Shown here: one piece after another, positions 1 through 64,000 of the stretch
How positions within the stretch are numbered: the stretch's first letter is position 1
How the letters are laid out: every line of letters begins with the position of its first letter
NCBI RefSeq assembly: GCF_030816075.1
Contig: NZ_JAUSXO010000001.1
Coordinates: forward strand, 1,364,001 to 1,428,000
Direction: 5' to 3'
Source of the DNA: Arthrobacter agilis
Lineage (GTDB): Bacteria; Actinomycetota; Actinomycetes; Actinomycetales; Micrococcaceae
Length of the DNA stretch: 64,000 nucleotides
Program-made: the position numbers and the translations under genes
Notes under the pieces: model-generated
Databases searched by the model: none
What the model was told of the DNA's origin: nothing
The model's input: the letters and a program-made list of their open reading frames with translations, nothing else

Positions 1-92
1 GCTGCTTTGTTTTCGGGTGCCTTCCCCGATAGTGTCGTGAAGATACCGGGTCCAGCCAAAGGCCATGGTTGTGAGCGAACATAGGAACGGCT

Positions 93-731
93 ATGACAGA
101 ACTCTTGCACCCAGCCCAGACCGACTCCACTTTCACGACTGGATCCGCCGATCCAGATCCTGTTGCGTCGCTGACCGAATCGACCACCAGCCCTCGGACA
201 TCCGCGGTACGGGGTGCTCGTCCTAACTGTGAGAGCGGTTTGCTTGACGGACATCTTTCGTCCGAGGACCTCGCGGCACTGTCGACCAGACAATTGCGCG
301 TCATGGTGAACCAGGCCTACAAGCTGATGGACACCGCCTACCCTCCCACCGGGGCCATCGAAGGTTACGAGATGATCGTCGAGGAACTCGAGTACCGGGC
401 GGAGCAGGCCGCGGAACGCGGCACCAGTTCCGCGCACCAGCCCAAGGAAACATTCCGCGATAACCCCCTGTACCGCCGGTTTGAGCTATTCATCGATGGC
501 ACCCTCGCCGCGTACGTGAAGTACACGATGGACGCAGGGACGGTGAGCCTCATCGATGGTGTTGAGCAGGCCGTCTTCCACGGTCATGGCCTTGACGCGG
601 TCCTCATGCGCCATGTCGTCCTCAACGTCCACAAACGACGCCTCGGCCTCATCCCCGGGTGTCCAATGGCAATCACTTTCCTCGCCGACCATCCCCAGTA
701 CCAGGTCCTGATCGGGCAGCGGGTTGACTAG
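93..731 (+). CDS. GNAT-like acetyltransferase-fold protein (COG2388-like C-terminus)
   Basis: This 212-residue protein has a polar, probably disordered N-terminus of about 70 residues, a helical stretch to about residue 125, and a C-terminal half resembling the small YidJ/COG2388 GNAT fold. Visible family marks are the DGTLAAYVKY strand, the later HGHGLDAVLMRHV helix in the acetyl-CoA loop position, and the PGCPMAITFLADHPQY ending, which matches the usual 'CP...hPeY' tail. The ATG follows an AGGAAC-like ribosome site. The donor and target are unknown. A broken copy of the same C-terminal domain lies near 14.1 kb on the other strand. Confidence 0.72.
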   Translation: MTELLHPAQTDSTFTTGSADPDPVASLTESTTSPRTSAVRGARPNCESGLLDGHLSSEDLAALSTRQLRVMVNQAYKLMDTAYPPTGAIEGYEMIVEELEYRAEQAAERGTSSAHQPKETFRDNPLYRRFELFIDGTLAAYVKYTMDAGTVSLIDGVEQAVFHGHGLDAVLMRHVVLNVHKRRLGLIPGCPMAITFLADHPQYQVLIGQRVD

Positions 732-1083
732 GAGTCGCATGCCCTGCAGCTGACCCGTCAGTCGGGAGGGTCGCGGACACGGCAGACCTCACAGTGGCTG
801 GTCGTCACCAGCCGGCCACACCCTGAGGCTCAAAAGGAGCGGCCCGCAGCGTCGAGAGGACGCCCCGGAAGCCGATTTGTGAGGTGCAGGTCCGATACAT
901 AGGGAAACGTTGAGGGTCAGCGCCGGGTGATGTTGAAAGTGTGCTGCGCATACTGGATGTACGCCTGACAGACGCCCTGTGATTCGATTCGCGGGGCTCA
1001 GCCGGCCACACCGACGAGCCTCGTGCACGAACGTGGACTCTTCTTCACAGCTCAAGCAGGCGGGCTGTGAAGGAGAAGTAACC
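732..1083. other. Gap without a recognisable gene
   Basis: About 350 bp between the GNAT-like gene and the PAS-ANTAR gene. I see no supported coding frame, and the long frames on either strand read as arginine/serine-rich noise. The last 20 bases hold the ribosome binding site of the next gene. Confidence 0.5.
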
Positions 1084-1815
1084 GTGCCCGGGCACCAGAG
1101 CCGGTGGACACTCGCTATCGGACTGGCCCAAAAACGGGCCGGTTCTTCCGCCGCGTCGAAAGCTCCTCCCGTGACCCGCGTCTTCCCCTCGTCCGCGTCG
1201 TCTGCCGCACCGTTACCTCCCCCCGACGGCGTCACCGATCAGGCCGATCCGGGACCCAAGCTTCCGGACTGTCCTACCGGGACCTACGAGTTCTACTTCG
1301 ACTCCGGCACCTTCCTCTGGTCGGATGAGATGTACGAGATCCACGGCTATGAACGAGGAGACGTCGTTCCATCCCTCGAGCTCGGCTTCGCGCACATCGA
1401 CCCGGCCGACCTGCACAACAGTCGTGCACTGATGGACCGCCTCACCAATGAAGGCGGACCAATCGCCGGGTACCACACCCTCATCGATGCGAAGCAGCGA
1501 CGTCATCAGGTCCTCAGCGTCGCGGACCTGATCACCGACGCCGGTGGGACGACCGTCGGCATCAGGGGTGTGCTCGCCGACCTCACCCAACGGATCCACA
1601 ACGACACGCACCGCCTCGCGAACCAGGCCGTCGCCGACTCCGCCGCGCACCGCGCCATCATCGAGCAGGCCAAAGGCATTCTGATGGCCACACACCACAT
1701 CAGCGCCGACGATGCATTCGCAATGATCAGCAACCGCAGCCAGAACACGAACCGCAAAGTCAACGACATTGCCCGAGACATCGTGAATACCACCAGCACT
1801 CCGCCCCTGCGGTGA
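1084..1815 (+). CDS. PAS-ANTAR domain protein
   Basis: A 243-residue predicted RNA-binding antiterminator with a sensory PAS domain. Residues of about 60-170 form a PAS fold-3 type domain (WSDEMYEIHGYERG and a later GIRGVLADLTQR end). Residues of about 177-237 form an ANTAR domain with the typical IIEQAKGILMA helix and a DDAFAMISNRSQNTNRKVNDIA three-helix tail. ANTAR proteins bind paired RNA hairpins and prevent termination. The signal sensed here is unknown. I chose the GTG at 1084 because AGGAGA sits seven bases upstream; the frame is open further upstream but reads as non-coding. It is the first of five ANTAR genes in 18 kb. Confidence 0.85.
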   Translation: MPGHQSRWTLAIGLAQKRAGSSAASKAPPVTRVFPSSASSAAPLPPPDGVTDQADPGPKLPDCPTGTYEFYFDSGTFLWSDEMYEIHGYERGDVVPSLELGFAHIDPADLHNSRALMDRLTNEGGPIAGYHTLIDAKQRRHQVLSVADLITDAGGTTVGIRGVLADLTQRIHNDTHRLANQAVADSAAHRAIIEQAKGILMATHHISADDAFAMISNRSQNTNRKVNDIARDIVNTTSTPPLR

Positions 1816-2119
1816 GCCTCGTGGTAGCCTCGCAGTCGATCAGGCAACGACGACACCCTAGCTGGCAAGGGTCTTCCACTGGGTTTCGCTTGAACGGCCA
1901 CAGTAAGCGCTGGTCTCACGCACGGATCATCCTGCGGGGCAACCCGTCAGTATCTGAACGAGCGCGGGCGATAGTTCACTACCGCGTCCAAGGGACTCGT
2001 AGGCTCGAATAACGGTCGTTCGTTCACGGACGGCTTCCACTTGTTCTCCTTGATGGTGCCTGCAGCAGCTCACGCCCGCATCGTTCGGCCGAGCCCCAAC
2101 CTTCATCAGGGGACGCACG
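1816..2119. other. Gap without a recognisable gene
   Basis: About 300 bp before the GAF-ANTAR gene. No open frame here looks coding. I could not pick out a convincing promoter. Confidence 0.4.
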
Positions 2120-2887
2120 ATGCGCAATCCGTCAAACAACCATTCCTCGGACCCGTCAGTCGTCGAGTCATCCAGTCCCACCCCAGGAATGGCCAACCAG
2201 CTGTATCGCGCCGTCGCCGATAGCGAGGGAGTTGTCGATTTCCTCAATCGGCTCACGAAAATCGCGGTCGAGGTCCTCAGCGAACAAGAACGTGAGGTGT
2301 ACTGCGGGATCACCCTCCTGCGCCCCCGACGGGCCCAAACTGTAGCCAGCAGCAGCAAGCAGGCCCAGCAGATGGACGAGGTGCAGTACCAGTTCGACGA
2401 CGGCCCCTGCCTCACCGCGGCCCGCCAGGAACGGGAGGTCTACATCCCGGACGTGAAAGGCTTACCGGCGGACTCGAAATATCGGCAGGCCATGGAAAAC
2501 CAGGGAATCCGTTCGGTCCTGGCGGTCCCGATCATCCTCCCGGCAGACACGTACAGTGCACTGAACCTCTACTCCGACCAGCGGGACGCCTTCGACGCGC
2601 GCTCTCGGCGGTTCGCACACCGCTTTGCAGCCGAAGCCGGAAATTTCCTCGACATCGCCTCCCACGTCGAATCCCTCGTCGACACCGGCACTGACCTGCG
2701 CGCGGCGATAGAGAACAGGTCCGCCATCGACACTGCGGTCGGCATCATTATGGGCGAGAACAAGTGCTCCCAAGACGAAGCCATCACTATCCTCCGCCAG
2801 GCAGCCAGCACACGGCACATCAAACTCCGCGACCTCGCCCGAAACATCATCGCCGCCTTCGCCACGAACCCACCCACAACACCCTGA
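2120..2887 (+). CDS. GAF-ANTAR domain protein
   Basis: A 255-residue protein with a GAF sensor at about residues 40-180 (VYCGITLLRPRRAQTVASSS, then DEVQYQFDDGPCL, the hallmark of actinobacterial GAF-ANTAR proteins) and an ANTAR domain at about 190-248 (DTAVGIIMGENKCSQDEAI). It is predicted to bind nascent RNA and antiterminate, with the GAF domain sensing an unknown ligand or redox cue. It is closely similar to the convergent copy at 15.7-16.5 kb, which shares the 'CSQDEAITILR' segment, so the two look like paralogs. The ATG follows a GGGGACG-like ribosome site. Confidence 0.88.
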   Translation: MRNPSNNHSSDPSVVESSSPTPGMANQLYRAVADSEGVVDFLNRLTKIAVEVLSEQEREVYCGITLLRPRRAQTVASSSKQAQQMDEVQYQFDDGPCLTAARQEREVYIPDVKGLPADSKYRQAMENQGIRSVLAVPIILPADTYSALNLYSDQRDAFDARSRRFAHRFAAEAGNFLDIASHVESLVDTGTDLRAAIENRSAIDTAVGIIMGENKCSQDEAITILRQAASTRHIKLRDLARNIIAAFATNPPTTP

Positions 2888-2943
2888 CCCGCTGAGGTCG
2901 ACAAGCTGGCCCGGAATTTGAGCCCGGCACGTACAACCGAAAC

Positions 2944-3186
2944 CTAGATCGACAACTGACCGACCGACACGAATTCACAATCTGGTGCTACCGGCAATCG
3001 GCGCACCAAGGGATCCTTGCGGAGGTTCCGTGCCGGCGCATCCTGGTATGAGCTGATGTGTAGGCCCGTACAGGTGGCCATCACATCCTCCAGTGCGTGC
3101 CGAATCCACATCACCGCTTCACTGCTCACGCGGACATCGGCGTCCACGGACAGACACCCGGCGAGGACGGTCACGGCCTCGTTCAC
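2944..3186 (-). CDS. Small 'WIRxALEDVxATCTGL' family protein, unknown function
   Basis: An 80-residue protein I do not recognise. Its GTG start overlaps the stop of the STAS-like gene as GTGA, so the two are translationally coupled; this decides the start, because the longer upstream frame is only a shadow of the STAS gene. The core EAVMWIRHALEDVMATCTGL is nearly repeated in the protein encoded at 9885-10214, including the following 'QDxPxRxLR' segment. It looks all-helical and cytosolic, with no catalytic signature. Third gene of the recombinase operon. Confidence 0.62.
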   Translation of the reverse strand: MNEAVTVLAGCLSVDADVRVSSEAVMWIRHALEDVMATCTGLHISSYQDAPARNLRKDPLVRRLPVAPDCEFVSVGQLSI

Positions 3187-3608
3187 GGTCGGAGAGAAGG
3201 TTCGCCTGGAAGGTCCACGCCCAGCCAGCGCAGGGCGTCGGTGCGCGTGGAGAAGTACTGGGCGCGCGTGGACCGAATGATGAAATGTGCCATGACCCGA
3301 TCCATGGGGCCAGATCCTAGGACGGCGACAGCTGTGGGGTGTTGATACCGGATAATCCGTTGCCTGCCCTCCAGGCTCACGCCCCGCAACGCTCCCATAT
3401 GAATGAGAATCGGCTTTTCCCGCCAATCCGGTACAGCTGCCAGATGGCCGCGGAAGGCGAGCAGATCCGCGTCGGTTACGTCGCTTCCATCCTCTACCCG
3501 GACCTCGATCCACCGCACGTGGTCCTCAATGGTGTGACTGCGCACCTCGCTATGTCGATCATCTGGCTTCTCTGATGGCTTCTTGGGCACGGTGGCTTCC
3601 ACGGTCAT
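3183..3608 (-). CDS. STAS/SpoIIAA-like domain protein
   Basis: A 141-residue protein with a STAS/SEC14-like alpha/beta fold: an opening strand (VRWIEVRVEDG), a helix, a central strand (PILIHMGALRGVS) followed by a helix, and a C-terminal FSTRTDALRWLG helix like those of stress-response STAS proteins. The ATG at 3608 overlaps the recombinase stop as ATGA, and its own stop overlaps the next start as GTGA. It probably acts in protein-protein regulation rather than catalysis. A related but divergent protein is encoded at 45980-46426 inside the transposon. Confidence 0.65.
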   Translation of the reverse strand: MTVEATVPKKPSEKPDDRHSEVRSHTIEDHVRWIEVRVEDGSDVTDADLLAFRGHLAAVPDWREKPILIHMGALRGVSLEGRQRIIRYQHPTAVAVLGSGPMDRVMAHFIIRSTRAQYFSTRTDALRWLGVDLPGEPSLRP

Positions 3609-4216
3609 AAGGACGGGTGCGCCGCAATCCACTGTTGCGCCTCAAGGTGAGCAATTCTCCGGTAGAGGGTTGCCCGCGACATTCCCAAGTCTCGCGCGAC
3701 GTGCGACGCGGGCTGGCCCTGCTCGATGAGCTGGCGCGCGTTCGCAATCTGGCTGTCACTGAACACTGGCCGCCGACCGCCAAGGTCCATACCTGAGTCC
3801 CGGCGCTTAATGGTGGAGTCGTTGACCCGTTCGCGTTTGATCTCGAGTTCCATCTGAGCGAGGGCGGCGAGGACGGTGAGAACCATGGATTCTCCCGGGG
3901 TGCCGGTATCCACGTTCCCGCCGCCAAGGTCGAGTACCCGCAGATTGACCCGACGCAACCGAAAGTCGCCGGCCAGCGCGAGCATGTTCGACGTCGACCG
4001 GCCGACCCGGTCAAGGGTCGTGACGATGAGAGTGTCGCCCTCCTGCAATGCCGTGAGTGCTGCATCAAACTGTGGGCGGCGCGCATGACCGCCACTGGCA
4101 CCGTGATCCACATAAAGATCATCACGCTGGACACCGGCCTCAAGCAGGTCAGCAACTTGCCGATCCGCGTCCTGGCCGCGGGTCGATACCCGCGCATACC
4201 CGATCAGCTTGCTCAC
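3605..4216 (-). CDS. Serine recombinase (resolvase/invertase family)
   Basis: A 203-residue member of the small serine recombinases. The N-terminal catalytic domain shows IGYARVSTRGQD with the nucleophile serine near residue 10, then DRVGRS with the paired arginines, and LAQMELEIKRERV at the start of the long E-helix. A helix-turn-helix tail follows (ASHVARDLGMSRATLYRRI). The length fits the Tn3-resolvase/Hin class. The GTG start is preceded by GGGAG. It cuts and rejoins DNA at a dimeric site, probably upstream, where an inverted repeat occurs at 4236-4300. Translational coupling to a STAS-like gene is unusual for this family. Confidence 0.9.
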   Translation of the reverse strand: MSKLIGYARVSTRGQDADRQVADLLEAGVQRDDLYVDHGASGGHARRPQFDAALTALQEGDTLIVTTLDRVGRSTSNMLALAGDFRLRRVNLRVLDLGGGNVDTGTPGESMVLTVLAALAQMELEIKRERVNDSTIKRRDSGMDLGGRRPVFSDSQIANARQLIEQGQPASHVARDLGMSRATLYRRIAHLEAQQWIAAHPSL

Positions 4217-4235
4217 GCCACTCCCTTTTTGCCGA

Positions 4236-4300
4236 CTGTCTTAGAACTGCCTCGCAACCGGCTACTCGGTCGAGAACAGTCAGCCCCTCTTATAAGACAG
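4236..4300. repeat. Inverted repeat upstream of the serine recombinase
   Basis: CTGTCTTA at 4236-4243 is repeated inverted as TAAGACAG at 4293-4300. A second pair, GACTGT and ACAGTC, lies within the same stretch. The position just ahead of the recombinase start suits a recombination site or self-regulatory operator. The TGTC start resembles the res-like site of the second recombinase at 41.6 kb. Function is inferred only from position and symmetry. Confidence 0.45.
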
Positions 4301-5173
4301 GGTAGCAAGACATCCATAAACCAGTAGTAGCGCGCTGGGAGTCATGGCTCGCCCTCGTGTCTCGCAACCCACATGTTACGAGGCGCCCATCGAGTGAACG
4401 GGTATGACCTTGAAATTGTCGACTTCCAGCATCTGGCGTCGTAGTACGGCATGGGTAGCGGCAGGTCCAAGACTCCCCGGCAGACATGAATGCCTAGCGC
4501 AGCTATCCCATGGTGTTCCGGAAGGTGGACATCACCCACGGCGGTGTCTGGTCATGGCGCGTCGATGGTGAGCTTCGCCTCGGCGACCTCGTCCAGTAGC
4601 CCGAGCTATGACTGTCACGAGGCGGGACGTGGTGCGGCGTGGGGTGCACTCAGTAAACAGCGGTCTGCGCTCTCCAAGTGAGCCGCTTCAATGAAATTGA
4701 CCGCATACCCCCCCTCGCCGAAGGGGACGCTCAAGGTGAAACCACCGACCGGCCGTGCCCACGACCAACAGTGGTGCGGCACGCCCTGCGGCCGGGGAAC
4801 GCTTTGACCGGTCTGACCCAGGTCCTGCTCACCGGTGCGTCCTGGGTGATCAGCCTCGCGGGGATGAATACTTCGTATCCCGGCGTGCCCAGACATCACC
4901 GCGACTTCCTCCCGCTCCCACCCGCCCTGTGAAACCCGAACCGGAGCCTGCCTATGAGGGCAGGGGGTTCGCGACACCAGGAAAGGCTGCCGTGAAGCCG
5001 AGCCGGACCCAGCAGCACCCTCCTGAAAGGGAAACCCTCGACAGTTCCACTCGCCTTCCTGCTGCACGCTCTGACCAGGGCGACGTTGAAGGGCTCTAGG
5101 CGATTGGGGGGATGTGCTGGATGATCAGGGAGGGACGAACCAGTTAACGGCCTCGTTGATCAAGGGATCGACT
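4301..5173. other. Low-density region
   Basis: Between the recombinase control region and the next weak ORF nothing is firmly supported. Open frames on both strands have shadow-like composition. The stretch looks like degenerate DNA between islands of stress genes. Confidence 0.4.
4510..4599 (+). CDS. Possible 29-residue ORF or gene remnant
   Basis: A short frame from ATG to TAG whose product (ending WRVDGELRLGDLVQ) has a composition more like real protein than its surroundings. No ribosome site is clear and I recognise no family. It may be the tail of a decayed gene. Confidence 0.2.
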   Translation: MVFRKVDITHGGVWSWRVDGELRLGDLVQ

Positions 5174-5389
5174 ATGAGTTCAAGACAGCCCCATGAGGCA
5201 TCCGGCAACGCGCCGGTGCTTCCACCCGGGCCGGAGCTGCTCGCCAGAGCCGACCGTGAGCAGGGTGAGAACGTCGATGGTCGGCCACTTCTCGAGCGGC
5301 ATGGCGAACGGCGTCGGGAAACGGAACGAAAGCTTACCCTCCATATAGGAGCCTACCGGCTTGCGCACTCCCCAGCCGGGGCGGTCTGA
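5174..5389 (+). CDS. Hypothetical polar protein, 71 residues
   Basis: The ATG at 5174 has an AAGGGA ribosome site at good spacing. The product is charged and rich in E and R (LARADREQGE, RHGERRRETERK), with no membrane segment or known motif. It could be a small regulatory protein or an accidental frame; the ribosome site is the main support. Confidence 0.33.
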   Translation: MSSRQPHEASGNAPVLPPGPELLARADREQGENVDGRPLLERHGERRRETERKLTLHIGAYRLAHSPAGAV

Positions 5390-5531
5390 CATACATGGGC
5401 AAGCACCGGTCTGACCGCTGTCTCGACCAAAAGGAGTCGGGAATTAGTCTGCCGCGCCGTCGAACGCGGCACTGATCGAGGCGATATTGCCAGGATCCGC
5501 AAGCACTTAGGCACAGAGACGAGATCCAGTC

Positions 5532-5798
5532 ATGACAGGTCCTAGCTCATCCGACCAGGAATCGACCCGAAGTCAGCAGGCGCTCAATTCGCCTGACCAG
5601 CGTGGGACGACCCCCCTAGGGGACGTGTTGCGCTTCCTTACTACTGAGACCAGTACGACAAACGAGGATTCAAACCTGTCCTCACCTGAGGACCACGAAC
5701 TCTCATACAAAGTGCTGGAGGACAGGCAGGCACTCTTGGATGCCGCTATCCGGGACCTGAAGGTCATGGATGTACGTCTCCATCACTCCCGGTTCTAG
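5532..5798 (+). CDS. Hypothetical acidic protein, 88 residues
   Basis: This 88-residue frame begins with a polar, serine- and threonine-rich half (DQESTRSQQALNSPDQ) and ends with a likely helix (SYKVLEDRQALLDAAIRDLKVMDVRLH). Codon use is less GC-biased than neighbouring genes. I recognise no family. The ribosome site is weak. It resembles the small cytosolic proteins often found between ANTAR genes, but that is only an impression. Confidence 0.4.
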   Translation: MTGPSSSDQESTRSQQALNSPDQRGTTPLGDVLRFLTTETSTTNEDSNLSSPEDHELSYKVLEDRQALLDAAIRDLKVMDVRLHHSRF

Positions 5799-6568
5799 TT
5801 TCTTGGGGCTCACAGTAATGGTCCGTCAAGCCTTCCTTCGGCTGCCGTGGAGGAGCCGGGCGCTGAAAGGTTCTGGCGCCGAGACGCCAGACGGCGACGG
5901 GATTCTGAAGAGAGACGGCAACGAATGTAACTGATTCGTCGTCGGGTCCGGCGGAGGGGTTGGCGAGATGGCGCCCTGGGTGAGCCCACCTGCAGGGCAC
6001 CTTTTAGTGCTTTCCACGTCTTGGTGGCACCGTACAAGAAGGGAATGCTCCGGTACCCCTGCCTTAGAGGAGTGACGGTGACGAAGGCTTTCGTGGCGGC
6101 CTGGTTTCCCCTCTCAGTGGCAGGCACGCGTCGTTCGGCCGCCCGGGTCGGCGGACATCGCGGATCCGACTAATCCGTCCCTGTCATCGACGACCTCGCC
6201 GTTGTAAATCACCACGGACGCCGCCACCTGTCCTTTGCCGAACTACCGCAGCAGTTCGTCGTCGACATCCGGCCGGCACGAACCACGTGCCAGGGTGTGC
6301 GGCATCACCGCAGGTTTGCCCGGTAGGAAGGGTCTGCGCTGGGATATAGCGTGTTGCTGCGGCGGCAGGGTGCAGACGTCTTTTTCCGCCGACAATCACC
6401 GGTGGGAGGCGCTCAACGATCCTGCCTCGGTAGAGAACCCCGTGCAGACTCGTGCTCAGCTGCTGCGGTCGTACGTTCTTCGCAGGCGATGCCGTGGGCT
6501 CGCCTGCTGGCAGGGTGATGGCAGCGGTAGGCGCTACGGGATGAGCCTGCGCAGAGTATCGGCGAACC
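5799..6568. other. Gap without a recognisable gene
   Basis: About 770 bp in which no frame on either strand looks like real protein. It may be decayed coding DNA or a regulatory region. Confidence 0.4.
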
Positions 6569-6847
6569 CTACGTGTCCCTCATCACGTCGGTGCTGTAGC
6601 GGGCGCCATCGATGGGCACATCGCGATCGGCGATCATCTGGTTGATGGCGTGAGCGATTAGATCCCGGTCCAGGACAGGCAGGACAATGAGGCCAGCAAG
6701 ATACGCAGCAGTGTCGATCTCGTCCTGGTCACCGCCCATGCCCAGATAGGTCACCCAAACATCGGTGCTGGGGAAAGCGGCTGCGCACATCGTCTGGATC
6801 GTCGTCCACTGCTGGAGGTATTCGCTGATCACTGCTGTGCTTCCCAC
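6569..6847 (-). CDS. Stand-alone 'VWVxY' domain protein
   Basis: A 92-residue protein consisting of one copy of a domain I cannot name but which recurs three times in the window. Its core reads VWVTYLGMGGDQDEIDTAAY, then LAGLIVLPVLDRDLIAHAINQM. The same pattern (VW-x-x-Y, a glycine, AY-x-x-G, then D-x-x-A-x-A-x-N) is in the proteins at 12862-13305 and 14858-15721. It is probably helical and soluble. In the other copies it is coupled or fused to GAF-type sensors, so a role as a signalling adaptor is inferred. The GTG start is uncertain; a second GTG lies five codons in. Confidence 0.6.
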   Translation of the reverse strand: MGSTAVISEYLQQWTTIQTMCAAAFPSTDVWVTYLGMGGDQDEIDTAAYLAGLIVLPVLDRDLIAHAINQMIADRDVPIDGARYSTDVMRDT

Positions 6848-7651
6848 TCATGAGGCCCCGACAAACAGCACCGGAACATGGACACCCCTGATTTTAGTTG
6901 TCGGCATCCTACGAATCTGGCCGGAGATAGAGACCCGGAGTGGTGGACAGCAGCGCCGAAAGGTGTTTATCTCTCCGCGCCAGTTTTCCCGTGGTGGGAC
7001 ACACCCTCATCAACCCTCCGGCACCAGGGGAACCCCATGGCAGTGTCTGGAACGCTGTGCCAGAACCTCGAGTGCGTCCCATGCTCGGGATGGTCCTGGA
7101 CATGCTTGGGGGTGCCTGTCATAGACACGTTCATCCTGGCGGGGCTGTCTATTCGTGGCGGCCTCCCCACGCGCCTTACGCAAGGGCGCGGTATGCATCG
7201 GGGATGTCAATGAGCCAGCGCCCGATCGCACCGGTGAATCGACCAGTCCCCGTGACCGCCCACCACGCGAAATGGTGTCCCCATGGCGGACCTCACATCA
7301 CTGGTGTCTGCGTTAAAGCAGGTGAGACCTTAAAGCGCCTTCGAACCAGTCCGGCAGGCACCAGGACAGAGGGACGGCGTGCACACCCTGTACTGCAGTG
7401 GACGCAGCATTAACCTGCCCGTGACGGACGTATCCGGTTGCTTGGCAGGAGGGCTGATTCGTTGTAGTCGGAAAACACCAGATCGTCCTTTGCCCCGCAA
7501 GCCAGACACGGGGCAGAAGCCTGCCGGGGTTCGTGCGCCGGTAGTGAGTGGTCCCAAAGACAAAGGACCTACAACCCTGGCGGAAACGCGCTCGGAGCGC
7601 GGGTAAAACACTAAGGCGCTGGTGCAACGGGTGGCTTTCAGTACACGCGCA
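6848..7651. other. Gap without a recognisable gene
   Basis: About 800 bp. Several overlapping frames exist on both strands, but all have cysteine/proline/arginine-rich shadow composition and lack ribosome sites. I recognise nothing. Confidence 0.4.
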
Positions 7652-8101
7652 CTAGTGGGCAGTACCCACCCGGCGGCCCCGGACGTGGGTAGGTACCAGG
7701 CTGAAGAAGAGCTCATGCTGACCGGGAGACCACGCTTCATTGACTACCTTGCCCCAGAGGATCGTCAGGAGCGCAGAGTCTTTCACACGCGTGACGGGAC
7801 CGTTAAGGAGGATGGTCCAGCCGTCAGAGCTGTCCGTGCTTACATGGTCGATTTGGAACGCGGCATGGTCGAGGGAGCTCGTGGCGATGGTGCCGTCGGC
7901 GGAGGTCCGGAAGTACACGTGGTCGTCCAGAACAAAGTAATTCACGGGGAAGATGTCCAGGAGCCCGTCACGAAAAAAGCCGAGCCGACCCGTGGTCTGT
8001 GTAGTGGCAAGAGCCCAGCACTGGAAAGCCGGCAGCTGGTCGGAGGTACGGAGAGCGCCGGGGGAGTTCCAGTAGAGATCCTGGTTGGGCGTGGTCGTCA
8101 T
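7652..8101 (-). CDS. Pyridoxamine 5'-phosphate oxidase-like (split-barrel flavin-binding) protein
   Basis: A 149-residue protein with the split-barrel outline of the PNPOx-like family: GRLGFFRDGLLDIFPVNYFV, a VYFRTSADG strand pair, the SSLDHAAFQIDHV segment, and GWTILLNGPVTRV. Such proteins bind FMN, F420 or haem and often act in redox or stress pathways; the conserved barrel is visible but the cofactor cannot be read from sequence. I chose the ATG at 8101 (MTTTPNQD) because AAGGAC precedes it; the frame extends about 30 codons upstream without protein-like composition. It stands alone in a stress-gene neighbourhood. Confidence 0.78.
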   Translation of the reverse strand: MTTTPNQDLYWNSPGALRTSDQLPAFQCWALATTQTTGRLGFFRDGLLDIFPVNYFVLDDHVYFRTSADGTIATSSLDHAAFQIDHVSTDSSDGWTILLNGPVTRVKDSALLTILWGKVVNEAWSPGQHELFFSLVPTHVRGRRVGTAH

Positions 8102-8688
8102 GATGCGTCCTTGTCCCTTGCTGACGGAAACCAGTTGCCGGTGGCTCGAAACAGCGGCGAATGCGGGAGTGCATCGGCTGTCACCGACCGGCACTGAAGG
8201 TCGGTGGTCTCCTCGAATTCCAACCGTACGGCGAAATGGTGTACCGAATCAGGGTCGAAAGGCCCTGACCGGGTGGGCTACTTACGACGACGGTTAAGGT
8301 GGTCGAAGGTACGTGGCTTACTTACGGGTCGTAAGCATTGCTCAACAGGGCCCATGTGCTGCAGAAGGAAATCCTCTGCGGCCGCATCAACGCAGTCGAC
8401 GACAAGGACTTAACGGATGACGCCCGGGCATACCTGCACTGACTACCCACGACCAGACAGACAACTCTCTGACCTGACGGCGTACCCTTTTCCTCCGTCT
8501 ACAACAGCGACCGGCGCAACAAAACAGGAGCCGACGGCAGACTGCCGCGAAACAGGCACCACTGCCCAAACCCGTCCCCAGTTCTCAGAGTCGTTAGCCC
8601 ACGCTCTATCAAGGAGTCGGAACCAACGCCCGAGTAAGGGTGAAGTCCGTCGCGCAGACGTGCTGGCGCTCATCAGTGCAGGTTCGCG
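8102..8688. other. Upstream region with a small hairpin
   Basis: About 590 bp between the PNPOx-like gene and the universal stress gene. CTTACG and CGTAAG with a three-base loop (8321-8335) form a small palindrome of operator size. A frame at 8417-8701 has weak protein-like stretches but no support. No gene is called. Confidence 0.4.
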
Positions 8689-9648
8689 GTGCCCGTGCTG
8701 ACGGTCGCCCAACCCCAGGGCCCGGTATCGCCGCCTGCCGTGGAGCGGCGGGCGATTCTCGTTGCAGTGCGGAGCCGTTCGTCGGTCAATGCACCCCTCG
8801 AATGGGCTGCTCGTCGTGCGCGCGCCGCCGATCTGCCGCTCATGCTCGTTCACGCGGTTCCTGCTGCCGACTCGATGCCGCCCGGGACGTGTTACGCCGA
8901 CGTGGTCACCGCGGGCCGCAGAATGCTGCAGGATGAAGCCATTCGGTTGTCCACTGACTATCCGAGCGTGCGGGTCAGCACCTACCTCCACTGCGGGGAC
9001 GTCGTCCATGCCCTGCTCGGGCTATCAGCCGGTGCGTCTCTGCTCGTCGTGGGCGCGGACCGGGTGAACACCCTCACTGGTGTCTTCCAGGGCTCTGTAG
9101 CCATTCAGGTGGTGTTGGGGTCACTCGCTTCGGTCCTGATCATCCCGACCGGTCCACGCGGTAACAGCGAAAAGAATGGTACCGCCCACGGGCACGTCGT
9201 GGTGGGTGTCGATGGTTCTGCGGAGTCCAGCGCGGCCCTGACCCGGGCAGCTGCCGAAGCACATCGGCTAGGTGCTGCGCTGCGCGTGATTGCGGCAGTG
9301 AGACCTGCATCGCCCCCAGCCGAAACCCTGGTGGTCGATACTTCGGCGATGCTTTCGGCGATCCACGCCGCCTATCCGTCCCTGCGCGTGAGTTGGATCG
9401 TGGACGCGCTGCGCACTCCGGCCCGGGCCCTGATGCGACACAGCCCGGATGCCGCCCTGTTGGTGATCGGCCGCCACGGGCGCGGCGCCACAGCAGGAAT
9501 GGGAATCGGCTCGGTCACCCACACCCTGCTACTGCGACCGCCCTGCCCCATGCTCGTCATCACCCTGCCCGACCCTGCGCCGCTGGCCGAGCCGAAAACT
9601 GAGACTGCCCTCGATGAAGTACACCGGCCCCCGCTGGCATTGACGTGA
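8689..9648 (+). CDS. Tandem universal stress protein (two UspA domains)
   Basis: A 319-residue cytosolic protein with two UspA folds. The first covers about residues 20-155 (ILVAVRSRSSVNAPLEWAAR, later LLVVGADRVNTLTG), the second about 167-295 (HVVVGVDGSAESSAALTRAA, later LLVIGRHGRGATAGMGIGSV). The second has the ATP-binding pattern G-x2-G-x9-G-S in degenerate form (GRHGRGATAGMGIGSVTHTLL); the first looks degenerate at that site. Tandem Usps are common in actinobacterial dormancy and hypoxia responses. The start is a GTG with a poor ribosome site, so the exact N-terminus is uncertain. Monocistronic as far as visible. Confidence 0.88.
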   Translation: MPVLTVAQPQGPVSPPAVERRAILVAVRSRSSVNAPLEWAARRARAADLPLMLVHAVPAADSMPPGTCYADVVTAGRRMLQDEAIRLSTDYPSVRVSTYLHCGDVVHALLGLSAGASLLVVGADRVNTLTGVFQGSVAIQVVLGSLASVLIIPTGPRGNSEKNGTAHGHVVVGVDGSAESSAALTRAAAEAHRLGAALRVIAAVRPASPPAETLVVDTSAMLSAIHAAYPSLRVSWIVDALRTPARALMRHSPDAALLVIGRHGRGATAGMGIGSVTHTLLLRPPCPMLVITLPDPAPLAEPKTETALDEVHRPPLALT

Positions 9649-9884
9649 CCACTAACGAGGAGTCCCGTTTGTCCCGGATCCTTTAGAAGCGGCGGCGCAA
9701 GACCCGCTCCTTCGACTGTGTGCGGATCTTCCGGCACGACTGGCAACCCCACTGAACATGACTGGGAAGTGCACTCGTGCCCAAGTTTCCACGCTCCGTC
9801 CCACCGAGGTGCTTCATTGAAAGACAACGTCCCGCGCTTCAACCTCTTGTCACGCCACAAGGTTCTGCCGGTAGACGACGTGAG

Positions 9885-10214
9885 TCAGGGAATCCTACGG
9901 AGGTCCCGCGTCGGTACATCCTGCTGTGAGGTGATGAGAAGTCCAGTGCAGGTGGCCAACACATCCTCCAATGCGCGACGAATCCACACGACCGCTTCAG
10001 TGTTCGCATCCGCATCCGCATCCGCTGACGGCCGTCCGGCCAAATCGGCCACGACGTCATTCAAGACGTCAATGAGGTCCTCCACCTTCCGTAGCTCGCT
10101 ACGCGCATCAATTGGATTAATCGGGGCTGCACCCCGTGCTGAAACCTCTGCATCCTTGCCCAGGACCGGCAAATGCGCCGTGGCGTCATCACAACCTGTT
10201 CCGTTGTCGTTCAT
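9885..10214 (-). CDS. Small 'WIRxALEDVxATCTGL' family protein, second copy
   Basis: A 109-residue paralog of the protein at 2944-3186. The shared core is EAVVWIRRALEDVLATCTGL followed by ITSQQDVPTRDLRRI. The underlying DNA is also clearly similar over about 100 bp, so this is a duplication. A polar N-terminus of about 40 residues precedes a helix (RSELRKVEDLIDVLNDVVADL) and an Ala-Asp repeat encoded by GATGCG-type hexamers near 10.01 kb. I chose the ATG at 10214 for its GAAGGC ribosome site; an upstream ATG at 10250 is an alternative. No function is known. Confidence 0.6.
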   Translation of the reverse strand: MNDNGTGCDDATAHLPVLGKDAEVSARGAAPINPIDARSELRKVEDLIDVLNDVVADLAGRPSADADADANTEAVVWIRRALEDVLATCTGLLITSQQDVPTRDLRRIP

Positions 10215-10445
10215 GGAAGTAGCCTTCGCTCGCGGACAATTAGCAACCATTCGACGACGGGACTAGGCATTCCACAACGGGTCTGCGGTGCCGGCAACGT
10301 CTCGCATCCCATTGCTGGAAGGGGCGTCACCACGACGTGGCTCCCGAGCGACGATACCTAATAGAAGTGGTGAAGGCAGCACAACGTGCGATCCCCCCTC
10401 GGGCGAGACGGGCTGGCCCACGGCGGTAGCTAGCACCTAGATCGG

Positions 10446-11039
10446 GTGCAGCTAGAGAGTGCAACCTTCGCTACCGGCGAAAGCGCCGGGGTCGCCGTTG
10501 CTGAGATCAGCCTGAATTATGGTGGGTTCCAGCTGAGTGAGACCGTCAATCCTCCGGGAGTGGATGGGTGCAAGGATCGGCGGGTCGAGGTGTTGGTGCC
10601 TGGGCAGGCTCGTACCATCCCGCCCGCAGGAAGGGTCTGGCTGAACCCCACCGGTACACCGGTGGTTCCCGCCGACTGGGACCAGTCATTGGCCCACGCC
10701 CTGGGGGTCTTCTACAACGGGATCTCCACCGGCAAAGACTGGCGCGGACGACCCATTACCGGCGCGAGCTTCCTGCTGTGCTTCAACTCCCATGACCGGT
10801 CAGTGACCTTCACGCTGCCACCGGCCGAATACTTTCCGAGATAGGAAGTGGTCCTGGGCACCGCCCGCAGAAGCGCCAGCACCGGTGTGACAGCAGCCGG
10901 AACAGACCTTGAGGTGACGAGCAAATCAGTCCTCATCCCCCCGCGCCTGCACAATCCCCAGCCGAAGCCGCCCCACTTCGCAGCCGCGGCCCTCGCCGCC
11001 CTCACCGCCAGGGCAACCGGAAACACCGGCACCGGCTAG
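10446..11039 (+). pseudogene. C-terminal remnant of a glycogen debranching enzyme (GlgX-type) with an amber codon
   Basis: The reading frame matches only the C-terminal beta-domain of GlgX/isoamylase-type enzymes: a VWLNPTGTPVVPADWDQSLA segment, then HALGVFYNG, GASFLLCFNSHD and FTLPPAEY. In intact enzymes the next motif is a tryptophan followed by E/xVVLDTA. Here codon 10842-10844 is TAG where TGG is expected, and the same frame continues EVVLGTA and then AGTDLEVTSKSVLI to a stop at 11039. The catalytic barrel is absent upstream. So this is a truncated gene with a nonsense change, not a functional debranching enzyme. The proline/alanine tail after SVLI is atypical. Confidence 0.72.
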
Positions 11040-11200
11040 AGGAGATCGTCTTACTGTCCAGGCAATACAGAACGATGCCCAGGGGAATGACCTGGCGGGC
11101 TGAGCGGAACGAACGGCCGCGAGGAGTGAAGGATTCCGCTACCCGGGCAGACCGCTGCCCGCACAGCTCTGCGGGTACGGGCAAAAGGCCATACTGCTTG

Positions 11201-11246
11201 AACTGCCAGCACCCCCCGGTGCACGCGAGGGGAGGTACTGGCAGTT
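11201..11246 (-). terminator. Inverted repeat after hsp20
   Basis: AACTGCCAG at 11201-11209 pairs with CTGGCAGTT at 11238-11246, just beyond the hsp20 stop. The loop is about 28 bases and no clear T-run follows on the minus strand, so a transcription terminator is plausible but not certain. Confidence 0.4.
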
Positions 11247-11261
11247 GGGAGAGGGGTGATC

Positions 11262-11732
11262 TTACGCTTCGGCGCCTTCCTGACGTCCGTCGTCGGACTG
11301 GGACGCCTCGATGGCCGTCGACTCAACCGGAGAAGAAGACTCTCCGCTGACAATCTCGATCTTGCGCGGCTTGGCGCGCTCACTGACGGGGATCATCACG
11401 CTCAGGACGCCGTTCTCGTACCGGGCGGAGATGCCCTCGGTGTCGACGCCCTGGCCCAGGTTGAGCTGGCGGAGGAACGAGCCGCTCTCGCGCTCACGGG
11501 TCAGCCACTTGACGCCCTCGGCACTGCGCAGCGTGCGCTCCGCGCGGATGGTGAGGAGCTGGCCGTCCACGTCGATGTCGACCGATCCGGGATCGATGCC
11601 CGGAAGATCCGCCGAGAGGATGTAGTGGTCCTTCTCGCGGTAGAGGTCCATCGGCATGAGGCGCAGTCCGGGGCGGCTCTCGAGGAGGGCGCCGGCAACG
11701 CGGTCCAGCTCGCGGAATGGATCGAACTTCAT
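11262..11732 (-). CDS. Hsp20/alpha-crystallin family small heat-shock protein
   Basis: A 156-residue chaperone that holds unfolding proteins. The alpha-crystallin domain spans about residues 30-130: MDLYREKDHYILSADLPGID at its start, DGQLLTIRAER in the middle, and the family signature ARYENGVLSVMIPVSE near the end. The tail PRKIEIVSG carries the IxI-type motif that docks oligomers. The N-terminus MKFDPFRELDRV is typical for actinobacterial members and supports the ATG at 11732, with AAGGAG 15 bases upstream; a GTG 11 codons earlier is the alternative. Two heat-shock repressor sites lie upstream. Confidence 0.92.
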   Translation of the reverse strand: MKFDPFRELDRVAGALLESRPGLRLMPMDLYREKDHYILSADLPGIDPGSVDIDVDGQLLTIRAERTLRSAEGVKWLTRERESGSFLRQLNLGQGVDTEGISARYENGVLSVMIPVSERAKPRKIEIVSGESSSPVESTAIEASQSDDGRQEGAEA

Positions 11733-11785
11733 GGCCACTGGAAACAACTCCTTCGCATATGCCACCGGTAGGTGGAGTACTGAAG

Positions 11786-11806
11786 GTTGAGCGTCCTTCG
11801 CTCAAC
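11786..11806 (-). promoter_or_regulatory. HAIR-like operator (HspR site)
   Basis: The palindrome GTTGAG-N9-CTCAAC matches the core of the HAIR element (TTGAG-N9-CTCAA), the binding site of the HspR repressor in actinobacteria. It lies about 55-75 bases upstream of the hsp20 start. Assignment is by sequence match and context. Confidence 0.68.
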
Positions 11807-11817
11807 TACGAAAAATG

Positions 11818-11844
11818 TTAGCACTCGACCCCTGCGAGTGCCAG
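11818..11844 (-). promoter_or_regulatory. CIRCE operator (HrcA site)
   Basis: TTAGCACTC, a nine-base spacer, then GAGTGCCAG: the left arm is a perfect CIRCE half-site and the right arm differs from GAGTGCTAA at two bases. CIRCE is bound by HrcA. Together with the adjacent HAIR-like palindrome it implies dual repression of hsp20. Confidence 0.8.
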
Positions 11845-12127
11845 ACCGTGGTGTCGGCATAACGAGCCTGATCTTCAGGTGCCGCTCGTCGTCTGCCTTG
11901 CTCCCGTTTCGAGCGGCGAACAGGGCCCCACGTGCTGAACGCAGGTCGGGCGGAAAAGCGTCCACGAACTGTTTTTGGTCGTAAGCGAGACGTTTTGGTC
12001 AATCGGGCCACACTATTATCGTGGAGGACGCAATCACCAAGGAGGGTTTCAGTGGCATCCTTGGGGATCTTAATATGTCGTCCTACCTTTTGACCTGCGA
12101 AAAAGCACCGAGTGGCTGGAGGCACCC
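11845..12127 (+). promoter_or_regulatory. Leader region of the GAF-ANTAR gene with a repeat pair and a short leader ORF
   Basis: Two copies of TTTTGGTC end at 11980 and 12000, exactly 20 bp apart, about two helical turns. A 13-codon ORF (GTG 12052 to TGA 12093) follows an AAGGAGG ribosome site at optimal spacing, 35 bases before the start of the next gene. The repeats may bind a regulator and the mini-ORF may be a leader peptide. Both are inferences. Confidence 0.42.
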
Positions 12128-12862
12128 GTGGATCCCGTACCTCCCATTACCGAGCTCGGTGTGATCATCGGACGCACGAAGGGCTTCCTGCTCACAGAAC
12201 AAACCGCCCAGCACGCCGTAAACGAACTAGCCGAGGCCGCCCGGAGCGTCATCGACCATGCTGAGGGTGCGGGAGTCTCCCTGGTTGCAGGCGGGGAGCG
12301 AACCAGCGTCGGATCTACCGACTCCTACGTGTTGGCCGCCGACCAGCTCCAGTACAAGCTGGGGGAAGGGCCATGCCTGACCGCCTGGGCCACAGGACAG
12401 GCGCAGATCATCGATGACACGACCACAGATGAAAGATGGAAGTTTTGGAATGCCGCGGCCGCCGAAGCCGGTATTCGCTCCTGCGCGACCTCCCCCCTGA
12501 TCCGAGGCAAGGAATCCATCGGGGCACTGAAAGTCTACGCACGCTCACCGAACGCATTCACGCCCGCTGATACTCAGGTACTCGCCCATCTTGCTACCGC
12601 CGCCGCAGCCCTGCTCGGGCACATCCAGGCCAGCGACACACCCCAGCGCATCAACGCCGAGGTGAGTCACGCCCTCAACAGCAAGAGCACCACCGACATT
12701 GCCCGGGGCATCATCATGGAACGCCACAACTTCGACCCCGATGAAGCGCTTGAGCACATGCTCGGTCTAGCCGTTGATGCCCGTATGACCATGGCCGATG
12801 TTGCAAGGACCATCATGGCCCGACACGACCCCGGGACCTTCCACATCATGGATGGCAGCTGA
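12128..12862 (+). CDS. GAF-ANTAR domain protein
   Basis: A 244-residue predicted antiterminator. GAF at about residues 25-165 (VSLVAGGERTSVGSTDS, YKLGEGPCLTAW, SCATSPLIRGKESIGALKVY) and ANTAR at about 170-232 (DIARGIIMERHNFDPDEALE, then DARMTMADVARTIM). The GTG start has GGAGG upstream. Its stop overlaps the next ATG as TGATG, so it is coupled to a 'VWVxY' protein. That coupling links the unknown small domain to ANTAR signalling. Confidence 0.88.
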   Translation: MDPVPPITELGVIIGRTKGFLLTEQTAQHAVNELAEAARSVIDHAEGAGVSLVAGGERTSVGSTDSYVLAADQLQYKLGEGPCLTAWATGQAQIIDDTTTDERWKFWNAAAAEAGIRSCATSPLIRGKESIGALKVYARSPNAFTPADTQVLAHLATAAAALLGHIQASDTPQRINAEVSHALNSKSTTDIARGIIMERHNFDPDEALEHMLGLAVDARMTMADVARTIMARHDPGTFHIMDGS

Positions 12863-13305
12863 TGCACGGCGAGCAGGATCACGGCGATCCCGGTGCCAAC
12901 TCTCAGAGCGAGCCCGGTGATGCCCTTCACCGGGAAACCGGAGATGATGCCGGAGCTCGGAAAAACAGAGACGGAAACGGGGCCAATGCCAGTGTTGGCA
13001 CCACGAACAGCAACAGCACCAGAAACACCCGCAGGAGCGCCGAACAACGTCTTCTAACCACCAGGGCAATCCACGAAGCGGAACTCACAATCGCCGATGT
13101 GTGGCTGCGCTACTTCTCTTTCTCCGGCGCCGTCGCGGAATACGAAGTCCACGCCTACTTACAGGGACTAATCAATCTGCCCCGCCTGCAACGCGACCTC
13201 CTCGCGCAGGCAGTGAACGAACTGATCGATGAGCAACCCGACCCGCGCAGGGCTCCTTCCGACGCCGACTTCGACGACCTTCCAGGAGACGACCTCGACG
13301 ATTGA
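12862..13305 (+). CDS. 'VWVxY' domain protein coupled to a GAF-ANTAR gene
   Basis: A 147-residue protein. The first 60 residues are low-complexity and polar (Gly, Asn, Asp, Arg), probably disordered. Residues of about 70-125 carry the recurring domain: VWLRYFSFSGAVAEYEVHAY, LQGLINLPRLQRDLLAQAVN, EL. An acidic tail follows. The start overlaps the preceding stop as TGATG, indicating translational coupling and probably a shared complex. I know no name for this domain. A protein-like stretch continues in the same frame for 63 codons after the TGA. Confidence 0.7.
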   Translation: MHGEQDHGDPGANSQSEPGDALHRETGDDAGARKNRDGNGANASVGTTNSNSTRNTRRSAEQRLLTTRAIHEAELTIADVWLRYFSFSGAVAEYEVHAYLQGLINLPRLQRDLLAQAVNELIDEQPDPRRAPSDADFDDLPGDDLDD

Positions 13306-13497
13306 GAGCTGAAGGACGCGAGGTGCCTGTCAAACCTGTTGAATGACTCAATCACGGGCGCATGGGATGAAGTCCTGACCATCGACGCCGACGATGCCAA
13401 CAACCTTCAGGACCTGCTGTCCTCAGCCGAGGCCGTGTACTACGACGTTCAACGCCGGACCCTGATGTTCGGCGCCACAACAGCCGGCCACCACTAA
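13306..13497 (+). other. In-frame coding-like extension after a stop codon
   Basis: Directly after the TGA at 13303-13305 the same frame stays open to a TAA near 13497 and reads like genuine protein (WDEVLTIDADDANNLQDLLS, AEAVYYDVQRRTLMFGATT). There is no ATG or GTG in this frame ahead of the coding-like part; TTG at 13339 is the best internal start, with GAGGTG at long spacing. It may be a separate small gene with a rare start, a tail cut off by a nonsense change, or a readthrough product. Confidence 0.35.
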
Positions 13498-13651
13498 CAC
13501 CCGCCCGCTTTCGGCACTGAGTACCTGCAGGAGAACAACAGTCCGACATCGGGAAGGGACCAACAGACGTACCAAGCTTCATTCTCAACACACAGAATTC
13601 ATGAGTGCCTCTCACGAGAGGCACTCGCAAAATAGCCATGCTGCGCCTGAA

Positions 13652-13876
13652 CTACGTCCTGCCTGATTCGAGCGCGTCTATCGCGTCCAGAACCACCAGC
13701 GATGGCAGGTCAGCTACCGCGGCGACAGTGGCAAGCGGTTCTCCATGGCTGATCGCAGATCTGACAGCGGCTTGAAGTTCAGTCGCATGGAAGGGATCCG
13801 TGAGGTGGCCACCGTCCACGGCAGGAGTGTTGGATCGCGCAGCGCTGACTACTCGTTCGAGGTCATCCGAACCCAT
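13652..13876 (-). CDS. Hypothetical protein, 74 residues
   Basis: The ATG follows a strong GGGAGGG ribosome site. The product is helical and soluble (LQAAVRSAISHGEPLATVAA, then LPSLVVLDAIDALESG), a pattern like a small helix-turn-helix or adaptor protein, but no family is recognisable. It lies alone between the GAF-ANTAR unit and the broken GNAT copy. Confidence 0.62.
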   Translation of the reverse strand: MGSDDLERVVSAARSNTPAVDGGHLTDPFHATELQAAVRSAISHGEPLATVAAVADLPSLVVLDAIDALESGRT

Positions 13877-14014
13877 GGTCCCTCCCAGTGGCGTCGATGC
13901 TTGCTTTAGTCTCCACTGTCACTGTGCAGCTACGAAATAGCGAGCAAAAGGTCGAAGTCCTTGCCGGATTGCCAATGAGGGGGTGGGAGGCATGCGGGTG
14001 CTGACTGTCGAGCC

Positions 14015-14293
14015 CCTAGCAACAGGCTGGCCAATGATGACCTCGCACTGGGGGTTGACGGCTAGGAAGGTGAATGGCAGAGCGCATTGCGGCATGAGAC
14101 CCACGCCGCATTGTGTGCGTTGAGCACGCGGTAGCACATAAGAACCCCGTCGAAGCCCTGGTCCCGGAAGGCGGGTTGTTCGACTCCGTCGAAGGGAGCT
14201 AGCTCCGCCCCAACGATCCCGTACTTCACATACAGGGGAGACGCCGCCGTCAATGATCAGCTCAAACCCGCAATACACGGGTTGTCGCGACAC
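14015..14293 (-). pseudogene. Frame-broken copy of the GNAT-like domain
   Basis: Three pieces in two reading frames line up with the C-terminal domain of the protein at 93-731: FELIIDGG in the first frame, then LYVKYGIVGAELAPFDGVEQ and FDGVLMCYRVLNAHN in a second frame, then GLMPQCALPFTFLAVNPQCE and VIIGQPV back in the first. Two compensating frameshifts, near 14.24 and 14.10 kb, therefore disrupt it. It is a decayed duplicate. Confidence 0.7.
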
Positions 14294-14480
14294 GATCCCG
14301 AACCTTCCGGCTGCCCCCTCACGCCGAAACTCTCCCGCCGATTCTCTCCGCTTTTCTCAAACGCACCCCCAGCAAGACATCAGCGCCCGAGCCGCCAAGA
14401 GACTGAGCAGCCCAAAACCTCGGTAAACAGCCCACGAACACCACTTAGCAATCGTCAGAAGAGCCGGGCGGTAGAGAAGA

Positions 14481-14506
14481 GGCCGGACCACCACAGTGGT
14501 CCGGCC
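14481..14506 (-). terminator. Strong hairpin terminator
   Basis: GGCCGGACCAC and GTGGTCCGGCC form an 11-bp perfect stem with a four-base loop, about 20 bases beyond the stop of the small protein at 14526-14609. The minus strand continues TCTTCTCT, so it fits a rho-independent terminator for that gene. Confidence 0.75.
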
Positions 14507-14525
14507 CTCCGCTGACGGGATGGAT

Positions 14526-14609
14526 CTACTTCTCATCGCCGTCTTTGCCGTCGAAGGTGGCCTTCGCCTTGTCTTTGGCCTTATCGGCTAGTCCATCAAG
14601 GTCCGCCAT
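14526..14609 (-). CDS. Very small Lys/Asp-rich protein, 27 residues
   Basis: The frame from ATG 14609 to TAG 14526 encodes a 27-residue hydrophilic helix (MADLDGLADKAKDKAKATFD). A GAAGGA ribosome site sits at good spacing, and a strong hairpin terminator follows the stop, so expression is likely. The AKDKAKAT pattern recalls CsbD-like and other small stress proteins of actinobacteria, but it is too short to assign. Confidence 0.6.
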   Translation of the reverse strand: MADLDGLADKAKDKAKATFDGKDGDEK

Positions 14610-14857
14610 AAGGTGAGTCCTTCCGTCGAATCGGTCCGCGGTCCTGTCGTGGGCTGCAGCAGTGTGACCCGACCATGGTGTACTCACGCGGCGATAGGAG
14701 CCAGGGTGGTGCCCTTTGGCAGAGAGAACCCCATACGCAACCGGGTTGCTACCCTAAAGTAGTAAGCCTGCTGATAAACCAGTGCGGGAATCACAGCTGG
14801 GTGATGCGACGGCAACCCACAGCTTGGGCGGGACTGCCGGCATGGAAGGTTCTGGAT

Positions 14858-15721
14858 ATGAGCGCGCGGATGCAGGTTGAACAGTTGAGGAAGGTTCTGT
14901 CGGAGACGGGACTTACTCTTCAGAGTGTTTGGGTCAGCTACTACGGCTTGGGTGGGGCTGTCTCGCGCTTCAAGCTCGAGGCGTACATGGCAGGGATGTT
15001 GGTGCTGCAGGACGTTGAGTGCGACATACTGGCCGACGCGACCAATGAGTTGCTGTCCGGAATCGGTGCGACGAGCCGGATCAGCCGTTACTCTGACGAC
15101 GTCCCGGCCGTATCAGCGGGGGACTCCCGACGTGATCTCGGTATAGCGGGAGCTTTCCTGTTTACCGCTCAGGAGCAGGAACAGGAACGTCTGCACGCGG
15201 TGACCCGGACCCAACTGCTAGACACGGCGCAGGAGGACCGGTTCGACCGGATTACCCGGGAAGCCAAGGAGTACTTCCAGGTCAGCTCCGTCATCGTCGC
15301 GCTGATCGATGATCGCCGGCAGTTCCTAAAATCCGTCATCGGCTCGGTCGAGCAGAACATGCCGCGGGAAATTTCGTTCTGCAACGCGACAATACGTACC
15401 GCCGGGCCGCTCATTGTCCGGGACGCGCTCGAGGATGAGCGTTTCAGGGAGAACCCGCTGGTGCTGGGCGAGCCCTACATCCGTTTCTACGCCGGCTACC
15501 CGTTGCGGGGCCCGGGCGGATGGACGGTCGGCACCTTGTGTGTAATCGATCAGCAACCGCGGGAGTACTCCACACGCGATGGCAGGAAGCTTCGCACCCT
15601 CGCCCGGCAGGTCGAGGACGAAATCAACGGTCAACGGCTCCTGCCGGACTCCGGTGAGGAAACTTCATCGGATGCAAGCCAGGAGACGCAGCAGGACCGC
15701 GGCCAGGGCTCGGGTCAGTAA
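14858..15721 (+). CDS. 'VWVxY' domain fused to a GAF domain
   Basis: A 287-residue protein. Residues 1-90 carry the recurring small domain (VWVSYYGLGGAVSRFKLEAY, MAGMLVLQDVECDILADATN, EL). A link of about 25 residues leads to a GAF domain at about 115-265 (RTQLLDTAQEDRFDRITREA, FLKSVIGSVEQNMPREISFC, FYAGYPLRGPGGWTVGTLCV), which resembles the GAF module common before signalling domains, but no output domain follows. I chose the ATG at 14858 for its GGAAGG ribosome site; the 61 upstream codons look non-coding. The stop overlaps the convergent GAF-ANTAR gene by seven bases. Confidence 0.8.
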   Translation: MSARMQVEQLRKVLSETGLTLQSVWVSYYGLGGAVSRFKLEAYMAGMLVLQDVECDILADATNELLSGIGATSRISRYSDDVPAVSAGDSRRDLGIAGAFLFTAQEQEQERLHAVTRTQLLDTAQEDRFDRITREAKEYFQVSSVIVALIDDRRQFLKSVIGSVEQNMPREISFCNATIRTAGPLIVRDALEDERFRENPLVLGEPYIRFYAGYPLRGPGGWTVGTLCVIDQQPREYSTRDGRKLRTLARQVEDEINGQRLLPDSGEETSSDASQETQQDRGQGSGQ

Positions 15722-16479
15722 TCGAAGTGCGTGCGGACAGGTCCTGTCTGTCCGAGGGACGCCAAGAGGTTGGCTGCGAGATCCCGCAGTTTGACGTTGC
15801 GTCCCTGGGAGGCCGCGCGGAGGATGGTGATCGCTTCGTCCTGGCTGCACCGGTTCTGGCCCATGATGGCTCCAACCGCGAGGTCGATTTCTGTTCGGGA
15901 TTCCATGGCTGCACGCATATGGCTGGCACTCTCGCTGAGGGTCGCGATGCGCACGGCGAGGCGTAGGGATTTGGAAGCATCACGGGCGAAGCCTTCGGCG
16001 ACGGCGATACTCGTGTCCGTAAACGCGTTCGGTTCGGTGGAGTAGAAGTCCAGACCCGCGCTGGTGCCGGCTTCAAGCCGGATGGGGATACCCAACGCCG
16101 AGCGGATTCCGTGGCCCGCGATGGCCTGGCGGTATTCGGGGAATCGGGTTTCGGTGAGGAAATCCGGGATGTGCACGGTATAGCCCTCGCGGGCAGCCCG
16201 GAGGCACGGTCCGTCGTCGAACCCGTACTGCACTTCATCCATCACCCGCGCGTGCTCGCTGCTGCTGGCAACCGTGGCCATGGACCTCGGGCGCAGAAGG
16301 GTCACCCCGCAGAAAATGTTGCCGTGGGCGCCGGTGAAAGCGGTCGAGGCGACGGTCACCAGGCCGTCGAGGAACTGATGGACGTCCTCACTGTCGAGCA
16401 CCATGTCCTGCAAGACGGCGATGGTCTCGTTCTCGGCCGCGTCTACGGCGAGTTCCCTCTCATCAGGCACAGCGGTCAT
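15715..16479 (-). CDS. GAF-ANTAR domain protein
   Basis: A 254-residue paralog of the protein at 2120-2887. GAF at about residues 35-180 (IFCGVTLLRPRSMATVASSS, DEVQYGFDDGPCL) and ANTAR at about 185-245 (LAVGAIMGQNRCSQDEAITI, NVKLRDLAANLLASLG). Predicted RNA-binding antiterminator. It is convergent with the VWVxY-GAF gene and overlaps its end by seven bases, so the pair may regulate each other by transcriptional interference; that is inference. Confidence 0.88.
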   Translation of the reverse strand: MTAVPDERELAVDAAENETIAVLQDMVLDSEDVHQFLDGLVTVASTAFTGAHGNIFCGVTLLRPRSMATVASSSEHARVMDEVQYGFDDGPCLRAAREGYTVHIPDFLTETRFPEYRQAIAGHGIRSALGIPIRLEAGTSAGLDFYSTEPNAFTDTSIAVAEGFARDASKSLRLAVRIATLSESASHMRAAMESRTEIDLAVGAIMGQNRCSQDEAITILRAASQGRNVKLRDLAANLLASLGQTGPVRTHFDY

Positions 16480-16627
16480 TTCCTTACCGACTCCAGTGGA
16501 GTCAACACAACGCGGGCACTCCTAAGCCAGTCAAAGGACCAGGGCACGATGGCGGAGAATCAATGACCAGCAGCAGGTGACAGACGACAGCAATCCCAGA
16601 ATACCGGGCAAAGATCCTGCAACCGTT

Positions 16628-16894
16628 CTACAAGGGGCGAACGATGCCCAAAGTAGAACCCGAGGACTGCGCCAGGTCACTGGTGACTTCTGTCGATTCC
16701 AGGGCATCGCGGCGATCGAGTTCCTCGGATAGTTCCTCGCTGCGGAACTCCGTTTCCGGATCAGGACCGCCGTCGGACACGTAATCGTGAGACAGTTCGC
16801 GCTGGATCTTACTGTTAAGAACCTCAACCTCGGGAAGGTCAAGCGAGGTGAGATCTTCCGGAAACGATTCTGACGGAGTGAGTCTGGTGTTCAT
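16628..16894 (-). CDS. Hypothetical acidic protein, 88 residues
   Basis: Starts MNTRLTPSESFPEDLTSLDL, followed by a helical, charged region (EVEVLNSKIQRELSHDYVSD, then RSEELSEELDRRDALES). Soluble, no known domain. I prefer the ATG at 16894, where composition becomes protein-like, over the longer upstream frame. It sits between two GAF-ANTAR genes on the same strand, so it may be co-transcribed with the one upstream. Confidence 0.55.
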   Translation of the reverse strand: MNTRLTPSESFPEDLTSLDLPEVEVLNSKIQRELSHDYVSDGGPDPETEFRSEELSEELDRRDALESTEVTSDLAQSSGSTLGIVRPL

Positions 16895-17214
16895 GGCGAC
16901 GCCTATCCGGGTGAAGAGAACATGATGGAACTCTGGCTCTCTTCTGAACCACCGCTGACCATACCAGCAGGAGCTCATCCTACTCGCGCTCACTCACACC
17001 TCACGCACAGTGATTCGGCCGATGGGCCCCCCGAGTGTCCCTTGCTCACGGGTTGATCCCGGCGTACCCGCTGAGAACGGCATTTCGGGGTCCCCGCTGG
17101 TGTTACAGGTTCTCTCCCGGTTGATCGGCGCAGACGTTCAAACGGTCTTCCCGCAGGAGACCGTCGCGTAGTGTGCCGGACCGCTTGTCCTCCACTCGGA
17201 GGCTGTGGCTGTGG

Positions 17215-18024
17215 CTAGGTGCGGCGGCGACGGGAGGGTAACGCTCCTGTAGTGGCGAGGTGTTCGGCGACATCGAGCAGCTTGATGTTCGTCCGGGAAC
17301 TGGCCTGGGTGAGCATGATGAACGCGTTCTGGGCCGTGAGGCCGTACCGCTCCATCAGGATGCCCTTGGCCTGCCCAATGACATCGCGGGAACGTAAGGC
17401 ATCGCGCATCTGCCCCAGTTTCGTGGCATCCGCGAAGGCGATCGACGCGTGAGAGGCAATGAGCAGCCCGACCTGTTCCGATTCCACAGTGAAAGCGTTT
17501 GGAGTCCGTCCATAAAGGTTCAGGGCACCCAGATTGTCGCCTTCAACATAGAGCTGGAACGAGAGCATGCTCGCCGCACCCAACGCGGCAGCCTTACGGC
17601 TGAACTCGGGCCACCGCCGCTCGGAGAGCATGTCCGGGACGGTGACCGTCTGATGCTCGAACATGGCGTCCAGGCAGGGTCCCTGATTCACCTCGGATTG
17701 AAGGGCATCCACCTTTTGAGGCAGATCGCTCGAGGGTACATGCGATTGCACATCGCGTCGGCCCATCACCACGCTGATAGAACCTTCGTCGGTACCGGGG
17801 ACGAGTTCGATTGCGGCACGCACCAGGTGCGCCAGGATCTCCAGCGGTTCATCCTCCGCCTGCAGGGACCGGGCCAGCGCGCTCATCTGCTCAGCCAGTC
17901 CCTCCACCTCCCCCTTCTGGTCCTTGCCCTCTTCCTTCCCATCCGAGCCGTCAACAACGTCAGCAACGTCAGCAACGTCACTTACGTCATCACTTCCGTC
18001 TTGTCCTGCACCGTTGGTTGCCAT
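17215..18024 (-). CDS. GAF-ANTAR domain protein with an Asp/Val repeat
   Basis: A 269-residue protein. The first 45 residues are acidic and repetitive: DVADVADV is encoded by a nine-base unit repeated near 17.95-17.99 kb. GAF at about 65-195 (SISVVMGRRDVQSHVPSSDL, NQGPCLDAMFEHQTVTVPDM, GALNLYGRTPNAFT), ANTAR at about 205-262 (DVIGQAKGILMERYGLTAQN, SRTNIKLLDVAEHL). Its core GKGILMERY-like motif is the most canonical of the five ANTAR copies. The number of acidic repeats could vary between strains. Confidence 0.88.
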   Translation of the reverse strand: MATNGAGQDGSDDVSDVADVADVVDGSDGKEEGKDQKGEVEGLAEQMSALARSLQAEDEPLEILAHLVRAAIELVPGTDEGSISVVMGRRDVQSHVPSSDLPQKVDALQSEVNQGPCLDAMFEHQTVTVPDMLSERRWPEFSRKAAALGAASMLSFQLYVEGDNLGALNLYGRTPNAFTVESEQVGLLIASHASIAFADATKLGQMRDALRSRDVIGQAKGILMERYGLTAQNAFIMLTQASSRTNIKLLDVAEHLATTGALPSRRRRT

Positions 18025-18248
18025 TCACCCAGTATGGATCCGGCACACAACCCACCAGCCACGCCCCTAGGGCACAACCACTCATCCTCACCGAGGACAC
18101 GGCACCTGTCACCTGCAATCCCAAACGTTGATGACGGGTGCACCGGATTCCATCAGATAGTGGCTGAGTAGTGAGAGGGAGTATTCGATGGCATAGCTCT
18201 ATTCCGATCACTACCGCACCCAGGCGTTACACACACAGGTCATGGCTT

Positions 18249-18884
18249 ATGGTTTTCGAAACTCCTCCGACCGTGCAGGACCACGAATCCGAGCAGACAA
18301 AGGCTCTCAACCACCTCCGGAGGTTTGTCTGAGACTCAGCTTTCCGCTCTCGCCCTCATTGCACGCTCATCCCGTCCCCGTCCCCGGCCCACCCAGCAGC
18401 GAGCTGGTGAGTGGGCACATTCTCGAGGAGTTCAGGAGCCAGGGCGTCAGCACGTCCTCACTGAGAGTTGTCGATGACGACGTCAAGCGAGGCGTGAAGA
18501 GCGACATAGGCGAGGGAGATCGGAGGCCAGAGATTCATACACAAATCCTTGCCGCGGACATCCTGGTCCTCCCCACCCCTATCTGGAGGGGGCACCCCTG
18601 TAGCCTCGCCCAGCAGGTGATGGAGCGGCTAGAAGCCGACCTCTGCGAAATTGATGAGCAAGGCCGGCCTATCATGGACGGGAACGTCGCGACCGTCGCC
18701 GTCGTGGGCAACGAGGACGGCGCCCACAAAACTATCGCGGATCTCATGCAAGGCCTCAATGATGGCAGCTTCACTCTCCCCGCCCGGGCCCCGGGGCCCT
18801 ATCGCTTCCACAAACGCCGGCCTCGCCCGTAGCGCGACCGACCTCGTCACCTACCTCACCAACAACGAGTACCCGGCGGAATAG
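18249..18884 (+). pseudogene. Decayed flavodoxin-like / NAD(P)H-dependent FMN oxidoreductase gene
   Basis: Fragments of one protein lie in three frames. A start in one frame gives MVFETPPTVQDHESEQTKAL and soon stops. A second frame holds the core: SSELVSGHILEEFRSQGVST, LAADILVLPTPIWRGHPCSL, VATVAVVGNEDGAHKTIADL and MQGLNDGSFTLPA. A third frame holds the end: AGLARSATDLVTYLTNNEYP. In intact flavodoxin-fold oxidoreductases these segments are collinear, with about 25 extra residues between the last two. So the gene has frameshifts near 18.33 kb and a deletion near 18.79 kb and is very likely inactive. Confidence 0.72.
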
Positions 18885-19052
18885 GGCGCAGTATCGCCGC
18901 ACCCCTCGACACGCGCTGACACGAAACCGGCACCCGGGGCACGTGGCGCCGAGAGCTCGCCGAGGGTCTTTCTGTACGGGCCACGGGCAAGACCTCGAGC
19001 GCCCACTTCACTTACGAGTGCATGTGCTGAAAACCTGCCAGAGGGCGGATTG

Positions 19053-19496
19053 TCAGGCGGGGCAGGCGAGGGTGCGGGTGAGTGGTGTGTCGCTGGTCCA
19101 GGTTCCGACTTTGGCGGTGAGATTCAGTACGAAATTTCCGGTCCGGCTGGTCGCGCGTGCAATGGTCGCTGTGGTTTGTGTGGCCGTGAGGTTTTGACTG
19201 GTGACGGCGGGGTTCGTGCCGGGTTCTGCGAGGGTGAGCGTGTATGCGGTGGCTCGATTGACGCGACTGAAGCCGGTGATGCTTACTGTCATCGTGCGGC
19301 GTGTGTCGCAGCTGTAGGTACCTGTCAGAGATGTGGATGCGGGAATGTCATAGGTGCCGACGGTGACAGGCGCGGATGTCGCATCGGTGAAGGTGGCCTG
19401 CGCGAGAGCTGTCCCGCCGATGATGGCGCTGGCCGTGATCAGGGCGACGTGAATCCACCGGTAGCGTGACGACCGGCGCGTTTCCGGGCCGCGCAT
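19053..19496 (-). CDS. Putative exported protein with N-terminal signal/anchor
   Basis: A 147-residue protein. Basic residues (RRSSRYR) precede a hydrophobic segment at about residues 14-32 (WIHVALITASAIIGGTALAQ) that ends in an AQA-like cleavage site. The mature part is threonine-rich and beta-like (TYSCDTRRTMTVSITGF, AYTLTLAEPG, TSRTGNFVLNLTAKVGTW), with a pair of cysteines that could form a disulfide. It resembles surface or SipW-type secreted proteins, but no family is certain. Monocistronic. Confidence 0.6.
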   Translation of the reverse strand: MRGPETRRSSRYRWIHVALITASAIIGGTALAQATFTDATSAPVTVGTYDIPASTSLTGTYSCDTRRTMTVSITGFSRVNRATAYTLTLAEPGTNPAVTSQNLTATQTTATIARATSRTGNFVLNLTAKVGTWTSDTPLTRTLACPA

Positions 19497-20064
19497 CAGC
19501 GCCTCCGCATCGCAGCGGCTGCTTGCGGGACGCGGTGCCTGCGATCTGGTCGCTCATGGACAATGAGACCCGCTTCCTGGATCGCCCGGTGCTATGTGTC
19601 CACCCTAAGCTGCGGCGGTGCGGAAGGGACGCCAGTCCGACCAGCAGGACGGTCGGAGTGGTGTGCCGCGGGCGCTGCGGGGCTTCCGGCGAGCGTCCTG
19701 GTTCTGGGGTCCGCGGGTCTGTACTCACGGATGGATCCCTGATGGGAAATTCCTGGTGGTTCAGCGAACGGGTTCGAACCACCAGGAACTCCGGCATCTG
19801 CGTCTTCCCCACAATGTCCCTCCCTACGATCGCTACGCTAGGTACCTGACCTAGGAGAACTCCCTCCCCGCGACCACCGGTCCGGAATCGTTACCCATCC
19901 ACGCCGGATGCATCGCGCCCTCAAGCCGACACCGCCAACGCCACCATCGATCAGCCCGCGATTCCCCTCGCGTCAGTGTCCATTGTGGGTTTCGCAACAG
20001 GAACGCCCCAAAGTCCCGACATCGTGCAACATCGGTCTGGCGCGTAGTTCGTAGGGGGATCCTT
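19497..20064. other. Intergenic stretch with an inverted repeat and an IS6-like end motif
   Basis: About 570 bp without a supported gene. It holds the 13-bp inverted repeat at 19750-19788 and, near 19.99-20.04 kb, a segment (TTTCGCAACAG and, 22 bases on, GACATCGTGCAAC) that recurs in similar form at 29.24 kb. Confidence 0.45.
19750..19788. repeat. Perfect 13-bp inverted repeat
   Basis: TTCCTGGTGGTTC at 19750-19762 pairs with GAACCACCAGGAA at 19776-19788 across a 13-base loop. No T-run follows. It could be an operator, an RNA hairpin or the trace of a mobile element. Confidence 0.6.
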
Positions 20065-20880
20065 CTACGGGTTGGTGGATGATTGACCGTCTGCGTGCAC
20101 CGTGAAGATTTGAACCTTGAAGCGGTGGGCGAGGTCCTGGATGTCGGTGTCGCCGGCGCAGACCGTGGTCGCGAGAACGTCCGCGGTGAGAATGTCCATG
20201 GCGATGACACTCGCCTGCACAACTGGCTGGGATCCTCCTCCCTTGCCTGAGGGTGACCAGATGTGGTGGCCGCGTTCGCTCGCTCCTGAGGTTGCGATGG
20301 CGGTTCGTCCCGGGGACATCGTGATGGTGGTGATTATGGTCGTTCTGTCCGTCGGATTAACGATGCCTATGGCCCAGGGGGTGCCTGGTGCTTGGACGCC
20401 GCTGCACAGGATGTCTCCTCCACAGTTCAGGGACCAGTCGTGTACGCCCTGCTGTCGTAGGTATTGTCCTGCCTGGTCGATGGCATGGGCTTTCACGACA
20501 CCGTTGAGGTCCAGGTGGCCGCCGGGGTCGTGTGGGTCGAAGAGCCCGCCGGTGGTGTTGCGCCACTCCACGGCCAGAGCGTACATTTCCCGTACTTCCC
20601 TCGAGCTGCGGGACAGTAACAGGCGCCCGTCCGTTACTTGCCTGAGCTCGGAGTCAGGTTTGTAGAGGCTGAATCGGTCGTCGTGGGCCCGAAAAATCTT
20701 CTGCACGTCGGCCGTGCAAGCCGCCGTCGCTTCCGGTGGTGCGCGGAAGCTGACAACGGTACCCATGGTGAAGAACACGGTGGCAGGTCCTACCGTCAGG
20801 TTGCTGGTGGCGGATGGGATGGCCGGTTCAGGGGCTTCATCTGCTGTTCGGAGGGGTTGACGGCTTGGTGTTGTAGTCAT
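20065..20880 (-). CDS. apbE: FAD:protein FMN transferase (ApbE family)
   Basis: A 271-residue ApbE-type enzyme. It attaches FMN from FAD to a threonine of partner flavoproteins by a phosphoester bond, using Mg2+. Visible motifs: an early TVVSFRAPPEA strand in the TMGT region, GGLFDPHDPGGHLDLNGVVK (the G-x-x-K-AxAiD segment continues with AHAIDQAG), SLNCGGDILCSG, IATSGASERGHHIWSP, and MDILTADVLATTVCAGD near the C-terminus. No lipobox or signal is seen, so it is probably cytosolic. Its start overlaps the upstream FMN-binding gene as ATGA, and both upstream substrates are FMN-binding proteins. Confidence 0.9.
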   Translation of the reverse strand: MTTTPSRQPLRTADEAPEPAIPSATSNLTVGPATVFFTMGTVVSFRAPPEATAACTADVQKIFRAHDDRFSLYKPDSELRQVTDGRLLLSRSSREVREMYALAVEWRNTTGGLFDPHDPGGHLDLNGVVKAHAIDQAGQYLRQQGVHDWSLNCGGDILCSGVQAPGTPWAIGIVNPTDRTTIITTITMSPGRTAIATSGASERGHHIWSPSGKGGGSQPVVQASVIAMDILTADVLATTVCAGDTDIQDLAHRFKVQIFTVHADGQSSTNP

Positions 20881-21404
20881 GAGGTTGCCTCATCGAGCGC
20901 GGCTTGCAGGGACGCAGCGTAGGCCTGGGAGGTGTAGGTGGCGCCGCTGATCATGGTGATGTCGGTGCTCTGGGCGGCCAGGACGGCATTGCCGAGCAGG
21001 TTTTCCATCCGTTGGTTGATATCCCGAGACACCGGGTTCTGGGCGAGGAGCGCTGCGTCGACGTTCGTGATCACGCCGTTGGTGACGGTCACGCCGACGC
21101 TGACTGATCCGCGCGGGTACGGGACGGGGGGCCCGACGAAGGTCCCATCCGCAGCTGCGGCGGCGGTGATGGTGGGATCGGCGGTGATAGCGGCCATGTC
21201 TGCTCCGCGCGCGCCCTGGCCTCTGCGACCGGGGCCGTCGAAACGGTCGCTGAAGGCGGCCGCCATGCGTCCTCCGCCCCGGCCAGTGTCGAGGATGGTG
21301 GCGGTCGTCGCGGCAGCATTATTGGTTTGGGTGCCGGCCTGCCAGCCGATGATCAGGATGCAGGCAGTGGCAGCTGCTGCGGATGCGGCGATGCGTGGTC
21401 TCAT
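20877..21404 (-). CDS. Exported FMN-binding domain protein
   Basis: A 175-residue protein with an N-terminal membrane anchor or signal (AASAAAATACILIIGWQAG), a linker, and an FMN-binding domain at about residues 95-172. The flavinylation motif MISGATYTSQAY is intact, with the acceptor threonine inside SGAT. The partner enzyme ApbE is encoded next, overlapping by ATGA. The ATG at 21404 follows AAGGATG; the longer frame upstream is not protein-like. It likely carries electrons outside the membrane. Confidence 0.85.
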   Translation of the reverse strand: MRPRIAASAAAATACILIIGWQAGTQTNNAAATTATILDTGRGGGRMAAAFSDRFDGPGRRGQGARGADMAAITADPTITAAAAADGTFVGPPVPYPRGSVSVGVTVTNGVITNVDAALLAQNPVSRDINQRMENLLGNAVLAAQSTDITMISGATYTSQAYAASLQAALDEATS

Positions 21405-21432
21405 GGGCCATCCTTGCGGGCAATACCGGGCA

Positions 21433-21915
21433 TCACAGACCTGCCTGGTCCAGGGCTGACTGCAGGGATTCAAGGTATGCCTCGGACGTGTAGGTGGCAC
21501 CGCTGATCATGCTGACCTCGGCTGATTGCGCGGTGAGTGCCTCGCTGCGTAGGAGTGGGACGGCGCGCGCGTTGATGCGCTCCGATTTGTCGCCGTGGGT
21601 GGTGCTCAATCCGGCTGTGGCATCGGTGAGGGTCCCGTCCGCGACGGTGATCGTGACGGTCACTGACCCGTACTCGTGGTCGACCGTGGTGCCCGTGTAG
21701 GACACAGCAGAGGTGTTGGTGTCCGTGGTGGTGCTTGCAGATGTTCCGGTGTCCGGATCCGGGGTGGTGGTTTCGGGGCTGGTCCCCGGGGTTGGTGTGG
21801 TGCTGCCGGCGGTGGTGCCTGCCTGCACGGTGGCCGGTTGCACGCCCAGTTGCCAGCCCAGGACGAGGATGGACAGTGAGGCGATACCTGATCCGAGGAG
21901 TGCTCTGGTGTTCAT
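21433..21915 (-). CDS. Exported FMN-binding domain protein with Thr/Pro linker
   Basis: A 160-residue relative of the next gene. Signal/anchor at residues 6-30 (LLGSGIASLSILVLGWQLGV), then a Thr/Ser/Pro-rich linker of about 45 residues, typical of a wall-spanning spacer, then an FMN-binding domain (HEYGSVTVTITVADGTLTDA, VSMISGATYTSEAYLESLQS). The flavinylation motif is intact. Its start overlaps the upstream membrane flavoprotein gene as ATGA. It is presumably a second electron carrier of the same system. Confidence 0.85.
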   Translation of the reverse strand: MNTRALLGSGIASLSILVLGWQLGVQPATVQAGTTAGSTTPTPGTSPETTTPDPDTGTSASTTTDTNTSAVSYTGTTVDHEYGSVTVTITVADGTLTDATAGLSTTHGDKSERINARAVPLLRSEALTAQSAEVSMISGATYTSEAYLESLQSALDQAGL

Positions 21916-23378
21916 AGCGCGAACCTTTCCGAGTGGATGTTCTCTGACGGGAAGCCGGCATGACGGGCGTCGTCCAGGACCAGGTCGGTCCAGGGCAGGG
22001 GCCCACAGACATACACGTCAGGTACCTGCTCTGGTGGGAGGTAGGAGGTCATGGTGTACCCGGAGGCGACGGCGGACGCGGGCAACCAGGACGAGTTCCC
22101 GGTCGCTCGAGGCCCGGTGAGGACGAACAGTCGTGCTCCCCGCTGCTCGCAGAGGGCGCTGATTTCGTCGAGGAGGTACACCTCGTCCGGGCGTGAGGCG
22201 CGCAGTATCACGGTCGCTCCTCCGTGGGGGAAGGTCAGGTCCTCCAGGAGCCCGCGGATGGGTGCGTTTCCGATGCCCGAGCCGATCAGCAGGACTTGCG
22301 CCGAGGCGCGGGCGGCTTCGGTGAAGATGCCGTACGGGCCCTCGATCGCTACCTTGGTCCCGGGCCGGATGTTCATCAGTTTCGCTGTTCCCGTCCCCAG
22401 GTTCCTGACCGTGATGCGCAGGGAGGTGGGTGTGGGCCTGGCGGAGATGGAGAAGGGGTGGGGCTGCCACCACAGGTCAGGGGTGAGGAACCTCCAGATG
22501 AAGTACTGTCCCGCCCGGGTGTTCAGGCGTGCAAGATCCCGCCCGGTCATGTCGACCGTTGCTACGCCCGGTGCTACCTCGGTGACCCGGGTGATGCGTA
22601 CCTGGTGGTGCAGGGAGCGGGTGATCGGCACCAGTACCCGGTAGGTCAGGACCGCCGCACCGGTGAGGACCATCAGTGCAATCCAGTACCAGCGCTGGAT
22701 GGTGCCTGGTGCGAAGAGCCCGCTGAGGCTGAACTGGTGGGGGATGGACAGGGCCACCGCCGCATAGGTGAGCAGGTGGATACCGTGCCAGATCTCCTGG
22801 GGGAGCCGGCGCTTGACGGCGATCACGGACGTTACCGCGACCACGACGAACAAGACCAAAGATAGGACCGCCCACCTGAGGTCCAGGCCACTGGCCCAGA
22901 GGGAGAGTGCTTCGGCCATCGGGGTGATGCCTTCCGTGGCTGCGTACCCCAGAAGGAGCAGTACCCCGTGGGCGAGGAGCAGGTACAGGATGGGTTCGCC
23001 CAGGGACCCGTGGACCAGAAGGGCTTTGTCCTGCCCGATCGTCCTGTCGATGATCGGCACCCGCGCGGACAGCAGGAACATCACGAGTACCAGGTCCATG
23101 GCCGCGAGACCCGCAATCACACCCATGGATGTCAACATTCCCGCGAACGAGCCGAACCCGGCGGCGCCGCCGTCGCTGAGGAACAGGGCAACAGCAACAG
23201 CGACGGAAGCGACCAGGATGATGGTCAGGGCATCAGCTGCCCACAGACGCCTCCGTGCCCTCTGCCGGTAGGTGGAGACAGGCAATCCGACCGTCGGAGG
23301 CAAACCCGGTGCCGGAGGGAGGTTCCGGTGTGAGCCCTGCACGGTGACCGGTTGGGTGGGGGACTCTCTGATAGCCAT
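21912..23378 (-). CDS. Membrane ferric-reductase-like flavoprotein (FAD/NAD binding)
   Basis: A 488-residue protein with about six membrane helices (residues 45-260) in a ferric-reductase-type transmembrane domain, followed by a ferredoxin-reductase module. Histidines in the membrane part (LVHGSLGEPILYLLLAHGVL, IWHGIHLLTYAAVALSIPHQ) fit haem ligation. The FAD site is seen in FSISARPTPTSLRITVRN and the nucleotide site in VLLIGSGIGNAPIRGLLEDL; it ends YVCGPLPW. It likely passes electrons from NAD(P)H across the membrane to the two FMN-binding proteins encoded next. First gene of the operon. Confidence 0.86.
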   Translation of the reverse strand: MAIRESPTQPVTVQGSHRNLPPAPGLPPTVGLPVSTYRQRARRRLWAADALTIILVASVAVAVALFLSDGGAAGFGSFAGMLTSMGVIAGLAAMDLVLVMFLLSARVPIIDRTIGQDKALLVHGSLGEPILYLLLAHGVLLLLGYAATEGITPMAEALSLWASGLDLRWAVLSLVLFVVVAVTSVIAVKRRLPQEIWHGIHLLTYAAVALSIPHQFSLSGLFAPGTIQRWYWIALMVLTGAAVLTYRVLVPITRSLHHQVRITRVTEVAPGVATVDMTGRDLARLNTRAGQYFIWRFLTPDLWWQPHPFSISARPTPTSLRITVRNLGTGTAKLMNIRPGTKVAIEGPYGIFTEAARASAQVLLIGSGIGNAPIRGLLEDLTFPHGGATVILRASRPDEVYLLDEISALCEQRGARLFVLTGPRATGNSSWLPASAVASGYTMTSYLPPEQVPDVYVCGPLPWTDLVLDDARHAGFPSENIHSERFAL

Positions 23379-23827
23379 ACATCAGTTCTACGAACCGACC
23401 CTATGAGCAGTCTTCGCCGCCCTTAGCACCAACCTGTGAAGCACCGGGCTGAGCAGTCACTGAAGAAAGGCACAAGGGCTCCAGCGATGCCATCGACGGC
23501 CAAGCCGGCCCCACCACACCCATTCCTGGCGGGTACTCCCTTATCGAGGTGGGAACGAAAGCATCACGGAGCAGACCCATGACGCTCAAACCGCGCATCC
23601 TGCACCTTATACGGCCTACCAAAGTGCAGTCCCATCACGGTCGCACCGCGGATTTCTCGTGGTTGTCTCGCGGTTCCCCCGCGGTGGGAGTCTCACAGCT
23701 TCGTGACAGGTAGGCGACAGTACCTGCTTACCTTTGCGCCGCAGAGTTGAACCAGTCCCAGCCAACCGGGCTGACACCATTTCGGAACAATCACCAGAGC
23801 CGTCCAGCGGCAAGCGAGGATCACATC
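23379..23827. other. Divergent promoter region
   Basis: About 450 bp between the flavoprotein operon and the secreted-protein gene, which are divergent. GC-rich short inverted repeats occur near 23.67 kb. No gene or confident operator is seen. Confidence 0.4.
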
Positions 23828-24406
23828 ATGTTCACTCCCAAGAAGATCGCACTCGGCGCCAGCGCAGCAGCAGTCGCCCTCGGACTGAGCTTCGGCGCTA
23901 CCTCGATAGCGTCCGCCGCGACGACCACCCCTGCACCTACCGCCACGTCCTCCGCCACCGCTGACGCGTCAGCCGGGGACGATGCAACCACCGACTCGGG
24001 CACCGACACGGGCGCCGACTCGGGCCGGGGAGGACACGGACACCGTGGCGTCGACGCCGCGGACCTCGCAACGACGCTCGGACTCGATGAGGCAACGGTG
24101 AGCGACGCACTCGACGCGGCGCAGGACTCCGCCCGGGACAGCATCGACACCGCCGATGGGGAGAAGCCCGATCGTGCAGCGCTCGAAAGTGCCGTCGTCA
24201 GCTCGCTGGCCAAGACCCTGGCCGTCGACGCAGCGACGGTGCAGAGCGCCATCGACGAGCTCCAGGCCGCGGAGCAGGCAGAGCGATCCGCAGCCGCACA
24301 GGAAAAACTCGATGCAGCCGTGGCAGACGGATCCCTGACCCAGGCCGAAGCCGACGGCGCTGCCAAAGCCGTCGAACTCGGCCTCCTCGGAGGCGGGCGC
24401 GACTAG
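23828..24406 (+). CDS. Secreted Ala/Asp-rich protein
   Basis: A 192-residue exported protein. Signal peptide at residues 1-31 (MFTPKKIALGASAAAVALGL, ending ASIASA-like). Then a Thr/Ala/Asp linker, a Gly/His patch (SGRGGHGHRG), and a helical domain with repeated 'A-x-x-LGLDEATV' and 'LAVDAATVQSAI' segments, similar to helical repeats seen in other actinobacterial envelope proteins. The ATG at 23828 fits the signal sequence and an AGGA ribosome site. A strong terminator follows. It may be a wall-associated or metal-binding protein; function unknown. Confidence 0.72.
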   Translation: MFTPKKIALGASAAAVALGLSFGATSIASAATTTPAPTATSSATADASAGDDATTDSGTDTGADSGRGGHGHRGVDAADLATTLGLDEATVSDALDAAQDSARDSIDTADGEKPDRAALESAVVSSLAKTLAVDAATVQSAIDELQAAEQAERSAAAQEKLDAAVADGSLTQAEADGAAKAVELGLLGGGRD

Positions 24407-24426
24407 ACCCTGAGGACGACGGAGAG

Positions 24427-24457
24427 AAGGCCCTAGAAACCACTAGGGCCTTTTCTT
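24427..24457 (+). terminator. Rho-independent terminator
   Basis: AAGGCCCTAG and CTAGGGCCTT form a perfect 10-bp stem with a six-base loop, followed by TTTTCTT. It lies 20 bases after the secreted-protein stop. Confidence 0.92.
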
Positions 24458-24622
24458 AGTTAACGGTCATAGCGCCCATGAACAGGGCTGAGCTTTTGGC
24501 TCTCTTCTGCTTCATCGCAGTCCTTCTGATTCGGTCCGTGTGTAGAGCTGTGGTGGGTGTCGGAACTTCCCTGGGCGATACACCTGGGCAGCAGTAGACC
24601 GCGCCCTGTCAGGAACTGAGCG

Positions 24623-25375
24623 CTAGGGCAGGATCGTGTAGAAGATGATCCAGTTCATAGCGAGGTTGAACCCCGCGTGGGCGGCCATCGCACCCACCAG
24701 TGATCGGCTGAGAGTCCGGAAGCCGTAGAACGTGAGGGAGGCCCCGAACATGGCCAGGACCCAGAACATCGCGGGCAGCGGTAGGAACGCCCACGCCCCT
24801 GCTACGAACACCACACCGAAGTGGGCGAGGTGGGTGAGGGCGAAGGCAGTTGCGTCAATCAGCGCTGCCCGCCGGTTTCCGAGGTGGGTGGCGAAGCTTT
24901 CGTGCGCGACACCGCGGTACAGCACCTCTTCTCCGATCGGGCTGAAGAGCACACCGATGACCGCGTAGACAATGAAGTAGATGAGACGGTCGGCATCGGA
25001 TGGGGCCTCCGGCACGCTGGAATAGGTGCGGGAGATGTACGCGAACGGGTTGGACATGCTGTGCCCCCACAGGGCGGCCGCGCCGGCGTAGACGCCAAGG
25101 GCTATGGCTGCCCCGGCGATCACCGCCGGCACTAGCCAGCGCCGACCGGTTGGTGGCAGGAGCCCGATGCGTTTCCGCCCCTGTCGGGTGAGCAGCAGCC
25201 ATGGCAGAGCGATCATCGCGATGAACACGAGGCTGACGGCCTGATAGTTGCCTGTCACATTCGCCTGCAGGACGAGCGCCACCCGTACGAGGCCGAAAAG
25301 GACGAGTAGCACAATGCCAGTGCGGAGGTTCAGCGGAAGGAGCGCGCGGAACGGTGCCCGGACGGTGGGGTTCAT
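24623..25375 (-). CDS. CPBP family intramembrane metalloprotease
   Basis: A 250-residue integral membrane protein with about seven helices. The catalytic motifs of the CPBP/Abi (CAAX-protease-like) family are present: GEEVLYRGVAHE holds EExxxR, TAFALTHLAHFG holds the metal-binding histidine, and a later asparagine occurs in GFNLAMNW. Members process prenylated or peptide substrates, and in bacteria often give bacteriocin immunity. The substrate here is unknown. Monocistronic. Confidence 0.85.
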   Translation of the reverse strand: MNPTVRAPFRALLPLNLRTGIVLLVLFGLVRVALVLQANVTGNYQAVSLVFIAMIALPWLLLTRQGRKRIGLLPPTGRRWLVPAVIAGAAIALGVYAGAAALWGHSMSNPFAYISRTYSSVPEAPSDADRLIYFIVYAVIGVLFSPIGEEVLYRGVAHESFATHLGNRRAALIDATAFALTHLAHFGVVFVAGAWAFLPLPAMFWVLAMFGASLTFYGFRTLSRSLVGAMAAHAGFNLAMNWIIFYTILP

Positions 25376-25420
25376 CCCGCGAGTGTACGGTCAGCGGGAG
25401 CCCGCCCCTATAAACTTCCG

Positions 25421-25729
25421 TCAAATAGCATTTCGCCGGCGCGACGAGGCCGACAAATGGTCCGGGAAGTCCTCACCCATTCCGCCAGGCTCGTAGAAGC
25501 CCTTCACGAGACTTCGTACCTCCTCCACGAGATCGTCCCGCGTGATGGAAGGCATGCAGGCCACGGTTCCTTCGGCTGAACTCGCGACGTGTCGACTCGC
25601 GTTGAAACCGTAGGTCCCTTCAGCTGGACCGTTCAACCAGGAAAAGTCATAGCTGAGCGCACCGCTTGGCTGACGCCTCTCGCTGACACGAAAAAGCTCA
25701 TCATCGACGATGACCTCGAATGGCTCCAT
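25421..25729 (-). CDS. Hypothetical protein, 102 residues
   Basis: A small soluble protein with a beta-rich N-terminal half (FEVIVDDELFRVSERRQPSG, LSYDFSWLNGP, YGFNASRHV) and a helical end (DLVEEVRSLVKGFYEPGG). No known family. The ribosome site is weak. It opens a run of unfamiliar genes with lower GC content than the flanks. Confidence 0.6.
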   Translation of the reverse strand: MEPFEVIVDDELFRVSERRQPSGALSYDFSWLNGPAEGTYGFNASRHVASSAEGTVACMPSITRDDLVEEVRSLVKGFYEPGGMGEDFPDHLSASSRRRNAI

Positions 25730-25750
25730 TCGGTGAGTCTAGATTGCGTT

Positions 25751-25840
25751 CACTTTGAGGATTGATCCCCTCCAGACGATCCCTCATCGGGCGCTTTCTC
25801 GGGCGGCTCACACTTGGACGATGGGGTGACCTTAGGCATG
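25751..25840 (-). CDS. Possible 29-residue ORF
   Basis: A short frame (MPKVTPSSKCEPPEKAPDEG and onward) after AAGGGC. Short polar C-terminal tags of this kind occur as genes near islands, but support is thin. It may be chance. Confidence 0.22.
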
Positions 25841-26063
25841 CGTGGGCCCTTGAGGGTTATCTGACAGTGGACCCGCAGCGATTGATCAGCGGGGCCAGCG
25901 CCGGTATAGGCCGGAGAGCGCCCATGAGTGACGGCGGTCAAAGCCGCGAAGCGCCCGAAGGGTTCAGTCTTGAGAGACGTCGCGATGGGTGCTCCTAAGT
26001 CTTGCTGTTGTGTTTCGAGGTTAGGGCGGCCGGCGTAACGCAAGAGCAAATTGCCGCCTCGTG

Positions 26064-27236
26064 TCAGACGCTCGAACTGCCAGCAGGCGAGAAACTGAAG
26101 AGCGAACGAGTGGACTTAGACGGGGTTCGCTCATCCCCCGCGCGAAGGGGCAGATCAACGAAGGTTGGTTCAGCCGGCCGGCCGTTTAGTCGGTCGCTTG
26201 CCTCGAGCACGTCGTCACCGAGCCCGATTGCGTTCATATGAAATTCTGCGTTCGCGATCTTCCGCTGCCCAGTTTCGTATGTATAGGTCGGTAGCTTTTG
26301 CGACCAATCCACTAAATGTCGTTCGTCTCTTATCAGCCCTATTGCCACGGTGGCATAAACCTCGTCGCGGCTGACCAGGACAAGATCACCCGGAAGCCCT
26401 ATGTACTTCCTTCGCGCCACGCTCCACAGCGAGTGAGTCGCTCGGATGATTAGCTCGATTAGCAGCAGGTTGCCTTCGAGACTTGTGAATGTGGAGGTCA
26501 CCCACATGCTGAACTGCCGCGGGTTGGACTTGCCGTCACGCCTACTTTCGAGATACGTAATCCCCGGGCCGCCAACCATTCGGTGATCGTCCCATTGGAT
26601 CTCGCCTTGATCGCCAGGTATCCCGACAAGGCCGTGCTTGGCGGCGTTGTAAAGCGCGTTCTCATTCGTCAGGCGGTGTGCCACGACCCGAAGCAACTCG
26701 ATTATGCCCTCAATCGAGTCCTCCCACGTCTCCTGATTCATCTCGACGCCAGCTTCTTCGGCTGTCTCACCGCCCAAGAACACCGATGCAACGGTTTTTC
26801 GATCAACGTGGCTCGTGTCCGGTTCCGCGAACTTAGCTGCCTGCCTCTTGAATTCCCCTGGTTCGGTAACGCTGGCAACCTTGATCCACGGACACAACGG
26901 GAAGTTCATATGAGCCAGCCAGAGACGCATCAAAGACTCTCCGGCATGGTGCACCAACACGGTGCTGTCCAGGAAGGCGTAGCGAAGTCTTGACTCCTGC
27001 GGCATACGAGCCGACGCACCACCGTGCAACGCGCCATACTGCACCCCCTTCTTAAGGATGTCAGCCGCCTCGTCGCCGTCTGAGAGAGTGAAGATGATCG
27101 ACTGCTGGCGGGCACGCACGTACTCCGTGGGACCGGCTGAGGAATAGAACGTCGCGTTGAGTTCGGAGTACTGCTCGCTAGCCAGTTGTGGACCAAGCGG
27201 CTTCCTTTTGTTGGTCGTCTTCTTGTTCCCGGACAT
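26064..27236 (-). CDS. HEPN-like protein of unknown function
   Basis: A 390-residue soluble protein. The segment VVAHRLTNENALYNAAKHGL matches the R-x(n)-KHG signature of helical HEPN-like proteins, several of which act in defence or toxin-antitoxin systems; the strict RNase motif R-x4-6-H is not obvious, so catalysis is doubtful. The N-terminal third is helical with an aromatic patch. The later part has beta segments (FSMWVTSTFTSLEGNLLLIE). The ATG at 27236 is chosen for GGGGAG upstream; an ATG four codons earlier is an alternative. Codon use is less GC-rich than the flanks, a sign of transfer. Confidence 0.62.
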   Translation of the reverse strand: MSGNKKTTNKRKPLGPQLASEQYSELNATFYSSAGPTEYVRARQQSIIFTLSDGDEAADILKKGVQYGALHGGASARMPQESRLRYAFLDSTVLVHHAGESLMRLWLAHMNFPLCPWIKVASVTEPGEFKRQAAKFAEPDTSHVDRKTVASVFLGGETAEEAGVEMNQETWEDSIEGIIELLRVVAHRLTNENALYNAAKHGLVGIPGDQGEIQWDDHRMVGGPGITYLESRRDGKSNPRQFSMWVTSTFTSLEGNLLLIELIIRATHSLWSVARRKYIGLPGDLVLVSRDEVYATVAIGLIRDERHLVDWSQKLPTYTYETGQRKIANAEFHMNAIGLGDDVLEASDRLNGRPAEPTFVDLPLRAGDERTPSKSTRSLFSFSPAGSSSV

Positions 27237-27462
27237 GTCACTCCCCATAGCTAGCCCTCAACTGAAAGGAAAGCTCCTTCAGCCACGGGTTCAGTCTGCA
27301 TGGCTCCCCTGACAAACAAGCACTAGGACACACGACCCAAAGTCCAGATCCGGGCTCAGTGTGGTGCTACGTCGGACCCGACAGCAGATCACGTGATCCC
27401 GCTATCTAAGGGCGGTACCAATGAGGACGCGAGGCCGAGTCCGTAAGCCGATGAGGCAGTCG

Positions 27463-28836
27463 TTACTCACTCGCAATTGCTACAGATGTGCGCGCTTTAA
27501 TCCAGGCCGTGGCGTTCGGGAGGGCCACTAGGCCGATAGACATTCGTAGAAATTGTCGGATGGCAGGTTTATCTTCGGGCAGATCATGTGCGTGCCGAAG
27601 CAGCACGTAGAGGGCTGTGGTATCGAGAATGAGCCCTTGTTGGGCAGCGAATGGCTCGATTTCGTCAGTTCGGAGAATGGTGCTGCGCACATTCGGGTCC
27701 TTATCAATTTCCCTGTTCAGCAAGTACCACATGCCTGGGATGATGTCCGGTTTTTCCTCGAAGACGTACTTCGTAACGTATCCCTGCAGGACTGTTAATT
27801 TCCCGCCCTTTGCGTTGCCGCTGACACCAGTGGCGTCGCCTAGGACCAACCATTGAGGATCGTCGGGGTCGGTGATCCTAAAGTCTTCCCGCCGCTCTTT
27901 GTCCTCCCACTCAAGGTCCATGTCTCTAACCCCGAATCCGAGGTCTTCCAAGGCATCTCGAACGGCGTCCTGCAGCGCATCGTCTTGTCCACGTAGAAGT
28001 TGCCTGCTTCCTGCCGCAGCTTCTTCCCGTGCCTTGTCCAGTTCTGACTCCAGCTGCACACGAGCGGCTTCAAACTTGGCCTTAGCCCTCTCGAAGGTCT
28101 CGTTCTCCTCGACGAGTCTGAGGGCGATGGCGGATTCCGCTGCCGAGTACCACTCAGGCGAGGCCCACCAGTCGGGAACCCCGGGGAACTTTTTGGGCTC
28201 CAGCCGGCGCCAGCTCGCGAACGCCGCATTGATCCAAGGTCCGAGGGTCCTTACTTCGCTCGGGACGAACCACACTTCGCCTCGTTTAGGGGCTGTAATG
28301 GTTCCGGCCAAGATGACGCCCTGCGGGCCAATGGCAAAAGAATCTACAACTACGCCTACGGGTAGCTCTCCGTCGATGATCAGCCCAGATTGAGTGTCGC
28401 GGCTTTCAGCTGCCTCAGTCAGGGAGGTACGCAGTTCTTGGCAAAACCCTTGCTGGATTGAAATCTCCTGCCCAGGAATCTTCCACCGTAGCGTCAGCGT
28501 AACGTCGTCCTCTGCACTGTTTAGCCCCGAAACCCTGTCCAGGACTCCGTGATTAGCATAATGGCCCTCAGGAAGTACTTTGAAGATGTGAAGGTGCTCC
28601 GCCACCCGCGAGTAACTGATACTGAAGACATTCGACATGTCTGCTTTCTGGTACGCGCTATTCAAGATGAGCGCGTCCCACTCCGCCTGATCAACAGAAC
28701 CAAGGTCGGTTATTACCTTCACAGTGCCTGGCAGATCCACTTCTTGCTGCACTCGGGAAGCGAAACCCTGTTGGTCGTCAAGGATGAGAATTCTCGGATG
28801 TTCTCGTCGGTTTGCAATTGTGTGGCTGGCTGACAA
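27463..28836 (-). CDS. Coiled-coil protein with nuclease-like C-terminus
   Basis: A roughly 457-residue protein if the TTG at 28836 is the start; the frame stays open to 29031 and the true start is unsure. The N-terminus (RILILDDQQGFASRVQQEVD) recalls a receiver-like strand. Residues of about 265-310 form a coiled coil (ENETFERAKAKFEAARVQLE). The C-terminal part resembles a PD-(D/E)XK nuclease: LEDLGFGVRDMDLEWEDKER, then EDFRI, then WLVLGDATGVSGNAKGGKLT. In relatives the last segment reads like VEVKG; here the E-x-K pair is replaced by D-x-T, so it may be inactive or divergent. Unknown function; possible defence gene. Confidence 0.6.
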   Translation of the reverse strand: MSASHTIANRREHPRILILDDQQGFASRVQQEVDLPGTVKVITDLGSVDQAEWDALILNSAYQKADMSNVFSISYSRVAEHLHIFKVLPEGHYANHGVLDRVSGLNSAEDDVTLTLRWKIPGQEISIQQGFCQELRTSLTEAAESRDTQSGLIIDGELPVGVVVDSFAIGPQGVILAGTITAPKRGEVWFVPSEVRTLGPWINAAFASWRRLEPKKFPGVPDWWASPEWYSAAESAIALRLVEENETFERAKAKFEAARVQLESELDKAREEAAAGSRQLLRGQDDALQDAVRDALEDLGFGVRDMDLEWEDKERREDFRITDPDDPQWLVLGDATGVSGNAKGGKLTVLQGYVTKYVFEEKPDIIPGMWYLLNREIDKDPNVRSTILRTDEIEPFAAQQGLILDTTALYVLLRHAHDLPEDKPAIRQFLRMSIGLVALPNATAWIKARTSVAIASE

Positions 28837-29463
28837 GAAATTCGTCCAATCTTTACAGCGAGAAGGTCCGTGAGTAAAAAGGGCACACAGTGCCGGGCGC
28901 ACCGCGACTGTTGCCGAGACTCTGGCGGTCCCGTTGGACAGAGTGGAGGCTCGGGCTCTTAGATTACTGCATTGATCTATGGTGCTTATGTTTCGTTGTT
29001 GTCCGGCGTTCACAAGCCAGTCGGTCTGCACCCATACAGACGTTCGTGGGAACCGGCAAGGGGTGCAATTGCCGCCACGGCGCAGAGCGGGCGTTTAGCC
29101 GGGACGATGAGAACGGGCGCGCCGGTACCTTCTCCGTGCATCAGGTTGGCATCACGCACTGTTGCGTTTGGGTACACCCAAACGCAACAGTGCGTCAGCG
29201 CTGGAATCCCGTGGTTTTGGGGTCCGTTTACGGCTTTCGCAACAGAACCGATCGAGGTCTAGACATGGTGCAACGTTGGTCCGTGGCGCAGCCGCATCAG
29301 CGAGCAAGGAGGTCCAGTCCTGCGCGTAGGCCTCGTCGGGGCGAGACACAGTGCGATACCAGCACGTGGCGAATGACCGCATGATGCATGATGCATTGAA
29401 GGGCGGGTTTCTGGTATCAGGCGACACCTTCATTCTTTCAACCCGCGGTAGGGACAGAACACT
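28837..29463. other. Gene-free stretch with a 42-bp palindrome and IS6-like end motif
   Basis: About 630 bp, no supported gene. It holds the 42-bp palindrome at 29154-29195 and, near 29.24 kb, a segment (CTTTCGCAACAGAACC read in reverse as GGTTCTGTTGCGAAAG) that resembles IS6-family ends and partly matches DNA at 19.99 kb. Confidence 0.5.
29154..29195. repeat. Near-perfect 42-bp palindrome
   Basis: Two 20-bp arms, the left ACGCACTGTTGCGTTTGGGT and the right its exact reverse complement, separated only by AC. The arm contains CACTGTTGCGTTT, close to IS6/IS26-type terminal repeats (CACTGTTGCAAA). This may be two insertion-sequence ends joined head to head, or a cruciform-forming operator. Confidence 0.8.
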
Positions 29464-30015
29464 ATGGGGCTAGAGCTATTTATTGGTGCGATAGGGACTA
29501 TGGGGGCATTTGCTGTGCCGCTGATTGGGTTCCTGTGGCATCAACGGCGGAGAAAACTCGCGGTTCAGCGAACCGCTGTTCAGGCTATCGGTGACGCCGT
29601 CACTGAGCTTCTCACCGTCGTACAGCATGCCGACGTCGTGAGGCTGGACAACGCGACCATCGCCGGCGCGGTCCGTCGCTTCGATCAGGAGTGGCAAAGG
29701 TGGCAGCACCAGCTACCAGAGGGAAGCGCTCACCTTAGGCTCAGTATCAGACAAGCGATGACCAACTGTTTTGGTGGGCCAGCTTCTGCAGGCCTCGATC
29801 CGCGGTGCGAGTCGTTGCCACAATCCACCTTTGACCCGTACTGGTGGGACCTACTTGCCTCGTATCTTGAGCATGTTCGGATCAGGTTCAGTCGCTGGTT
29901 GATGAAAGACGCCCCTATCGCCTTGGTAACTGAGAAGTACTTCACCTGGCGAAGCGACGAGGACCAGGAACATCGACGGACACAGGCCACCAGGGGAGTG
30001 CTCGATGGGCGTTAA
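29464..30015 (+). CDS. Membrane-anchored hypothetical protein
   Basis: A 183-residue protein with one N-terminal membrane helix (LFIGAIGTMGAFAVPLIGFL) and a basic RRRK stop-transfer, so the rest is cytosolic. The body is helical (AVQAIGDAVTELLTVVQHAD, then RRFDQEWQRWQHQLPEGSAH). No family recognised. It overlaps the HIRAN-like gene by 11 bases, so they form an operon. AGGGACAG precedes the ATG. Confidence 0.65.
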   Translation: MGLELFIGAIGTMGAFAVPLIGFLWHQRRRKLAVQRTAVQAIGDAVTELLTVVQHADVVRLDNATIAGAVRRFDQEWQRWQHQLPEGSAHLRLSIRQAMTNCFGGPASAGLDPRCESLPQSTFDPYWWDLLASYLEHVRIRFSRWLMKDAPIALVTEKYFTWRSDEDQEHRRTQATRGVLDGR

Positions 30016-30901
30016 GGACTGGTTCAAGCGGTCACTCGGTGGAAAGCTCGCCGTAATCGAGGAGCGCGCTGAAGTTTCCTCCCGTGCTTCAGTCACTGTT
30101 TCGCTCGGCATTGGAGGGAATCCTTGTGTAGAGGTGGCAGGGACCACGACGTTCGCGAAAACCGCAGTCGTCGCCTTGGCCGACAGATACCAGTTGCCTG
30201 AGTGCGGGTACCTAGAAGCGAATGCCTGGCTGCAGCGGGAACCCGAGAATCCGGTCGACGCTGATGCGGTCGCGATCGTGATCGATGGTGAAAAGGTTGG
30301 GAACCTGCCCTCCCATTTCGCCCGAGCGCTACCGCTACCGCCTGGAGGCAGCATGAAAGTCCTCTATCAACTCCACGTTCTCCGCGGCGAGAAGTGGGCG
30401 GCCAAAGCCTTCGTATGGCTCGGACAGGGCAAGCCACAGTGGACATACTCCGCAGATAATTCCCCTCCGCTGACGAGTAGGGAACGTACTCTTGCCGCAG
30501 CGAGACAGGACTCGGACATGGTACGTGAAGCCCTCGAAGGTGGGGGCGATAGAGCAGCCCAATTTCAACGCGGGATGTATCAGGGTGTCCACTACCTACA
30601 GCTGGTTGAGCCAATCAAACAGCTTAAGCGGGAGAACCGGTTAGAAGAAGCACTAGCGCTTTGTTATCAGGCGATTAGGGGCGCGGAGCAGGGTCGAGAG
30701 GGCCGTGAACCTGCTCCCTGGTACACGGAGCAGGCAGCGATCGTGCACCGCAAGCTTGGACAGTACCAAGAGGAGATAGCAGTGCTTGAGCGATGGCTGA
30801 ACCTAGCCCCGCCAGCCCTACGCCACAACAGCAAGATCGCGGAACGCCACCAAAAGTGCACCGCGAGCAGGGGACTACCCGCGAAGGAGCGGGACGCATA
30901 A
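30005..30901 (+). CDS. HIRAN-like and TPR-like domain protein
   Basis: A 298-residue protein. Residues of about 60-140 look like a HIRAN domain: LEANAWLQREPENPVDADAV followed by AIVIDGEKVGNLPSHFARAL, matching the 'REPxNPxDxxAV' and 'vGyLp' pattern. HIRAN domains bind 3' single-stranded DNA ends or damaged DNA. Residues of about 205-275 have TPR-like helices (KRENRLEEALALCYQAIRGA, QAAIVHRKLGQYQEEIAVLE). It overlaps the membrane-protein gene upstream by 11 bases. Possible DNA-processing or defence role, uncertain. Confidence 0.68.
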   Translation: MGVKDWFKRSLGGKLAVIEERAEVSSRASVTVSLGIGGNPCVEVAGTTTFAKTAVVALADRYQLPECGYLEANAWLQREPENPVDADAVAIVIDGEKVGNLPSHFARALPLPPGGSMKVLYQLHVLRGEKWAAKAFVWLGQGKPQWTYSADNSPPLTSRERTLAAARQDSDMVREALEGGGDRAAQFQRGMYQGVHYLQLVEPIKQLKRENRLEEALALCYQAIRGAEQGREGREPAPWYTEQAAIVHRKLGQYQEEIAVLERWLNLAPPALRHNSKIAERHQKCTASRGLPAKERDA

Positions 30902-30989
30902 AACGATGCCTTAACGAGGCCCAGCAGATACGCGGTGTCCGCGACGACGCCTCAAGTAAGGTTTCGATCTTGCATAGGTTTTGCTCGTT

Positions 30990-31044
30990 GAGTGACCCGA
31001 GAAGACCACCATACGTTTGTCGAAGCGGTCTCCTCGGGTTGCTC
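30990..31044. terminator. Bidirectional terminator-like hairpin
   Basis: An imperfect 18-bp inverted repeat (GAGTGACCCGAGAAGACC at 30990-31007 against GGTCTCCTCGGGTTGCTC at 31027-31044, 15 of 18 paired) lies between convergent genes. Position and strength suit a shared terminator. Confidence 0.65.
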
Positions 31045-31065
31045 ACAGAAGACTGACTCGGCTAA

Positions 31066-32808
31066 TTACACCGCCAGCGTCAGCCACTTCTGAATGCGAG
31101 CGAGCGTCACGTCCGGCTTCGGAGCCGTCGAGTACACCTGCAACTCGAGGTAGTCCGACGATTCGATGCCGAGTGATGGCAGGTCGTCCTCTCTCAAACG
31201 CACGACACGGTAACCGGCGGCGAGCAGGTCACGGCTCTTGCGGCGGTCTACCTTTATCTTCGGCGCGGGCCGATGCCAACGGGCGCCGTCGTATTCGACA
31301 GCAACTTTCAATCCTTTATGCTCAACGAGGATGTCGATCGACCACTGCTTTCGAGTGGTAAACGCTTCACTGCGGACGACGGGGCCGGACTTCACCACTT
31401 CGAAGATTTCCTTAGCGGCGTCCTTGTGCCGCAGCTCGACCCGGGACTTGCCGACCTGCTTACACTCCGGACACTCGGACCCGGATGAGCGGGAGGTGAG
31501 GGTCGCCTCCCAGCGGTGCGCGGGGTCGACGGAGCAGATCCACCGGGGTGTGAAGGCGGTCTGACCGTGAGGGCGCAGGTGCCAGGGCGACGAAGGGTTA
31601 GTGGGATCCCATTCGGCAGCGAGGCCCGGGTCCATCCAACCGAGCGAGCCGAGAATTGTCCGGCACTGAGGGCAGCGCAGACGTTGGTACTTGTCCCGGT
31701 TTCTCACCGGCTCCTCCCACTCGTGTCCGCAGCAATCTGCCAACCAGTGAGCCATCCGCTTCGACCCCGGAACGACCTTCTCCGGCGTCAGCTTGCCGTT
31801 CAGGATTGGATGCCACTGACTGGCCATCTCAGGCAACGCGTCAGCGAGCATCACCCGTTGCACGCGGCCGTTCTGCGCTGAACGACAGTATTGGCAGCCA
31901 GAGTGCATGAACGTGTAAGGGACGATTCGGGGCGGGTGGCCGTTCTCGCACCGGAACTTACGGAGCATGTTCTCGGCAACCATGACTGTCCTCGGGTCAC
32001 CTGCGTCATTCCACGCGGCTAGTAGCTCTGGGATCTCGGCAACCGGGGTTTGCTTTAGCCGCTGCCACTCAGTGTCCCACTCGTCCCGGCGCTTCGTTTC
32101 GCATTCCGGGCACTGGGGTCCTCCCGTCATCCAGGAGACAGTTGCGGTGAAAAGGTGTGCGCAGGTGGGGCACTTCCAGTGGTGTTCCTTGTTCGAGCGA
32201 ACGGCAACGGTAGCCAGTGCGGAGGCTGGGTTCCGGTCGTGGTCCCACCACTCGAGCGCTGGGTTTTGGGAGTCGGCGAACAGGTTCTTGGCGCCGCGGG
32301 ACTTGCTCGCCGGGGACGGCGCACTGCTGGACTTGCCGTTGCGAGAGCAGACACAACCCCACGCGATGTCTCCTAGGCGCTGTGCCTGCTGGATACCGCA
32401 ACGTATACAACGGGTGATGACGGGCCAGTCTGCCCGAGGCAGGTCCACAAGCTCCTCGATAGGCTCGACGTCGTTCTCCGTGAGGCGACCGCCAACCACG
32501 GACTTCGGCACGACGGTGGGGTTGCTGTGGGCAGTGGCCCACTGAATCCAGAAACACCGCCGGCAGGACGGCTCGTCCCGCGTGCGCAGCTCGAGTAGGT
32601 AGTCGAGCTTGTAGTCGCACTCCGCAGAGCAGTCTCGGCAGCGGGTCCGCCAGCGGCTGTCTTTACCCGGAAAGGGCGCCATGGGGTCCATTCCGAGCTC
32701 GCTCAGGATGGCGACGAGGCACGGTTCGCACCAGGTCGGCTTAGTCCTCGTGCTGAAGGCTGCGGTATTGACGCAACCTTCAGTGGTGCACTGCTGTGCG
32801 ACTGCCAT
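31066..32808 (-). CDS. Zinc-ribbon repeat protein with C-terminal nuclease-like domain
   Basis: A 580-residue protein. At least six treble-clef or zinc-ribbon units with CxxC pairs cover residues of about 1-470 (CTTEGC, CRDCSAEC, CIRCG, CPTCAHLF, CPECETK, CQYC, CPQC, CPECKQ), several with the 'NPALEWWDHDRNP' or 'LAAEWDPTNPSSP' motif of DUF4379-type repeats. The last 110 residues resemble a DUF559/Vsr-like PD-(D/E)XK fold: SIDILVEHKGLKVAVEYDGA followed by RWHRPAPKIKVDRRKSRDLL and GYRVVRLREDDL. D, E and the downstream K/R residues are present. Such proteins often belong to mobile or defence loci. Good ribosome site (AGGGGA). Confidence 0.78.
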   Translation of the reverse strand: MAVAQQCTTEGCVNTAAFSTRTKPTWCEPCLVAILSELGMDPMAPFPGKDSRWRTRCRDCSAECDYKLDYLLELRTRDEPSCRRCFWIQWATAHSNPTVVPKSVVGGRLTENDVEPIEELVDLPRADWPVITRCIRCGIQQAQRLGDIAWGCVCSRNGKSSSAPSPASKSRGAKNLFADSQNPALEWWDHDRNPASALATVAVRSNKEHHWKCPTCAHLFTATVSWMTGGPQCPECETKRRDEWDTEWQRLKQTPVAEIPELLAAWNDAGDPRTVMVAENMLRKFRCENGHPPRIVPYTFMHSGCQYCRSAQNGRVQRVMLADALPEMASQWHPILNGKLTPEKVVPGSKRMAHWLADCCGHEWEEPVRNRDKYQRLRCPQCRTILGSLGWMDPGLAAEWDPTNPSSPWHLRPHGQTAFTPRWICSVDPAHRWEATLTSRSSGSECPECKQVGKSRVELRHKDAAKEIFEVVKSGPVVRSEAFTTRKQWSIDILVEHKGLKVAVEYDGARWHRPAPKIKVDRRKSRDLLAAGYRVVRLREDDLPSLGIESSDYLELQVYSTAPKPDVTLARIQKWLTLAV

Positions 32809-33396
32809 GCGTTCCCCTGTTCCGAAAACCTGCCTATGGCAGGGCTGTTTCTGAGACTATTACGGCTACCGAGGAGGGGGCCGCGGGTGCTATCTAAAGG
32901 CACAGGATATTGTCCTCGGGGTGCCCGAGAGCTGGTGTGGGCCACCGCCACGCCGGGCAATGAGGTCCCTTTTCCGGATGGGGTTTAAGTGTGGCGCAGT
33001 CTGAGCGGCTGAGCTGAATGGCTTAGCCGCTGACATAGCGAGTCACCATGGACACCACGAAAGAGGCAGCGACTTGTAGCTAAATCGAACATATTCGCTA
33101 CACATCGCTTGGACACCACAAACGAGCTCGCTGAAGCTCGTCTCATGTAGCAATACTCACTACCTGAATCTACGGTGCACTACTGTTCGCGCTTGTTGAG
33201 TTTCGCCACACACCAGGCGCCGGACACTGTCCGCTGAGAACGCGACTCTGACGATGCGACCCCACGGCACCGCGCTGGTGCTGCCCCGCAAGCGGATCGG
33301 CTTACGCACAGTGGGACGGACCGCTCTGCTGCTGCCTCATGAGTGCTCGCGGCGATGCGTTCGGGCGCGATCCACCTGAGAGTAGGAGCGTTGACG
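32809..33396. other. Gene-free stretch with a direct repeat
   Basis: About 590 bp without a supported gene. TGGACACCAC occurs at 33049-33058 and 33110-33119, and ACGAGCT pairs with AGCTCGT at about 33120-33140. GC content is lower than the flanks. The same GGACACCAC core recurs in inverted form near 40.8 kb. Confidence 0.45.
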
Positions 33397-33816
33397 CTAT
33401 TGGGTAGACATGCCGTTCATATACACCGCTTTAGCCTTGTAACTGATTTCTGGATCACCGGCTGTCACCGTGAAGGAGTCTTGTCCTGGCGACAGCGGGC
33501 CCGAAAACACGATGGCGCTTGCGCCATCACCGAGCTCACAGACCGCTTCCTCGCCGCCTTCTAGAACGAGAGTGCCGGTGGTAAGGCACGTGATGTCGAC
33601 GCGAACATGAGTAGCGTCTTGGGGTGGAGCACCGAGTTCAATGGTTTGCGTGCCGGTGTACGTACCGGAGACCGGGTCTGCGACTGCGGTGGCCACATCC
33701 CCTGTGGAACTGGGCTGAGGCTGGTTTTCGGTTTCCTCATCATTCGCTGCAGTGCACCCTGCAAGTAGGAGCATTGTGAGCAGAGCTGCTGTCACCGGTG
33801 AACGTCGTGGCGTCAT
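33397..33816 (-). CDS. Putative lipoprotein
   Basis: A 139-residue exported protein. The signal sequence ends in the lipobox LLAGC near residue 21, so it is predicted to be lipid-anchored on the outer face of the membrane. A Ser/Pro linker leads to a beta-rich domain with two cysteines (VDITCLTTGTLVL, EEAVCELGDGAS) that may form a disulfide. No enzyme motif. Single gene. Confidence 0.72.
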   Translation of the reverse strand: MTPRRSPVTAALLTMLLLAGCTAANDEETENQPQPSSTGDVATAVADPVSGTYTGTQTIELGAPPQDATHVRVDITCLTTGTLVLEGGEEAVCELGDGASAIVFSGPLSPGQDSFTVTAGDPEISYKAKAVYMNGMSTQ

Positions 33817-34067
33817 CTGCGTAACCTAGCAGGAGCGCCGATGAATGCACCCCGTATCAATGGTCCATGCGAGAACGATGCCTAAGCGTTGCCTTCACAA
33901 GCAGGGATCGTCCTGCTCACCGCGCATAGCTGCGACGAATCCGTAGAGGAACTCCCTGTCGTACTGAACAAAAGCGTCTGGTAGGGGATCCCGCAGTGGG
34001 ACACGTTCCTAGCGCATCAAATAGAGGACAAGCTTGAAGGACAGTGATCTGTTTCTATGCTGGCGTT

Positions 34068-34589
34068 ATGAGTAGTGGAGCAAGGGAAGAGCCAGCTGCC
34101 GGTCTGATCGACTTGGTTACGGCACGGGCACTGTGGGTCACTAGGCAGGAGGCGGCCCGTACAGCCATTTCAGCTGCGACTCGATCCCTGACGGAAGGGA
34201 AGGACACCGAGCCGCTTCGTGAGTTGGCTGGGGCATCCCTCGATATGAATGTGCACGAGCTCGGTGCGCTCATTGATGCGTCACTGGTCAGTCTGGGGTC
34301 GCCACTGGCTGCGCTGACGCGTGAGGAAGCCCTCACGGTTGTAGCCAGACATTTTGCAAAAGAGGTAGTCCAAGGGCGGTTTCCCATCCGGGAGTTCGCT
34401 GATTGGGCCCACTCGGCAATCGGACACGACGGGCCGCCGCTGACGCAGGACCTCGTGATGCTCGATGATCTGTATGACGGGTTTGAAGGCGGGTGGGGTG
34501 AGGAGCCCAACGCGCTACCCACACTTGAGCGGTTCCTCGATGAGTCACAGGACCTGGACCAAAAGTGGACTCGCCCTAGGAACCCATAG
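34068..34589 (+). CDS. Hypothetical helical protein
   Basis: A 173-residue soluble protein, mostly helical (LIDLVTARALWVTRQEAART, LRELAGASLDMNVHELGALI, VVARHFAKEVVQGRFPIREF), ending in an acidic segment (LDDLYDGFEGGWGEEPNALP). No known domain. The start is unsure: no good ribosome site precedes the ATG at 34068, and a GTG at 34044 is possible. Confidence 0.6.
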   Translation: MSSGAREEPAAGLIDLVTARALWVTRQEAARTAISAATRSLTEGKDTEPLRELAGASLDMNVHELGALIDASLVSLGSPLAALTREEALTVVARHFAKEVVQGRFPIREFADWAHSAIGHDGPPLTQDLVMLDDLYDGFEGGWGEEPNALPTLERFLDESQDLDQKWTRPRNP

Positions 34590-34628
34590 GGATCCTCTTG
34601 CGGCTCGGCTCCATGAAATCGGAATGCG

Positions 34629-34859
34629 CTAAGGTGCCTGCTCCGGGATGCAACGCTTTGGGGTGCCCCTAGCCTTCCTAGGGTATTCGCCGTCGGATCT
34701 TCCCCAAAGGTAGGCCGCCGCTATAGTAAGAACTAAGGCGATAATGGTAAACCAGTCGGAATCATTCAGTAGGACTGATGAAGCCACTGCGGCAGCGAAG
34801 GCAATGGTTGCTGCGATAAAGCTTTTCCGTCGTTTCAGGTCCACTACATCGTCCTTCAC
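34629..34859 (-). CDS. Small two-helix membrane protein
   Basis: A 76-residue protein with two hydrophobic helices (SFIAATIAFAAAVASSVLL and WFTIIALVLTIAAAYLWG) and short charged ends. GTG start with a weak ribosome site. No family recognised. Confidence 0.58.
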   Translation of the reverse strand: MKDDVVDLKRRKSFIAATIAFAAAVASSVLLNDSDWFTIIALVLTIAAAYLWGRSDGEYPRKARGTPKRCIPEQAP

Positions 34860-34943
34860 GTTCCGCGGTAGGAGGCACCAGTATGTCTGGTGTGGGACGT
34901 GCTTGCCTAGGCATTGTGTTCCTTGGAGAAGGTTCCAGTAGAA

Positions 34944-35261
34944 ATGAAACTTTCTCTGATGAGTTCAGGTGTGGTGGAGGCGCCAGAAAAGCATGGTTTC
35001 CTTACCCGCGCAAAGCAGCGTGGGTTTGGAACAACTGATCAGGTGGAATGGTTGCTCGCGTTCTACAGGGCGGACCTCGTAGCCCTAGAGCAAATGGGTC
35101 TTGCTTGGGAATCTTGGGGGCGACGTATCCCCAGGTCCGTTAGCGGATCGCTGTGCGGGACAACTGCCCAGCGATCGGCTATCGATACTCTTGATTCGCC
35201 CAGTCTGGCCAGGTGTCAGAAGCAGCGTCGAGGTCAATGCCGCGCAGCCGGACGAGGGTGA
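34944..35261 (+). CDS. Doubtful ORF, possibly truncated
   Basis: The first 60 residues look like protein (MKLSLMSSGVVEAPEKHGFL, QVEWLLAFYRADLVALEQMG), but the rest is arginine-rich and overlaps the oppositely oriented gene at 35179-35469. It may be a gene cut short by the neighbour. No family known. Confidence 0.3.
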   Translation: MKLSLMSSGVVEAPEKHGFLTRAKQRGFGTTDQVEWLLAFYRADLVALEQMGLAWESWGRRIPRSVSGSLCGTTAQRSAIDTLDSPSLARCQKQRRGQCRAAGRG

Positions 35262-35469
35262 CGTTGCCAGGTTCTCTAGTGGCAGCCCAAAGGCTGTGTG
35301 ACCTTCCGTTGCTGTGCTGCGGTATCCACTGCAGGACAGCGTCAAGATCGGTCTCCGTCAGCTCCCACTCCTCTTTCCCGCTGGCATCATCAGCCCAGAA
35401 GTACACGCGGTACGTTGGCGCATCATCCTCGAGGTTCGCGTCACGAGGATCTATCAAACGAGATTTCAT
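35179..35469 (-). CDS. Hypothetical protein, 96 residues
   Basis: A small soluble protein with aromatic and acidic character (APTYRVYFWADDASGKEEWE, LTETDLDAVLQWIPQHSNGR). It may be a small immunity or regulatory protein; no family seen. The ATG at 35469 is chosen because the upstream frame lacks protein-like composition. Confidence 0.55.
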   Translation of the reverse strand: MKSRLIDPRDANLEDDAPTYRVYFWADDASGKEEWELTETDLDAVLQWIPQHSNGRSHSLWAATREPGNVTLVRLRGIDLDAASDTWPDWANQEYR

Positions 35470-35608
35470 GGTCCGACGATACTTGCCGGGCCTCCACTCA
35501 TCGCCCGTACAGCGATCGATCACCGGGACAGTGATTCCAGTGGTGAGTGGCGTACTTGCGCCCACGATGGTGACGGGTTGGGCCTTCAACGCATTGTTGG
35601 TGTTGTCA

Positions 35609-36403
35609 TTACTGGTTATTCACGGGCGGGGTAGGTTGGTGGTTTTGGTCGGGGAGGGGTAGCAGGTATCCGTTGGGGTTTTCGATGCCGAGGAGTTCGA
35701 GGCCGCCCTCGGGGGTGGGTCTGTAGACGAAATGCTGGCCCTCGGGCAGCATTCCCAGGTCTTCGTTCGCTGGGATGGCTTGGGTCCGGGTTTGTCCTGC
35801 GTGCTGGTAGGTCCAGGTCGCGGGCCCGCACAGCTCGATCAATGAGCTTGGAAAGGTGATGCCGACCTCGGTCGTGGTGCGTTTTTCGAGGTTGGTGACG
35901 GCCAGGATGCTTTGCCCGTCCGGTAGTGGTGGGCGTTCCCTGAGCAGGGTCGGATACTCTTCCTCGGGCCAGGTGGTCGGACGCCCGCCGATCGCTTCGC
36001 AGGCGGTGACCGGTTCGATGATGGCCCCGGCCACTGGGGCAGCCGCGACGGTGCATTGCTCGAGGGAGTAGCCGACCTGGGTTTCGTAGGTCTTCTGGTT
36101 TTCTGCCCACTTTGTTGGGTCATTTCCCCGGATTGCGGGTGCGGCGAGAACCTCGTCGCATTGGGCGATCGTGGAGGCTTGATCCGTGGGTAGTGGGTTG
36201 GGCGGGGACGGGGGGTCGGCTGTTGCCGCGGTGTAGAGGATGACGAAGCTAAAGGCCGCGGCTCCGATGCCGGCGGTGATCTTGGTCAGCCGGAGTGCCG
36301 CCCGGCCATCGACGCTTCGATGCGGCGGAACACGTACTGCGGTTCCGGCGTCATCGATGACGCCAATGTGTTCAACCGATGCCGTTTCGTTGTTTCCCTG
36401 CAC
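35609..36403 (-). CDS. Membrane-anchored exported protein, unknown function
   Basis: A 264-residue protein. A cytosolic N-terminus of about 40 residues precedes one membrane helix (ITAGIGAAAFSFVILYTAAT); the rest, proline-rich at first, is outside. It has scattered cysteines (AQCDEVLAAP, LEQCTVAAAP, ACEAIGG, LCGPATW) that may form disulfides and beta segments to the end. GTG at 36403 has GGGGGA upstream; GTG at 36430 is an alternative. No family recognised. Confidence 0.6.
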   Translation of the reverse strand: MQGNNETASVEHIGVIDDAGTAVRVPPHRSVDGRAALRLTKITAGIGAAAFSFVILYTAATADPPSPPNPLPTDQASTIAQCDEVLAAPAIRGNDPTKWAENQKTYETQVGYSLEQCTVAAAPVAGAIIEPVTACEAIGGRPTTWPEEEYPTLLRERPPLPDGQSILAVTNLEKRTTTEVGITFPSSLIELCGPATWTYQHAGQTRTQAIPANEDLGMLPEGQHFVYRPTPEGGLELLGIENPNGYLLPLPDQNHQPTPPVNNQ

Positions 36404-36491
36404 TGCCGTCCCCCGTTCGTGGCCGCTCACGGCCAGGGCCGATCATAGTGTCTCGGCCATTCTGAAGGCTCCAGAGCACATCTCCGTAATG

Positions 36492-37547
36492 TCATGGTGC
36501 GGAGTTCACGACAGAGGTGTGCACGGCGGTCCAGGACTCGATGGTGCCCGCGGGGGCGCCAGTGGATTCTTTGAGAATTACGGTCTGTTCGCCGATCACC
36601 AGGCCTGATGCGGGGTCGATGATGATGTCCTGCCGGAATGCTTGTCCTGGATCTGCTTTGCCGAGCGCGACTCCGGTGCGGCCGTCGATGGTGGCTTGCC
36701 GGTCCATCACCTCCACGCCTGGGATGAGGGCTGCGGCCTCGTAGAAGGCGGCACGTAGGTCGGCGGGAATGATGCCGGTACGAAGGGACTCGATGATGGT
36801 CTCGAACGCCTCGAGGTCGGGGTCCTTTCCTGCGCCTCTTGTATGGTCATAGATTTTGTCCAACAGCTTCTTTGGGTCGCGGGGCAATCCGCTCGTGTCG
36901 GTCTTCGGTGCACCGACGATCGTGTACTGCTCTCCGTCGCCGAACGCGCCGCCGGGAGCCCGGAAGACTCCCACCAACGCCGCGTAGCTTTTCGGATCGA
37001 CGATCGGCTGAAGGCGTGCGGCCTCCTTCACAACGTCGGGTGCCGCGTCGGTCGGCACGTCTGCCTCCCTGTTCCAGACCCACTCGTCGTCTACGTCCGC
37101 TGGAATGTAGAGCTGGTCCGCTGTGATGCGGTGCCAGAACATCTGCGATCCGTCGGCGAAACTGCTCGACCCGTAGAGCGCTTTGGTTTCGATCTTCAGG
37201 TACTGTCCCGGCAGTACGACAGGATCGGATGTCCGCAGAGTCGCCGCGGCGGCGTCCTCAAGCACGGCTGCCGCTTCGGCGCTTAGGGGCTGCCGTTCGG
37301 GCAGGACAACGTCGGCGGCCACCATGACCCCGGCGACAAAGACTGCTGCGGCCGATGCCAGGGTGAGTCCGCGGCGGATTCTGAGGCGCGTGACTGTTGA
37401 GGAGGCAGTTCGCCCTAGGGGTGCTGATTGGGCGGTTGCTTCGGCCTGAGCCAGGCGCATCAGGCGTTCCCGACCACGGGCCAGGGTGGCCGGGGGGACG
37501 GTGCCGATATCGTTGCGGGTTTCACGGAGCAGTTGCAGGTCGTCCAT
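36492..37547 (-). CDS. CU044_5270-type anti-sigma-like membrane protein
   Basis: A 351-residue protein of the CU044_5270 family, usually encoded with ECF sigma factors in actinobacteria. A short N-terminal cytosolic domain (about 75 residues) carries a likely sigma-binding region; one membrane helix (LTLASAAAVFVAGVMVAADV) follows; the large outer domain has the family marks WVWNREADVP and GVALGKADPGQAFRQDIIID. Its start overlaps the sigma gene end by 26 bases, so the two are coupled. ATG at 37547 follows AAGGAAG. Confidence 0.8.
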   Translation of the reverse strand: MDDLQLLRETRNDIGTVPPATLARGRERLMRLAQAEATAQSAPLGRTASSTVTRLRIRRGLTLASAAAVFVAGVMVAADVVLPERQPLSAEAAAVLEDAAAATLRTSDPVVLPGQYLKIETKALYGSSSFADGSQMFWHRITADQLYIPADVDDEWVWNREADVPTDAAPDVVKEAARLQPIVDPKSYAALVGVFRAPGGAFGDGEQYTIVGAPKTDTSGLPRDPKKLLDKIYDHTRGAGKDPDLEAFETIIESLRTGIIPADLRAAFYEAAALIPGVEVMDRQATIDGRTGVALGKADPGQAFRQDIIIDPASGLVIGEQTVILKESTGAPAGTIESWTAVHTSVVNSAP

Positions 37548-38106
37548 GATCAACTTCCTTGTCGCTAAGAGTGAGGTTCAGGTCCACGCGAAGCTTGCGC
37601 CGGGCGCGATTGATGCGGGAACGGACGGTACCTAGGGGTACCTCCGTGGCGGTGGCGATGTCCTGATAGGACAGATCGGCCCAGACGTAGAGCAGGATTG
37701 CTTCACGGTCGATGGGGGCAAGTCCGCGCAGAGCCTGCGCGATGACGGCCTGATGGCCGGGAGCGTCGAGTCGCCGCTCAACGGCTAGCAGGCCAGCCGT
37801 GGTGTCCGCACGATCACCGCTTCTGGCCAACGCCCGGAGCGTTCTCGCTTCGGCGCGGTGATGGCGGCGGAGGAGATTGGTGGCGATGCCGAACAGCCAC
37901 GGCCTCACCGCCTCGCCCGCCCCTGTGAAGCGGGCTCGTCCTTCGAAAGCGATGAGGAAGGTTTCGGCCATGACGTCCTCAGCTACAAAGTCACCGGCCC
38001 GGCGGGCCGCGTAGCGGTAGATATCCGGGCCGTGCCGGTCGTAGAGCTCCCCAAAGGCTGCCGGGCCGTAGCGCGACCGCTCAATAATCTCTGCGTCTGT
38101 GTTCAC
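37522..38106 (-). CDS. ECF RNA polymerase sigma factor (sigma-70 family)
   Basis: A 194-residue extracytoplasmic-function sigma factor. Region 2 lies at about residues 10-80 (FGELYDRHGPDIYRYAARRA, VMAETFLIAFEGRARF, RPWLFGIATNLLRRHHR) and region 4 at about 125-180 (GLAPIDREAILLYVWADLSY, QDIATATEVPLGTVRSRINR). It directs polymerase to a small stress regulon, held off by the anti-sigma protein encoded next. The ATG at 38106 fits the usual N-terminal length. Confidence 0.92.
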   Translation of the reverse strand: MNTDAEIIERSRYGPAAFGELYDRHGPDIYRYAARRAGDFVAEDVMAETFLIAFEGRARFTGAGEAVRPWLFGIATNLLRRHHRAEARTLRALARSGDRADTTAGLLAVERRLDAPGHQAVIAQALRGLAPIDREAILLYVWADLSYQDIATATEVPLGTVRSRINRARRKLRVDLNLTLSDKEVDHGRPATAP

Positions 38107-38281
38107 ACCCTGTAATGCCCGCTCACTCCGGAAAGTTCACAGTTTCCCCACTTTTCTTTTCGCAGTTTTCGCGACGGATACGACTGATCCCGCACACCGT
38201 AGCTTTGTACTACGACCTTGACACATGAGAACCGGATCGGCTTGTATTACCGCAACGATACAAAGGACGGTGGGGGATGTC
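38107..38281 (+). promoter_or_regulatory. Divergent promoter with a small palindrome
   Basis: Between the sigma gene and the membrane-protein gene. CGTAG-N7-CTACG near 38.20 kb could be the operator of the YtrA-type repressor encoded downstream, which usually controls its own operon. Weak evidence. Confidence 0.35.
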
Positions 38282-39325
38282 ATGGGATCGATGTCAGTAG
38301 TGGTGGCGGTTGTTGTTGCGGTTCTCCTGGCCGCCGGTTTATGGGGACTGATCCGGCAATCAACGGGAAGCATTCGAAGGATGCCGCCACGGGTGGGACC
38401 ATCCTCTGACAGCAGTCAGGAGCAGGTCATTGCCGTGTTCCGATGTGAGGGCCGGGCCGCCCTGGTGTCACTGATCATCGGGGGCGCGGTCGCGGCAATG
38501 TTGGGCCTGATTGGGTCGTGGTGGCCCCGAGGGTACGGGCTGCCCTATGCCCTTGCTGGCAGTGCGGCGGCTGTTTTCGGCCTGCTCACCTACACCCTCT
38601 ACCCCCGCCCAGCCTGGAGCCCAGGATCTGGGGGGCGAACGGTCGCCGAACTGACGCCGAGGGTGCCGGCGGCGTTCGCCCGGCAGTGGGTGTTCGTCCT
38701 GCCTCTGGTGTCCGCGGTCGCGCTCATCCTCGGACTGCTACTGACCGGGCTCTACTCGTCCGCGGACGAGAAAGGCCTGCACCGGGTCTTTCGGCGACGG
38801 AGCCTGTCGGGGTGGGGCGTGGAGAACGGGCAGGTCGTGGACGTGCAGTACAACCTCTCGTCCACCGGCCCCTTCCCCGGCTGGTACTACGGGATCCCGG
38901 TCATGATCGGCACCATCCTGCTCATCGGCGTTGTGTACTGGTCACTGCGGCGCATCACCCGAGCAGCACGGCCGGCATCACCGGACCTATTCGACACGGA
39001 CACAACTCTTCGATCACTGCAAACCACCTTCGTCATGGCTGCCTCGAGCGCAGCCCTCGCGTTCCAGGTAGCAGGGCTCGCGGCCATCACCGGCAACGTC
39101 CTGCGCATAGCTCACCGCGACTCGATACCCACATCGGATCTCACCGCGGCCGCCGGAACCGTTCCCGTGGAGCCAGGGCACACGTTGGCGCTGGCCCTGA
39201 ACCTGTCCTCGCTGGTCATCGTCGTCGTCGCCATCGTGTTGCTTATCAAAGCCATCAGCGTCATAACCTGCCTGTGGTCAATGGGCCGCCAAGAAGACCG
39301 GCTAACCCCTGAACCAGTGCGATGA
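38282..39325 (+). CDS. Multi-helix membrane protein in a YtrA-type operon
   Basis: A 347-residue protein with about six membrane helices: one N-terminal (VVVAVVVAVLLAAGLWGLI), two near residues 65-115, one near 145-165, one near 215-235, and two near 260-335. An outer or inner loop of about 60 residues has SLSGWGVENGQVVDVQYNLS. The overall layout recalls DUF1648-type membrane proteins. ATG at 38282 has GGGGGATG upstream. It overlaps the GntR gene as ATGA, so they form one operon. Confidence 0.68.
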   Translation: MGSMSVVVAVVVAVLLAAGLWGLIRQSTGSIRRMPPRVGPSSDSSQEQVIAVFRCEGRAALVSLIIGGAVAAMLGLIGSWWPRGYGLPYALAGSAAAVFGLLTYTLYPRPAWSPGSGGRTVAELTPRVPAAFARQWVFVLPLVSAVALILGLLLTGLYSSADEKGLHRVFRRRSLSGWGVENGQVVDVQYNLSSTGPFPGWYYGIPVMIGTILLIGVVYWSLRRITRAARPASPDLFDTDTTLRSLQTTFVMAASSAALAFQVAGLAAITGNVLRIAHRDSIPTSDLTAAAGTVPVEPGHTLALALNLSSLVIVVVAIVLLIKAISVITCLWSMGRQEDRLTPEPVR

Positions 39326-39705
39326 TCAGCGTCGACACCACCTCGGCGATCTCACCCGTCGAACAGATCCGCTCCCAACTGGCTGCATTGATCCGCGCCG
39401 GTCAACTGTCCGCTGACGCGCGCCTGCCGTCGGTGCGGCAGCTCGCCGCCGACCTCCGGGTATCCGCCGGATCGGTCGCGAAGGCCTACAAGGAGCTCGA
39501 GAGCGCAGGGCTCATCCGCACAGCCCGCGCAGCAGGAACACGGGTCAATCCCGGCCATGCCACGACGAAACCACTCATCCAAGCAGCTGAGAACCTGGCA
39601 CACCACGCAATCAACGAAGGCCTCAGCCTCACCGAGGCACAAGGACTACTCGCGCACGCCTGGGCTCAATCACACCCCGCAGCGCCATCGATTACGGAAG
39701 CGTAG
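39322..39705 (+). CDS. GntR family regulator, YtrA subfamily
   Basis: A 127-residue repressor with an N-terminal winged helix (PVEQIRSQLAALIRAGQLSA, DARLPSVRQLAADLRVSAGS, VAKAYKELESAGLI) and a short helical C-terminal domain, the layout of YtrA regulators. YtrA proteins usually repress an adjacent membrane or ABC transport operon, which fits the gene upstream, overlapping as ATGA. Confidence 0.88.
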   Translation: MISVDTTSAISPVEQIRSQLAALIRAGQLSADARLPSVRQLAADLRVSAGSVAKAYKELESAGLIRTARAAGTRVNPGHATTKPLIQAAENLAHHAINEGLSLTEAQGLLAHAWAQSHPAAPSITEA

Positions 39706-39715
39706 CCGAGCCGGT

Positions 39716-40282
39716 TCACGCACGGCGCTGGGATTGCCACTCTTCCCGCAGGAGCGCGTACGAGACCGTATTCACCCACTGTCCGTCGCGCATCGTGTCC
39801 TTGAGGAAGTGTCCCTCCAGGCGCATGCCGAGCCGCTCCATACCCCGGCGGGATGGGACGTTCAGCTCGTCCGCCCTCCCGGCGATCCGGTGCAAGCCCA
39901 TCTGATCGAAGGCGAGCGACAGCACTGCTTGACCGATCTCGACGGCGTAACCCTGTCCCTTCGCATCTGCATGCAGGATCATCCCGATCTCGCCCTGCTG
40001 AACATCGTCCGCCGCGAGTCGCAGCAGTACATCACCCATCAGTTGACCGGATACCTTCGATTCAACCCCGAAGTAGCACCGGTCGCCCGGGCCCTGCAGA
40101 CCGAATCCTGGTGCCCGTTCAGCGAGCCATGCAGGATATTCCCCCAAAGTCATTGGCGGGCGCGAAAGGAACTGGCTCAACCGTGGATCGCCCCGGTAAG
40201 TCATCACCGATCGTTCGTCCTCAAGAGTCAACGGCCGCAGGGTGAAACGAGACATTTGCAGAGTCAAGGCAACGGCAGTCAT
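39716..40282 (-). CDS. GNAT family N-acetyltransferase (RimJ/RimL type)
   Basis: A 188-residue enzyme that transfers acetyl from acetyl-CoA. It starts with TLRPLTLEDERSVMTY, then QQGEIGMILHADAKGQGYAV with the Q/R-x-x-G-x-G/A acetyl-CoA loop, and LHRIAGRADELNVPSRRGME followed by RLGMRLEGHFLKD, the hallmark of RimJ/RimL-like proteins. The target is unknown. An ATG nine codons later (40255) is a possible start. Convergent with the GntR gene. Confidence 0.86.
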   Translation of the reverse strand: MTAVALTLQMSRFTLRPLTLEDERSVMTYRGDPRLSQFLSRPPMTLGEYPAWLAERAPGFGLQGPGDRCYFGVESKVSGQLMGDVLLRLAADDVQQGEIGMILHADAKGQGYAVEIGQAVLSLAFDQMGLHRIAGRADELNVPSRRGMERLGMRLEGHFLKDTMRDGQWVNTVSYALLREEWQSQRRA

Positions 40283-40438
40283 GGATCGACCATATCGAGT
40301 ACCTCGGCAACCCCCCTGACGGTCAATCCCACACAGACGAAGTCTTCCGAAGATCTTCCCGAGTAGTTGTCTGGCAAAGGATGCTCATGCGGAACACTGT
40401 CAATCGACGTGTAGAAGATTTTGGGGCGATTGAGCCTT

Positions 40439-40672
40439 CTATCTTGCTCGACGTTGCCGCCACTGTTTGTAGGTGTAGGGCAGCATGATTATCACTAGCA
40501 CCAACAACGCGACGCTGGGAACGAAGGTCCACACGCTTGCGTTGGCGTCGGCTCCATAGGCAGCGAGAAACACGCCAAGGACAGCGAGTACGAGAAACGA
40601 GACGTGCATCCACAACATCGCGCGCCACAGTTTTTGATCACTCCGTCGACCGGACGATTCCCAATCCACCAT
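40439..40672 (-). CDS. Small two-helix membrane protein
   Basis: A 77-residue protein with two helices (MLWMHVSFLVLAVLGVFLAA and VWTFVPSVALLVLVIIMLPY) and a basic C-terminus (KQWRQRRAR), predicted to sit in the membrane with both ends in the cytosol. No family recognised. It lies about 200 bp outside the left transposon end. Confidence 0.65.
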   Translation of the reverse strand: MVDWESSGRRSDQKLWRAMLWMHVSFLVLAVLGVFLAAYGADANASVWTFVPSVALLVLVIIMLPYTYKQWRQRRAR

Positions 40673-40791
40673 TGCTTCAGCCTAGGGCGTCAACACCCGT
40701 TTCGATAGAAAGCGCCCGAGTCGGACGTGGCCCAACGGTGCCACGGAGGGAGCGTCGAGACCTCTCGTGGTTTGTACCCGTCCATCGCGTA

Positions 40792-40855
40792 AGTGGTGTC
40801 CTACGGAAGGGCTCCCAGAACGCCCCGATAGACGGTCCCTCACTGGGACACCACT
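40792..40855. repeat. Inverted repeat beside the transposon
   Basis: AGTGGTGTCC at 40792-40801 and GGACACCACT at 40846-40855 are exact inverted copies. The core GGACACCAC also occurs twice near 33.05-33.12 kb. It lies just outside the left transposon end. Role unknown. Confidence 0.5.
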
Positions 40856-40881
40856 AGCAGCCCACCTCGGCGCCCCAAAAT

Positions 40882-40906
40882 TGTCGTTTCTCGCGGTCGT
40901 CTGCAC
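40882..40906 (+). repeat. Left terminal inverted repeat
   Basis: Begins TGTCGTTTCTCG and ends GTCGTCTGCAC. A second copy of the core (TTCTCGCACTCGTCTGCAC) lies at about 40961-40979 and a reversed one (GTGCAGGCGAGT) at about 40930, forming a subterminal array like that of Tn402. Confidence 0.82.
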
Positions 40907-41020
40907 AGCGTGCCGCGCCGTCCCGGGGGTTGTGCAGGCGAGTATGGGCATCCGGGTTCTCGCACTCGTCTGCACCAGCCGGCGATCCACAGGTTGATGG
41001 ACACTGCAGCGCACAGAGGG

Positions 41021-41635
41021 TCACTTCTTCTTGAGCACGCGTTCGCCGTCGGGGCGAATCTCGCCGGTGGGGGAGACGTGTCGGTAGAGCGTTTGGCGGG
41101 AGATGCCGAGTTCTTTGCAGAGTTCACCGATGTTCGTATCGGGTTTGCCCATCGAAGCCATGGCGAAGCGCACCTTCCCTGGCGTCATCGTGAAGGGTCG
41201 ACCACCGACCCGGCCGCGCGCTCGAGCGGAGGCAAGACCGGCGACGGTCCGCTCGGAGATGAGTTCCCGCTCGAACTCCGCGAGGGCGGCGAAGATCCCG
41301 AACACGAGTTTGCCCGCTGCGGTGGTGGTGTCGATCGCGGCGCCCTGGCCGGTGAGGACTTTCAGTCCGACACCGCGGGCGGTGAGGTCATGGACCGTGT
41401 TGACCAGGTGGTGCAGGTTCCGGCCGAGTCGGTCGAGCTTCCACACAATCAACGTGTCCCCGTCCCGAAGTGCTTTCAGGCAGGAGGTCAGCCCGGGGCG
41501 GTCGTCCTTCTTACCTGAGGCGAGGTCCTCATACAACTGGGCCTCACCGACGCCGGCTTCGAGTAGGGCGTCCCGTTGTGGGTCGGTGGTCTGCGATCCG
41601 TCGGACTTCGATACGCGCATGTAGCCGACGAGCAT
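41021..41635 (-). CDS. Transposon resolvase (TniR type), serine recombinase
   Basis: A 204-residue serine recombinase. It starts MLVGYMRVSKSDGSQ with the nucleophile serine at about residue 9, then VWKLDRLGRN, the conserved arginines, and FAALAEFERELISERTVAGL in the E-helix. The helix-turn-helix is GELCKELGISRQTLYRHV. It resolves transposition cointegrates at res. It lies next to tniQ, the order known for Tn5053/Tn402 (tniA-tniB-tniQ-tniR), with a res-like site between. It is clearly different from the recombinase at 3605-4216. Confidence 0.92.
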   Translation of the reverse strand: MLVGYMRVSKSDGSQTTDPQRDALLEAGVGEAQLYEDLASGKKDDRPGLTSCLKALRDGDTLIVWKLDRLGRNLHHLVNTVHDLTARGVGLKVLTGQGAAIDTTTAAGKLVFGIFAALAEFERELISERTVAGLASARARGRVGGRPFTMTPGKVRFAMASMGKPDTNIGELCKELGISRQTLYRHVSPTGEIRPDGERVLKKK

Positions 41636-41646
41636 CCTGGAACTCC

Positions 41647-41674
41647 TGTCTCATATACGACCGGTTACGGGACA
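41647..41674. promoter_or_regulatory. res-like resolution subsite
   Basis: A 28-bp segment begins TGTC and ends GACA, the size and symmetry of a Tn3-type res subsite I, in the gap between tniR and tniQ where Tn5053 relatives have res. Further subsites may extend to 41724. Confidence 0.6.
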
Positions 41675-41724
41675 AGCGGTGCTTCTACTGAAGATGGACC
41701 GCTGATTGTCACGTAAGTCTTCAC

Positions 41725-42945
41725 TTATTCTACGGTGCATGAACGGTCTCGATCGGGGTTATGTGACGAGGGGTAGTCGGTGATTCTGAGGTCGGTGAGC
41801 AGTTGGCGTGTTTCATGCTCCCTGTTGGGGCGGAGGGATAGGAACTGGTAGAGCTTCTCCGCTTCGGCGGGGTCGCTACGGGCCAACGCGATGACTTCGT
41901 TGAGGTTGTCGGCTGTGGCCTTCCAACGGTCGATTGGTTGGGTCGTTGTGCTCGCTGACCGTGTTTCAGGTGTCGGTGTTCTGCCGTCGTTGATCGGGCA
42001 ATGAGGTTCCGTGCGGAAGAGTGCGCCGTGGACGCCGGCGGATTCGATGCTTCCGTCTTCGAGCATCGCTATGGTGGCTGCGGCCGCTTCGAGGTGCAGT
42101 TGCTGTGCTGGCCAGGCGAGGCTTTCAAAGGGACGCCAGGGGAGTTGGCCGCCGCGCGGCGGTTGGTCGATGCTCGCCCAGATTCGGCTCAGGGTATGGC
42201 TGTGGCGGCGCGAGTGGATGATGGGCGTGCTGAGCTCGTCGATGATCGTGCGCAGGAGCCGGAACCAGATGCCGGCGTGGACCGGTCGGCGCGGTAGTTG
42301 GACGATGCCGTCTGTCAGCGCGTCATGTGTGCGCTGATCCATTAGTTGAACGGCCGGTGGCGCGGGCCGCGGTTCCGCCTCGTCATCAACCCAGAGGATG
42401 CGGGTGTCGACGCTGCGATGAATGACGTCGAGATAGCAGCCGTGCCGCCGGCACGTGAGTGTGATCGGTAGGTAATGCAAAAGCGTCAGACCGGGAACGG
42501 GATGCGGTTCTGTGGCGCAGGCCCGGCATGCCCGATAAAGAGGTGCGCGAGGAAGCCAGGCTCGCCACCTGTGGGTTGGTGGTGAGGGCCGATCCGGGCA
42601 AGCGATGAGTACCTGGTGCTGACGCGTGTAAGTCGTGAATGCATCGGGGTCATCGGACGGTTCGAGGGTGTCCAGCAGCCATGGCATATGCCCGGCAACT
42701 GTCATCCGGTGTAGCTCGCCGCGGTGAAAGCCTGTGCGTTCCTGCAACGCGATGAGTAGCGGGACGGGCGGGTCGATGTCGATGTCGGTGCTGTCGAAGA
42801 TGTCGAGGGTGTAGTTGCCGAGGTTGTTGGCGAGTAGCTCCTCGAGCCCGATGTGGTGGGCGGCAGCGATGCGGGTCAACCATGATGAGAGTGCTTCGCC
42901 GTCGGACGGCGGCGGGTGCAGCGGCCACCGCAGTGGGGCAGTCAT
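41725..42945 (-). CDS. tniQ: TniQ family transposition protein
   Basis: A 406-residue TniQ-type protein. It opens WPLHPPPSDGEALSSWLTRI, the typical 'P.p.EsL.SWl.R.a' motif, then a zinc-finger-like part (YRACRACATEPHPVPGL and LTCRRHGCYLDV). TniQ helps TniA/TniB choose the target. It overlaps the tniB stop by ATGA, so translation is coupled. The C-terminus is helical without further motifs. ATG at 42945 is chosen by that overlap; an upstream frame of 27 codons is not TniQ-like. Confidence 0.9.
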   Translation of the reverse strand: MTAPLRWPLHPPPSDGEALSSWLTRIAAAHHIGLEELLANNLGNYTLDIFDSTDIDIDPPVPLLIALQERTGFHRGELHRMTVAGHMPWLLDTLEPSDDPDAFTTYTRQHQVLIACPDRPSPPTHRWRAWLPRAPLYRACRACATEPHPVPGLTLLHYLPITLTCRRHGCYLDVIHRSVDTRILWVDDEAEPRPAPPAVQLMDQRTHDALTDGIVQLPRRPVHAGIWFRLLRTIIDELSTPIIHSRRHSHTLSRIWASIDQPPRGGQLPWRPFESLAWPAQQLHLEAAAATIAMLEDGSIESAGVHGALFRTEPHCPINDGRTPTPETRSASTTTQPIDRWKATADNLNEVIALARSDPAEAEKLYQFLSLRPNREHETRQLLTDLRITDYPSSHNPDRDRSCTVE

Positions 42946-43847
42946 GCGAGTTCGCGTTCGAACAAACGTCGCCGTTCGGTTGGCCCGCTGTACGGGGCGA
43001 GCAGCAAGGTGGTGCGGTTGATGCATTCCTCTCCGGAGTCCAGTGCCGCGATGGCGGCGTCGGTGAGCAATCGGCTCAGTTCACCGATCGTGCCTTCACT
43101 TCGGGTGAGAAGGTAGGTCGCCATCTCCACTCCGGCGATGTCCGAGGGCCGGCGCAGCGGGAAGGACGCGGCGAAGCTGGCCAGGAGGGACCTGGTGTCG
43201 GTGTCGACGTCCCATCGGGGCAGGGTGAGCGGTTCGAACCGGTTCTCGAGCTGATCGTCCGAGCGGATGGCGAGGTACGCATCCCGGGTGCCGACGCCGA
43301 CGAGGGGGATTCGTAACTCATTGCCGAGGAACCTCAGCAGGTTCAGGAACTCCCGGCGAACGGGCACGGTCCCGGAGAGGACATTGTGCAGCTCATCAAT
43401 GACCAGGACCCGCACCCCGACCGCGCGCAGCAGCTCGAGTGCGACCTGCTCCAGCTCCGCCAGGCGTTGCCTCGGTCGTAGCGGTGCTCCCATCGCAGCG
43501 AGAAGCGCGACATAGAAGCGGATCACCGTCGGATCCGAGGGCATCTGTATGACCAGGACCGGGATCTGCTCCCGCTCCGGAAGCGAAACCTGCGGGTGAG
43601 TGCGCCGGAACTTCTCGATGATCATCGACTTGCCGTTGTTCGTCGGACCAAGCAGCAGCAGGTTTGGCATCCGTTGCTTCGACGGCCACTCGAACAACGC
43701 CTCCAATCGGGCCAGCGCAGTGGTAGCCCGGGTGTAGCCGATCCACCGATCCGCCCGCACATGTGCGACTCTCTCCGCGACAGGGAGCACCGCGAGCCGC
43801 TGCGCTGCCGGTGTCAGATGAGACAGGTCGACCAGGTCATCGTCCAT
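42942..43847 (-). CDS. tniB: TniB AAA+ ATPase transposition regulator
   Basis: A 301-residue ATPase. Walker A is LLLGPTNNGKSMIIEKF and Walker B is VRVLVIDELHNVLSG; a sensor-like PLVGVGTRDAYLAI follows. It relates to TnsC and IstB and presumably binds target DNA and activates TniA. It starts one base after the tniA stop and overlaps tniQ as ATGA. ATG at 43847 has GAGGAG upstream. Confidence 0.92.
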   Translation of the reverse strand: MDDDLVDLSHLTPAAQRLAVLPVAERVAHVRADRWIGYTRATTALARLEALFEWPSKQRMPNLLLLGPTNNGKSMIIEKFRRTHPQVSLPEREQIPVLVIQMPSDPTVIRFYVALLAAMGAPLRPRQRLAELEQVALELLRAVGVRVLVIDELHNVLSGTVPVRREFLNLLRFLGNELRIPLVGVGTRDAYLAIRSDDQLENRFEPLTLPRWDVDTDTRSLLASFAASFPLRRPSDIAGVEMATYLLTRSEGTIGELSRLLTDAAIAALDSGEECINRTTLLLAPYSGPTERRRLFERELA

Positions 43848-43848
43848 C

Positions 43849-45519
43849 TCACCACTCCTCGATCTCCGCATACGGGGTCACGACCCCGCCCTGGTCACTC
43901 GACACAGTCGGCGGACTCGAGTCCGTGCGCTGCGCGACCGGAATATCTGTCCGTCGTTGAACAGTGCGGCGCGCCCGTTTCGTCGACGCGGCAGCCGCAT
44001 TGATGACCTCTCGCATCTGCCCGATGGTGCGGAACAAGGATTCCTCGTCGACTTCCTGGCGACCGGCAGCGCGCATCTGAGTGATCGCGGCCCGCTGCTC
44101 CCACACGGACACCGGAGGACGGGACATCCGCCGGTACGGCACCATGACATAGGTACCGCCGTCCGGGTCCAGTACCCAAATGCGGCTGATGTCCCGGGGG
44201 TCCCGCCGGATCACGAACCGACCCAGCTTCTCCCTCGTCGCGATCCAGGGCTTCAGCACGTCAGAGAAATACTGGATGTGGTCGATCGTGAACCCCGCGC
44301 GCGTCACCGTGCGCCGGATCACCGGAAGGAAATCGATCAGGAACGCAGCCGCATACGTCACCGTCACCGGCTCCCCACTGACTCCGACACCCGCCTTCCA
44401 TCTGCCCGACGGCGTTTGCCCGAGCCCCCGGTGGACCTGCCCGTGATAGGCCCCCACGGCCAGGGCGAACCACCGCTCGAGTTCCTGCAGTGTCAGCGTC
44501 GCCCTCTTCTCGGAGTCATAGGAACCACGCTCACGCGGATTCGAGAAGGTAGTCCCCGGGAGGTCGTGAACGGACTGCATCATGGTGCCGATCACTCGCT
44601 CAACAATGCCGCCGTAGTGCGGTTGGCCCGGCGGGCGGTATCGGAGCTTCACCCCATGCTGCTCGCACCCCCGCTTCAACGCCTCGCTGTGGAACTCGGT
44701 CGCGTTGTCCAGGTACAGCTCGACAGGTTTACCGGTCATCGGCCACACCACCGACGCACCGACCCGCTCCAGCCACGCCCGCTTGTCCGTCACCATGTGC
44801 GCCAGACACAATCCGACCGACAGGGCGGACGGCGCCTCGAGGGTCACCACCAGACCCACGAGGCAGCGACTGAACACGTCAATCGCGACAGTCACATAGG
44901 GGCGACCGATTGGAAGACGGTGACGCTCATCGACCACGATGAGATCCACGACGGTGTGATCGATCTGCACCTGATCCAATGGACGCTGTACCGGCGGAAC
45001 CCGGCCCGCAGCCGATAGGCGCGACCGCCCCGCATCAGGGCCCTGCCTCCGCGTGACCCGTTCAACCGGATCCAACTGCGCGATCCTGCGTTCGACCGTC
45101 GTACGCGACGGCAACGGCAACCCCTGAGCACGGCACACCGCAATGATGTCCCTGTGGACGGCCGCGACCGATCGCTTCTGCCGGGTCAGGAACCCCTTCC
45201 GGATTGCGGCGATGACAATCGCTTCGACAGCGTCGGGTAGGCGAGTACGGCCGCGGCCGCCGCTCGATCGTGCGGGCAGTAGACCCGAGACAAGGCCTCC
45301 ACCCTCACGCCACCGGTTCAGGAGCACATACACCTGCCGATACGACACACCCAACGCTGCAGCCGCGTCATCTACCTGGCTACGACCAACACGGGGAAGA
45401 GCTGCAAGCGGGCCGATGACAGCAGCCGCCCGGACCGCCTGGCTCCACGCTTCATCGCTCGCGGTCAGAAGACCGCGCTCATCCACAGATCCTTGTACCT
45501 CATCCATCACCGACCCCAT
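43849..45519 (-). CDS. tniA: TniA transposase (DDE, Mu/Tn7-like)
   Basis: A 556-residue DDE transposase. Residues of about 45-145 hold helix-turn-helix DNA binding regions (DAAAALGVSYRQVYVLLNRW, LPSRTTVERRIAQLDPVERV). The rve core has the catalytic triad in VQIDHTVVDLIVVDE, ELYLDNATEFHSEAL and GGIVERVIGTMMQSVHD. The C-terminal Mu-type beta-barrel follows (SRIWVLDPDGGTYVMVPYRR). The length fits TniA. It cuts both ends and works with TniB and TniQ. Confidence 0.92.
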   Translation of the reverse strand: MGSVMDEVQGSVDERGLLTASDEAWSQAVRAAAVIGPLAALPRVGRSQVDDAAAALGVSYRQVYVLLNRWREGGGLVSGLLPARSSGGRGRTRLPDAVEAIVIAAIRKGFLTRQKRSVAAVHRDIIAVCRAQGLPLPSRTTVERRIAQLDPVERVTRRQGPDAGRSRLSAAGRVPPVQRPLDQVQIDHTVVDLIVVDERHRLPIGRPYVTVAIDVFSRCLVGLVVTLEAPSALSVGLCLAHMVTDKRAWLERVGASVVWPMTGKPVELYLDNATEFHSEALKRGCEQHGVKLRYRPPGQPHYGGIVERVIGTMMQSVHDLPGTTFSNPRERGSYDSEKRATLTLQELERWFALAVGAYHGQVHRGLGQTPSGRWKAGVGVSGEPVTVTYAAAFLIDFLPVIRRTVTRAGFTIDHIQYFSDVLKPWIATREKLGRFVIRRDPRDISRIWVLDPDGGTYVMVPYRRMSRPPVSVWEQRAAITQMRAAGRQEVDEESLFRTIGQMREVINAAAASTKRARRTVQRRTDIPVAQRTDSSPPTVSSDQGGVVTPYAEIEEW

Positions 45520-45979
45520 CGTCGAAGTAGTGATGACGGTAATGCAGACGCCCCTCGAGCAGCCAGACCCTTACTCCGTGAGCTTGGATGACCGTGAGCA
45601 GGCACGCTCACGATCGGCTCACCGACGGCACATCAAGTGGCAAAAAAGGCCCACTCGCTACCTAGCGAAACTACTCCGTAAGAGGATCCCCTAAAGACCA
45701 TCCTTCGCGGAGGTGCTGAAGGGGGACCGCCAATCTCGGTTCAGGCGAACACGAACAGGGTTTATGTGCTGCCCTCTACGCAGGGTGGTCCTGAATCAGG
45801 CCGTCCTAGTGGTCCGCACTCGCATTGACATAGTCAGCGACGCCAATCCGCGCTCACGGCTCCCCAGCGCGACGACCGATTTGAACATCGTTCTGTGCCG
45901 GGGATGCGCCTACGTGCCACCTCCGAAGGCGATTCGCGTTGCTACGGTTGGAATGTGACAGCCTCGATAACGATCGGCC
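45520..45979. other. Gap inside the transposon
   Basis: About 460 bp between tniA and the STAS-like gene with no supported gene. CGTGAGC and GCTCACG with a six-base loop form a palindrome near 45.59-45.61 kb, a possible operator for tniA. Confidence 0.4.
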
Positions 45980-46426
45980 TCACCCTATGACCGGATACCC
46001 GCAACTGAGCCCGGGCGGGCGTAGGCCGACTTCAGATGGCGTGGGGTATCCGGTCAGCCAGTTCAGGGCTTCGTTCCGGTGGGGGAAGTAGTGGCTTGGG
46101 TAGGGCGGGTAATGGACCCCGGTGAAGTGATCTGCGATTGTCTTGTCGACGGGGGACGGACCCACCAGGGCCAGCGCCGCGATGTTCAGTTCCTTCGCGA
46201 AGTGGTTCAGGGCTTTCCTGCTCAGGGTCACCATGTCGTTGAGTTCGACGAGCATTGGCGGACGGGTACTCCTGCAGATCGCCTCAGCATGCTCGATGAA
46301 GGCGACTGCATTTGCCTCAGTAACGCTCGTGCCCTTGGCCCAATCGACGGACAGGATCCCGTTTCGCAGTTCCATCGTGAACGGGGCCCGAGGTTCTATA
46401 GGAGTGCCTGGCTTATTGCTGCACAC
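45980..46426 (-). CDS. STAS-like domain protein in the transposon
   Basis: A 148-residue protein with a STAS/SEC14-type layout: MELRNGILSVDWAKGTSVTE, then PMLVELNDMVTLSRKALNHF, AALALVGPSPVDKTIADHF and the end helix FPHRNEALNWLTGY. Its outline matches the STAS-like protein of the recombinase operon at 3.2-3.6 kb. The GTG start has AGAGGAAG upstream. Role unknown; both are linked to recombinase genes. Confidence 0.65.
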   Translation of the reverse strand: MCSNKPGTPIEPRAPFTMELRNGILSVDWAKGTSVTEANAVAFIEHAEAICRSTRPPMLVELNDMVTLSRKALNHFAKELNIAALALVGPSPVDKTIADHFTGVHYPPYPSHYFPHRNEALNWLTGYPTPSEVGLRPPGLSCGYPVIG

Positions 46427-46649
46427 AATCTCTCACTTCCTCTTTGAAGCTCGTGTACGACCGTCTGATGATCCTGGGGTATGCCGACTGTACCTATACG
46501 CGTAAGGCTTTTACGCATCAGGCGGGTGATTGGCTGGCCGTGTCAGGGCTTCGTGTTCGTCGTAGAGGAGTCGGTCTCATGGTCGGGCTGCTGCACGGGC
46601 GTGGCCATGATGCGATCCACTGGCGCCTGTCCGAGCATCGCCGCGGCAT

Positions 46650-46812
46650 GCACCATTTCCTGGGGAACAGATTTCGGCCCCGCGTACAAGCCGCACTTTT
46701 GGCGCGACACTTGCGCTGAGCCCGGTATCCAGGCCCACAAAACCCGCTTCCAATCGCCTGCGGGCCAAGGGAAGATCGAGCGCTTCCACCGCACCCTCGC
46801 CTATGGCTGGTC
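46650..46812 (+). pseudogene. IS481-type transposase remnant
   Basis: About 50 codons match the end of an rve integrase core: TDFGPAYKPHFWRDTCAEPG, then HKTRFQSPAGQGKIERFHRT with the final catalytic glutamate in KIERFH. The rest of the transposase is missing. A relic of an insertion sequence inside the transposon. Confidence 0.65.
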
Positions 46813-46886
46813 ACTTTCTAGCAGATGCGGCTCGGAATCAGCCGCCCAAGGGTCTGCACAGTGCGGGCAGCCACGCCACGTCGCGG

Positions 46887-47516
46887 TCAACTGGATTGGC
46901 CGAGGCTGGTGACGAGGTTGATCGCCACTGCGACCACGAAGGTGCCGAAGAAGTAGGACAGCAGGGCGTGCCCCAAACCAATCCTGCGCGATGGTGTGGA
47001 TGACTCGGTCACATTGCTCGCGCTGTAGGCCATGCCGATCGAGAATGCGGTGAAGGCGAAGTCGCTGTAGGAGGGGTCCTCGTTCTGGTCGAAACTGAAG
47101 TGATGGTGGTTGTCGTGGTAGTACATGCGGGCGTATTTGAACGCGTAGACGGTGTTAATCAGAGCCCAGGCGATCACGACGCCGAGGGCGGCCAGGATCG
47201 CAGCGGCCACGCCGATGGGGTCCTTCTGCTGGCTGCGGAGCAATGCGAAGACGACGGCGACGAGACTGACGAAGGTCGCACTGATGATGAGGGAGTCCAG
47301 GAGCCGGCGGGCCCGACCTTCCTGGAGGGCGAGTTTACGCGTGTCATCCGGACCCGCGGGCCAGGCCTTGGCCCAGGCCCAGGCCAGGAAGACGCCGCCG
47401 GCAACAGCCCATCCGATCAAGGGCGCGAGTTCGGGAGCACCGAGTAACACCGGAATGAGTGCGACAAGGAGGCCGATGACGGCCGAGATCAGGGCCTTGC
47501 GATTCATGTGCGCCAT
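46887..47516 (-). CDS. DUF1345-type membrane protein
   Basis: A 209-residue inner-membrane protein with about five helices: ISAVIGLLVALIPVLLGAPE, then LIGWAVAGGVFLAWAWAKAW, SLIISATFVSLVAVVFALL, VAAAILAALGVVIAWALINT, and a C-terminal FFGTFVVAVAINLVTSL. It carries the family's histidine-rich YYHDNHHHFSFDQNEDPSYS loop, then DFAFTAFSIGMAYSASNV, as in COG4291/DUF1345. The ATG at 47516 is chosen for the GGAGGG upstream. Probably the last gene of the dehydrogenase operon, 128 bases after the gene before it. Confidence 0.82.
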   Translation of the reverse strand: MAHMNRKALISAVIGLLVALIPVLLGAPELAPLIGWAVAGGVFLAWAWAKAWPAGPDDTRKLALQEGRARRLLDSLIISATFVSLVAVVFALLRSQQKDPIGVAAAILAALGVVIAWALINTVYAFKYARMYYHDNHHHFSFDQNEDPSYSDFAFTAFSIGMAYSASNVTESSTPSRRIGLGHALLSYFFGTFVVAVAINLVTSLGQSS

Positions 47517-47644
47517 CTCAAGGGGTTCCCTCCAGCCTTGATTGACCGCGAAGGGGTCCGATCGTCCGCCGCGCGGGTGTGAGCGGATTTCAATCGCTCC
47601 CGTATGTGCCATTGGCCACCTGGCCTGCCCCGCGGGAACAGGTG

Positions 47645-48232
47645 TCAGGTTGCTTTGTGCTTTCGCAGGGTCTTGAGCGCGCCGACTAGGAGTGCGCCGC
47701 CCGCCAGTGCCCATGGGGCGCCGACGATCAGGGGGTCCATCCACTGATGGCTCAGGTCGGTCCGCTTTTTCCCGAAGCGGGAGCCGATTCCATGGTGGGA
47801 GAACTCGCTGAGGACCCCGGTTTCTGTCACGGGATTGTCCGGGCGCAGGGTGGCGAACGAGCGCAGGTGGTTTTCCCATGCGTCCACCCGGTCGCCCGCG
47901 ATGAGCAGCAGCCAGTGTGCGGCCCGGCCCTCGCTGTATTTGTAGGCGTACTTCCGGATAGCCCCCGACGCGCCCCTGGGAGGGGTGGACGTTCCGAAGA
48001 CGGGTGTCAGGAAAGCGTGCTCGACGGACCGCTCGCGCGGCCACTTCTCGGGTTGGCGCTCGGGGAAGTCCCAGCGCGCACCGGTGTCGATGCCGGGCTG
48101 CTCGCGGGGGTAGGAGGGCCTGTCGGCCGGGTCGACGTCCACCCCCCATCCCGGGATTCGCGCCCGCAAGCCCTCTATCGGCTCTTTGAGCGCGGGCTTG
48201 TCGGCGGTGTAAGGCGTCGGTATTGCGGCCAT
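47645..48232 (-). CDS. Conserved-type hypothetical protein of the dehydrogenase operon
   Basis: A 195-residue protein. The N-terminal 110 residues are polar with PADRPSYPREQPGIDTGARW and FPERQPEKWPRERSVEHAFL. A mid segment (YAYKYSEGRAAHWLLLIAGD) precedes an ending with one membrane helix (DPLIVGAPWALAGGALLVGA). I know no function. It starts 13 bases after the dehydrogenase stop, so it is co-transcribed. ATG at 48232 has AGGAAG upstream. Confidence 0.65.
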   Translation of the reverse strand: MAAIPTPYTADKPALKEPIEGLRARIPGWGVDVDPADRPSYPREQPGIDTGARWDFPERQPEKWPRERSVEHAFLTPVFGTSTPPRGASGAIRKYAYKYSEGRAAHWLLLIAGDRVDAWENHLRSFATLRPDNPVTETGVLSEFSHHGIGSRFGKKRTDLSHQWMDPLIVGAPWALAGGALLVGALKTLRKHKAT

Positions 48233-48245
48233 GGTGCTCTTCCTT

Positions 48246-49394
48246 TCAGTCTGCGGCGGAAACGATGAGGGGCTTGATGCAGTCATCGAGCTTCGCGGAG
48301 AAGATGTGGTATCCCTCCGCGATGTGTTCCAGCGGGATGCGGTGCGTCACAATATCGCTGGGCTTCAGGTACCCGTTCCTGATGTGTTCGAACAATCGCG
48401 GCCATTGCCTCTTGACCGGGCACTGGTTCATTCGAAGTGTCAGCCCCTTATTCATGGCATCGCCGAATTTCACGGCGCTGAATATGGGCCCGTACGCGCC
48501 TACTACGGATACCGTGCCGCCTTTGCGGACGGTGTCGATGGCCCAGTTCAGGGCCACGGGCGAGCCGCCCTGCAATTTCAGTTTCGCGGAGGTGACGTGC
48601 TGAAGGAAGTTGCCGTCGGCCTCGGCGCCGACGGCGTCAATGACGACGTCGGCGCCCAGGTAGTCCGTTGCTTTCTTCATCTCCACCACGATGTCGCCGT
48701 ACTCGGCGAAGTTGTACGTTTCCGCGTGGGCGAAGCTGCGGGCCTTCTCAAGGCGGTACTCCAGATGGTCGATGACGATCACCCGTCCGGCCCCCATCAG
48801 CCAGGCGGACTTGGCGGCGAACAGGCCGACCGGCCCGGCGCCGAACACCACCACGGTGTCGCCTTCCACGATGTCGCCCAGTTGGGCGCCGAAGTAGCCT
48901 GTCGGCAGCGCATCGGTGAGAAGGACTGCGTCCTCTTCGTCCATCCAGTCGGGAATCTTCGAAGGACCGACGTCGGCGAACGGGACGCGCACGAACTCAG
49001 CCTGGCCCCCGTCGTACCCGCCCGTGGTATGGGAATAGCCGTAGATGCCGCCCACTGCCGTCGCGTTCGGATTCACGTTGTGGCAGTTCGAGTACAGGCC
49101 GCGGGAGCAGAAGTAGCAGGACCCGCAGTAGACGTTGAACGGCACCATCACACGGTCACCCGGGGCGAGGTTCTGCACGGACGAACCCACGTCGTGGACC
49201 ACCCCCACGAACTCGTGACCGAACGTCATGCCCACCCGCGTGTCCGGCATCATGCCGTGGTAGAGGTGCAGGTCGGATCCGCAGATCGCCGCCCTCGTCA
49301 CCCGGACGATCGCATCGTTAGGATGCTCGATCCTCGGGATGTCCTTCTCCTCGACCCGGACCTTATAGGGTCCGCGATACACCATCGCTCGCAT
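48246..49394 (-). CDS. Zinc-dependent alcohol/formaldehyde dehydrogenase
   Basis: A 382-residue medium-chain dehydrogenase. Catalytic zinc: CGSDLHLYHG and GHEFVGVVHDVG. Structural zinc: YCGSCYFCSRGLYSNC with four cysteines. NAD site: VVFGAGPVGLFAAKSAWLMG. It resembles glutathione-independent formaldehyde dehydrogenases and related alcohol dehydrogenases, which oxidise small aldehydes or alcohols with tightly bound or free NAD. ATG at 49394 has GGAGG upstream. Third of the three dehydrogenases in one operon. Confidence 0.88.
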   Translation of the reverse strand: MRAMVYRGPYKVRVEEKDIPRIEHPNDAIVRVTRAAICGSDLHLYHGMMPDTRVGMTFGHEFVGVVHDVGSSVQNLAPGDRVMVPFNVYCGSCYFCSRGLYSNCHNVNPNATAVGGIYGYSHTTGGYDGGQAEFVRVPFADVGPSKIPDWMDEEDAVLLTDALPTGYFGAQLGDIVEGDTVVVFGAGPVGLFAAKSAWLMGAGRVIVIDHLEYRLEKARSFAHAETYNFAEYGDIVVEMKKATDYLGADVVIDAVGAEADGNFLQHVTSAKLKLQGGSPVALNWAIDTVRKGGTVSVVGAYGPIFSAVKFGDAMNKGLTLRMNQCPVKRQWPRLFEHIRNGYLKPSDIVTHRIPLEHIAEGYHIFSAKLDDCIKPLIVSAAD

Positions 49395-49436
49395 CAGTAC
49401 CACCTCCGGGGAATTGCTGGTTCCTGCACTGGAAAA

Positions 49437-50630
49437 TCATGTCGCGGAGCTGACTGCCCCGTTGGGCTGGAAAACGGCGCGGACGCAGCCGTCCTGCTTG
49501 TTCTTGAACATCTCGTAGCCGTGCGGACCCTGGTCCAACGGCATCACGTGGGTGGCGAGGTGTTCGGTGCTGAGTTCGCCATCGGCGATGTGCTGCAGAA
49601 TCTGCGGGATGTAGCGGTGGCCGTGCTGTTGCGCCCCGCGCACGGTCATGGCCTTGTTCATGACCGCGCCTAACGGGAACTTGTCGACAAACCCGCCGAA
49701 AACACCGAGGACGAACAAGCTCCCGCCTTTGCGGCAGGCGTAGATTGCTTCGCGTAGCGCGGTGGGCCGATCGGACTGCAGCCGTAACTGCTGCTTCACC
49801 TGGTCGTACAGGTACTGGGGTCCGGTGCCATGCGCTTCCATGCCGACCGCTTCGATGACGACGTCCGGGCCGCGGCCGCCAGTGCGCTCTTTCAGCTCGG
49901 CGACGACGCTGTCCTCGGTGTAGTCCAGGGTGTCGGCGCCGATGTGCTGGCGTACCTGCTGGAGGCGTTCGGGAAGCCTATCGATGACGATCACTTGCTC
50001 GGCGCCCATTAGCATCGCGCCGCGGGCAGCCATCTGACCGACTCCGCCGGCGCCCCAGACTGCGACGGTGTCGCCCGGGGTGATGCCGGCGCCGTCGGCG
50101 CCGGTCCAGCCGGTAGGGGCGGCGTCGGAGGCGAACAGCGCCGCCAGATCGGACACCCCGCTAGGGACGGTGAACGCACCTTGGTCGGCGTAGGGGACCC
50201 GTACGTATTCGGCGTGGCTGCCAGCAAACCCGCCCAGCATGTGACTGTAGGCGAAGCACCCGCCGATCGCGCTGCCCCACATCCCCTCGGTCAACGCCGG
50301 GTTGGGGTTGCCGTTGTCGCACAGTGAGAACAGCTCCTGTGAGCAGTACCAGCACTGTCCGCACGCGATGAACGAGCAGACCGTGACCCGGTCCCCAATC
50401 GTGTGGTTGCGGACGGCCTTGCCGACTTCGACAACCTCGCCCATGAACTCGTGACCGAGCACATCCCCGGCGCGCATCGCCGGAATGTAGCCGCCAAGCA
50501 GGTGCAGGTCCGAGCCGCAGGTCGTGGTCAACCGCACTTTGACGATAATGTCGCGGTCGTTGAGGATGGTCGGATCGTCCACCGTCTCGACGGCGGTCTT
50601 GTTGATTCCAGTCCAGCACAAAGCTTTCAC
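49437..50630 (-). CDS. Zinc-dependent alcohol/formaldehyde dehydrogenase
   Basis: A 397-residue medium-chain dehydrogenase. Catalytic zinc: TTCGSDLHLLGGY and GHEFMGEVVEVG. Structural zinc: ACGQCWYCSQELFSLC. NAD site: VAVWGAGGVGQMAARGAMLM. Same family as its two neighbours but divergent in the middle. Its GTG start overlaps the stop of the upstream gene as GTGA, so it is translationally coupled. Probably acts on short-chain or aldehyde substrates. Confidence 0.88.
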   Translation of the reverse strand: MKALCWTGINKTAVETVDDPTILNDRDIIVKVRLTTTCGSDLHLLGGYIPAMRAGDVLGHEFMGEVVEVGKAVRNHTIGDRVTVCSFIACGQCWYCSQELFSLCDNGNPNPALTEGMWGSAIGGCFAYSHMLGGFAGSHAEYVRVPYADQGAFTVPSGVSDLAALFASDAAPTGWTGADGAGITPGDTVAVWGAGGVGQMAARGAMLMGAEQVIVIDRLPERLQQVRQHIGADTLDYTEDSVVAELKERTGGRGPDVVIEAVGMEAHGTGPQYLYDQVKQQLRLQSDRPTALREAIYACRKGGSLFVLGVFGGFVDKFPLGAVMNKAMTVRGAQQHGHRYIPQILQHIADGELSTEHLATHVMPLDQGPHGYEMFKNKQDGCVRAVFQPNGAVSSAT

Positions 50631-51118
50631 AGCACTCCCTCCCCGGGCGCACGATCGGTGGCTAAGTCGACGAGTTTGCCCGTCGGGGTCGGCGGGCGGT
50701 GCCCGTGCGAGGCCGGGTCCACGCGCAGAACCTCGCCTACCTCGATCAGTTGCTTGGCTTCGCGCAGAGCCGCGCGGACCCGCTGGCGTGGGTCGTCACC
50801 GGAGAGCTTGGCGGCCACGGATGCGGCCCCGGTCGGCTCCGGGTTGCGGAACCGGGCACGCAGCTCGCTGCCTTTGCCGCCCGGTGCAGGCCGCACCTCT
50901 ACCTCGACCAGGTTCCCGAGCTCGGCCAGCGGTGCGGGGAGGCGGCCCTCGGGCATGATGTCCGAGGTGCTGCGGTTGATGGTGACCGCCCGCCACCGTG
51001 AGCGCGGTTCAGCCGCCTCGCGTTCCTTTCCGGCCTGCCGACGTTGAAGCTCTCGGATGAGCACGAGTGCGCCGGTCCCGACCGCCAACGCCGGTACCAC
51101 GCTGGTGCGGCGAGTCAC
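50627..51118 (-). CDS. Hypothetical protein between DJ-1 and dehydrogenase genes
   Basis: A 163-residue protein. One hydrophobic N-terminal segment (SVVPALAVGTGALVLIREL) suggests a membrane anchor. The rest carries WRAVTINRSTSDIMPEG and LAELGNLVEVEVRPAPGGKG, a beta-rich part similar to the tail seen in SRPBCC/cyclase-like membrane proteins, and a helix with LREAKQLIEVGEVLRVDP. Its GTG start and its stop both overlap the neighbours by GTGA. No activity can be assigned. Confidence 0.68.
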   Translation of the reverse strand: MTRRTSVVPALAVGTGALVLIRELQRRQAGKEREAAEPRSRWRAVTINRSTSDIMPEGRLPAPLAELGNLVEVEVRPAPGGKGSELRARFRNPEPTGAASVAAKLSGDDPRQRVRAALREAKQLIEVGEVLRVDPASHGHRPPTPTGKLVDLATDRAPGEGVL

Positions 51119-51684
51119 CGGGCATCCTTCGCGGCGGCTCCGACACGGGCCAATGCCCTGACGATCGCGTCGCAGAACGCGGGCAGGTCATCAGGGGACC
51201 TGCTGGTGATGAGATTGCCGTCGATGGCGACCTCTTCATCGACCACGGTGGCGCCGGCGTTGCGTAGATCGGTGCGGATGCTGGGGAACGACGTGAGGGT
51301 CCGGCCCGCCACGACGCCCGCCTCTAGGAGTGTCCACGGACCGTGACAAATCGAGGCGACTGGTTTGCCGGAAGCCATGAAGTCCCGCACGAAGTCGACC
51401 GCTGCCTGGTCGACCCGCAGCTTGTCGGGGTTGACTGTTCCGCCCGGCAGCAGCAGTGCGTCGTAGTCTTCGACCGCCGCCGAACGGACCAGTGCGTCGA
51501 CGTCGAACGTGCCGGCCGCGTCGAGGTCGTTGTTGCGTGCCTGGATCTGACCGTCGTGCAGCGAGAGCAGTTCGGTGACCGCGCCGGCCCGGTCGAGCGC
51601 CTGCCGGGGTTGTTCCAGTTCCACGCGTTCCACGCCGTCTGCGGCCAAGATCGCAACCCGCTTGCCGTTCAGTTCGTTCGCCAT
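51115..51684 (-). CDS. DJ-1/PfpI family protein
   Basis: A 189-residue member of the DJ-1/PfpI superfamily (protease, glyoxalase or chaperone activities). It opens VAILAADGVERVELEQP with the acidic residue that tunes the cysteine, continues with YDALLLPGGTVNPDKL, and holds the nucleophile in ASICHGPWTLLEAG (Cys near residue 114) and TSFPSIRTDLRNAG. The genomic pairing with aldehyde dehydrogenases suggests protection against glyoxals or aldehydes, an inference. ATG at 51684 has GGAGAA upstream. Its stop overlaps the next start as GTGA. Confidence 0.9.
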   Translation of the reverse strand: MANELNGKRVAILAADGVERVELEQPRQALDRAGAVTELLSLHDGQIQARNNDLDAAGTFDVDALVRSAAVEDYDALLLPGGTVNPDKLRVDQAAVDFVRDFMASGKPVASICHGPWTLLEAGVVAGRTLTSFPSIRTDLRNAGATVVDEEVAIDGNLITSRSPDDLPAFCDAIVRALARVGAAAKDAR

Positions 51685-51817
51685 GATTTCTCCGTTGTAT
51701 CGAGGGGGACGGCCGCAGCTGCGTGCCACCGGAAGATGCAGGCGCCATCAGGGCGCCGCAACGGGATGTACATCCAGGCGCTACCCGCGCGTCAGCACCG
51801 CGACGCGAACCTGCCGC

Positions 51818-52972
51818 TCAAGCAGTGGACGAAGCCGGCTTGAGCACGACCTTGGTCCATCCGTCGTTGCGCTCATCGAAGTTCTGGTAGGCGTCGGGCG
51901 CCTGCTCGAGGGACAGGTTGTGGGACACGATCCAAGAAGGCGTCGCCTTACCAGCGGCGATCAGGTCCCGCAGTCGTCTGTTGTACTTCTTGACCGGGCA
52001 CTGCCCGCTGCCGAGAGTCTGGCCCTTGAACCAGTGCAGACCGTAGTCGAAGGCGATTTCCCCCTGCTTCGCCAAGTCATCCGGGCCGCCCGGATCCTGC
52101 GGCACAAACACACCCACCGAACCGATGCCCCCGGTGAACCGCACCGACTTCACCAGATTGTTCAGCGTCATGTTCGGATGCTCCGTGCCCTGCGGGTCGT
52201 GCGCCTGATACCCCACACACTCACACCCGCGGTCGGCGCCCAGGCCCATCGTCTGGTCAAGGACGAACTCGACGGGGTCCGTCTTGGAGTCGTCGATCGC
52301 GATCGCGCCGATCTCCTCAGCGAGCCGCAGCCGGTCCGGGTGGCGGTCGACGACCATCACCTTGGCGGCGCCCTTGATCGTCGCGGACAGCGCCGCCATC
52401 AGCCCCACCGGACCCGCCCCGTAAATCACCACAGAGTCGCCGGGAATCACTCCGGCCAACTCGGTGGCGTGGTAGCCGGTGGGGAAGATGTCGGCCACCA
52501 TCACGTAGTCGTTCTCCTTCTCCACCGAGTCCTCGCCGAGCCGCAGGCAGTTGTGGTCGCCGTACGGCACACGCAACAACTCCGCCTGGCCACCCTGCCA
52601 CGGACCCATGTCGGCGAACCCGTACGCCGCCCCAGCCATTTTCGGATCCGGCTGGGTAGTGAGGCAGTAGTTGGTGAAACCTCGCTCGCAGTTCTTGCAG
52701 AACCCGCAGGAAATGTTGAAGGGAAGCACCACCCGCTCGCCCACTTTAACCTTGTCCACGCCGCCGCCGACCTCGATGACCTCACCGAGGTTCTCGTGCC
52801 CGAAGGTACGACCGGTCTCGAAGTCGGTGCGCCCCTCGTACATGTGCAAATCGGAGCCGCAAATATTGGTGGCCGTAATACGCACCAACACATCCGTCGG
52901 CCGTTCGATCCTCGCGTCAGGGACCTCTCTCACGCTCACCTGCCGCGGTCCGTCATATACAAGTGCTTTCAT
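51818..52972 (-). CDS. Glutathione-independent formaldehyde dehydrogenase-type enzyme
   Basis: A 384-residue medium-chain dehydrogenase and the first gene of the operon. Catalytic zinc: ICGSDLHMYEGR and GHENLGEVIEVG. Structural zinc: SCGFCKNCERGFTNYC. NAD site: VVIYGAGPVGLMAALSATIK, then MVVDRHPDRLRLAEEIGA. The insertion CECVGYQAHDPQGTEHPNMT matches glutathione-independent formaldehyde dehydrogenases, so this is the closest of the three to that enzyme. A GGAGAGGAG site precedes the ATG. It lies divergent from the LuxR-type gene, which probably controls the operon. Confidence 0.9.
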   Translation of the reverse strand: MKALVYDGPRQVSVREVPDARIERPTDVLVRITATNICGSDLHMYEGRTDFETGRTFGHENLGEVIEVGGGVDKVKVGERVVLPFNISCGFCKNCERGFTNYCLTTQPDPKMAGAAYGFADMGPWQGGQAELLRVPYGDHNCLRLGEDSVEKENDYVMVADIFPTGYHATELAGVIPGDSVVIYGAGPVGLMAALSATIKGAAKVMVVDRHPDRLRLAEEIGAIAIDDSKTDPVEFVLDQTMGLGADRGCECVGYQAHDPQGTEHPNMTLNNLVKSVRFTGGIGSVGVFVPQDPGGPDDLAKQGEIAFDYGLHWFKGQTLGSGQCPVKKYNRRLRDLIAAGKATPSWIVSHNLSLEQAPDAYQNFDERNDGWTKVVLKPASSTA

Positions 52973-53136
52973 TTTCTACTCCTCTCCAAATTCTCCTTCG
53001 GCATCCGGGGGCCCGCACTACGATTTGGGTAGGTACCGCGGCCTCTAAACGCCAGTCAACTCCCAACCCGCACCGCGGCACATCGGTAGAATGACCGACA
53101 CGGCCCAGCTGGCGCGGCGGCAGAGATGGTGGCGCT

Positions 53137-54168
53137 ATGCACGGATCAGCAGACGCGGCAGGACGCATCGCCGTCGAGGTGTCCCAGATCGCGGCGACAC
53201 CCGACAGCCCGGCCCAACGCGCTGCGGCGCTGCTCGCGCCGCTGCACCGGCTGCTGCCGTTCGACGGGGCATGGCTGGCGCTGCGCGACGAAGACAGCGG
53301 TGGACACCGATCGCTGGTCAGTAGCGGGTGGGACCGGAACACCGCCGCCTACCTGGACGGGCCGGTCCTGGTCGAGGAGATCGAGCAGCTCGGGATGACC
53401 CGCTCCCACACCCCGCTTCGCGTCACGGACTTCCCGTTACCGGCGAGCGAGCTACGGTCCTGGGCCGAGTGTCTCCTGCCCGCCGGTTTCCGCGAAGGCC
53501 TGGGTATGTGCCTGTTCGCCGAAGATGGCCGGCACCTCGGGTTCCTGGGCCTGTTCACCGGCAGTCCCACCATCCCGTCGCGCGCTGCACGAGACCAGCT
53601 CGCCGCCCTCGGGCCGGCACTGGGCCGGGCCATCGACCCCCTGCAGTCGGCCGCAGCAGCCGCTCAGGTGGTGCACGGCGCGACCGCCGGCGTGATCCTC
53701 ACTCGGTCACGAGAGGTTCAAGCCTTGCCCGGGCTGCCCGATCATGCCGCGTTGCGCCACGGCTCACCGGTACTGGCCACTGCCCGCGAAGTGCTCGACA
53801 ATCCGCAGACATCCTTCCTGCTTCCCGCGCCTGTAGAGCCCAGCGGCTACCTGCGCGTGACCTGTTTGGATGCGCCCGATAACGCTCCGCACTACCTAAC
53901 CGCGATCGTTGTGCTCTCACCGTGCCGCGACGTGGGCGGGCTGACCAACCGCGAACTCGAAATCCTCGGGCTGGTCATCGCCGGTTACCACAACGCCCAA
54001 GCCGCCCAACACCTCACCGTCACCCAACGCACCATCGCCACCCACATCGAACACATCCTCACCAAGCTTGACGCCGGTTCCCGCACGCTCGCCGCCGTCC
54101 GCGCCCAACGACGCGGGTTGTACATCCCACCCGCACTCCTGGCGCACCCAACCAACGAATCGCCATAA
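53137..54168 (+). CDS. LuxR-type regulator with GAF-like N-terminus
   Basis: A 343-residue regulator. Residues of about 20-170 resemble a GAF sensor (RLLPFDGAWLALRDEDSGGH, later LGMCLFAEDGRHLGFLGLFT). The last 65 residues are a LuxR helix-turn-helix: LTNRELEILGLVIAGYHNAQ, AAQHLTVTQRTIATHIEHIL, TKLDAGSRT. It is divergent from the dehydrogenase operon and near the right transposon end, so it probably regulates that operon in response to substrate. Start at the ATG near 53137 with a weak ribosome site. Confidence 0.88.
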   Translation: MHGSADAAGRIAVEVSQIAATPDSPAQRAAALLAPLHRLLPFDGAWLALRDEDSGGHRSLVSSGWDRNTAAYLDGPVLVEEIEQLGMTRSHTPLRVTDFPLPASELRSWAECLLPAGFREGLGMCLFAEDGRHLGFLGLFTGSPTIPSRAARDQLAALGPALGRAIDPLQSAAAAAQVVHGATAGVILTRSREVQALPGLPDHAALRHGSPVLATAREVLDNPQTSFLLPAPVEPSGYLRVTCLDAPDNAPHYLTAIVVLSPCRDVGGLTNRELEILGLVIAGYHNAQAAQHLTVTQRTIATHIEHILTKLDAGSRTLAAVRAQRRGLYIPPALLAHPTNESP

Positions 54169-54272
54169 CCCAAAGAAAGCCCGAAGCGCCGCACCACCCC
54201 GCTGGCTCATGAACCACGCCGCCGTCCAGTGAGGGGGTCGCTCTGCGCCCGTGCAGACGACTTTGGGAAGTA

Positions 54273-54297
54273 GTGCAGGCGACTTCGAGAAACGACA
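54273..54297 (-). repeat. Right terminal inverted repeat
   Basis: Reverse complement begins TGTCGTTTCTCG and ends GTCGCCTGCAC. A second core (GTGCAGACGACTTTGG) lies at 54251-54266. Three mismatches with the left end. Confidence 0.82.
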
Positions 54298-54628
54298 GCT
54301 GACCTACTCGCGCTTGATTAGTGCGATTCCCGTAAGCCCCGCCCGAGAAAATGCCCGGTGATGGTGCCCTAACCGGGACACCTCCAGGCACGTTAACTGC
54401 CGTCTCGACACGACGTGGCAGAAGCGATCTTTTGAGTACGGCTTGGTTGTGGCATTCCACCGTGTCCCGCTACCGAAGGATCGGAAGCGACGTGCGTGAA
54501 GCCAGGACCCCAGCCCGCCGATTACCTCCGGACTGTGACAGGTATAGGTTCACCAACGCGTTCGGTGGACCCGTAGACTCGGCGACCTGCTCTGGCTAGG
54601 CTTCACGCTAGGTCTCCCGAGCAGATGG
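54298..54628. other. Gap after the transposon
   Basis: About 330 bp up to the next gene with no supported gene. It probably holds the promoter of the response-regulator fusion. Confidence 0.4.
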
Positions 54629-56320
54629 GTGACGCCGCATGGCTGTAACCATGAAAATCCAGTCCTGACGAAGCCGAACATTCTGACGGTCGACGATGAC
54701 CCGCAGGTGTCCGCGGCGGTTGCCCGCGACCTTCGTAATAGATATGGGTCCGAATTCAGGATTCTCCGTGCCACCTCCGGCGCCGAAGCCATGGAAGTCC
54801 TGGCGAAGCTGGCACTGCGGGACCAGGGAATTGCACTGATCGCGTCGGATCAAAGGATGCCTCAGATGACGGGGATCGAGTTGATGGAGCGCGCGCGGCT
54901 ACATGCTCCAGGGGCGAAGCTCCTTCTTCTCACGGCCTACGCGGACACCGATGTCGCGATCAAGGCGATCAACGACATCGGGCTTGATCACTACCTGCTC
55001 AAACCGTGGGATCCGCCCGCTGAGCGGTTGTACCCGGTGGTGGATGACCTGCTCGATGACTGGCGTCGGGCTAATCCCGATCACACCTCCGATGTAAGGG
55101 TTGTCGGCGCCCGCTGGTCGGACCGTAGCCACGAGATCAAGACATTCCTGGCCCGCAATCATGTGCCCTACCGCTGGCATGACATTGAAAGGGACGCTGA
55201 GGCGGTGCGTCTGCTGGATCTTGCGGGAGCGAGCACGGCGGATATGCCGTTGGTCGTCCTGACCGATGGTTCGGCGCTCTCTTCTCCCTCGACCTTTGAT
55301 CTGGCTTCCGCCCTGGGTCTGCGCACGGTCGCTGAGCGGCCTCTCTACGATGTCTGCATCGTAGGAGGTGGGCCGGCGGGTATGGCCGCGGCCGTTTACG
55401 CAGCGTCTGAGGGGCTCAGCACCGTCGTCGTCGAGCGCGAGGCACCGGGCGGGCAGGCAGGCCAGAGCGCCGCAATTGAGAACTATCTCGGTTTCCCGAA
55501 GGGCCTGAGCGGCTCCGATCTGACGCAGCGTGCAATGGCACAGGTGTCACGCTTCGGCGCGGAAGTGGTCCTCGCGAACGACGTCGTGGGCTTCGAATCG
55601 CGCGGGCAGGTACGGGCGGTGCTTTTGGGCTCCGGGGAATTGGAGGCACGGGCACTCATCATTGCCACCGGTGTCTCCTACCGGAGGTTGGAGGCTGACG
55701 GGATCGATACTTTCAGCGGTCGGGGGATCTACTACGGCGCCAACGCCAGCGAGGCCAACCAGTGCGCGGGTGAGGATGTCTACATCGTCGGAGCCGCCAA
55801 CTCGGCCGGCCAGGCCGCGATCAACTTCTCGCGTTTTGCAAAGCGGGTGGTACTCCTCGTGCGGTCAGGCACGCTCGAGACCACGATGTCCCAGTACCTC
55901 GTGCAGCGAATTCTCGCTTCACCGGTGATAGAAGTCCGCTACCGGAGCGAGGTCGTAGCCGCCCGCGGAGACGGACACCTCGAATCCCTGGAGCTCTCCG
56001 ACCGGGACACCGGACTGACCGAGGAGGTGGCGGCCAGCTGGCTCTTCATCTTCATCGGTGCTTCGCCTCGAACCGATTGGCTGGGTGAGGAGATTGTCCG
56101 TGACAAGTTCGGTTTCATCGTCACCGGGCACGATCTGGCGAATCCCGGTAATCCCATGCCGTGGCCACTGACACGCGCACCTTTCGCACTGGAGACGAGC
56201 GTGCCTGGTGTCTTTGCCGCGGGTGATGTCCGGCTCGACTCGATGAAACGAGTGGCTTCAGCGGTGGGTGAGGGCGCGATGGCTGTCTATCTCGTGCACC
56301 GCTACCTGGGGACAGTCTGA
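54629..56320 (+). CDS. Response regulator fused to thioredoxin-reductase-like flavoprotein
   Basis: A 563-residue fusion. Residues of about 15-140 are a receiver domain: ILTVDDDPQVSAAVARD, the phosphoacceptor aspartate in IASDQRMPQMTGIELM, and a lysine in YLLKPWDP. Residues of about 150-225 may be a thioredoxin-like fold (EIKTFLARNHVPYRWHDIER). Residues of about 240-555 are a TrxR-like FAD enzyme: YDVCIVGGGPAGMAAAVYAA, APGGQAGQSAAIENYLGFP, and GVFAAGDVR at the end. The CxxC site is replaced: YYGANASEANQCAGEDVYIV. So classical disulfide reduction by that pair is unlikely. It overlaps the kinase gene as TGATG. GTG start, weakly supported. Confidence 0.86.
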   Translation: MTPHGCNHENPVLTKPNILTVDDDPQVSAAVARDLRNRYGSEFRILRATSGAEAMEVLAKLALRDQGIALIASDQRMPQMTGIELMERARLHAPGAKLLLLTAYADTDVAIKAINDIGLDHYLLKPWDPPAERLYPVVDDLLDDWRRANPDHTSDVRVVGARWSDRSHEIKTFLARNHVPYRWHDIERDAEAVRLLDLAGASTADMPLVVLTDGSALSSPSTFDLASALGLRTVAERPLYDVCIVGGGPAGMAAAVYAASEGLSTVVVEREAPGGQAGQSAAIENYLGFPKGLSGSDLTQRAMAQVSRFGAEVVLANDVVGFESRGQVRAVLLGSGELEARALIIATGVSYRRLEADGIDTFSGRGIYYGANASEANQCAGEDVYIVGAANSAGQAAINFSRFAKRVVLLVRSGTLETTMSQYLVQRILASPVIEVRYRSEVVAARGDGHLESLELSDRDTGLTEEVAASWLFIFIGASPRTDWLGEEIVRDKFGFIVTGHDLANPGNPMPWPLTRAPFALETSVPGVFAAGDVRLDSMKRVASAVGEGAMAVYLVHRYLGTV

Positions 56321-57705
56321 TGCACGCGCGTGAACTCCGGGGGATCGCCCTTTTCAAGGGCCTCAGCGACCAACAGCTCGAGGACCTTGTCGACACGGGT
56401 ACCGAGGTGCTCATCGAACCAGGCGTCACCCTCTGGGACGAGGGCGAACCAGCGGACTTCTGGTGGGTACTCGTCGACGGCGCCCTTCAGCTGCTTCGTC
56501 ACATCGGACGTGAAGACACCGTCGTCGGGACGATGGATGTGCCGGGACGATGGGCCGGCGGCTTCCGTGCCTGGGATGACAGCAGTGTCTATCTGGCGAC
56601 AGGGCGGGGAAGCGAGAAAGGATGGCTACTCCGGGTCCCAGCCACGGACCTGCGAAGGCTGTACGCCGAGTGGTTCCCTTTTGGCGTGCACTTCATCGAG
56701 GGCCTGTACGGGACGGTACGCCGGGTCGAATCAACCATTCGACAGCGAGAGGCGCTGGCGACGCTCGGCACGCTCTCGGCCGGCCTGGCCCACGAGATCA
56801 ACAACCCGGCCGCGGCGGCAAGCCGCGCGGTGGATGCCCTGGAGGACGCTTCACAGATGCTGCTCGGGTCGGTGGGCCGCCTTTCCCGCACGGGCATCAC
56901 TCCTGCCCAGTTCGCCGGGCTGGAGGCTCTGCGCGCAGACTTCACGGCGACGGCGTCAATTCCGGACACTCTCGCGCTTGCAGATCTGGAGGACCTCCTG
57001 ACCGATTGGCTGTCCGAGCGGAACGTCGAACGGGATTGGATCATCGGCCCGACACTCGCCGCTGCCGGCGCGGACCTGGAATGGTGCAACCGTGTCGAGG
57101 CGTTATTCAACGGGCCCGCGCTGGATCCGGCGCTGGAGTGGGTGACAGCGGCCCTATCCATGGAAAAGCTGCTCTCCGAAGTGAGGGAGTCGACACGGCG
57201 GGTCTCCGAGCTCGTCGCAGCAGTGAAGTCCTATTCACAGATGGACAGGGGATCCCGCCAGAACACCGATGTTGTTGAAGGCCTCGAAAGCACGCTTGTC
57301 ATGCTCGGGCACAAGCTTCGCGGCGGGGTGGAGATAGTGCGCGAGTACAGCGACAACCTCCCCTCCATCGATGCCTACCCGGGCGAGTTGAACCAGGTGT
57401 GGACCAATCTCATCGACAACGCAGTGGACGCAATGAATGGCGTAGGCACCCTGAGCGTAGGCACCCTCAGCGACGGAGCCACCGTGACGGTGGAAATAGG
57501 TGACACTGGTCCGGGCCTTGCACCACCGGTCGCGAAACGGGCTTTCGAGGCGTTCTACACGACGAAGGATGTCGGTAAAGGGACCGGGCTTGGTTTGGAT
57601 ATCGCTCGAAGAATCGTTGTGGAGCGGCACGGCGGGACGATCGACCTCGAATCCGTTCCCGGCAGGACGGTGTTCCGGGTCTGCCTCCCACTCGCCCAGG
57701 CTTGA
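56320..57705 (+). CDS. Cyclic-nucleotide-domain sensor histidine kinase
   Basis: A 461-residue kinase. Residues of about 5-125 are a cNMP-binding-type beta-barrel (LFKGLSDQQLEDLVDTGTEV, DEGEPADFWWVLVDGALQLL). Residues of about 135-240 hold the H-box (LGTLSAGLAHEINNPAAAAS), and the ATPase domain follows: NLIDNAVDAMNGVG (N-box), IGDTGPGLAPPV (G1), FYTTKDVGKGTGLGLDIARR (F and G2). A 15-base tandem duplication near 57.44-57.47 kb gives GTLSVGTLSD. No membrane helix, so it is a cytosolic sensor. It is the cognate partner of the fusion protein encoded just upstream. Confidence 0.9.
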   Translation: MHARELRGIALFKGLSDQQLEDLVDTGTEVLIEPGVTLWDEGEPADFWWVLVDGALQLLRHIGREDTVVGTMDVPGRWAGGFRAWDDSSVYLATGRGSEKGWLLRVPATDLRRLYAEWFPFGVHFIEGLYGTVRRVESTIRQREALATLGTLSAGLAHEINNPAAAASRAVDALEDASQMLLGSVGRLSRTGITPAQFAGLEALRADFTATASIPDTLALADLEDLLTDWLSERNVERDWIIGPTLAAAGADLEWCNRVEALFNGPALDPALEWVTAALSMEKLLSEVRESTRRVSELVAAVKSYSQMDRGSRQNTDVVEGLESTLVMLGHKLRGGVEIVREYSDNLPSIDAYPGELNQVWTNLIDNAVDAMNGVGTLSVGTLSDGATVTVEIGDTGPGLAPPVAKRAFEAFYTTKDVGKGTGLGLDIARRIVVERHGGTIDLESVPGRTVFRVCLPLAQA

Positions 57706-57708
57706 CGC

Positions 57709-58029
57709 TCAACGCCAGAAGCTCATCATCGGTGATCTGTCCGCCTTCGGGCTGCCCACTCCTGACGAAGGGCCGTTCACGTAACTGCGGTGGACCGGAT
57801 TGTTGCTGCCACAGGGTACGCACCAGATCTTGGGGTTCTCCTCGGCCACCTGGGCGTCCTCGACGACAGAGGTGGACCTGTGACCTCCGGGTTCCAGGCC
57901 ACGCATCGGGGGCTCTACTTCATCGGGTTCGAGAACGTTCCCGGTCAGCTCATCTTCTGCACGGCGGCGGCCCGACATCTCGCCAAATCCATCTCCGCCG
58001 CTGCACTGGCGGAACAGCGGTCGGCCTAG
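57709..58029 (+). pseudogene. Remnant of a flavin monooxygenase
   Basis: One frame reads KLIIGDLSAFGLPTPDEGPF and then stops at 57783. The next frame reads VDRIVAATGYAPDLGVLLGH, then LGVLDDRGGPVTSGFQATHR and GLYFIGFENVPGQLIFCTAA, the C-terminal part of CzcO-like flavin monooxygenases. Intact enzymes have about 70 residues between these parts. So the gene has lost its N-terminus and an internal stretch. It lies directly after the kinase gene. Confidence 0.72.
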
Positions 58030-58041
58030 GCTGCCAGGCAG

Positions 58042-58734
58042 TCACTCCTGTGCTGGAAGCGGCGCAGCTCGCGCTGCGGAGTCCTGGACGAAGGCGGTTC
58101 GCGCAATCCACGCTCCGGCTCCTGCGATCAGCAGCGCGCCGAGCGATTGCGTGGGAAGGCTTGCACCTGTGGTCGCCAGTCCCAGCACGACCCCCAGGAC
58201 ATAGAAGACGAGTGCGGAGGAAATCCACAGGGCGCCGGCTGCCTTGGGAAGAGTGCCTGAACGCCAGACTGCAACGCCGAGGAGCAGATTGCCCACAAGG
58301 GCTAGCAGGAGGCCCAGTAGAAATACAGGTGTCAGAGCATCCGGGAATTCCACCTGCATGACATCTGGCATCCCGGACAGGTATGCCCGTCCAAGGGCAG
58401 GTGTCGCGAATGTGGAGATCACTGCGGGGACCATCAGGAGTGCATGGCCCAGGACGGTCAGGACCATGGCGGCCAGTGCCGATCGGCCCGATCTTCCGGA
58501 GGCGAGATAGCAGCCCAAGGCGAAGATACCGAAGATGGCCAGTATGGTGCCGCCGGTGCTGCCGATGAGGTGACTGGTGAAATAGGCGGAGGAGCTGACG
58601 AACTGTGCCCATGCCTCGGGATCGGTGGTTTGGTCGGGCTGGGCCTCGAACGACGACCACGCGGTGAGCAGGCCGTAGACGGGCAGAGCTACCAGGCCGG
58701 CTTTGACCCAGGTGATGCTTGGTCGGGATTGCAT
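58042..58734 (-). CDS. Multi-helix membrane protein, unknown
   Basis: A 230-residue protein with about six helices (WVKAGLVALPVYGLLTAWSS, GGTILAIFGIFALGCYLA, ALAAMVLTVLGHALLMVPAV, PVFLLGLLLALVGNLLLGVA, ALWISSALVFYVLGVVLGL, LGALLIAGAGAWIARTAF). No motif known. AAGGAC precedes the ATG. Confidence 0.7.
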   Translation of the reverse strand: MQSRPSITWVKAGLVALPVYGLLTAWSSFEAQPDQTTDPEAWAQFVSSSAYFTSHLIGSTGGTILAIFGIFALGCYLASGRSGRSALAAMVLTVLGHALLMVPAVISTFATPALGRAYLSGMPDVMQVEFPDALTPVFLLGLLLALVGNLLLGVAVWRSGTLPKAAGALWISSALVFYVLGVVLGLATTGASLPTQSLGALLIAGAGAWIARTAFVQDSAARAAPLPAQE

Positions 58735-58950
58735 GGGGACGTCCTTACTTCCGCTGTGCCGGTGGTTCTGAGCCTGCGGCGGTCACATCGACGATGCTGG
58801 GCCGCCCTCAGCCAGTAGCGTGTGACGACGATACGCCGTGGGGTGCCGCAGCGCGATAGCCCCTGCGGTGGACATCTGCGGGACCCGGGCGAGTCACTGC
58901 GTCAACAGCGCGGGGGAGTGCCTGGAAGACGCTGCCCGAAGCCTTGTTCC

Positions 58951-59703
58951 TCAGGCGGCGGCGTCGGGATGCGTTGACCCGGGGTCGTCCTGCGTCTGGG
59001 GGCGGTTCCGCCGATGCCGGCCTTGCAACGCTGTTCGTACGAGCGGGATGGTGATCGCGAGCAGGATCAGCGAGAGGCTCACCGCAGAGGCGTACCGGTC
59101 GACGATGAGCACCACATCGACTGCCCCCTGCCCGACGGCGAAACCGAGCCCGGCCACTACGACTGTCAGCACGAGGGCACCGAGTGCGTCGATGAGCAGG
59201 AACGTCATCAGCCGCATGCCGCTCAGACCCGCGATCGCGAACACGATCGCGGAAGGAATCCCCGGCAGCCAGGCGAGCGCCACCGCCGTCCGGACGATCG
59301 CCGGATGGGCTCGCCGGGCTCGCAGCGACCACCGCGCCGCCTGCTGCGGCGCGGAGATCATCCGCAGCATGCCCTCGCCCCACCGTCGGCCCGCCCACCA
59401 CAGGATCCAGTCGAACTTGAGCATCCCGACGACACCGGCGACGATCACCGCCCACAGGGGGAGGGTCCCCACACGCGCGAAGGCGGCCGCGACCCCGACG
59501 GCGAACAGGTCACCGGTCAGCACCTCGAGCGCGAGCGGGTTGCGGGCGATGAGGAACGGCAGCAGCGGCCGTGTGGCCAGGCCCAGGGCGATGACGGCCA
59601 GGACCGAGACGATCACGACGTGGTCGGCAGCCGAGGCGCGGCCCTCCCACGGCGCCCAGCGGCGCCACGACGGACCCTGATCCTCGGCCTCGACCGACCC
59701 CAC
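58951..59703 (-). CDS. DedA/SNARE-associated (VTT) family membrane protein
   Basis: A 250-residue protein with about five helices. Marks of the VTT/DedA-like family: LLPFLIARNPLALEVLTG, then LPLWAVIVAGVVGMLKFDWI followed by LWWAGRRWGEG, and VALAWLPGIPSAIVFAIAGL followed by SGMRLMTFLLIDALGAL. Such proteins help move membrane lipids. I chose the GTG at 59703 because GGGAGGGA lies ahead of it; the 29 upstream codons are not protein-like. An in-frame ATG at 59766 is the alternative. Confidence 0.8.
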   Translation of the reverse strand: MGSVEAEDQGPSWRRWAPWEGRASAADHVVIVSVLAVIALGLATRPLLPFLIARNPLALEVLTGDLFAVGVAAAFARVGTLPLWAVIVAGVVGMLKFDWILWWAGRRWGEGMLRMISAPQQAARWSLRARRAHPAIVRTAVALAWLPGIPSAIVFAIAGLSGMRLMTFLLIDALGALVLTVVVAGLGFAVGQGAVDVVLIVDRYASAVSLSLILLAITIPLVRTALQGRHRRNRPQTQDDPGSTHPDAAA

Positions 59704-59869
59704 GACGCTCCCTCCCGGATCGAACTCGATCCGAGAAGCGTACCCATGCCCTCGGGAGCGGTACATGATCGCGTCGGGTCGGCGCCTCAAGGAGTGGATG
59801 CCGTGCGTCCGCTCCTCGCAGGGTGTAGAGGAATACCCTGGTCCGTCGAAACCCGCCGAAGCTCATGCG

Positions 59870-60196
59870 TCACATCGTCGAACCGGTCCCGTTGGCGGCC
59901 CGACCGCCGCGTGGAACGACCTGCAGTGCTACCGCCACCGATAGTCCTTCAATGATTCGCTCCCGCTGGCGGACCGTCTTCTTGACGGGCAGCACGAACC
60001 CGCCCTCGCGGGGCAGCAGCGAGGTCTCCCAGTCGGTCCCTCCGATGCGCACGGACACCGGGACGACACCCCAGCCGTAGGTCGCCCGCCTGGCCTCGAC
60101 GCGAACACACTCGCACACGTCCTCGGGCAGCATGAGCCAGTAGAACGGAGCCGGGCCCCGCCACTCGAACAACTCGGCGCTGAAGATCTGGTCCAT
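59870..60196 (-). CDS. DUF1905 family protein
   Basis: A 108-residue protein: MDQIFSAELFEWRGPAPFYW, LMLPEDVCECVRVEARRATY, GWGVVPVSVRIGGTDWETSL, LPREGGFVLPVKKTVRQRER, the full DUF1905 beta-barrel pattern. Function not established. ATG at 60196 matches the family's usual N-terminus. The upstream frame offers a 12-codon longer option. Confidence 0.86.
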   Translation of the reverse strand: MDQIFSAELFEWRGPAPFYWLMLPEDVCECVRVEARRATYGWGVVPVSVRIGGTDWETSLLPREGGFVLPVKKTVRQRERIIEGLSVAVALQVVPRGGRAANGTGSTM

Positions 60197-60275
60197 ATCG
60201 GCCAGCGTGGCGGGCCCGTGCCGAAGCGTCAACCCTGTTCCGCGGCCGGTCGGTCTTCGGATCGGTGGCGTTCGG

Positions 60276-60737
60276 TCAGTGCTCGGACGGACCCTCGTTG
60301 TCGTCGTGCAGGGAACGGATCATGCTCTGCAGGACCCTGTAGGCGTCGTCCTGCTCCTGCGGCGTCATGCCCCTCAGCATCCTGACCTCGACGGACCGGA
60401 CAGCGGCGGTGGCTTTCTCGAGGCTCTGCCGGCCGCGCGGCGTGAGCTGCGTCGGAAGGACCTTGCCGACGCGTGCCTCCGCCGGCCGGGTGACGTGCCC
60501 GTCCCGTTCCAGGGCCTGCAGCAGCACGTTCATGGACTGCCGTGTGACGAACGCTCCGCGCGCCAGTTCCGAATTGGACAGGCCCGGGCGCTGGGCGAGC
60601 AGTTCCAGGCAGGAGTAGTGCGTCACCGTCATCCCGAGCGGGCGCAGGACGTCCTCCATGGAGGCGCGAAGGGCGCTGGATGCCTCTTTGAGCAGGTACC
60701 CCAGTGACGTCTCCAGGTGGATTCCATCTTGACCCAT
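60276..60737 (-). CDS. MarR family transcriptional regulator
   Basis: A 153-residue repressor with the winged helix (HYSCLELLAQRPGLSNSELA, RGAFVTRQSMNVLLQALERD) and basic wing (GKVLPTQLTPRGRQ). It is divergent from the VOC gene, and two palindromes lie between them, one covering its own ATG. So it probably represses both itself and the VOC gene and responds to an organic ligand. Confidence 0.9.
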   Translation of the reverse strand: MGQDGIHLETSLGYLLKEASSALRASMEDVLRPLGMTVTHYSCLELLAQRPGLSNSELARGAFVTRQSMNVLLQALERDGHVTRPAEARVGKVLPTQLTPRGRQSLEKATAAVRSVEVRMLRGMTPQEQDDAYRVLQSMIRSLHDDNEGPSEH

Positions 60738-60782
60738 GTCAGTATTCTGACATACGATTGTTATGTCAGATAACTGACATAA
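60736..60782. promoter_or_regulatory. Two MarR-type operators
   Basis: ATGTCAG-N4-CTGACAT occurs at 60736-60753 and again at 60763-60780, 27 bases apart, with a third combined palindrome across the gap (TCTGACATA at 60746 and TATGTCAGA at 60762). The first covers the MarR start codon. Binding by the adjacent MarR is inferred from symmetry and location. Confidence 0.85.
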
Positions 60783-60800
60783 ATAGAAGGAAGCGACACG

Positions 60801-61169
60801 ATGCCCGCTACAGGCCCTGATTTCATCTCCCTCCAGGTGCGCGATCTCGACGCGTCACAGCAGTTCTACGAGCAGTACCTCGGCCTCGTGCGTTCCCAGG
60901 CCGGCCCGCCTCACGCCGTCGTCTTCGAGACGGCCCCGATCGCGTTCGCACTCCGGGACATTGTTCCTGGCACGGATCTCGCTTCCGTTGATCAGCCCGG
61001 CATCGGCGCCGCCATCTGGCTCCACGCCACCGACGTCCAGGCCATCCACGATGCCCTCGTCTCCGACGGCCACACGATCGATGCGGCTCCCATCGACGGC
61101 CCCTTCGGCCGTACCTTCACCTTCTCCGATCCCGACGGCTACCGGATCACCCTCCACGATCGGGCGTGA
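60801..61169 (+). CDS. VOC (glyoxalase/bleomycin-resistance) family protein
   Basis: A 122-residue metal-binding-fold protein. It starts PDFISLQVRDLDASQQFYEQ, continues AVVFETAPIAFALRD, WLHATDVQAIHDALVSDGHT, and ends DPDGYRITLHD, with the usual D/H/E ligand positions of VOC proteins. Substrate unknown. AGGAAG precedes the ATG. Divergent from the MarR gene, which likely regulates it. Confidence 0.87.
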   Translation: MPATGPDFISLQVRDLDASQQFYEQYLGLVRSQAGPPHAVVFETAPIAFALRDIVPGTDLASVDQPGIGAAIWLHATDVQAIHDALVSDGHTIDAAPIDGPFGRTFTFSDPDGYRITLHDRA

Positions 61170-61456
61170 GGTACGGCCCATCGTCGCAGGAGCAGTGACC
61201 ACGAACCGGCGACCGCCGCCTGGCGTGCCGTGGGAGGGCGGTCGGGAAGGACCGGCCTCTGTCGACGCGACGCCGGTCGCCCGGTCGACCCGTCGACACG
61301 CGGGAGGATCACCCGCCGGCTGCAGGCTGTGACAGTACGGAGCGGTGCCCGCGTGCGCGGTAGCCGCTCCGCCCGGACGCGGCACGCGGGCCGGAACCGG
61401 GCGTGCGGGGCGCGAACCTCAGTAGGCTGGAGGGCAACCGCTATCAGGAGGACCAC

Positions 61457-62760
61457 GTGGGCATCTCACCCGAAGATGAAGTTGTCAGGATCTGCCAGGA
61501 ACTGATCCGGATCGATACCTCGAACTACGGGGACAACGTGGGGCCGGGGGAGCGGAAGGCCGCCGAGTACACCGCGGGTCTCATCGAGGAGGTGGGGCTG
61601 TCCACGCAGCTCTTCGAGTCCGCGCCCGGACGTACGTCCGTCGTCGCCCGCATGGAAGGCTCGGACCCGTCGCTGCCCGCACTCGTGGTCCACGGCCACC
61701 TCGACGTGGTGCCGGCGCAGAAGGAGGACTGGACGGTCGATCCGTTCGGCGGCGAGGAGAAGGACGGTCTGATCTGGGGCCGGGGCGCCGTCGACATGAA
61801 GGACATGGACGCCATGATCCTGTCCGTCCTGCGGTCCATGCAGCGGGACGGCGTCAAGCCGCGGCGTGATCTGATCTTCGGGTTCTTCGCCGACGAGGAG
61901 GCGGGTGGGGCCTACGGTGCGTCCTGGCTCGTCGACAACAAGCCGGAGGTCTTCGAGGGAGCAACCGAGGCCATCTCCGAGGTCGGAGAGGGTTCTCGGC
62001 GACCATCGGCGGGCAGCGGACGTACCTCCTGCAGACCGCGGAGAAGGGCATCTCCTGGCTCCGTCTCGTGGCGCACGGTCGTGCCGGCCACGGCTCGCAG
62101 ATCAACACCGACAACGCGGTGACCGCTCTCGCCCGCGCGGTCACGCGCATCGGCGACTACTCCTGGCCCATCGAACTCACGCCCACCACACGCCAGTTCC
62201 TCGACGGCGTCACCGAGCTCACCGGGGTGGAGTTCGACCCCGAGAACCCCGACATCATCCTCAAGGAACTGGGCACGGTGGCGCGCTTCGTCGGGGCGAC
62301 GCTGCAGAACACCGCGAACCCGACGGTCCTGAAGAGCGGGTACAAGCACAACGTCATCCCCGGCACCGCCGAGGCACTCATCGATGTGCGCACACTGCCC
62401 GGCCAGCAGGACCAGGTCCTGGACATCATCCGCGGACTCGCCGGCGAGGGAGTGGACGTGAGCTACGAGCACAAGGACACCTCGCTCGAGGTGCCCTTCG
62501 CCGGGAACCTGGTGGACTCGATGATCGACGCCCTGCACGCGGAGGATCCCGGCGCGAAGGTGCTGCCCTACACGCTCTCGGGCGGCACCGACAACAAGTC
62601 GCTCAGCCGGCTGGGCATTACCGGGTACGGCTTCGCGCCCCTCCAGCTGCCCGAGGAGCTCGACTTCACGGGTATGTTCCACGGCGTCGACGAACGCGTC
62701 CCGGCGGACTCGCTGCGGTTCGGCGCGAAGGTGCTCTCCCGCCTGCTGACCGCCTACTGA
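61457..62760 (+). pseudogene. M20 family metallopeptidase with a frameshift
   Basis: The first 177 codons or so (GTG 61457 with AGGAGG upstream) encode VRICQELIRIDTSNYGDNVG, LVVHGHLDVVPAQKEDWTVD, GRGAVDMKDMDAMILSVLR and GFFADEEAGGAYGASWLVDN, the M20 zinc site. After AISEVG the frame is wrong; the rest of the enzyme (LQTAEKGISWLRLVAHGRAG, GHGSQINTDNAVTALARAV, YTLSGGTDNKSLSRLGITGY) continues in another frame. A two-base GA duplication near 61.986-61.991 kb accounts for it. It is either a real pseudogene or a sequencing error. Confidence 0.82.
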
Positions 62761-62771
62761 GCGGGCAGGCC

Positions 62772-63938
62772 ATGACAGCGTCGACCCCGGAAACGCGCGG
62801 ACCCCTGTCCGCGGAGCTGCTCGAACGCTTCCGGGGGCGCGCCGCCGGGTACGACGCGGCCAACACCTTCTTCACCGAGGATTTCGCCGACCTCCAGGCC
62901 GCCGGCTACCTCCGCCTCCTGGTCGATACCCCGCCCGGCGATGCCGGCGGCATGGCGGGCGCGGCGGCGGCCCAGCGCCGGCTGGCCGCTGCGGCCCCCG
63001 CCACGGCGCTCGGGATCAACATGCACCTGGTCTGGACGGCGGTCGCAGGTCTGCTCGCCGACCGGGGAGACGCGTCGCTCGCCTCCGTCCTCGACGAGGC
63101 GGGACGAGGCGAGGTGTTCGCCTTCGGGGTTTCAGAACCAGGCAACGACGCCGTCCTGTTCGACTCGCTCACGCGAGTGGACCGCCTGCCCGACGGCGGG
63201 TTCGGCTTCACCGGCACGAAGGTCTTCACCAGCCTCTCCCCGGTGTGGACGCGCCTCGGGATCTTCGGCAAGCTCGCGGGGCGCGACGGCGACGACATGA
63301 TCCTCCACGCCTTCGTGCCCCGCGGAACCCCCGGGGTGGAGGTCGTGGAGGACTGGAACCCGCTCGGGATGCGCGCCACGCAGTCCCACACCACACGGCT
63401 CTCCGGAGTGCGCGTCCCGGCCGACGCCGTGTTCCGGCGCACCCCGGTGGGGCCGAACGCCGATCTCCTGGTGTTCGGGATCTTCGCGGCGTTCGAGAGC
63501 CTCATCGCCGCGGTCTACCTCGGGATCGCCGACCGGGCGCTCGATCTCTCGGCGCAGGCCCTGGCGCGGCGTCGGAGCATGGTCGCCGACCGTCCGCTCG
63601 CCGACGATCCGGTCCTCCGGAACTCACTCGCCGCTGCCGCGATGCAGCGGACAGCGGCCGAGGCGCAGCTGCGTGCCGTGGTCCAGGACCTCGATGCCCG
63701 GACAGACGCCGGGTCGCAGTGGTTCGCCCGCCTCGTGACCCTCAAGACCCACGCGGTGGACGCGGCGGTCGCCGCGACCACGACGGCACTGCACGTGGGC
63801 GGCGGATCAGGCTTCTCGGCGTCGTCCGAAGCGGTGCGGCTGCACCGTGACGCCCTCGCCGGGCAGTTCCACCCCTCCACCCAGGAGTCGGCCCGGGCGA
63901 CGGTGGCCACGGCGCTCCTCGGCCCGCCGTCCACCTGA
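62772..63938 (+). CDS. Acyl-CoA dehydrogenase family protein
   Basis: A 388-residue flavoprotein. FAD/substrate region: VFAFGVSEPGNDAVLFDSLT, GFTGTKVFTSLSPVWTRLGI, WNPLGMRATQSHTTRLSGVR. C-terminal helical domain: RALDLSAQALARRRSMVADR, ALHVGGGSGFSASSEAVRLH with the late FHPSTQES. The layout matches the acyl-CoA dehydrogenase/DszC-like superfamily; the substrate is unclear and the catalytic glutamate cannot be placed confidently. The start is 12 bases after the M20 stop. Confidence 0.86.
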   Translation: MTASTPETRGPLSAELLERFRGRAAGYDAANTFFTEDFADLQAAGYLRLLVDTPPGDAGGMAGAAAAQRRLAAAAPATALGINMHLVWTAVAGLLADRGDASLASVLDEAGRGEVFAFGVSEPGNDAVLFDSLTRVDRLPDGGFGFTGTKVFTSLSPVWTRLGIFGKLAGRDGDDMILHAFVPRGTPGVEVVEDWNPLGMRATQSHTTRLSGVRVPADAVFRRTPVGPNADLLVFGIFAAFESLIAAVYLGIADRALDLSAQALARRRSMVADRPLADDPVLRNSLAAAAMQRTAAEAQLRAVVQDLDARTDAGSQWFARLVTLKTHAVDAAVAATTTALHVGGGSGFSASSEAVRLHRDALAGQFHPSTQESARATVATALLGPPST

Positions 63939-63966
63939 GGCGGGCGACAGCTGCTCCGGGCGGGCG

Positions 63967-64000
63967 CTAGGCCGTGCGTTCGACCCGCAGGACCTTGCGT
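63967..64000 (-). CDS. C-terminal end of a gene cut by the window
   Basis: On the minus strand a frame ends ...KVLRVERTA then TAG at 63967-63969. Only about 11 codons are visible, so no identity can be given. Confidence 0.35.
   Translation of the reverse strand, partial: RKVLRVERTA

Follow-up and report, generated by a model that had tools for sequence, protein, structure and literature searches.

Three genes within a 64,000-nucleotide stretch of the Arthrobacter agilis genome (hereafter the window; contig NZ_JAUSXO010000001.1, positions 1,364,001 to 1,428,000) raise the question whether a short sequence pattern that they share represents a single protein domain and, if so, which proteins this domain works with. 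A preliminary description had placed the pattern, of about 75 residues, at 6569-6847, 12862-13305 and 14858-15721, and had proposed it as a new partner domain of GAF signalling. The three copies, here called A, B and C, are indeed present at these positions and can be aligned with 15 invariant columns, including V30, W31, Y34, A48, Y49, G52, D62, A65, A67 and N69. We refer to the common domain as DOM. A search of the 3.86-Mb genome with the domain of copy B recovered copy C (E = 1.1e-9) and copy A (E = 1.6e-9) and gave a total of 16 copies; E-values of this order (about 1e-9), together with the number of copies, show that the resemblance is not due to chance and that A, B and C carry one domain. 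Apart from the three window copies the genome has 13 more, two of which are further GAF fusions, and the copy number reaches 35 in a relative.

The three copies differ in context. Copy A (6569-6847, minus strand; 109 bits with the DOM HMM) encodes a protein of 92 residues with a GTG start. It had been described as standing alone, and it consists of DOM only; its standing as an original stand-alone form is doubtful, since in the DOM tree it is nested within a clade of GAF fusions, and it may instead be a shortened GAF-fusion gene, of which tblastn found no GAF remnant beside it. Copy B (12862-13305, plus strand) is coupled to a GAF-ANTAR gene (12128-12862, plus strand), its ATG overlapping the TGA of that gene by one base. 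In this copy DOM (13030-13263; HMM match at residues 85-162 of the frame) is preceded by a low-complexity linker of about 52 residues, a layout that is repeated in an A. agilis relative (locus L136). The partner protein is recognized above the gathering scores by Pfam GAF_2 (7.8e-20) and ANTAR (6e-11, domain at 12659-12814). GAF-ANTAR proteins were split into two main classes by HMMs built in this analysis, and this one belongs to class I (279 bits with the class I GAF HMM). Copy C (14858-15721, plus strand) is a fusion of 287 residues in which DOM and GAF share one frame from the ATG at 14858 to 15721, within an open frame from 14612. Its DOM domain (92 bits) lies at 14858-15100 (residues 83-163 of the open frame) and its GAF domain (282 bits with GAF-F; Pfam GAF 1.9e-14) at 15170-15628 (residues 187-339). 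Convergent with copy C, and overlapping its end by 7 bp, is a class II GAF-ANTAR gene (15715-16479, minus strand; Pfam ANTAR 1.7e-15; class II HMM 270 bits). Seven instances of this convergent DOM/ANTAR layout, 620-710 bp apart, were found in six genomes.

Several other features lie in the neighbourhood of DOM genes. Between copies B and C, at 14021-14332 (minus strand), there is a remnant of an Acetyltransf_CG-like GNAT gene, which matches an intact gene at 93-731 (tblastn, 1.6e-8); intact relatives of this gene occur near DOM as 12 copies in 11 loci, including an overlapping locus of the same genome. The N-terminal part of the GNAT protein has no convincing Pfam match. Two more ANTAR genes (937-2887, plus strand), one PAS-like and one of class II GAF type, adjoin a GNAT gene. 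Small acidic proteins that start with FPEDLT, end with EELDRR and are without a Pfam match are encoded at 16628-16993 (minus strand) and at L169:6376-6672; their family is represented 9 times across 8 DOM loci, the motif resembles the GNAT N-terminus, and they may constitute another domain without a name that belongs to this network. A small protein that looks STAS-like by eye, also without a Pfam match, is encoded at 3303-3632 (minus strand) and belongs to a family of 9 in 8 DOM loci. Further away in the window are a set of resolvase and TniQ-, TniB- and TniA-like genes (41021-45519, minus strand), by appearance a Tn402/Tn5053-like transposon, and a group of genes (20065-23378, minus strand) that encode an ApbE-like protein, a membrane oxidoreductase and two proteins of FMN-binding-like appearance, and that resemble a cluster for extracellular electron transfer by flavins.

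DOM does not correspond to a known family. No significant Pfam match was obtained, the best E-value being 0.1 (copy B protein), and nothing convincing appeared when 16 members were scanned singly; NCBIfam and PHROGs gave no significant match over DOM in the window copies either, so that in none of these three collections did a named family score above its curated cut-off or with a significant E-value. PDB sequences also gave no significant match; the sole relative among them, the anti-CRISPR protein AcrIF4 (E = 0.06), was judged a chance match. A phage origin was considered and rejected, as phages gave no match, and so was a relationship to ANTAR itself (hhalign probability 0.5%). Weak matches at loci L063-L065 are methyltransferase-like, and were dropped as chance resemblances, and a weak match on a Rhodococcus plasmid (L236), which has no adjoining ANTAR gene, was set aside. 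Public records with a gene call at DOM mostly read 'hypothetical protein', and one fusion is called 'GAF domain-containing protein'; the scan of named genomes, made with a single DOM sequence, yielded close relatives only. No paper in the literature searched joins ANTAR, SpoIIE and STAS, and the few found there on GAF and ANTAR do not appear to describe DOM.

The AlphaFold2 model of DOM, based on 22 sequences and taken for copy B, is a confident four-helix fold (pLDDT 88, pTM 0.73). In both Foldseek libraries almost all its matches are Cro/CI-type helix-turn-helix (HTH) proteins. The matches to lambda-repressor-like folds cover 56-75 residues, many of them at 1.4-2.3 A, with probabilities mostly of 0.9-1.0 and E-values of 0.1-1. 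DOM could accordingly be read as a divergent Cro/CI-type DNA-binding protein that is co-transcribed with GAF-ANTAR, the DOM-GAF fusion then being a one-component transcription factor. We consider this unlikely: the fold matches stay below significance, and a profile comparison with the HTH_3 domains of the same genome gave a probability of just 1.3%. In addition, the helix at the recognition position is acidic at the conserved positions 36, 38 and 40, has almost no Lys or Arg and carries Asp or Glu in 91% of members at its best-conserved site, and therefore lacks the polar or basic character fit for DNA contact. DOM as a whole has a mean net charge of -6.5 over about 80 residues, and no conserved basic face was seen in its conserved columns. 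Because of this strongly acidic character, we read the predicted fold as HTH-like with a surface that seems unsuited to nucleic acid. A model of the fusion protein was too poor (pLDDT 57) to be used for docking of DOM to GAF.

The genome has 33 ANTAR domains, and about 33 per genome is also the number noted more generally. The six genomes examined in the genus contain 96 DOM copies, of which 26 start at most 300 bp downstream of an ANTAR gene on the same strand, where uniform placement predicts 0.10, and 43 of the 96 lie within 1.5 kb of one (2.1 expected on the same basis). Another 40 of the 96 are more than 5 kb away from any ANTAR, so that DOM must also be active outside its operon or have other partners. 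Directly before DOM, a class I GAF-ANTAR gene was found in 62 distinct (non-identical) pairs, with the DOM start codon mostly at -4, -1 or up to about 20 nt from the GAF-ANTAR stop; in having an adjoining gene for a probable dedicated partner, these pairs resemble those of AmiC and NasS. Beyond the genus, the arrangement was met in Kocuria and Tersicoccus, in several actinobacterial families and, within the phylum, in further classes. All 32 best loci from another order and its surroundings have a GAF-ANTAR gene adjoining DOM; as best matches are a biased sample, 20 weaker loci were added, and an ANTAR gene was present within the stretch in 15 of these. MOBF plasmids (AP018698.1 of Arthrobacter sp. 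MN05-02, and NZ_CP117870.1) carry up to five DOM copies along with GAF-ANTAR genes. Arthrobacter-like DOM and GAF-ANTAR genes were also met in a record labelled Vibrio cholerae 35D (L142, WNZI01000081.1), probably through assembly contamination.

Among paralogues, the within-genome distances of DOM proteins correlate with those of their partners (0.72, equalled by 1 of 2000 reshuffles). The two trees agree, and such agreement can also be produced by duplication of whole operons without any binding. Another reading is that DOM and GAF-ANTAR are mere neighbours through operon duplication, with neither a physical nor a regulatory link, which fits the expansion of the family by paralogy in the genus and its occurrence on MOBF plasmids. 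We hold it to be the least probable of the readings considered here, as gene order and tight spacing are kept in families and classes that have a single copy, and as DOM is fused to different enzymes. The preliminary description had named two results that would speak against its proposal, a match of the pattern to a known Pfam domain and a lack of enrichment near GAF/ANTAR genes in other genomes; neither was obtained, and the idea of a new partner domain is supported in outline. The partner is the GAF-ANTAR protein specifically, and not GAF in general.

The fusions are also informative. Proteins of some 480-500 residues encoded in distant loci start with DOM and have a C-terminal SpoIIE phosphatase domain (Pfam 4.7e-44 and 8.3e-28), separated by a middle region (MID) that is weakly GAF-like (37% probability). 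In Nocardia and relatives this is the usual form, encoded by a gene adjoining GAF-ANTAR; in the order of genome G399, DOM was present in 59 of the 299 genomes. Of 26 DOM-MID-SpoIIE fusions, including that of Nocardia farcinica, 20 immediately follow a GAF-ANTAR gene, and the other six are divergent from one. The four catalytic, metal-binding motifs occur together in most of them; seven have none of the four and look like pseudophosphatases. The SpoIIE catalytic domain is absent from the DOM copies of the window. STAS domains are the usual substrates of SpoIIE-type phosphatases, and they also occur here: in four loci of one family a STAS-GAF-ANTAR gene is followed by DOM, and in locus L067 a DOM-STAS fusion lies behind a GAF-ANTAR gene. 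Repeated placement behind or near GAF-ANTAR genes, together with the phosphatase fusion, suggests that DOM is probably a dedicated partner. In the DOM tree, which is based on 87 columns and has many open forks, the phosphatase fusions and some coupled copies stand apart from the Micrococcaceae copies. Within the Micrococcaceae part the coupled, GAF-fusion and orphan copies are clustered (26 changes, against 90.6 after shuffling), and GAF fusions occupy at least two clades.

ANTAR regulators are usually thought to bind RNA. The ANTAR domain of the copy B partner passes Pfam PF03861 with 42.4 bits (gathering score 27.3), and ANTAR residues were numbered by alignment to PAL (6HMJ) and EutV (6WSH). 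In NasR the residues W362, R366, R340 and N373 are important for RNA binding (PMC7496416), and the RNA contacts of EutV include R142, K143/K147, M172, N173, R175 and R177, with Tyr164 beside M172 (PMC8934654). The copy B partner has Leu at both 362 and 366 and Thr at the position of EutV R177. In the 52 DOM-paired ANTARs of Micrococcaceae no aromatic residue was found at 362 and no basic residue at 366, compared to 41 and 34 of the 78 other ANTARs of the same loci, and the R177 residue was kept in 3 of 52 compared to 70 of 78; these counts are used descriptively, because shared ancestry inflates any p-value. R340 is kept in 50 of the 52 (the window protein has Lys there), and position 347 is mostly basic. 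In distant families, the aromatic residue at 362 is retained in eight of nine DOM-paired ANTARs. Judged from these residues, the DOM-paired ANTARs of Micrococcaceae would either bind RNA differently or have been converted into protein switches. The two classes show complementary losses: class I lacks 366 and keeps a basic 347, and class II has lost the lysine at 347 (basic in 0 of 45) and keeps 366 and 373. Of the 62 class I/DOM pairs, 17 have a class II GAF-ANTAR gene no more than 1.5 kb away, and the complementary losses might mean that heterodimers are formed.

The same residues could also be explained if DOM supplied or altered RNA recognition, the worn ANTAR face and DOM binding RNA jointly. 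The retention of R340 and of a basic 347 next to the complete loss of aromatic 362 and basic 366 would suit such a role; against it stand the acidic nature of DOM, whose conserved columns form no basic patch, and the absence of an Rfam match at the gathering threshold, be it to an ANTAR target or another RNA, in positions 1-22000 of the window. Joint RNA binding thus seems quite improbable.

We propose that GAF-ANTAR proteins have in DOM a docking partner, bound stoichiometrically, that ties them to partner-switching signalling. In our judgement this is a reasonably probable explanation, considering the tight coupling, the co-inheritance, the fusions to regulatory modules and the conserved acidic, protein-like surface; the binding, its stoichiometry, the regulation and the signal are all inferred. 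The many copies that lie far from any ANTAR gene and the seven fusions that have none of the catalytic motifs weigh against it. Through translational coupling, DOM and GAF-ANTAR would probably be made in equal amounts and form a complex, in which GAF would sense a signal and binding of DOM would determine how active the ANTAR protein is. The form widespread in actinobacteria has DOM at the N-terminus of a PP2C phosphatase of SpoIIE type, which in some cases is catalytically dead; as STAS is carried either by DOM or by its ANTAR partner, the complex would probably couple ANTAR output to partner-switching. Micrococcaceae have retained DOM with no phosphatase attached, amplified it to as many as 35 copies in a genome and joined it to GAF domains. 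A more far-reaching version can be put forward tentatively and is itself rather doubtful, namely that the DOM-phosphatase switches GAF-ANTAR, with DOM linking ANTAR to SpoIIE/STAS partner-switching, and that the Micrococcaceae ANTAR has abandoned RNA and acts, in a pair with DOM, as a protein switch.

Actinobacteria possess GAF-ANTAR proteins in very large numbers, and little has been learned of how these are controlled. A partner domain dedicated to them, encoded by an adjoining gene and fused to phosphatase, STAS or GAF modules, would offer a handle on this control and predicts interacting proteins; it also suggests that a family of RNA-level regulators is wired into partner-switching of the stress type. 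The residue losses are a warning that many annotated RNA-binding ANTAR regulators may depart from the usual mode of RNA binding. A regulatory partner of ANTAR proteins is already known as a kind; what is new here is DOM itself, its joining to phosphatase, STAS and GAF, and the finding that its partners in Micrococcaceae have lost RNA-contact residues.

Compared to known systems, DOM appears similar to Cro/CI (XRE) proteins in its predicted fold topology, without sequence-profile similarity and with an acidic instead of a basic recognition helix. The DOM fusions resemble RsbU-type phosphatases in that a small helical domain at the N-terminus precedes SpoIIE/PP2C, with STAS nearby, but no Pfam N-terminal family was detected on them, and the neighbouring gene encodes a GAF-ANTAR protein and not an RsbT-type kinase. 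Both AmiC and NasS are sensors that bind small molecules. Control of an ANTAR protein by a partner has been established for AmiC-AmiR and NasS-NasT, in which, as proposed for the DOM pairs, a dedicated partner from an adjacent gene holds the ANTAR protein in a complex (PMC3795266). Unlike AmiC and NasS, DOM is predicted to be a helical bundle of about 75 residues without an evident ligand pocket, and its ANTAR partner bears its own GAF sensor; by analogy, its role may be comparable to that of AmiC or NasS, with an unrelated structure. Finally, like the canonical RNA-binding EutV and NasR, the copy B partner has an ANTAR domain above the Pfam gathering score, with R340 generally kept (Lys in the window protein), whereas the DOM-paired ANTARs of Micrococcaceae have lost residues that those proteins need for RNA binding (PMC7496416, PMC8934654).
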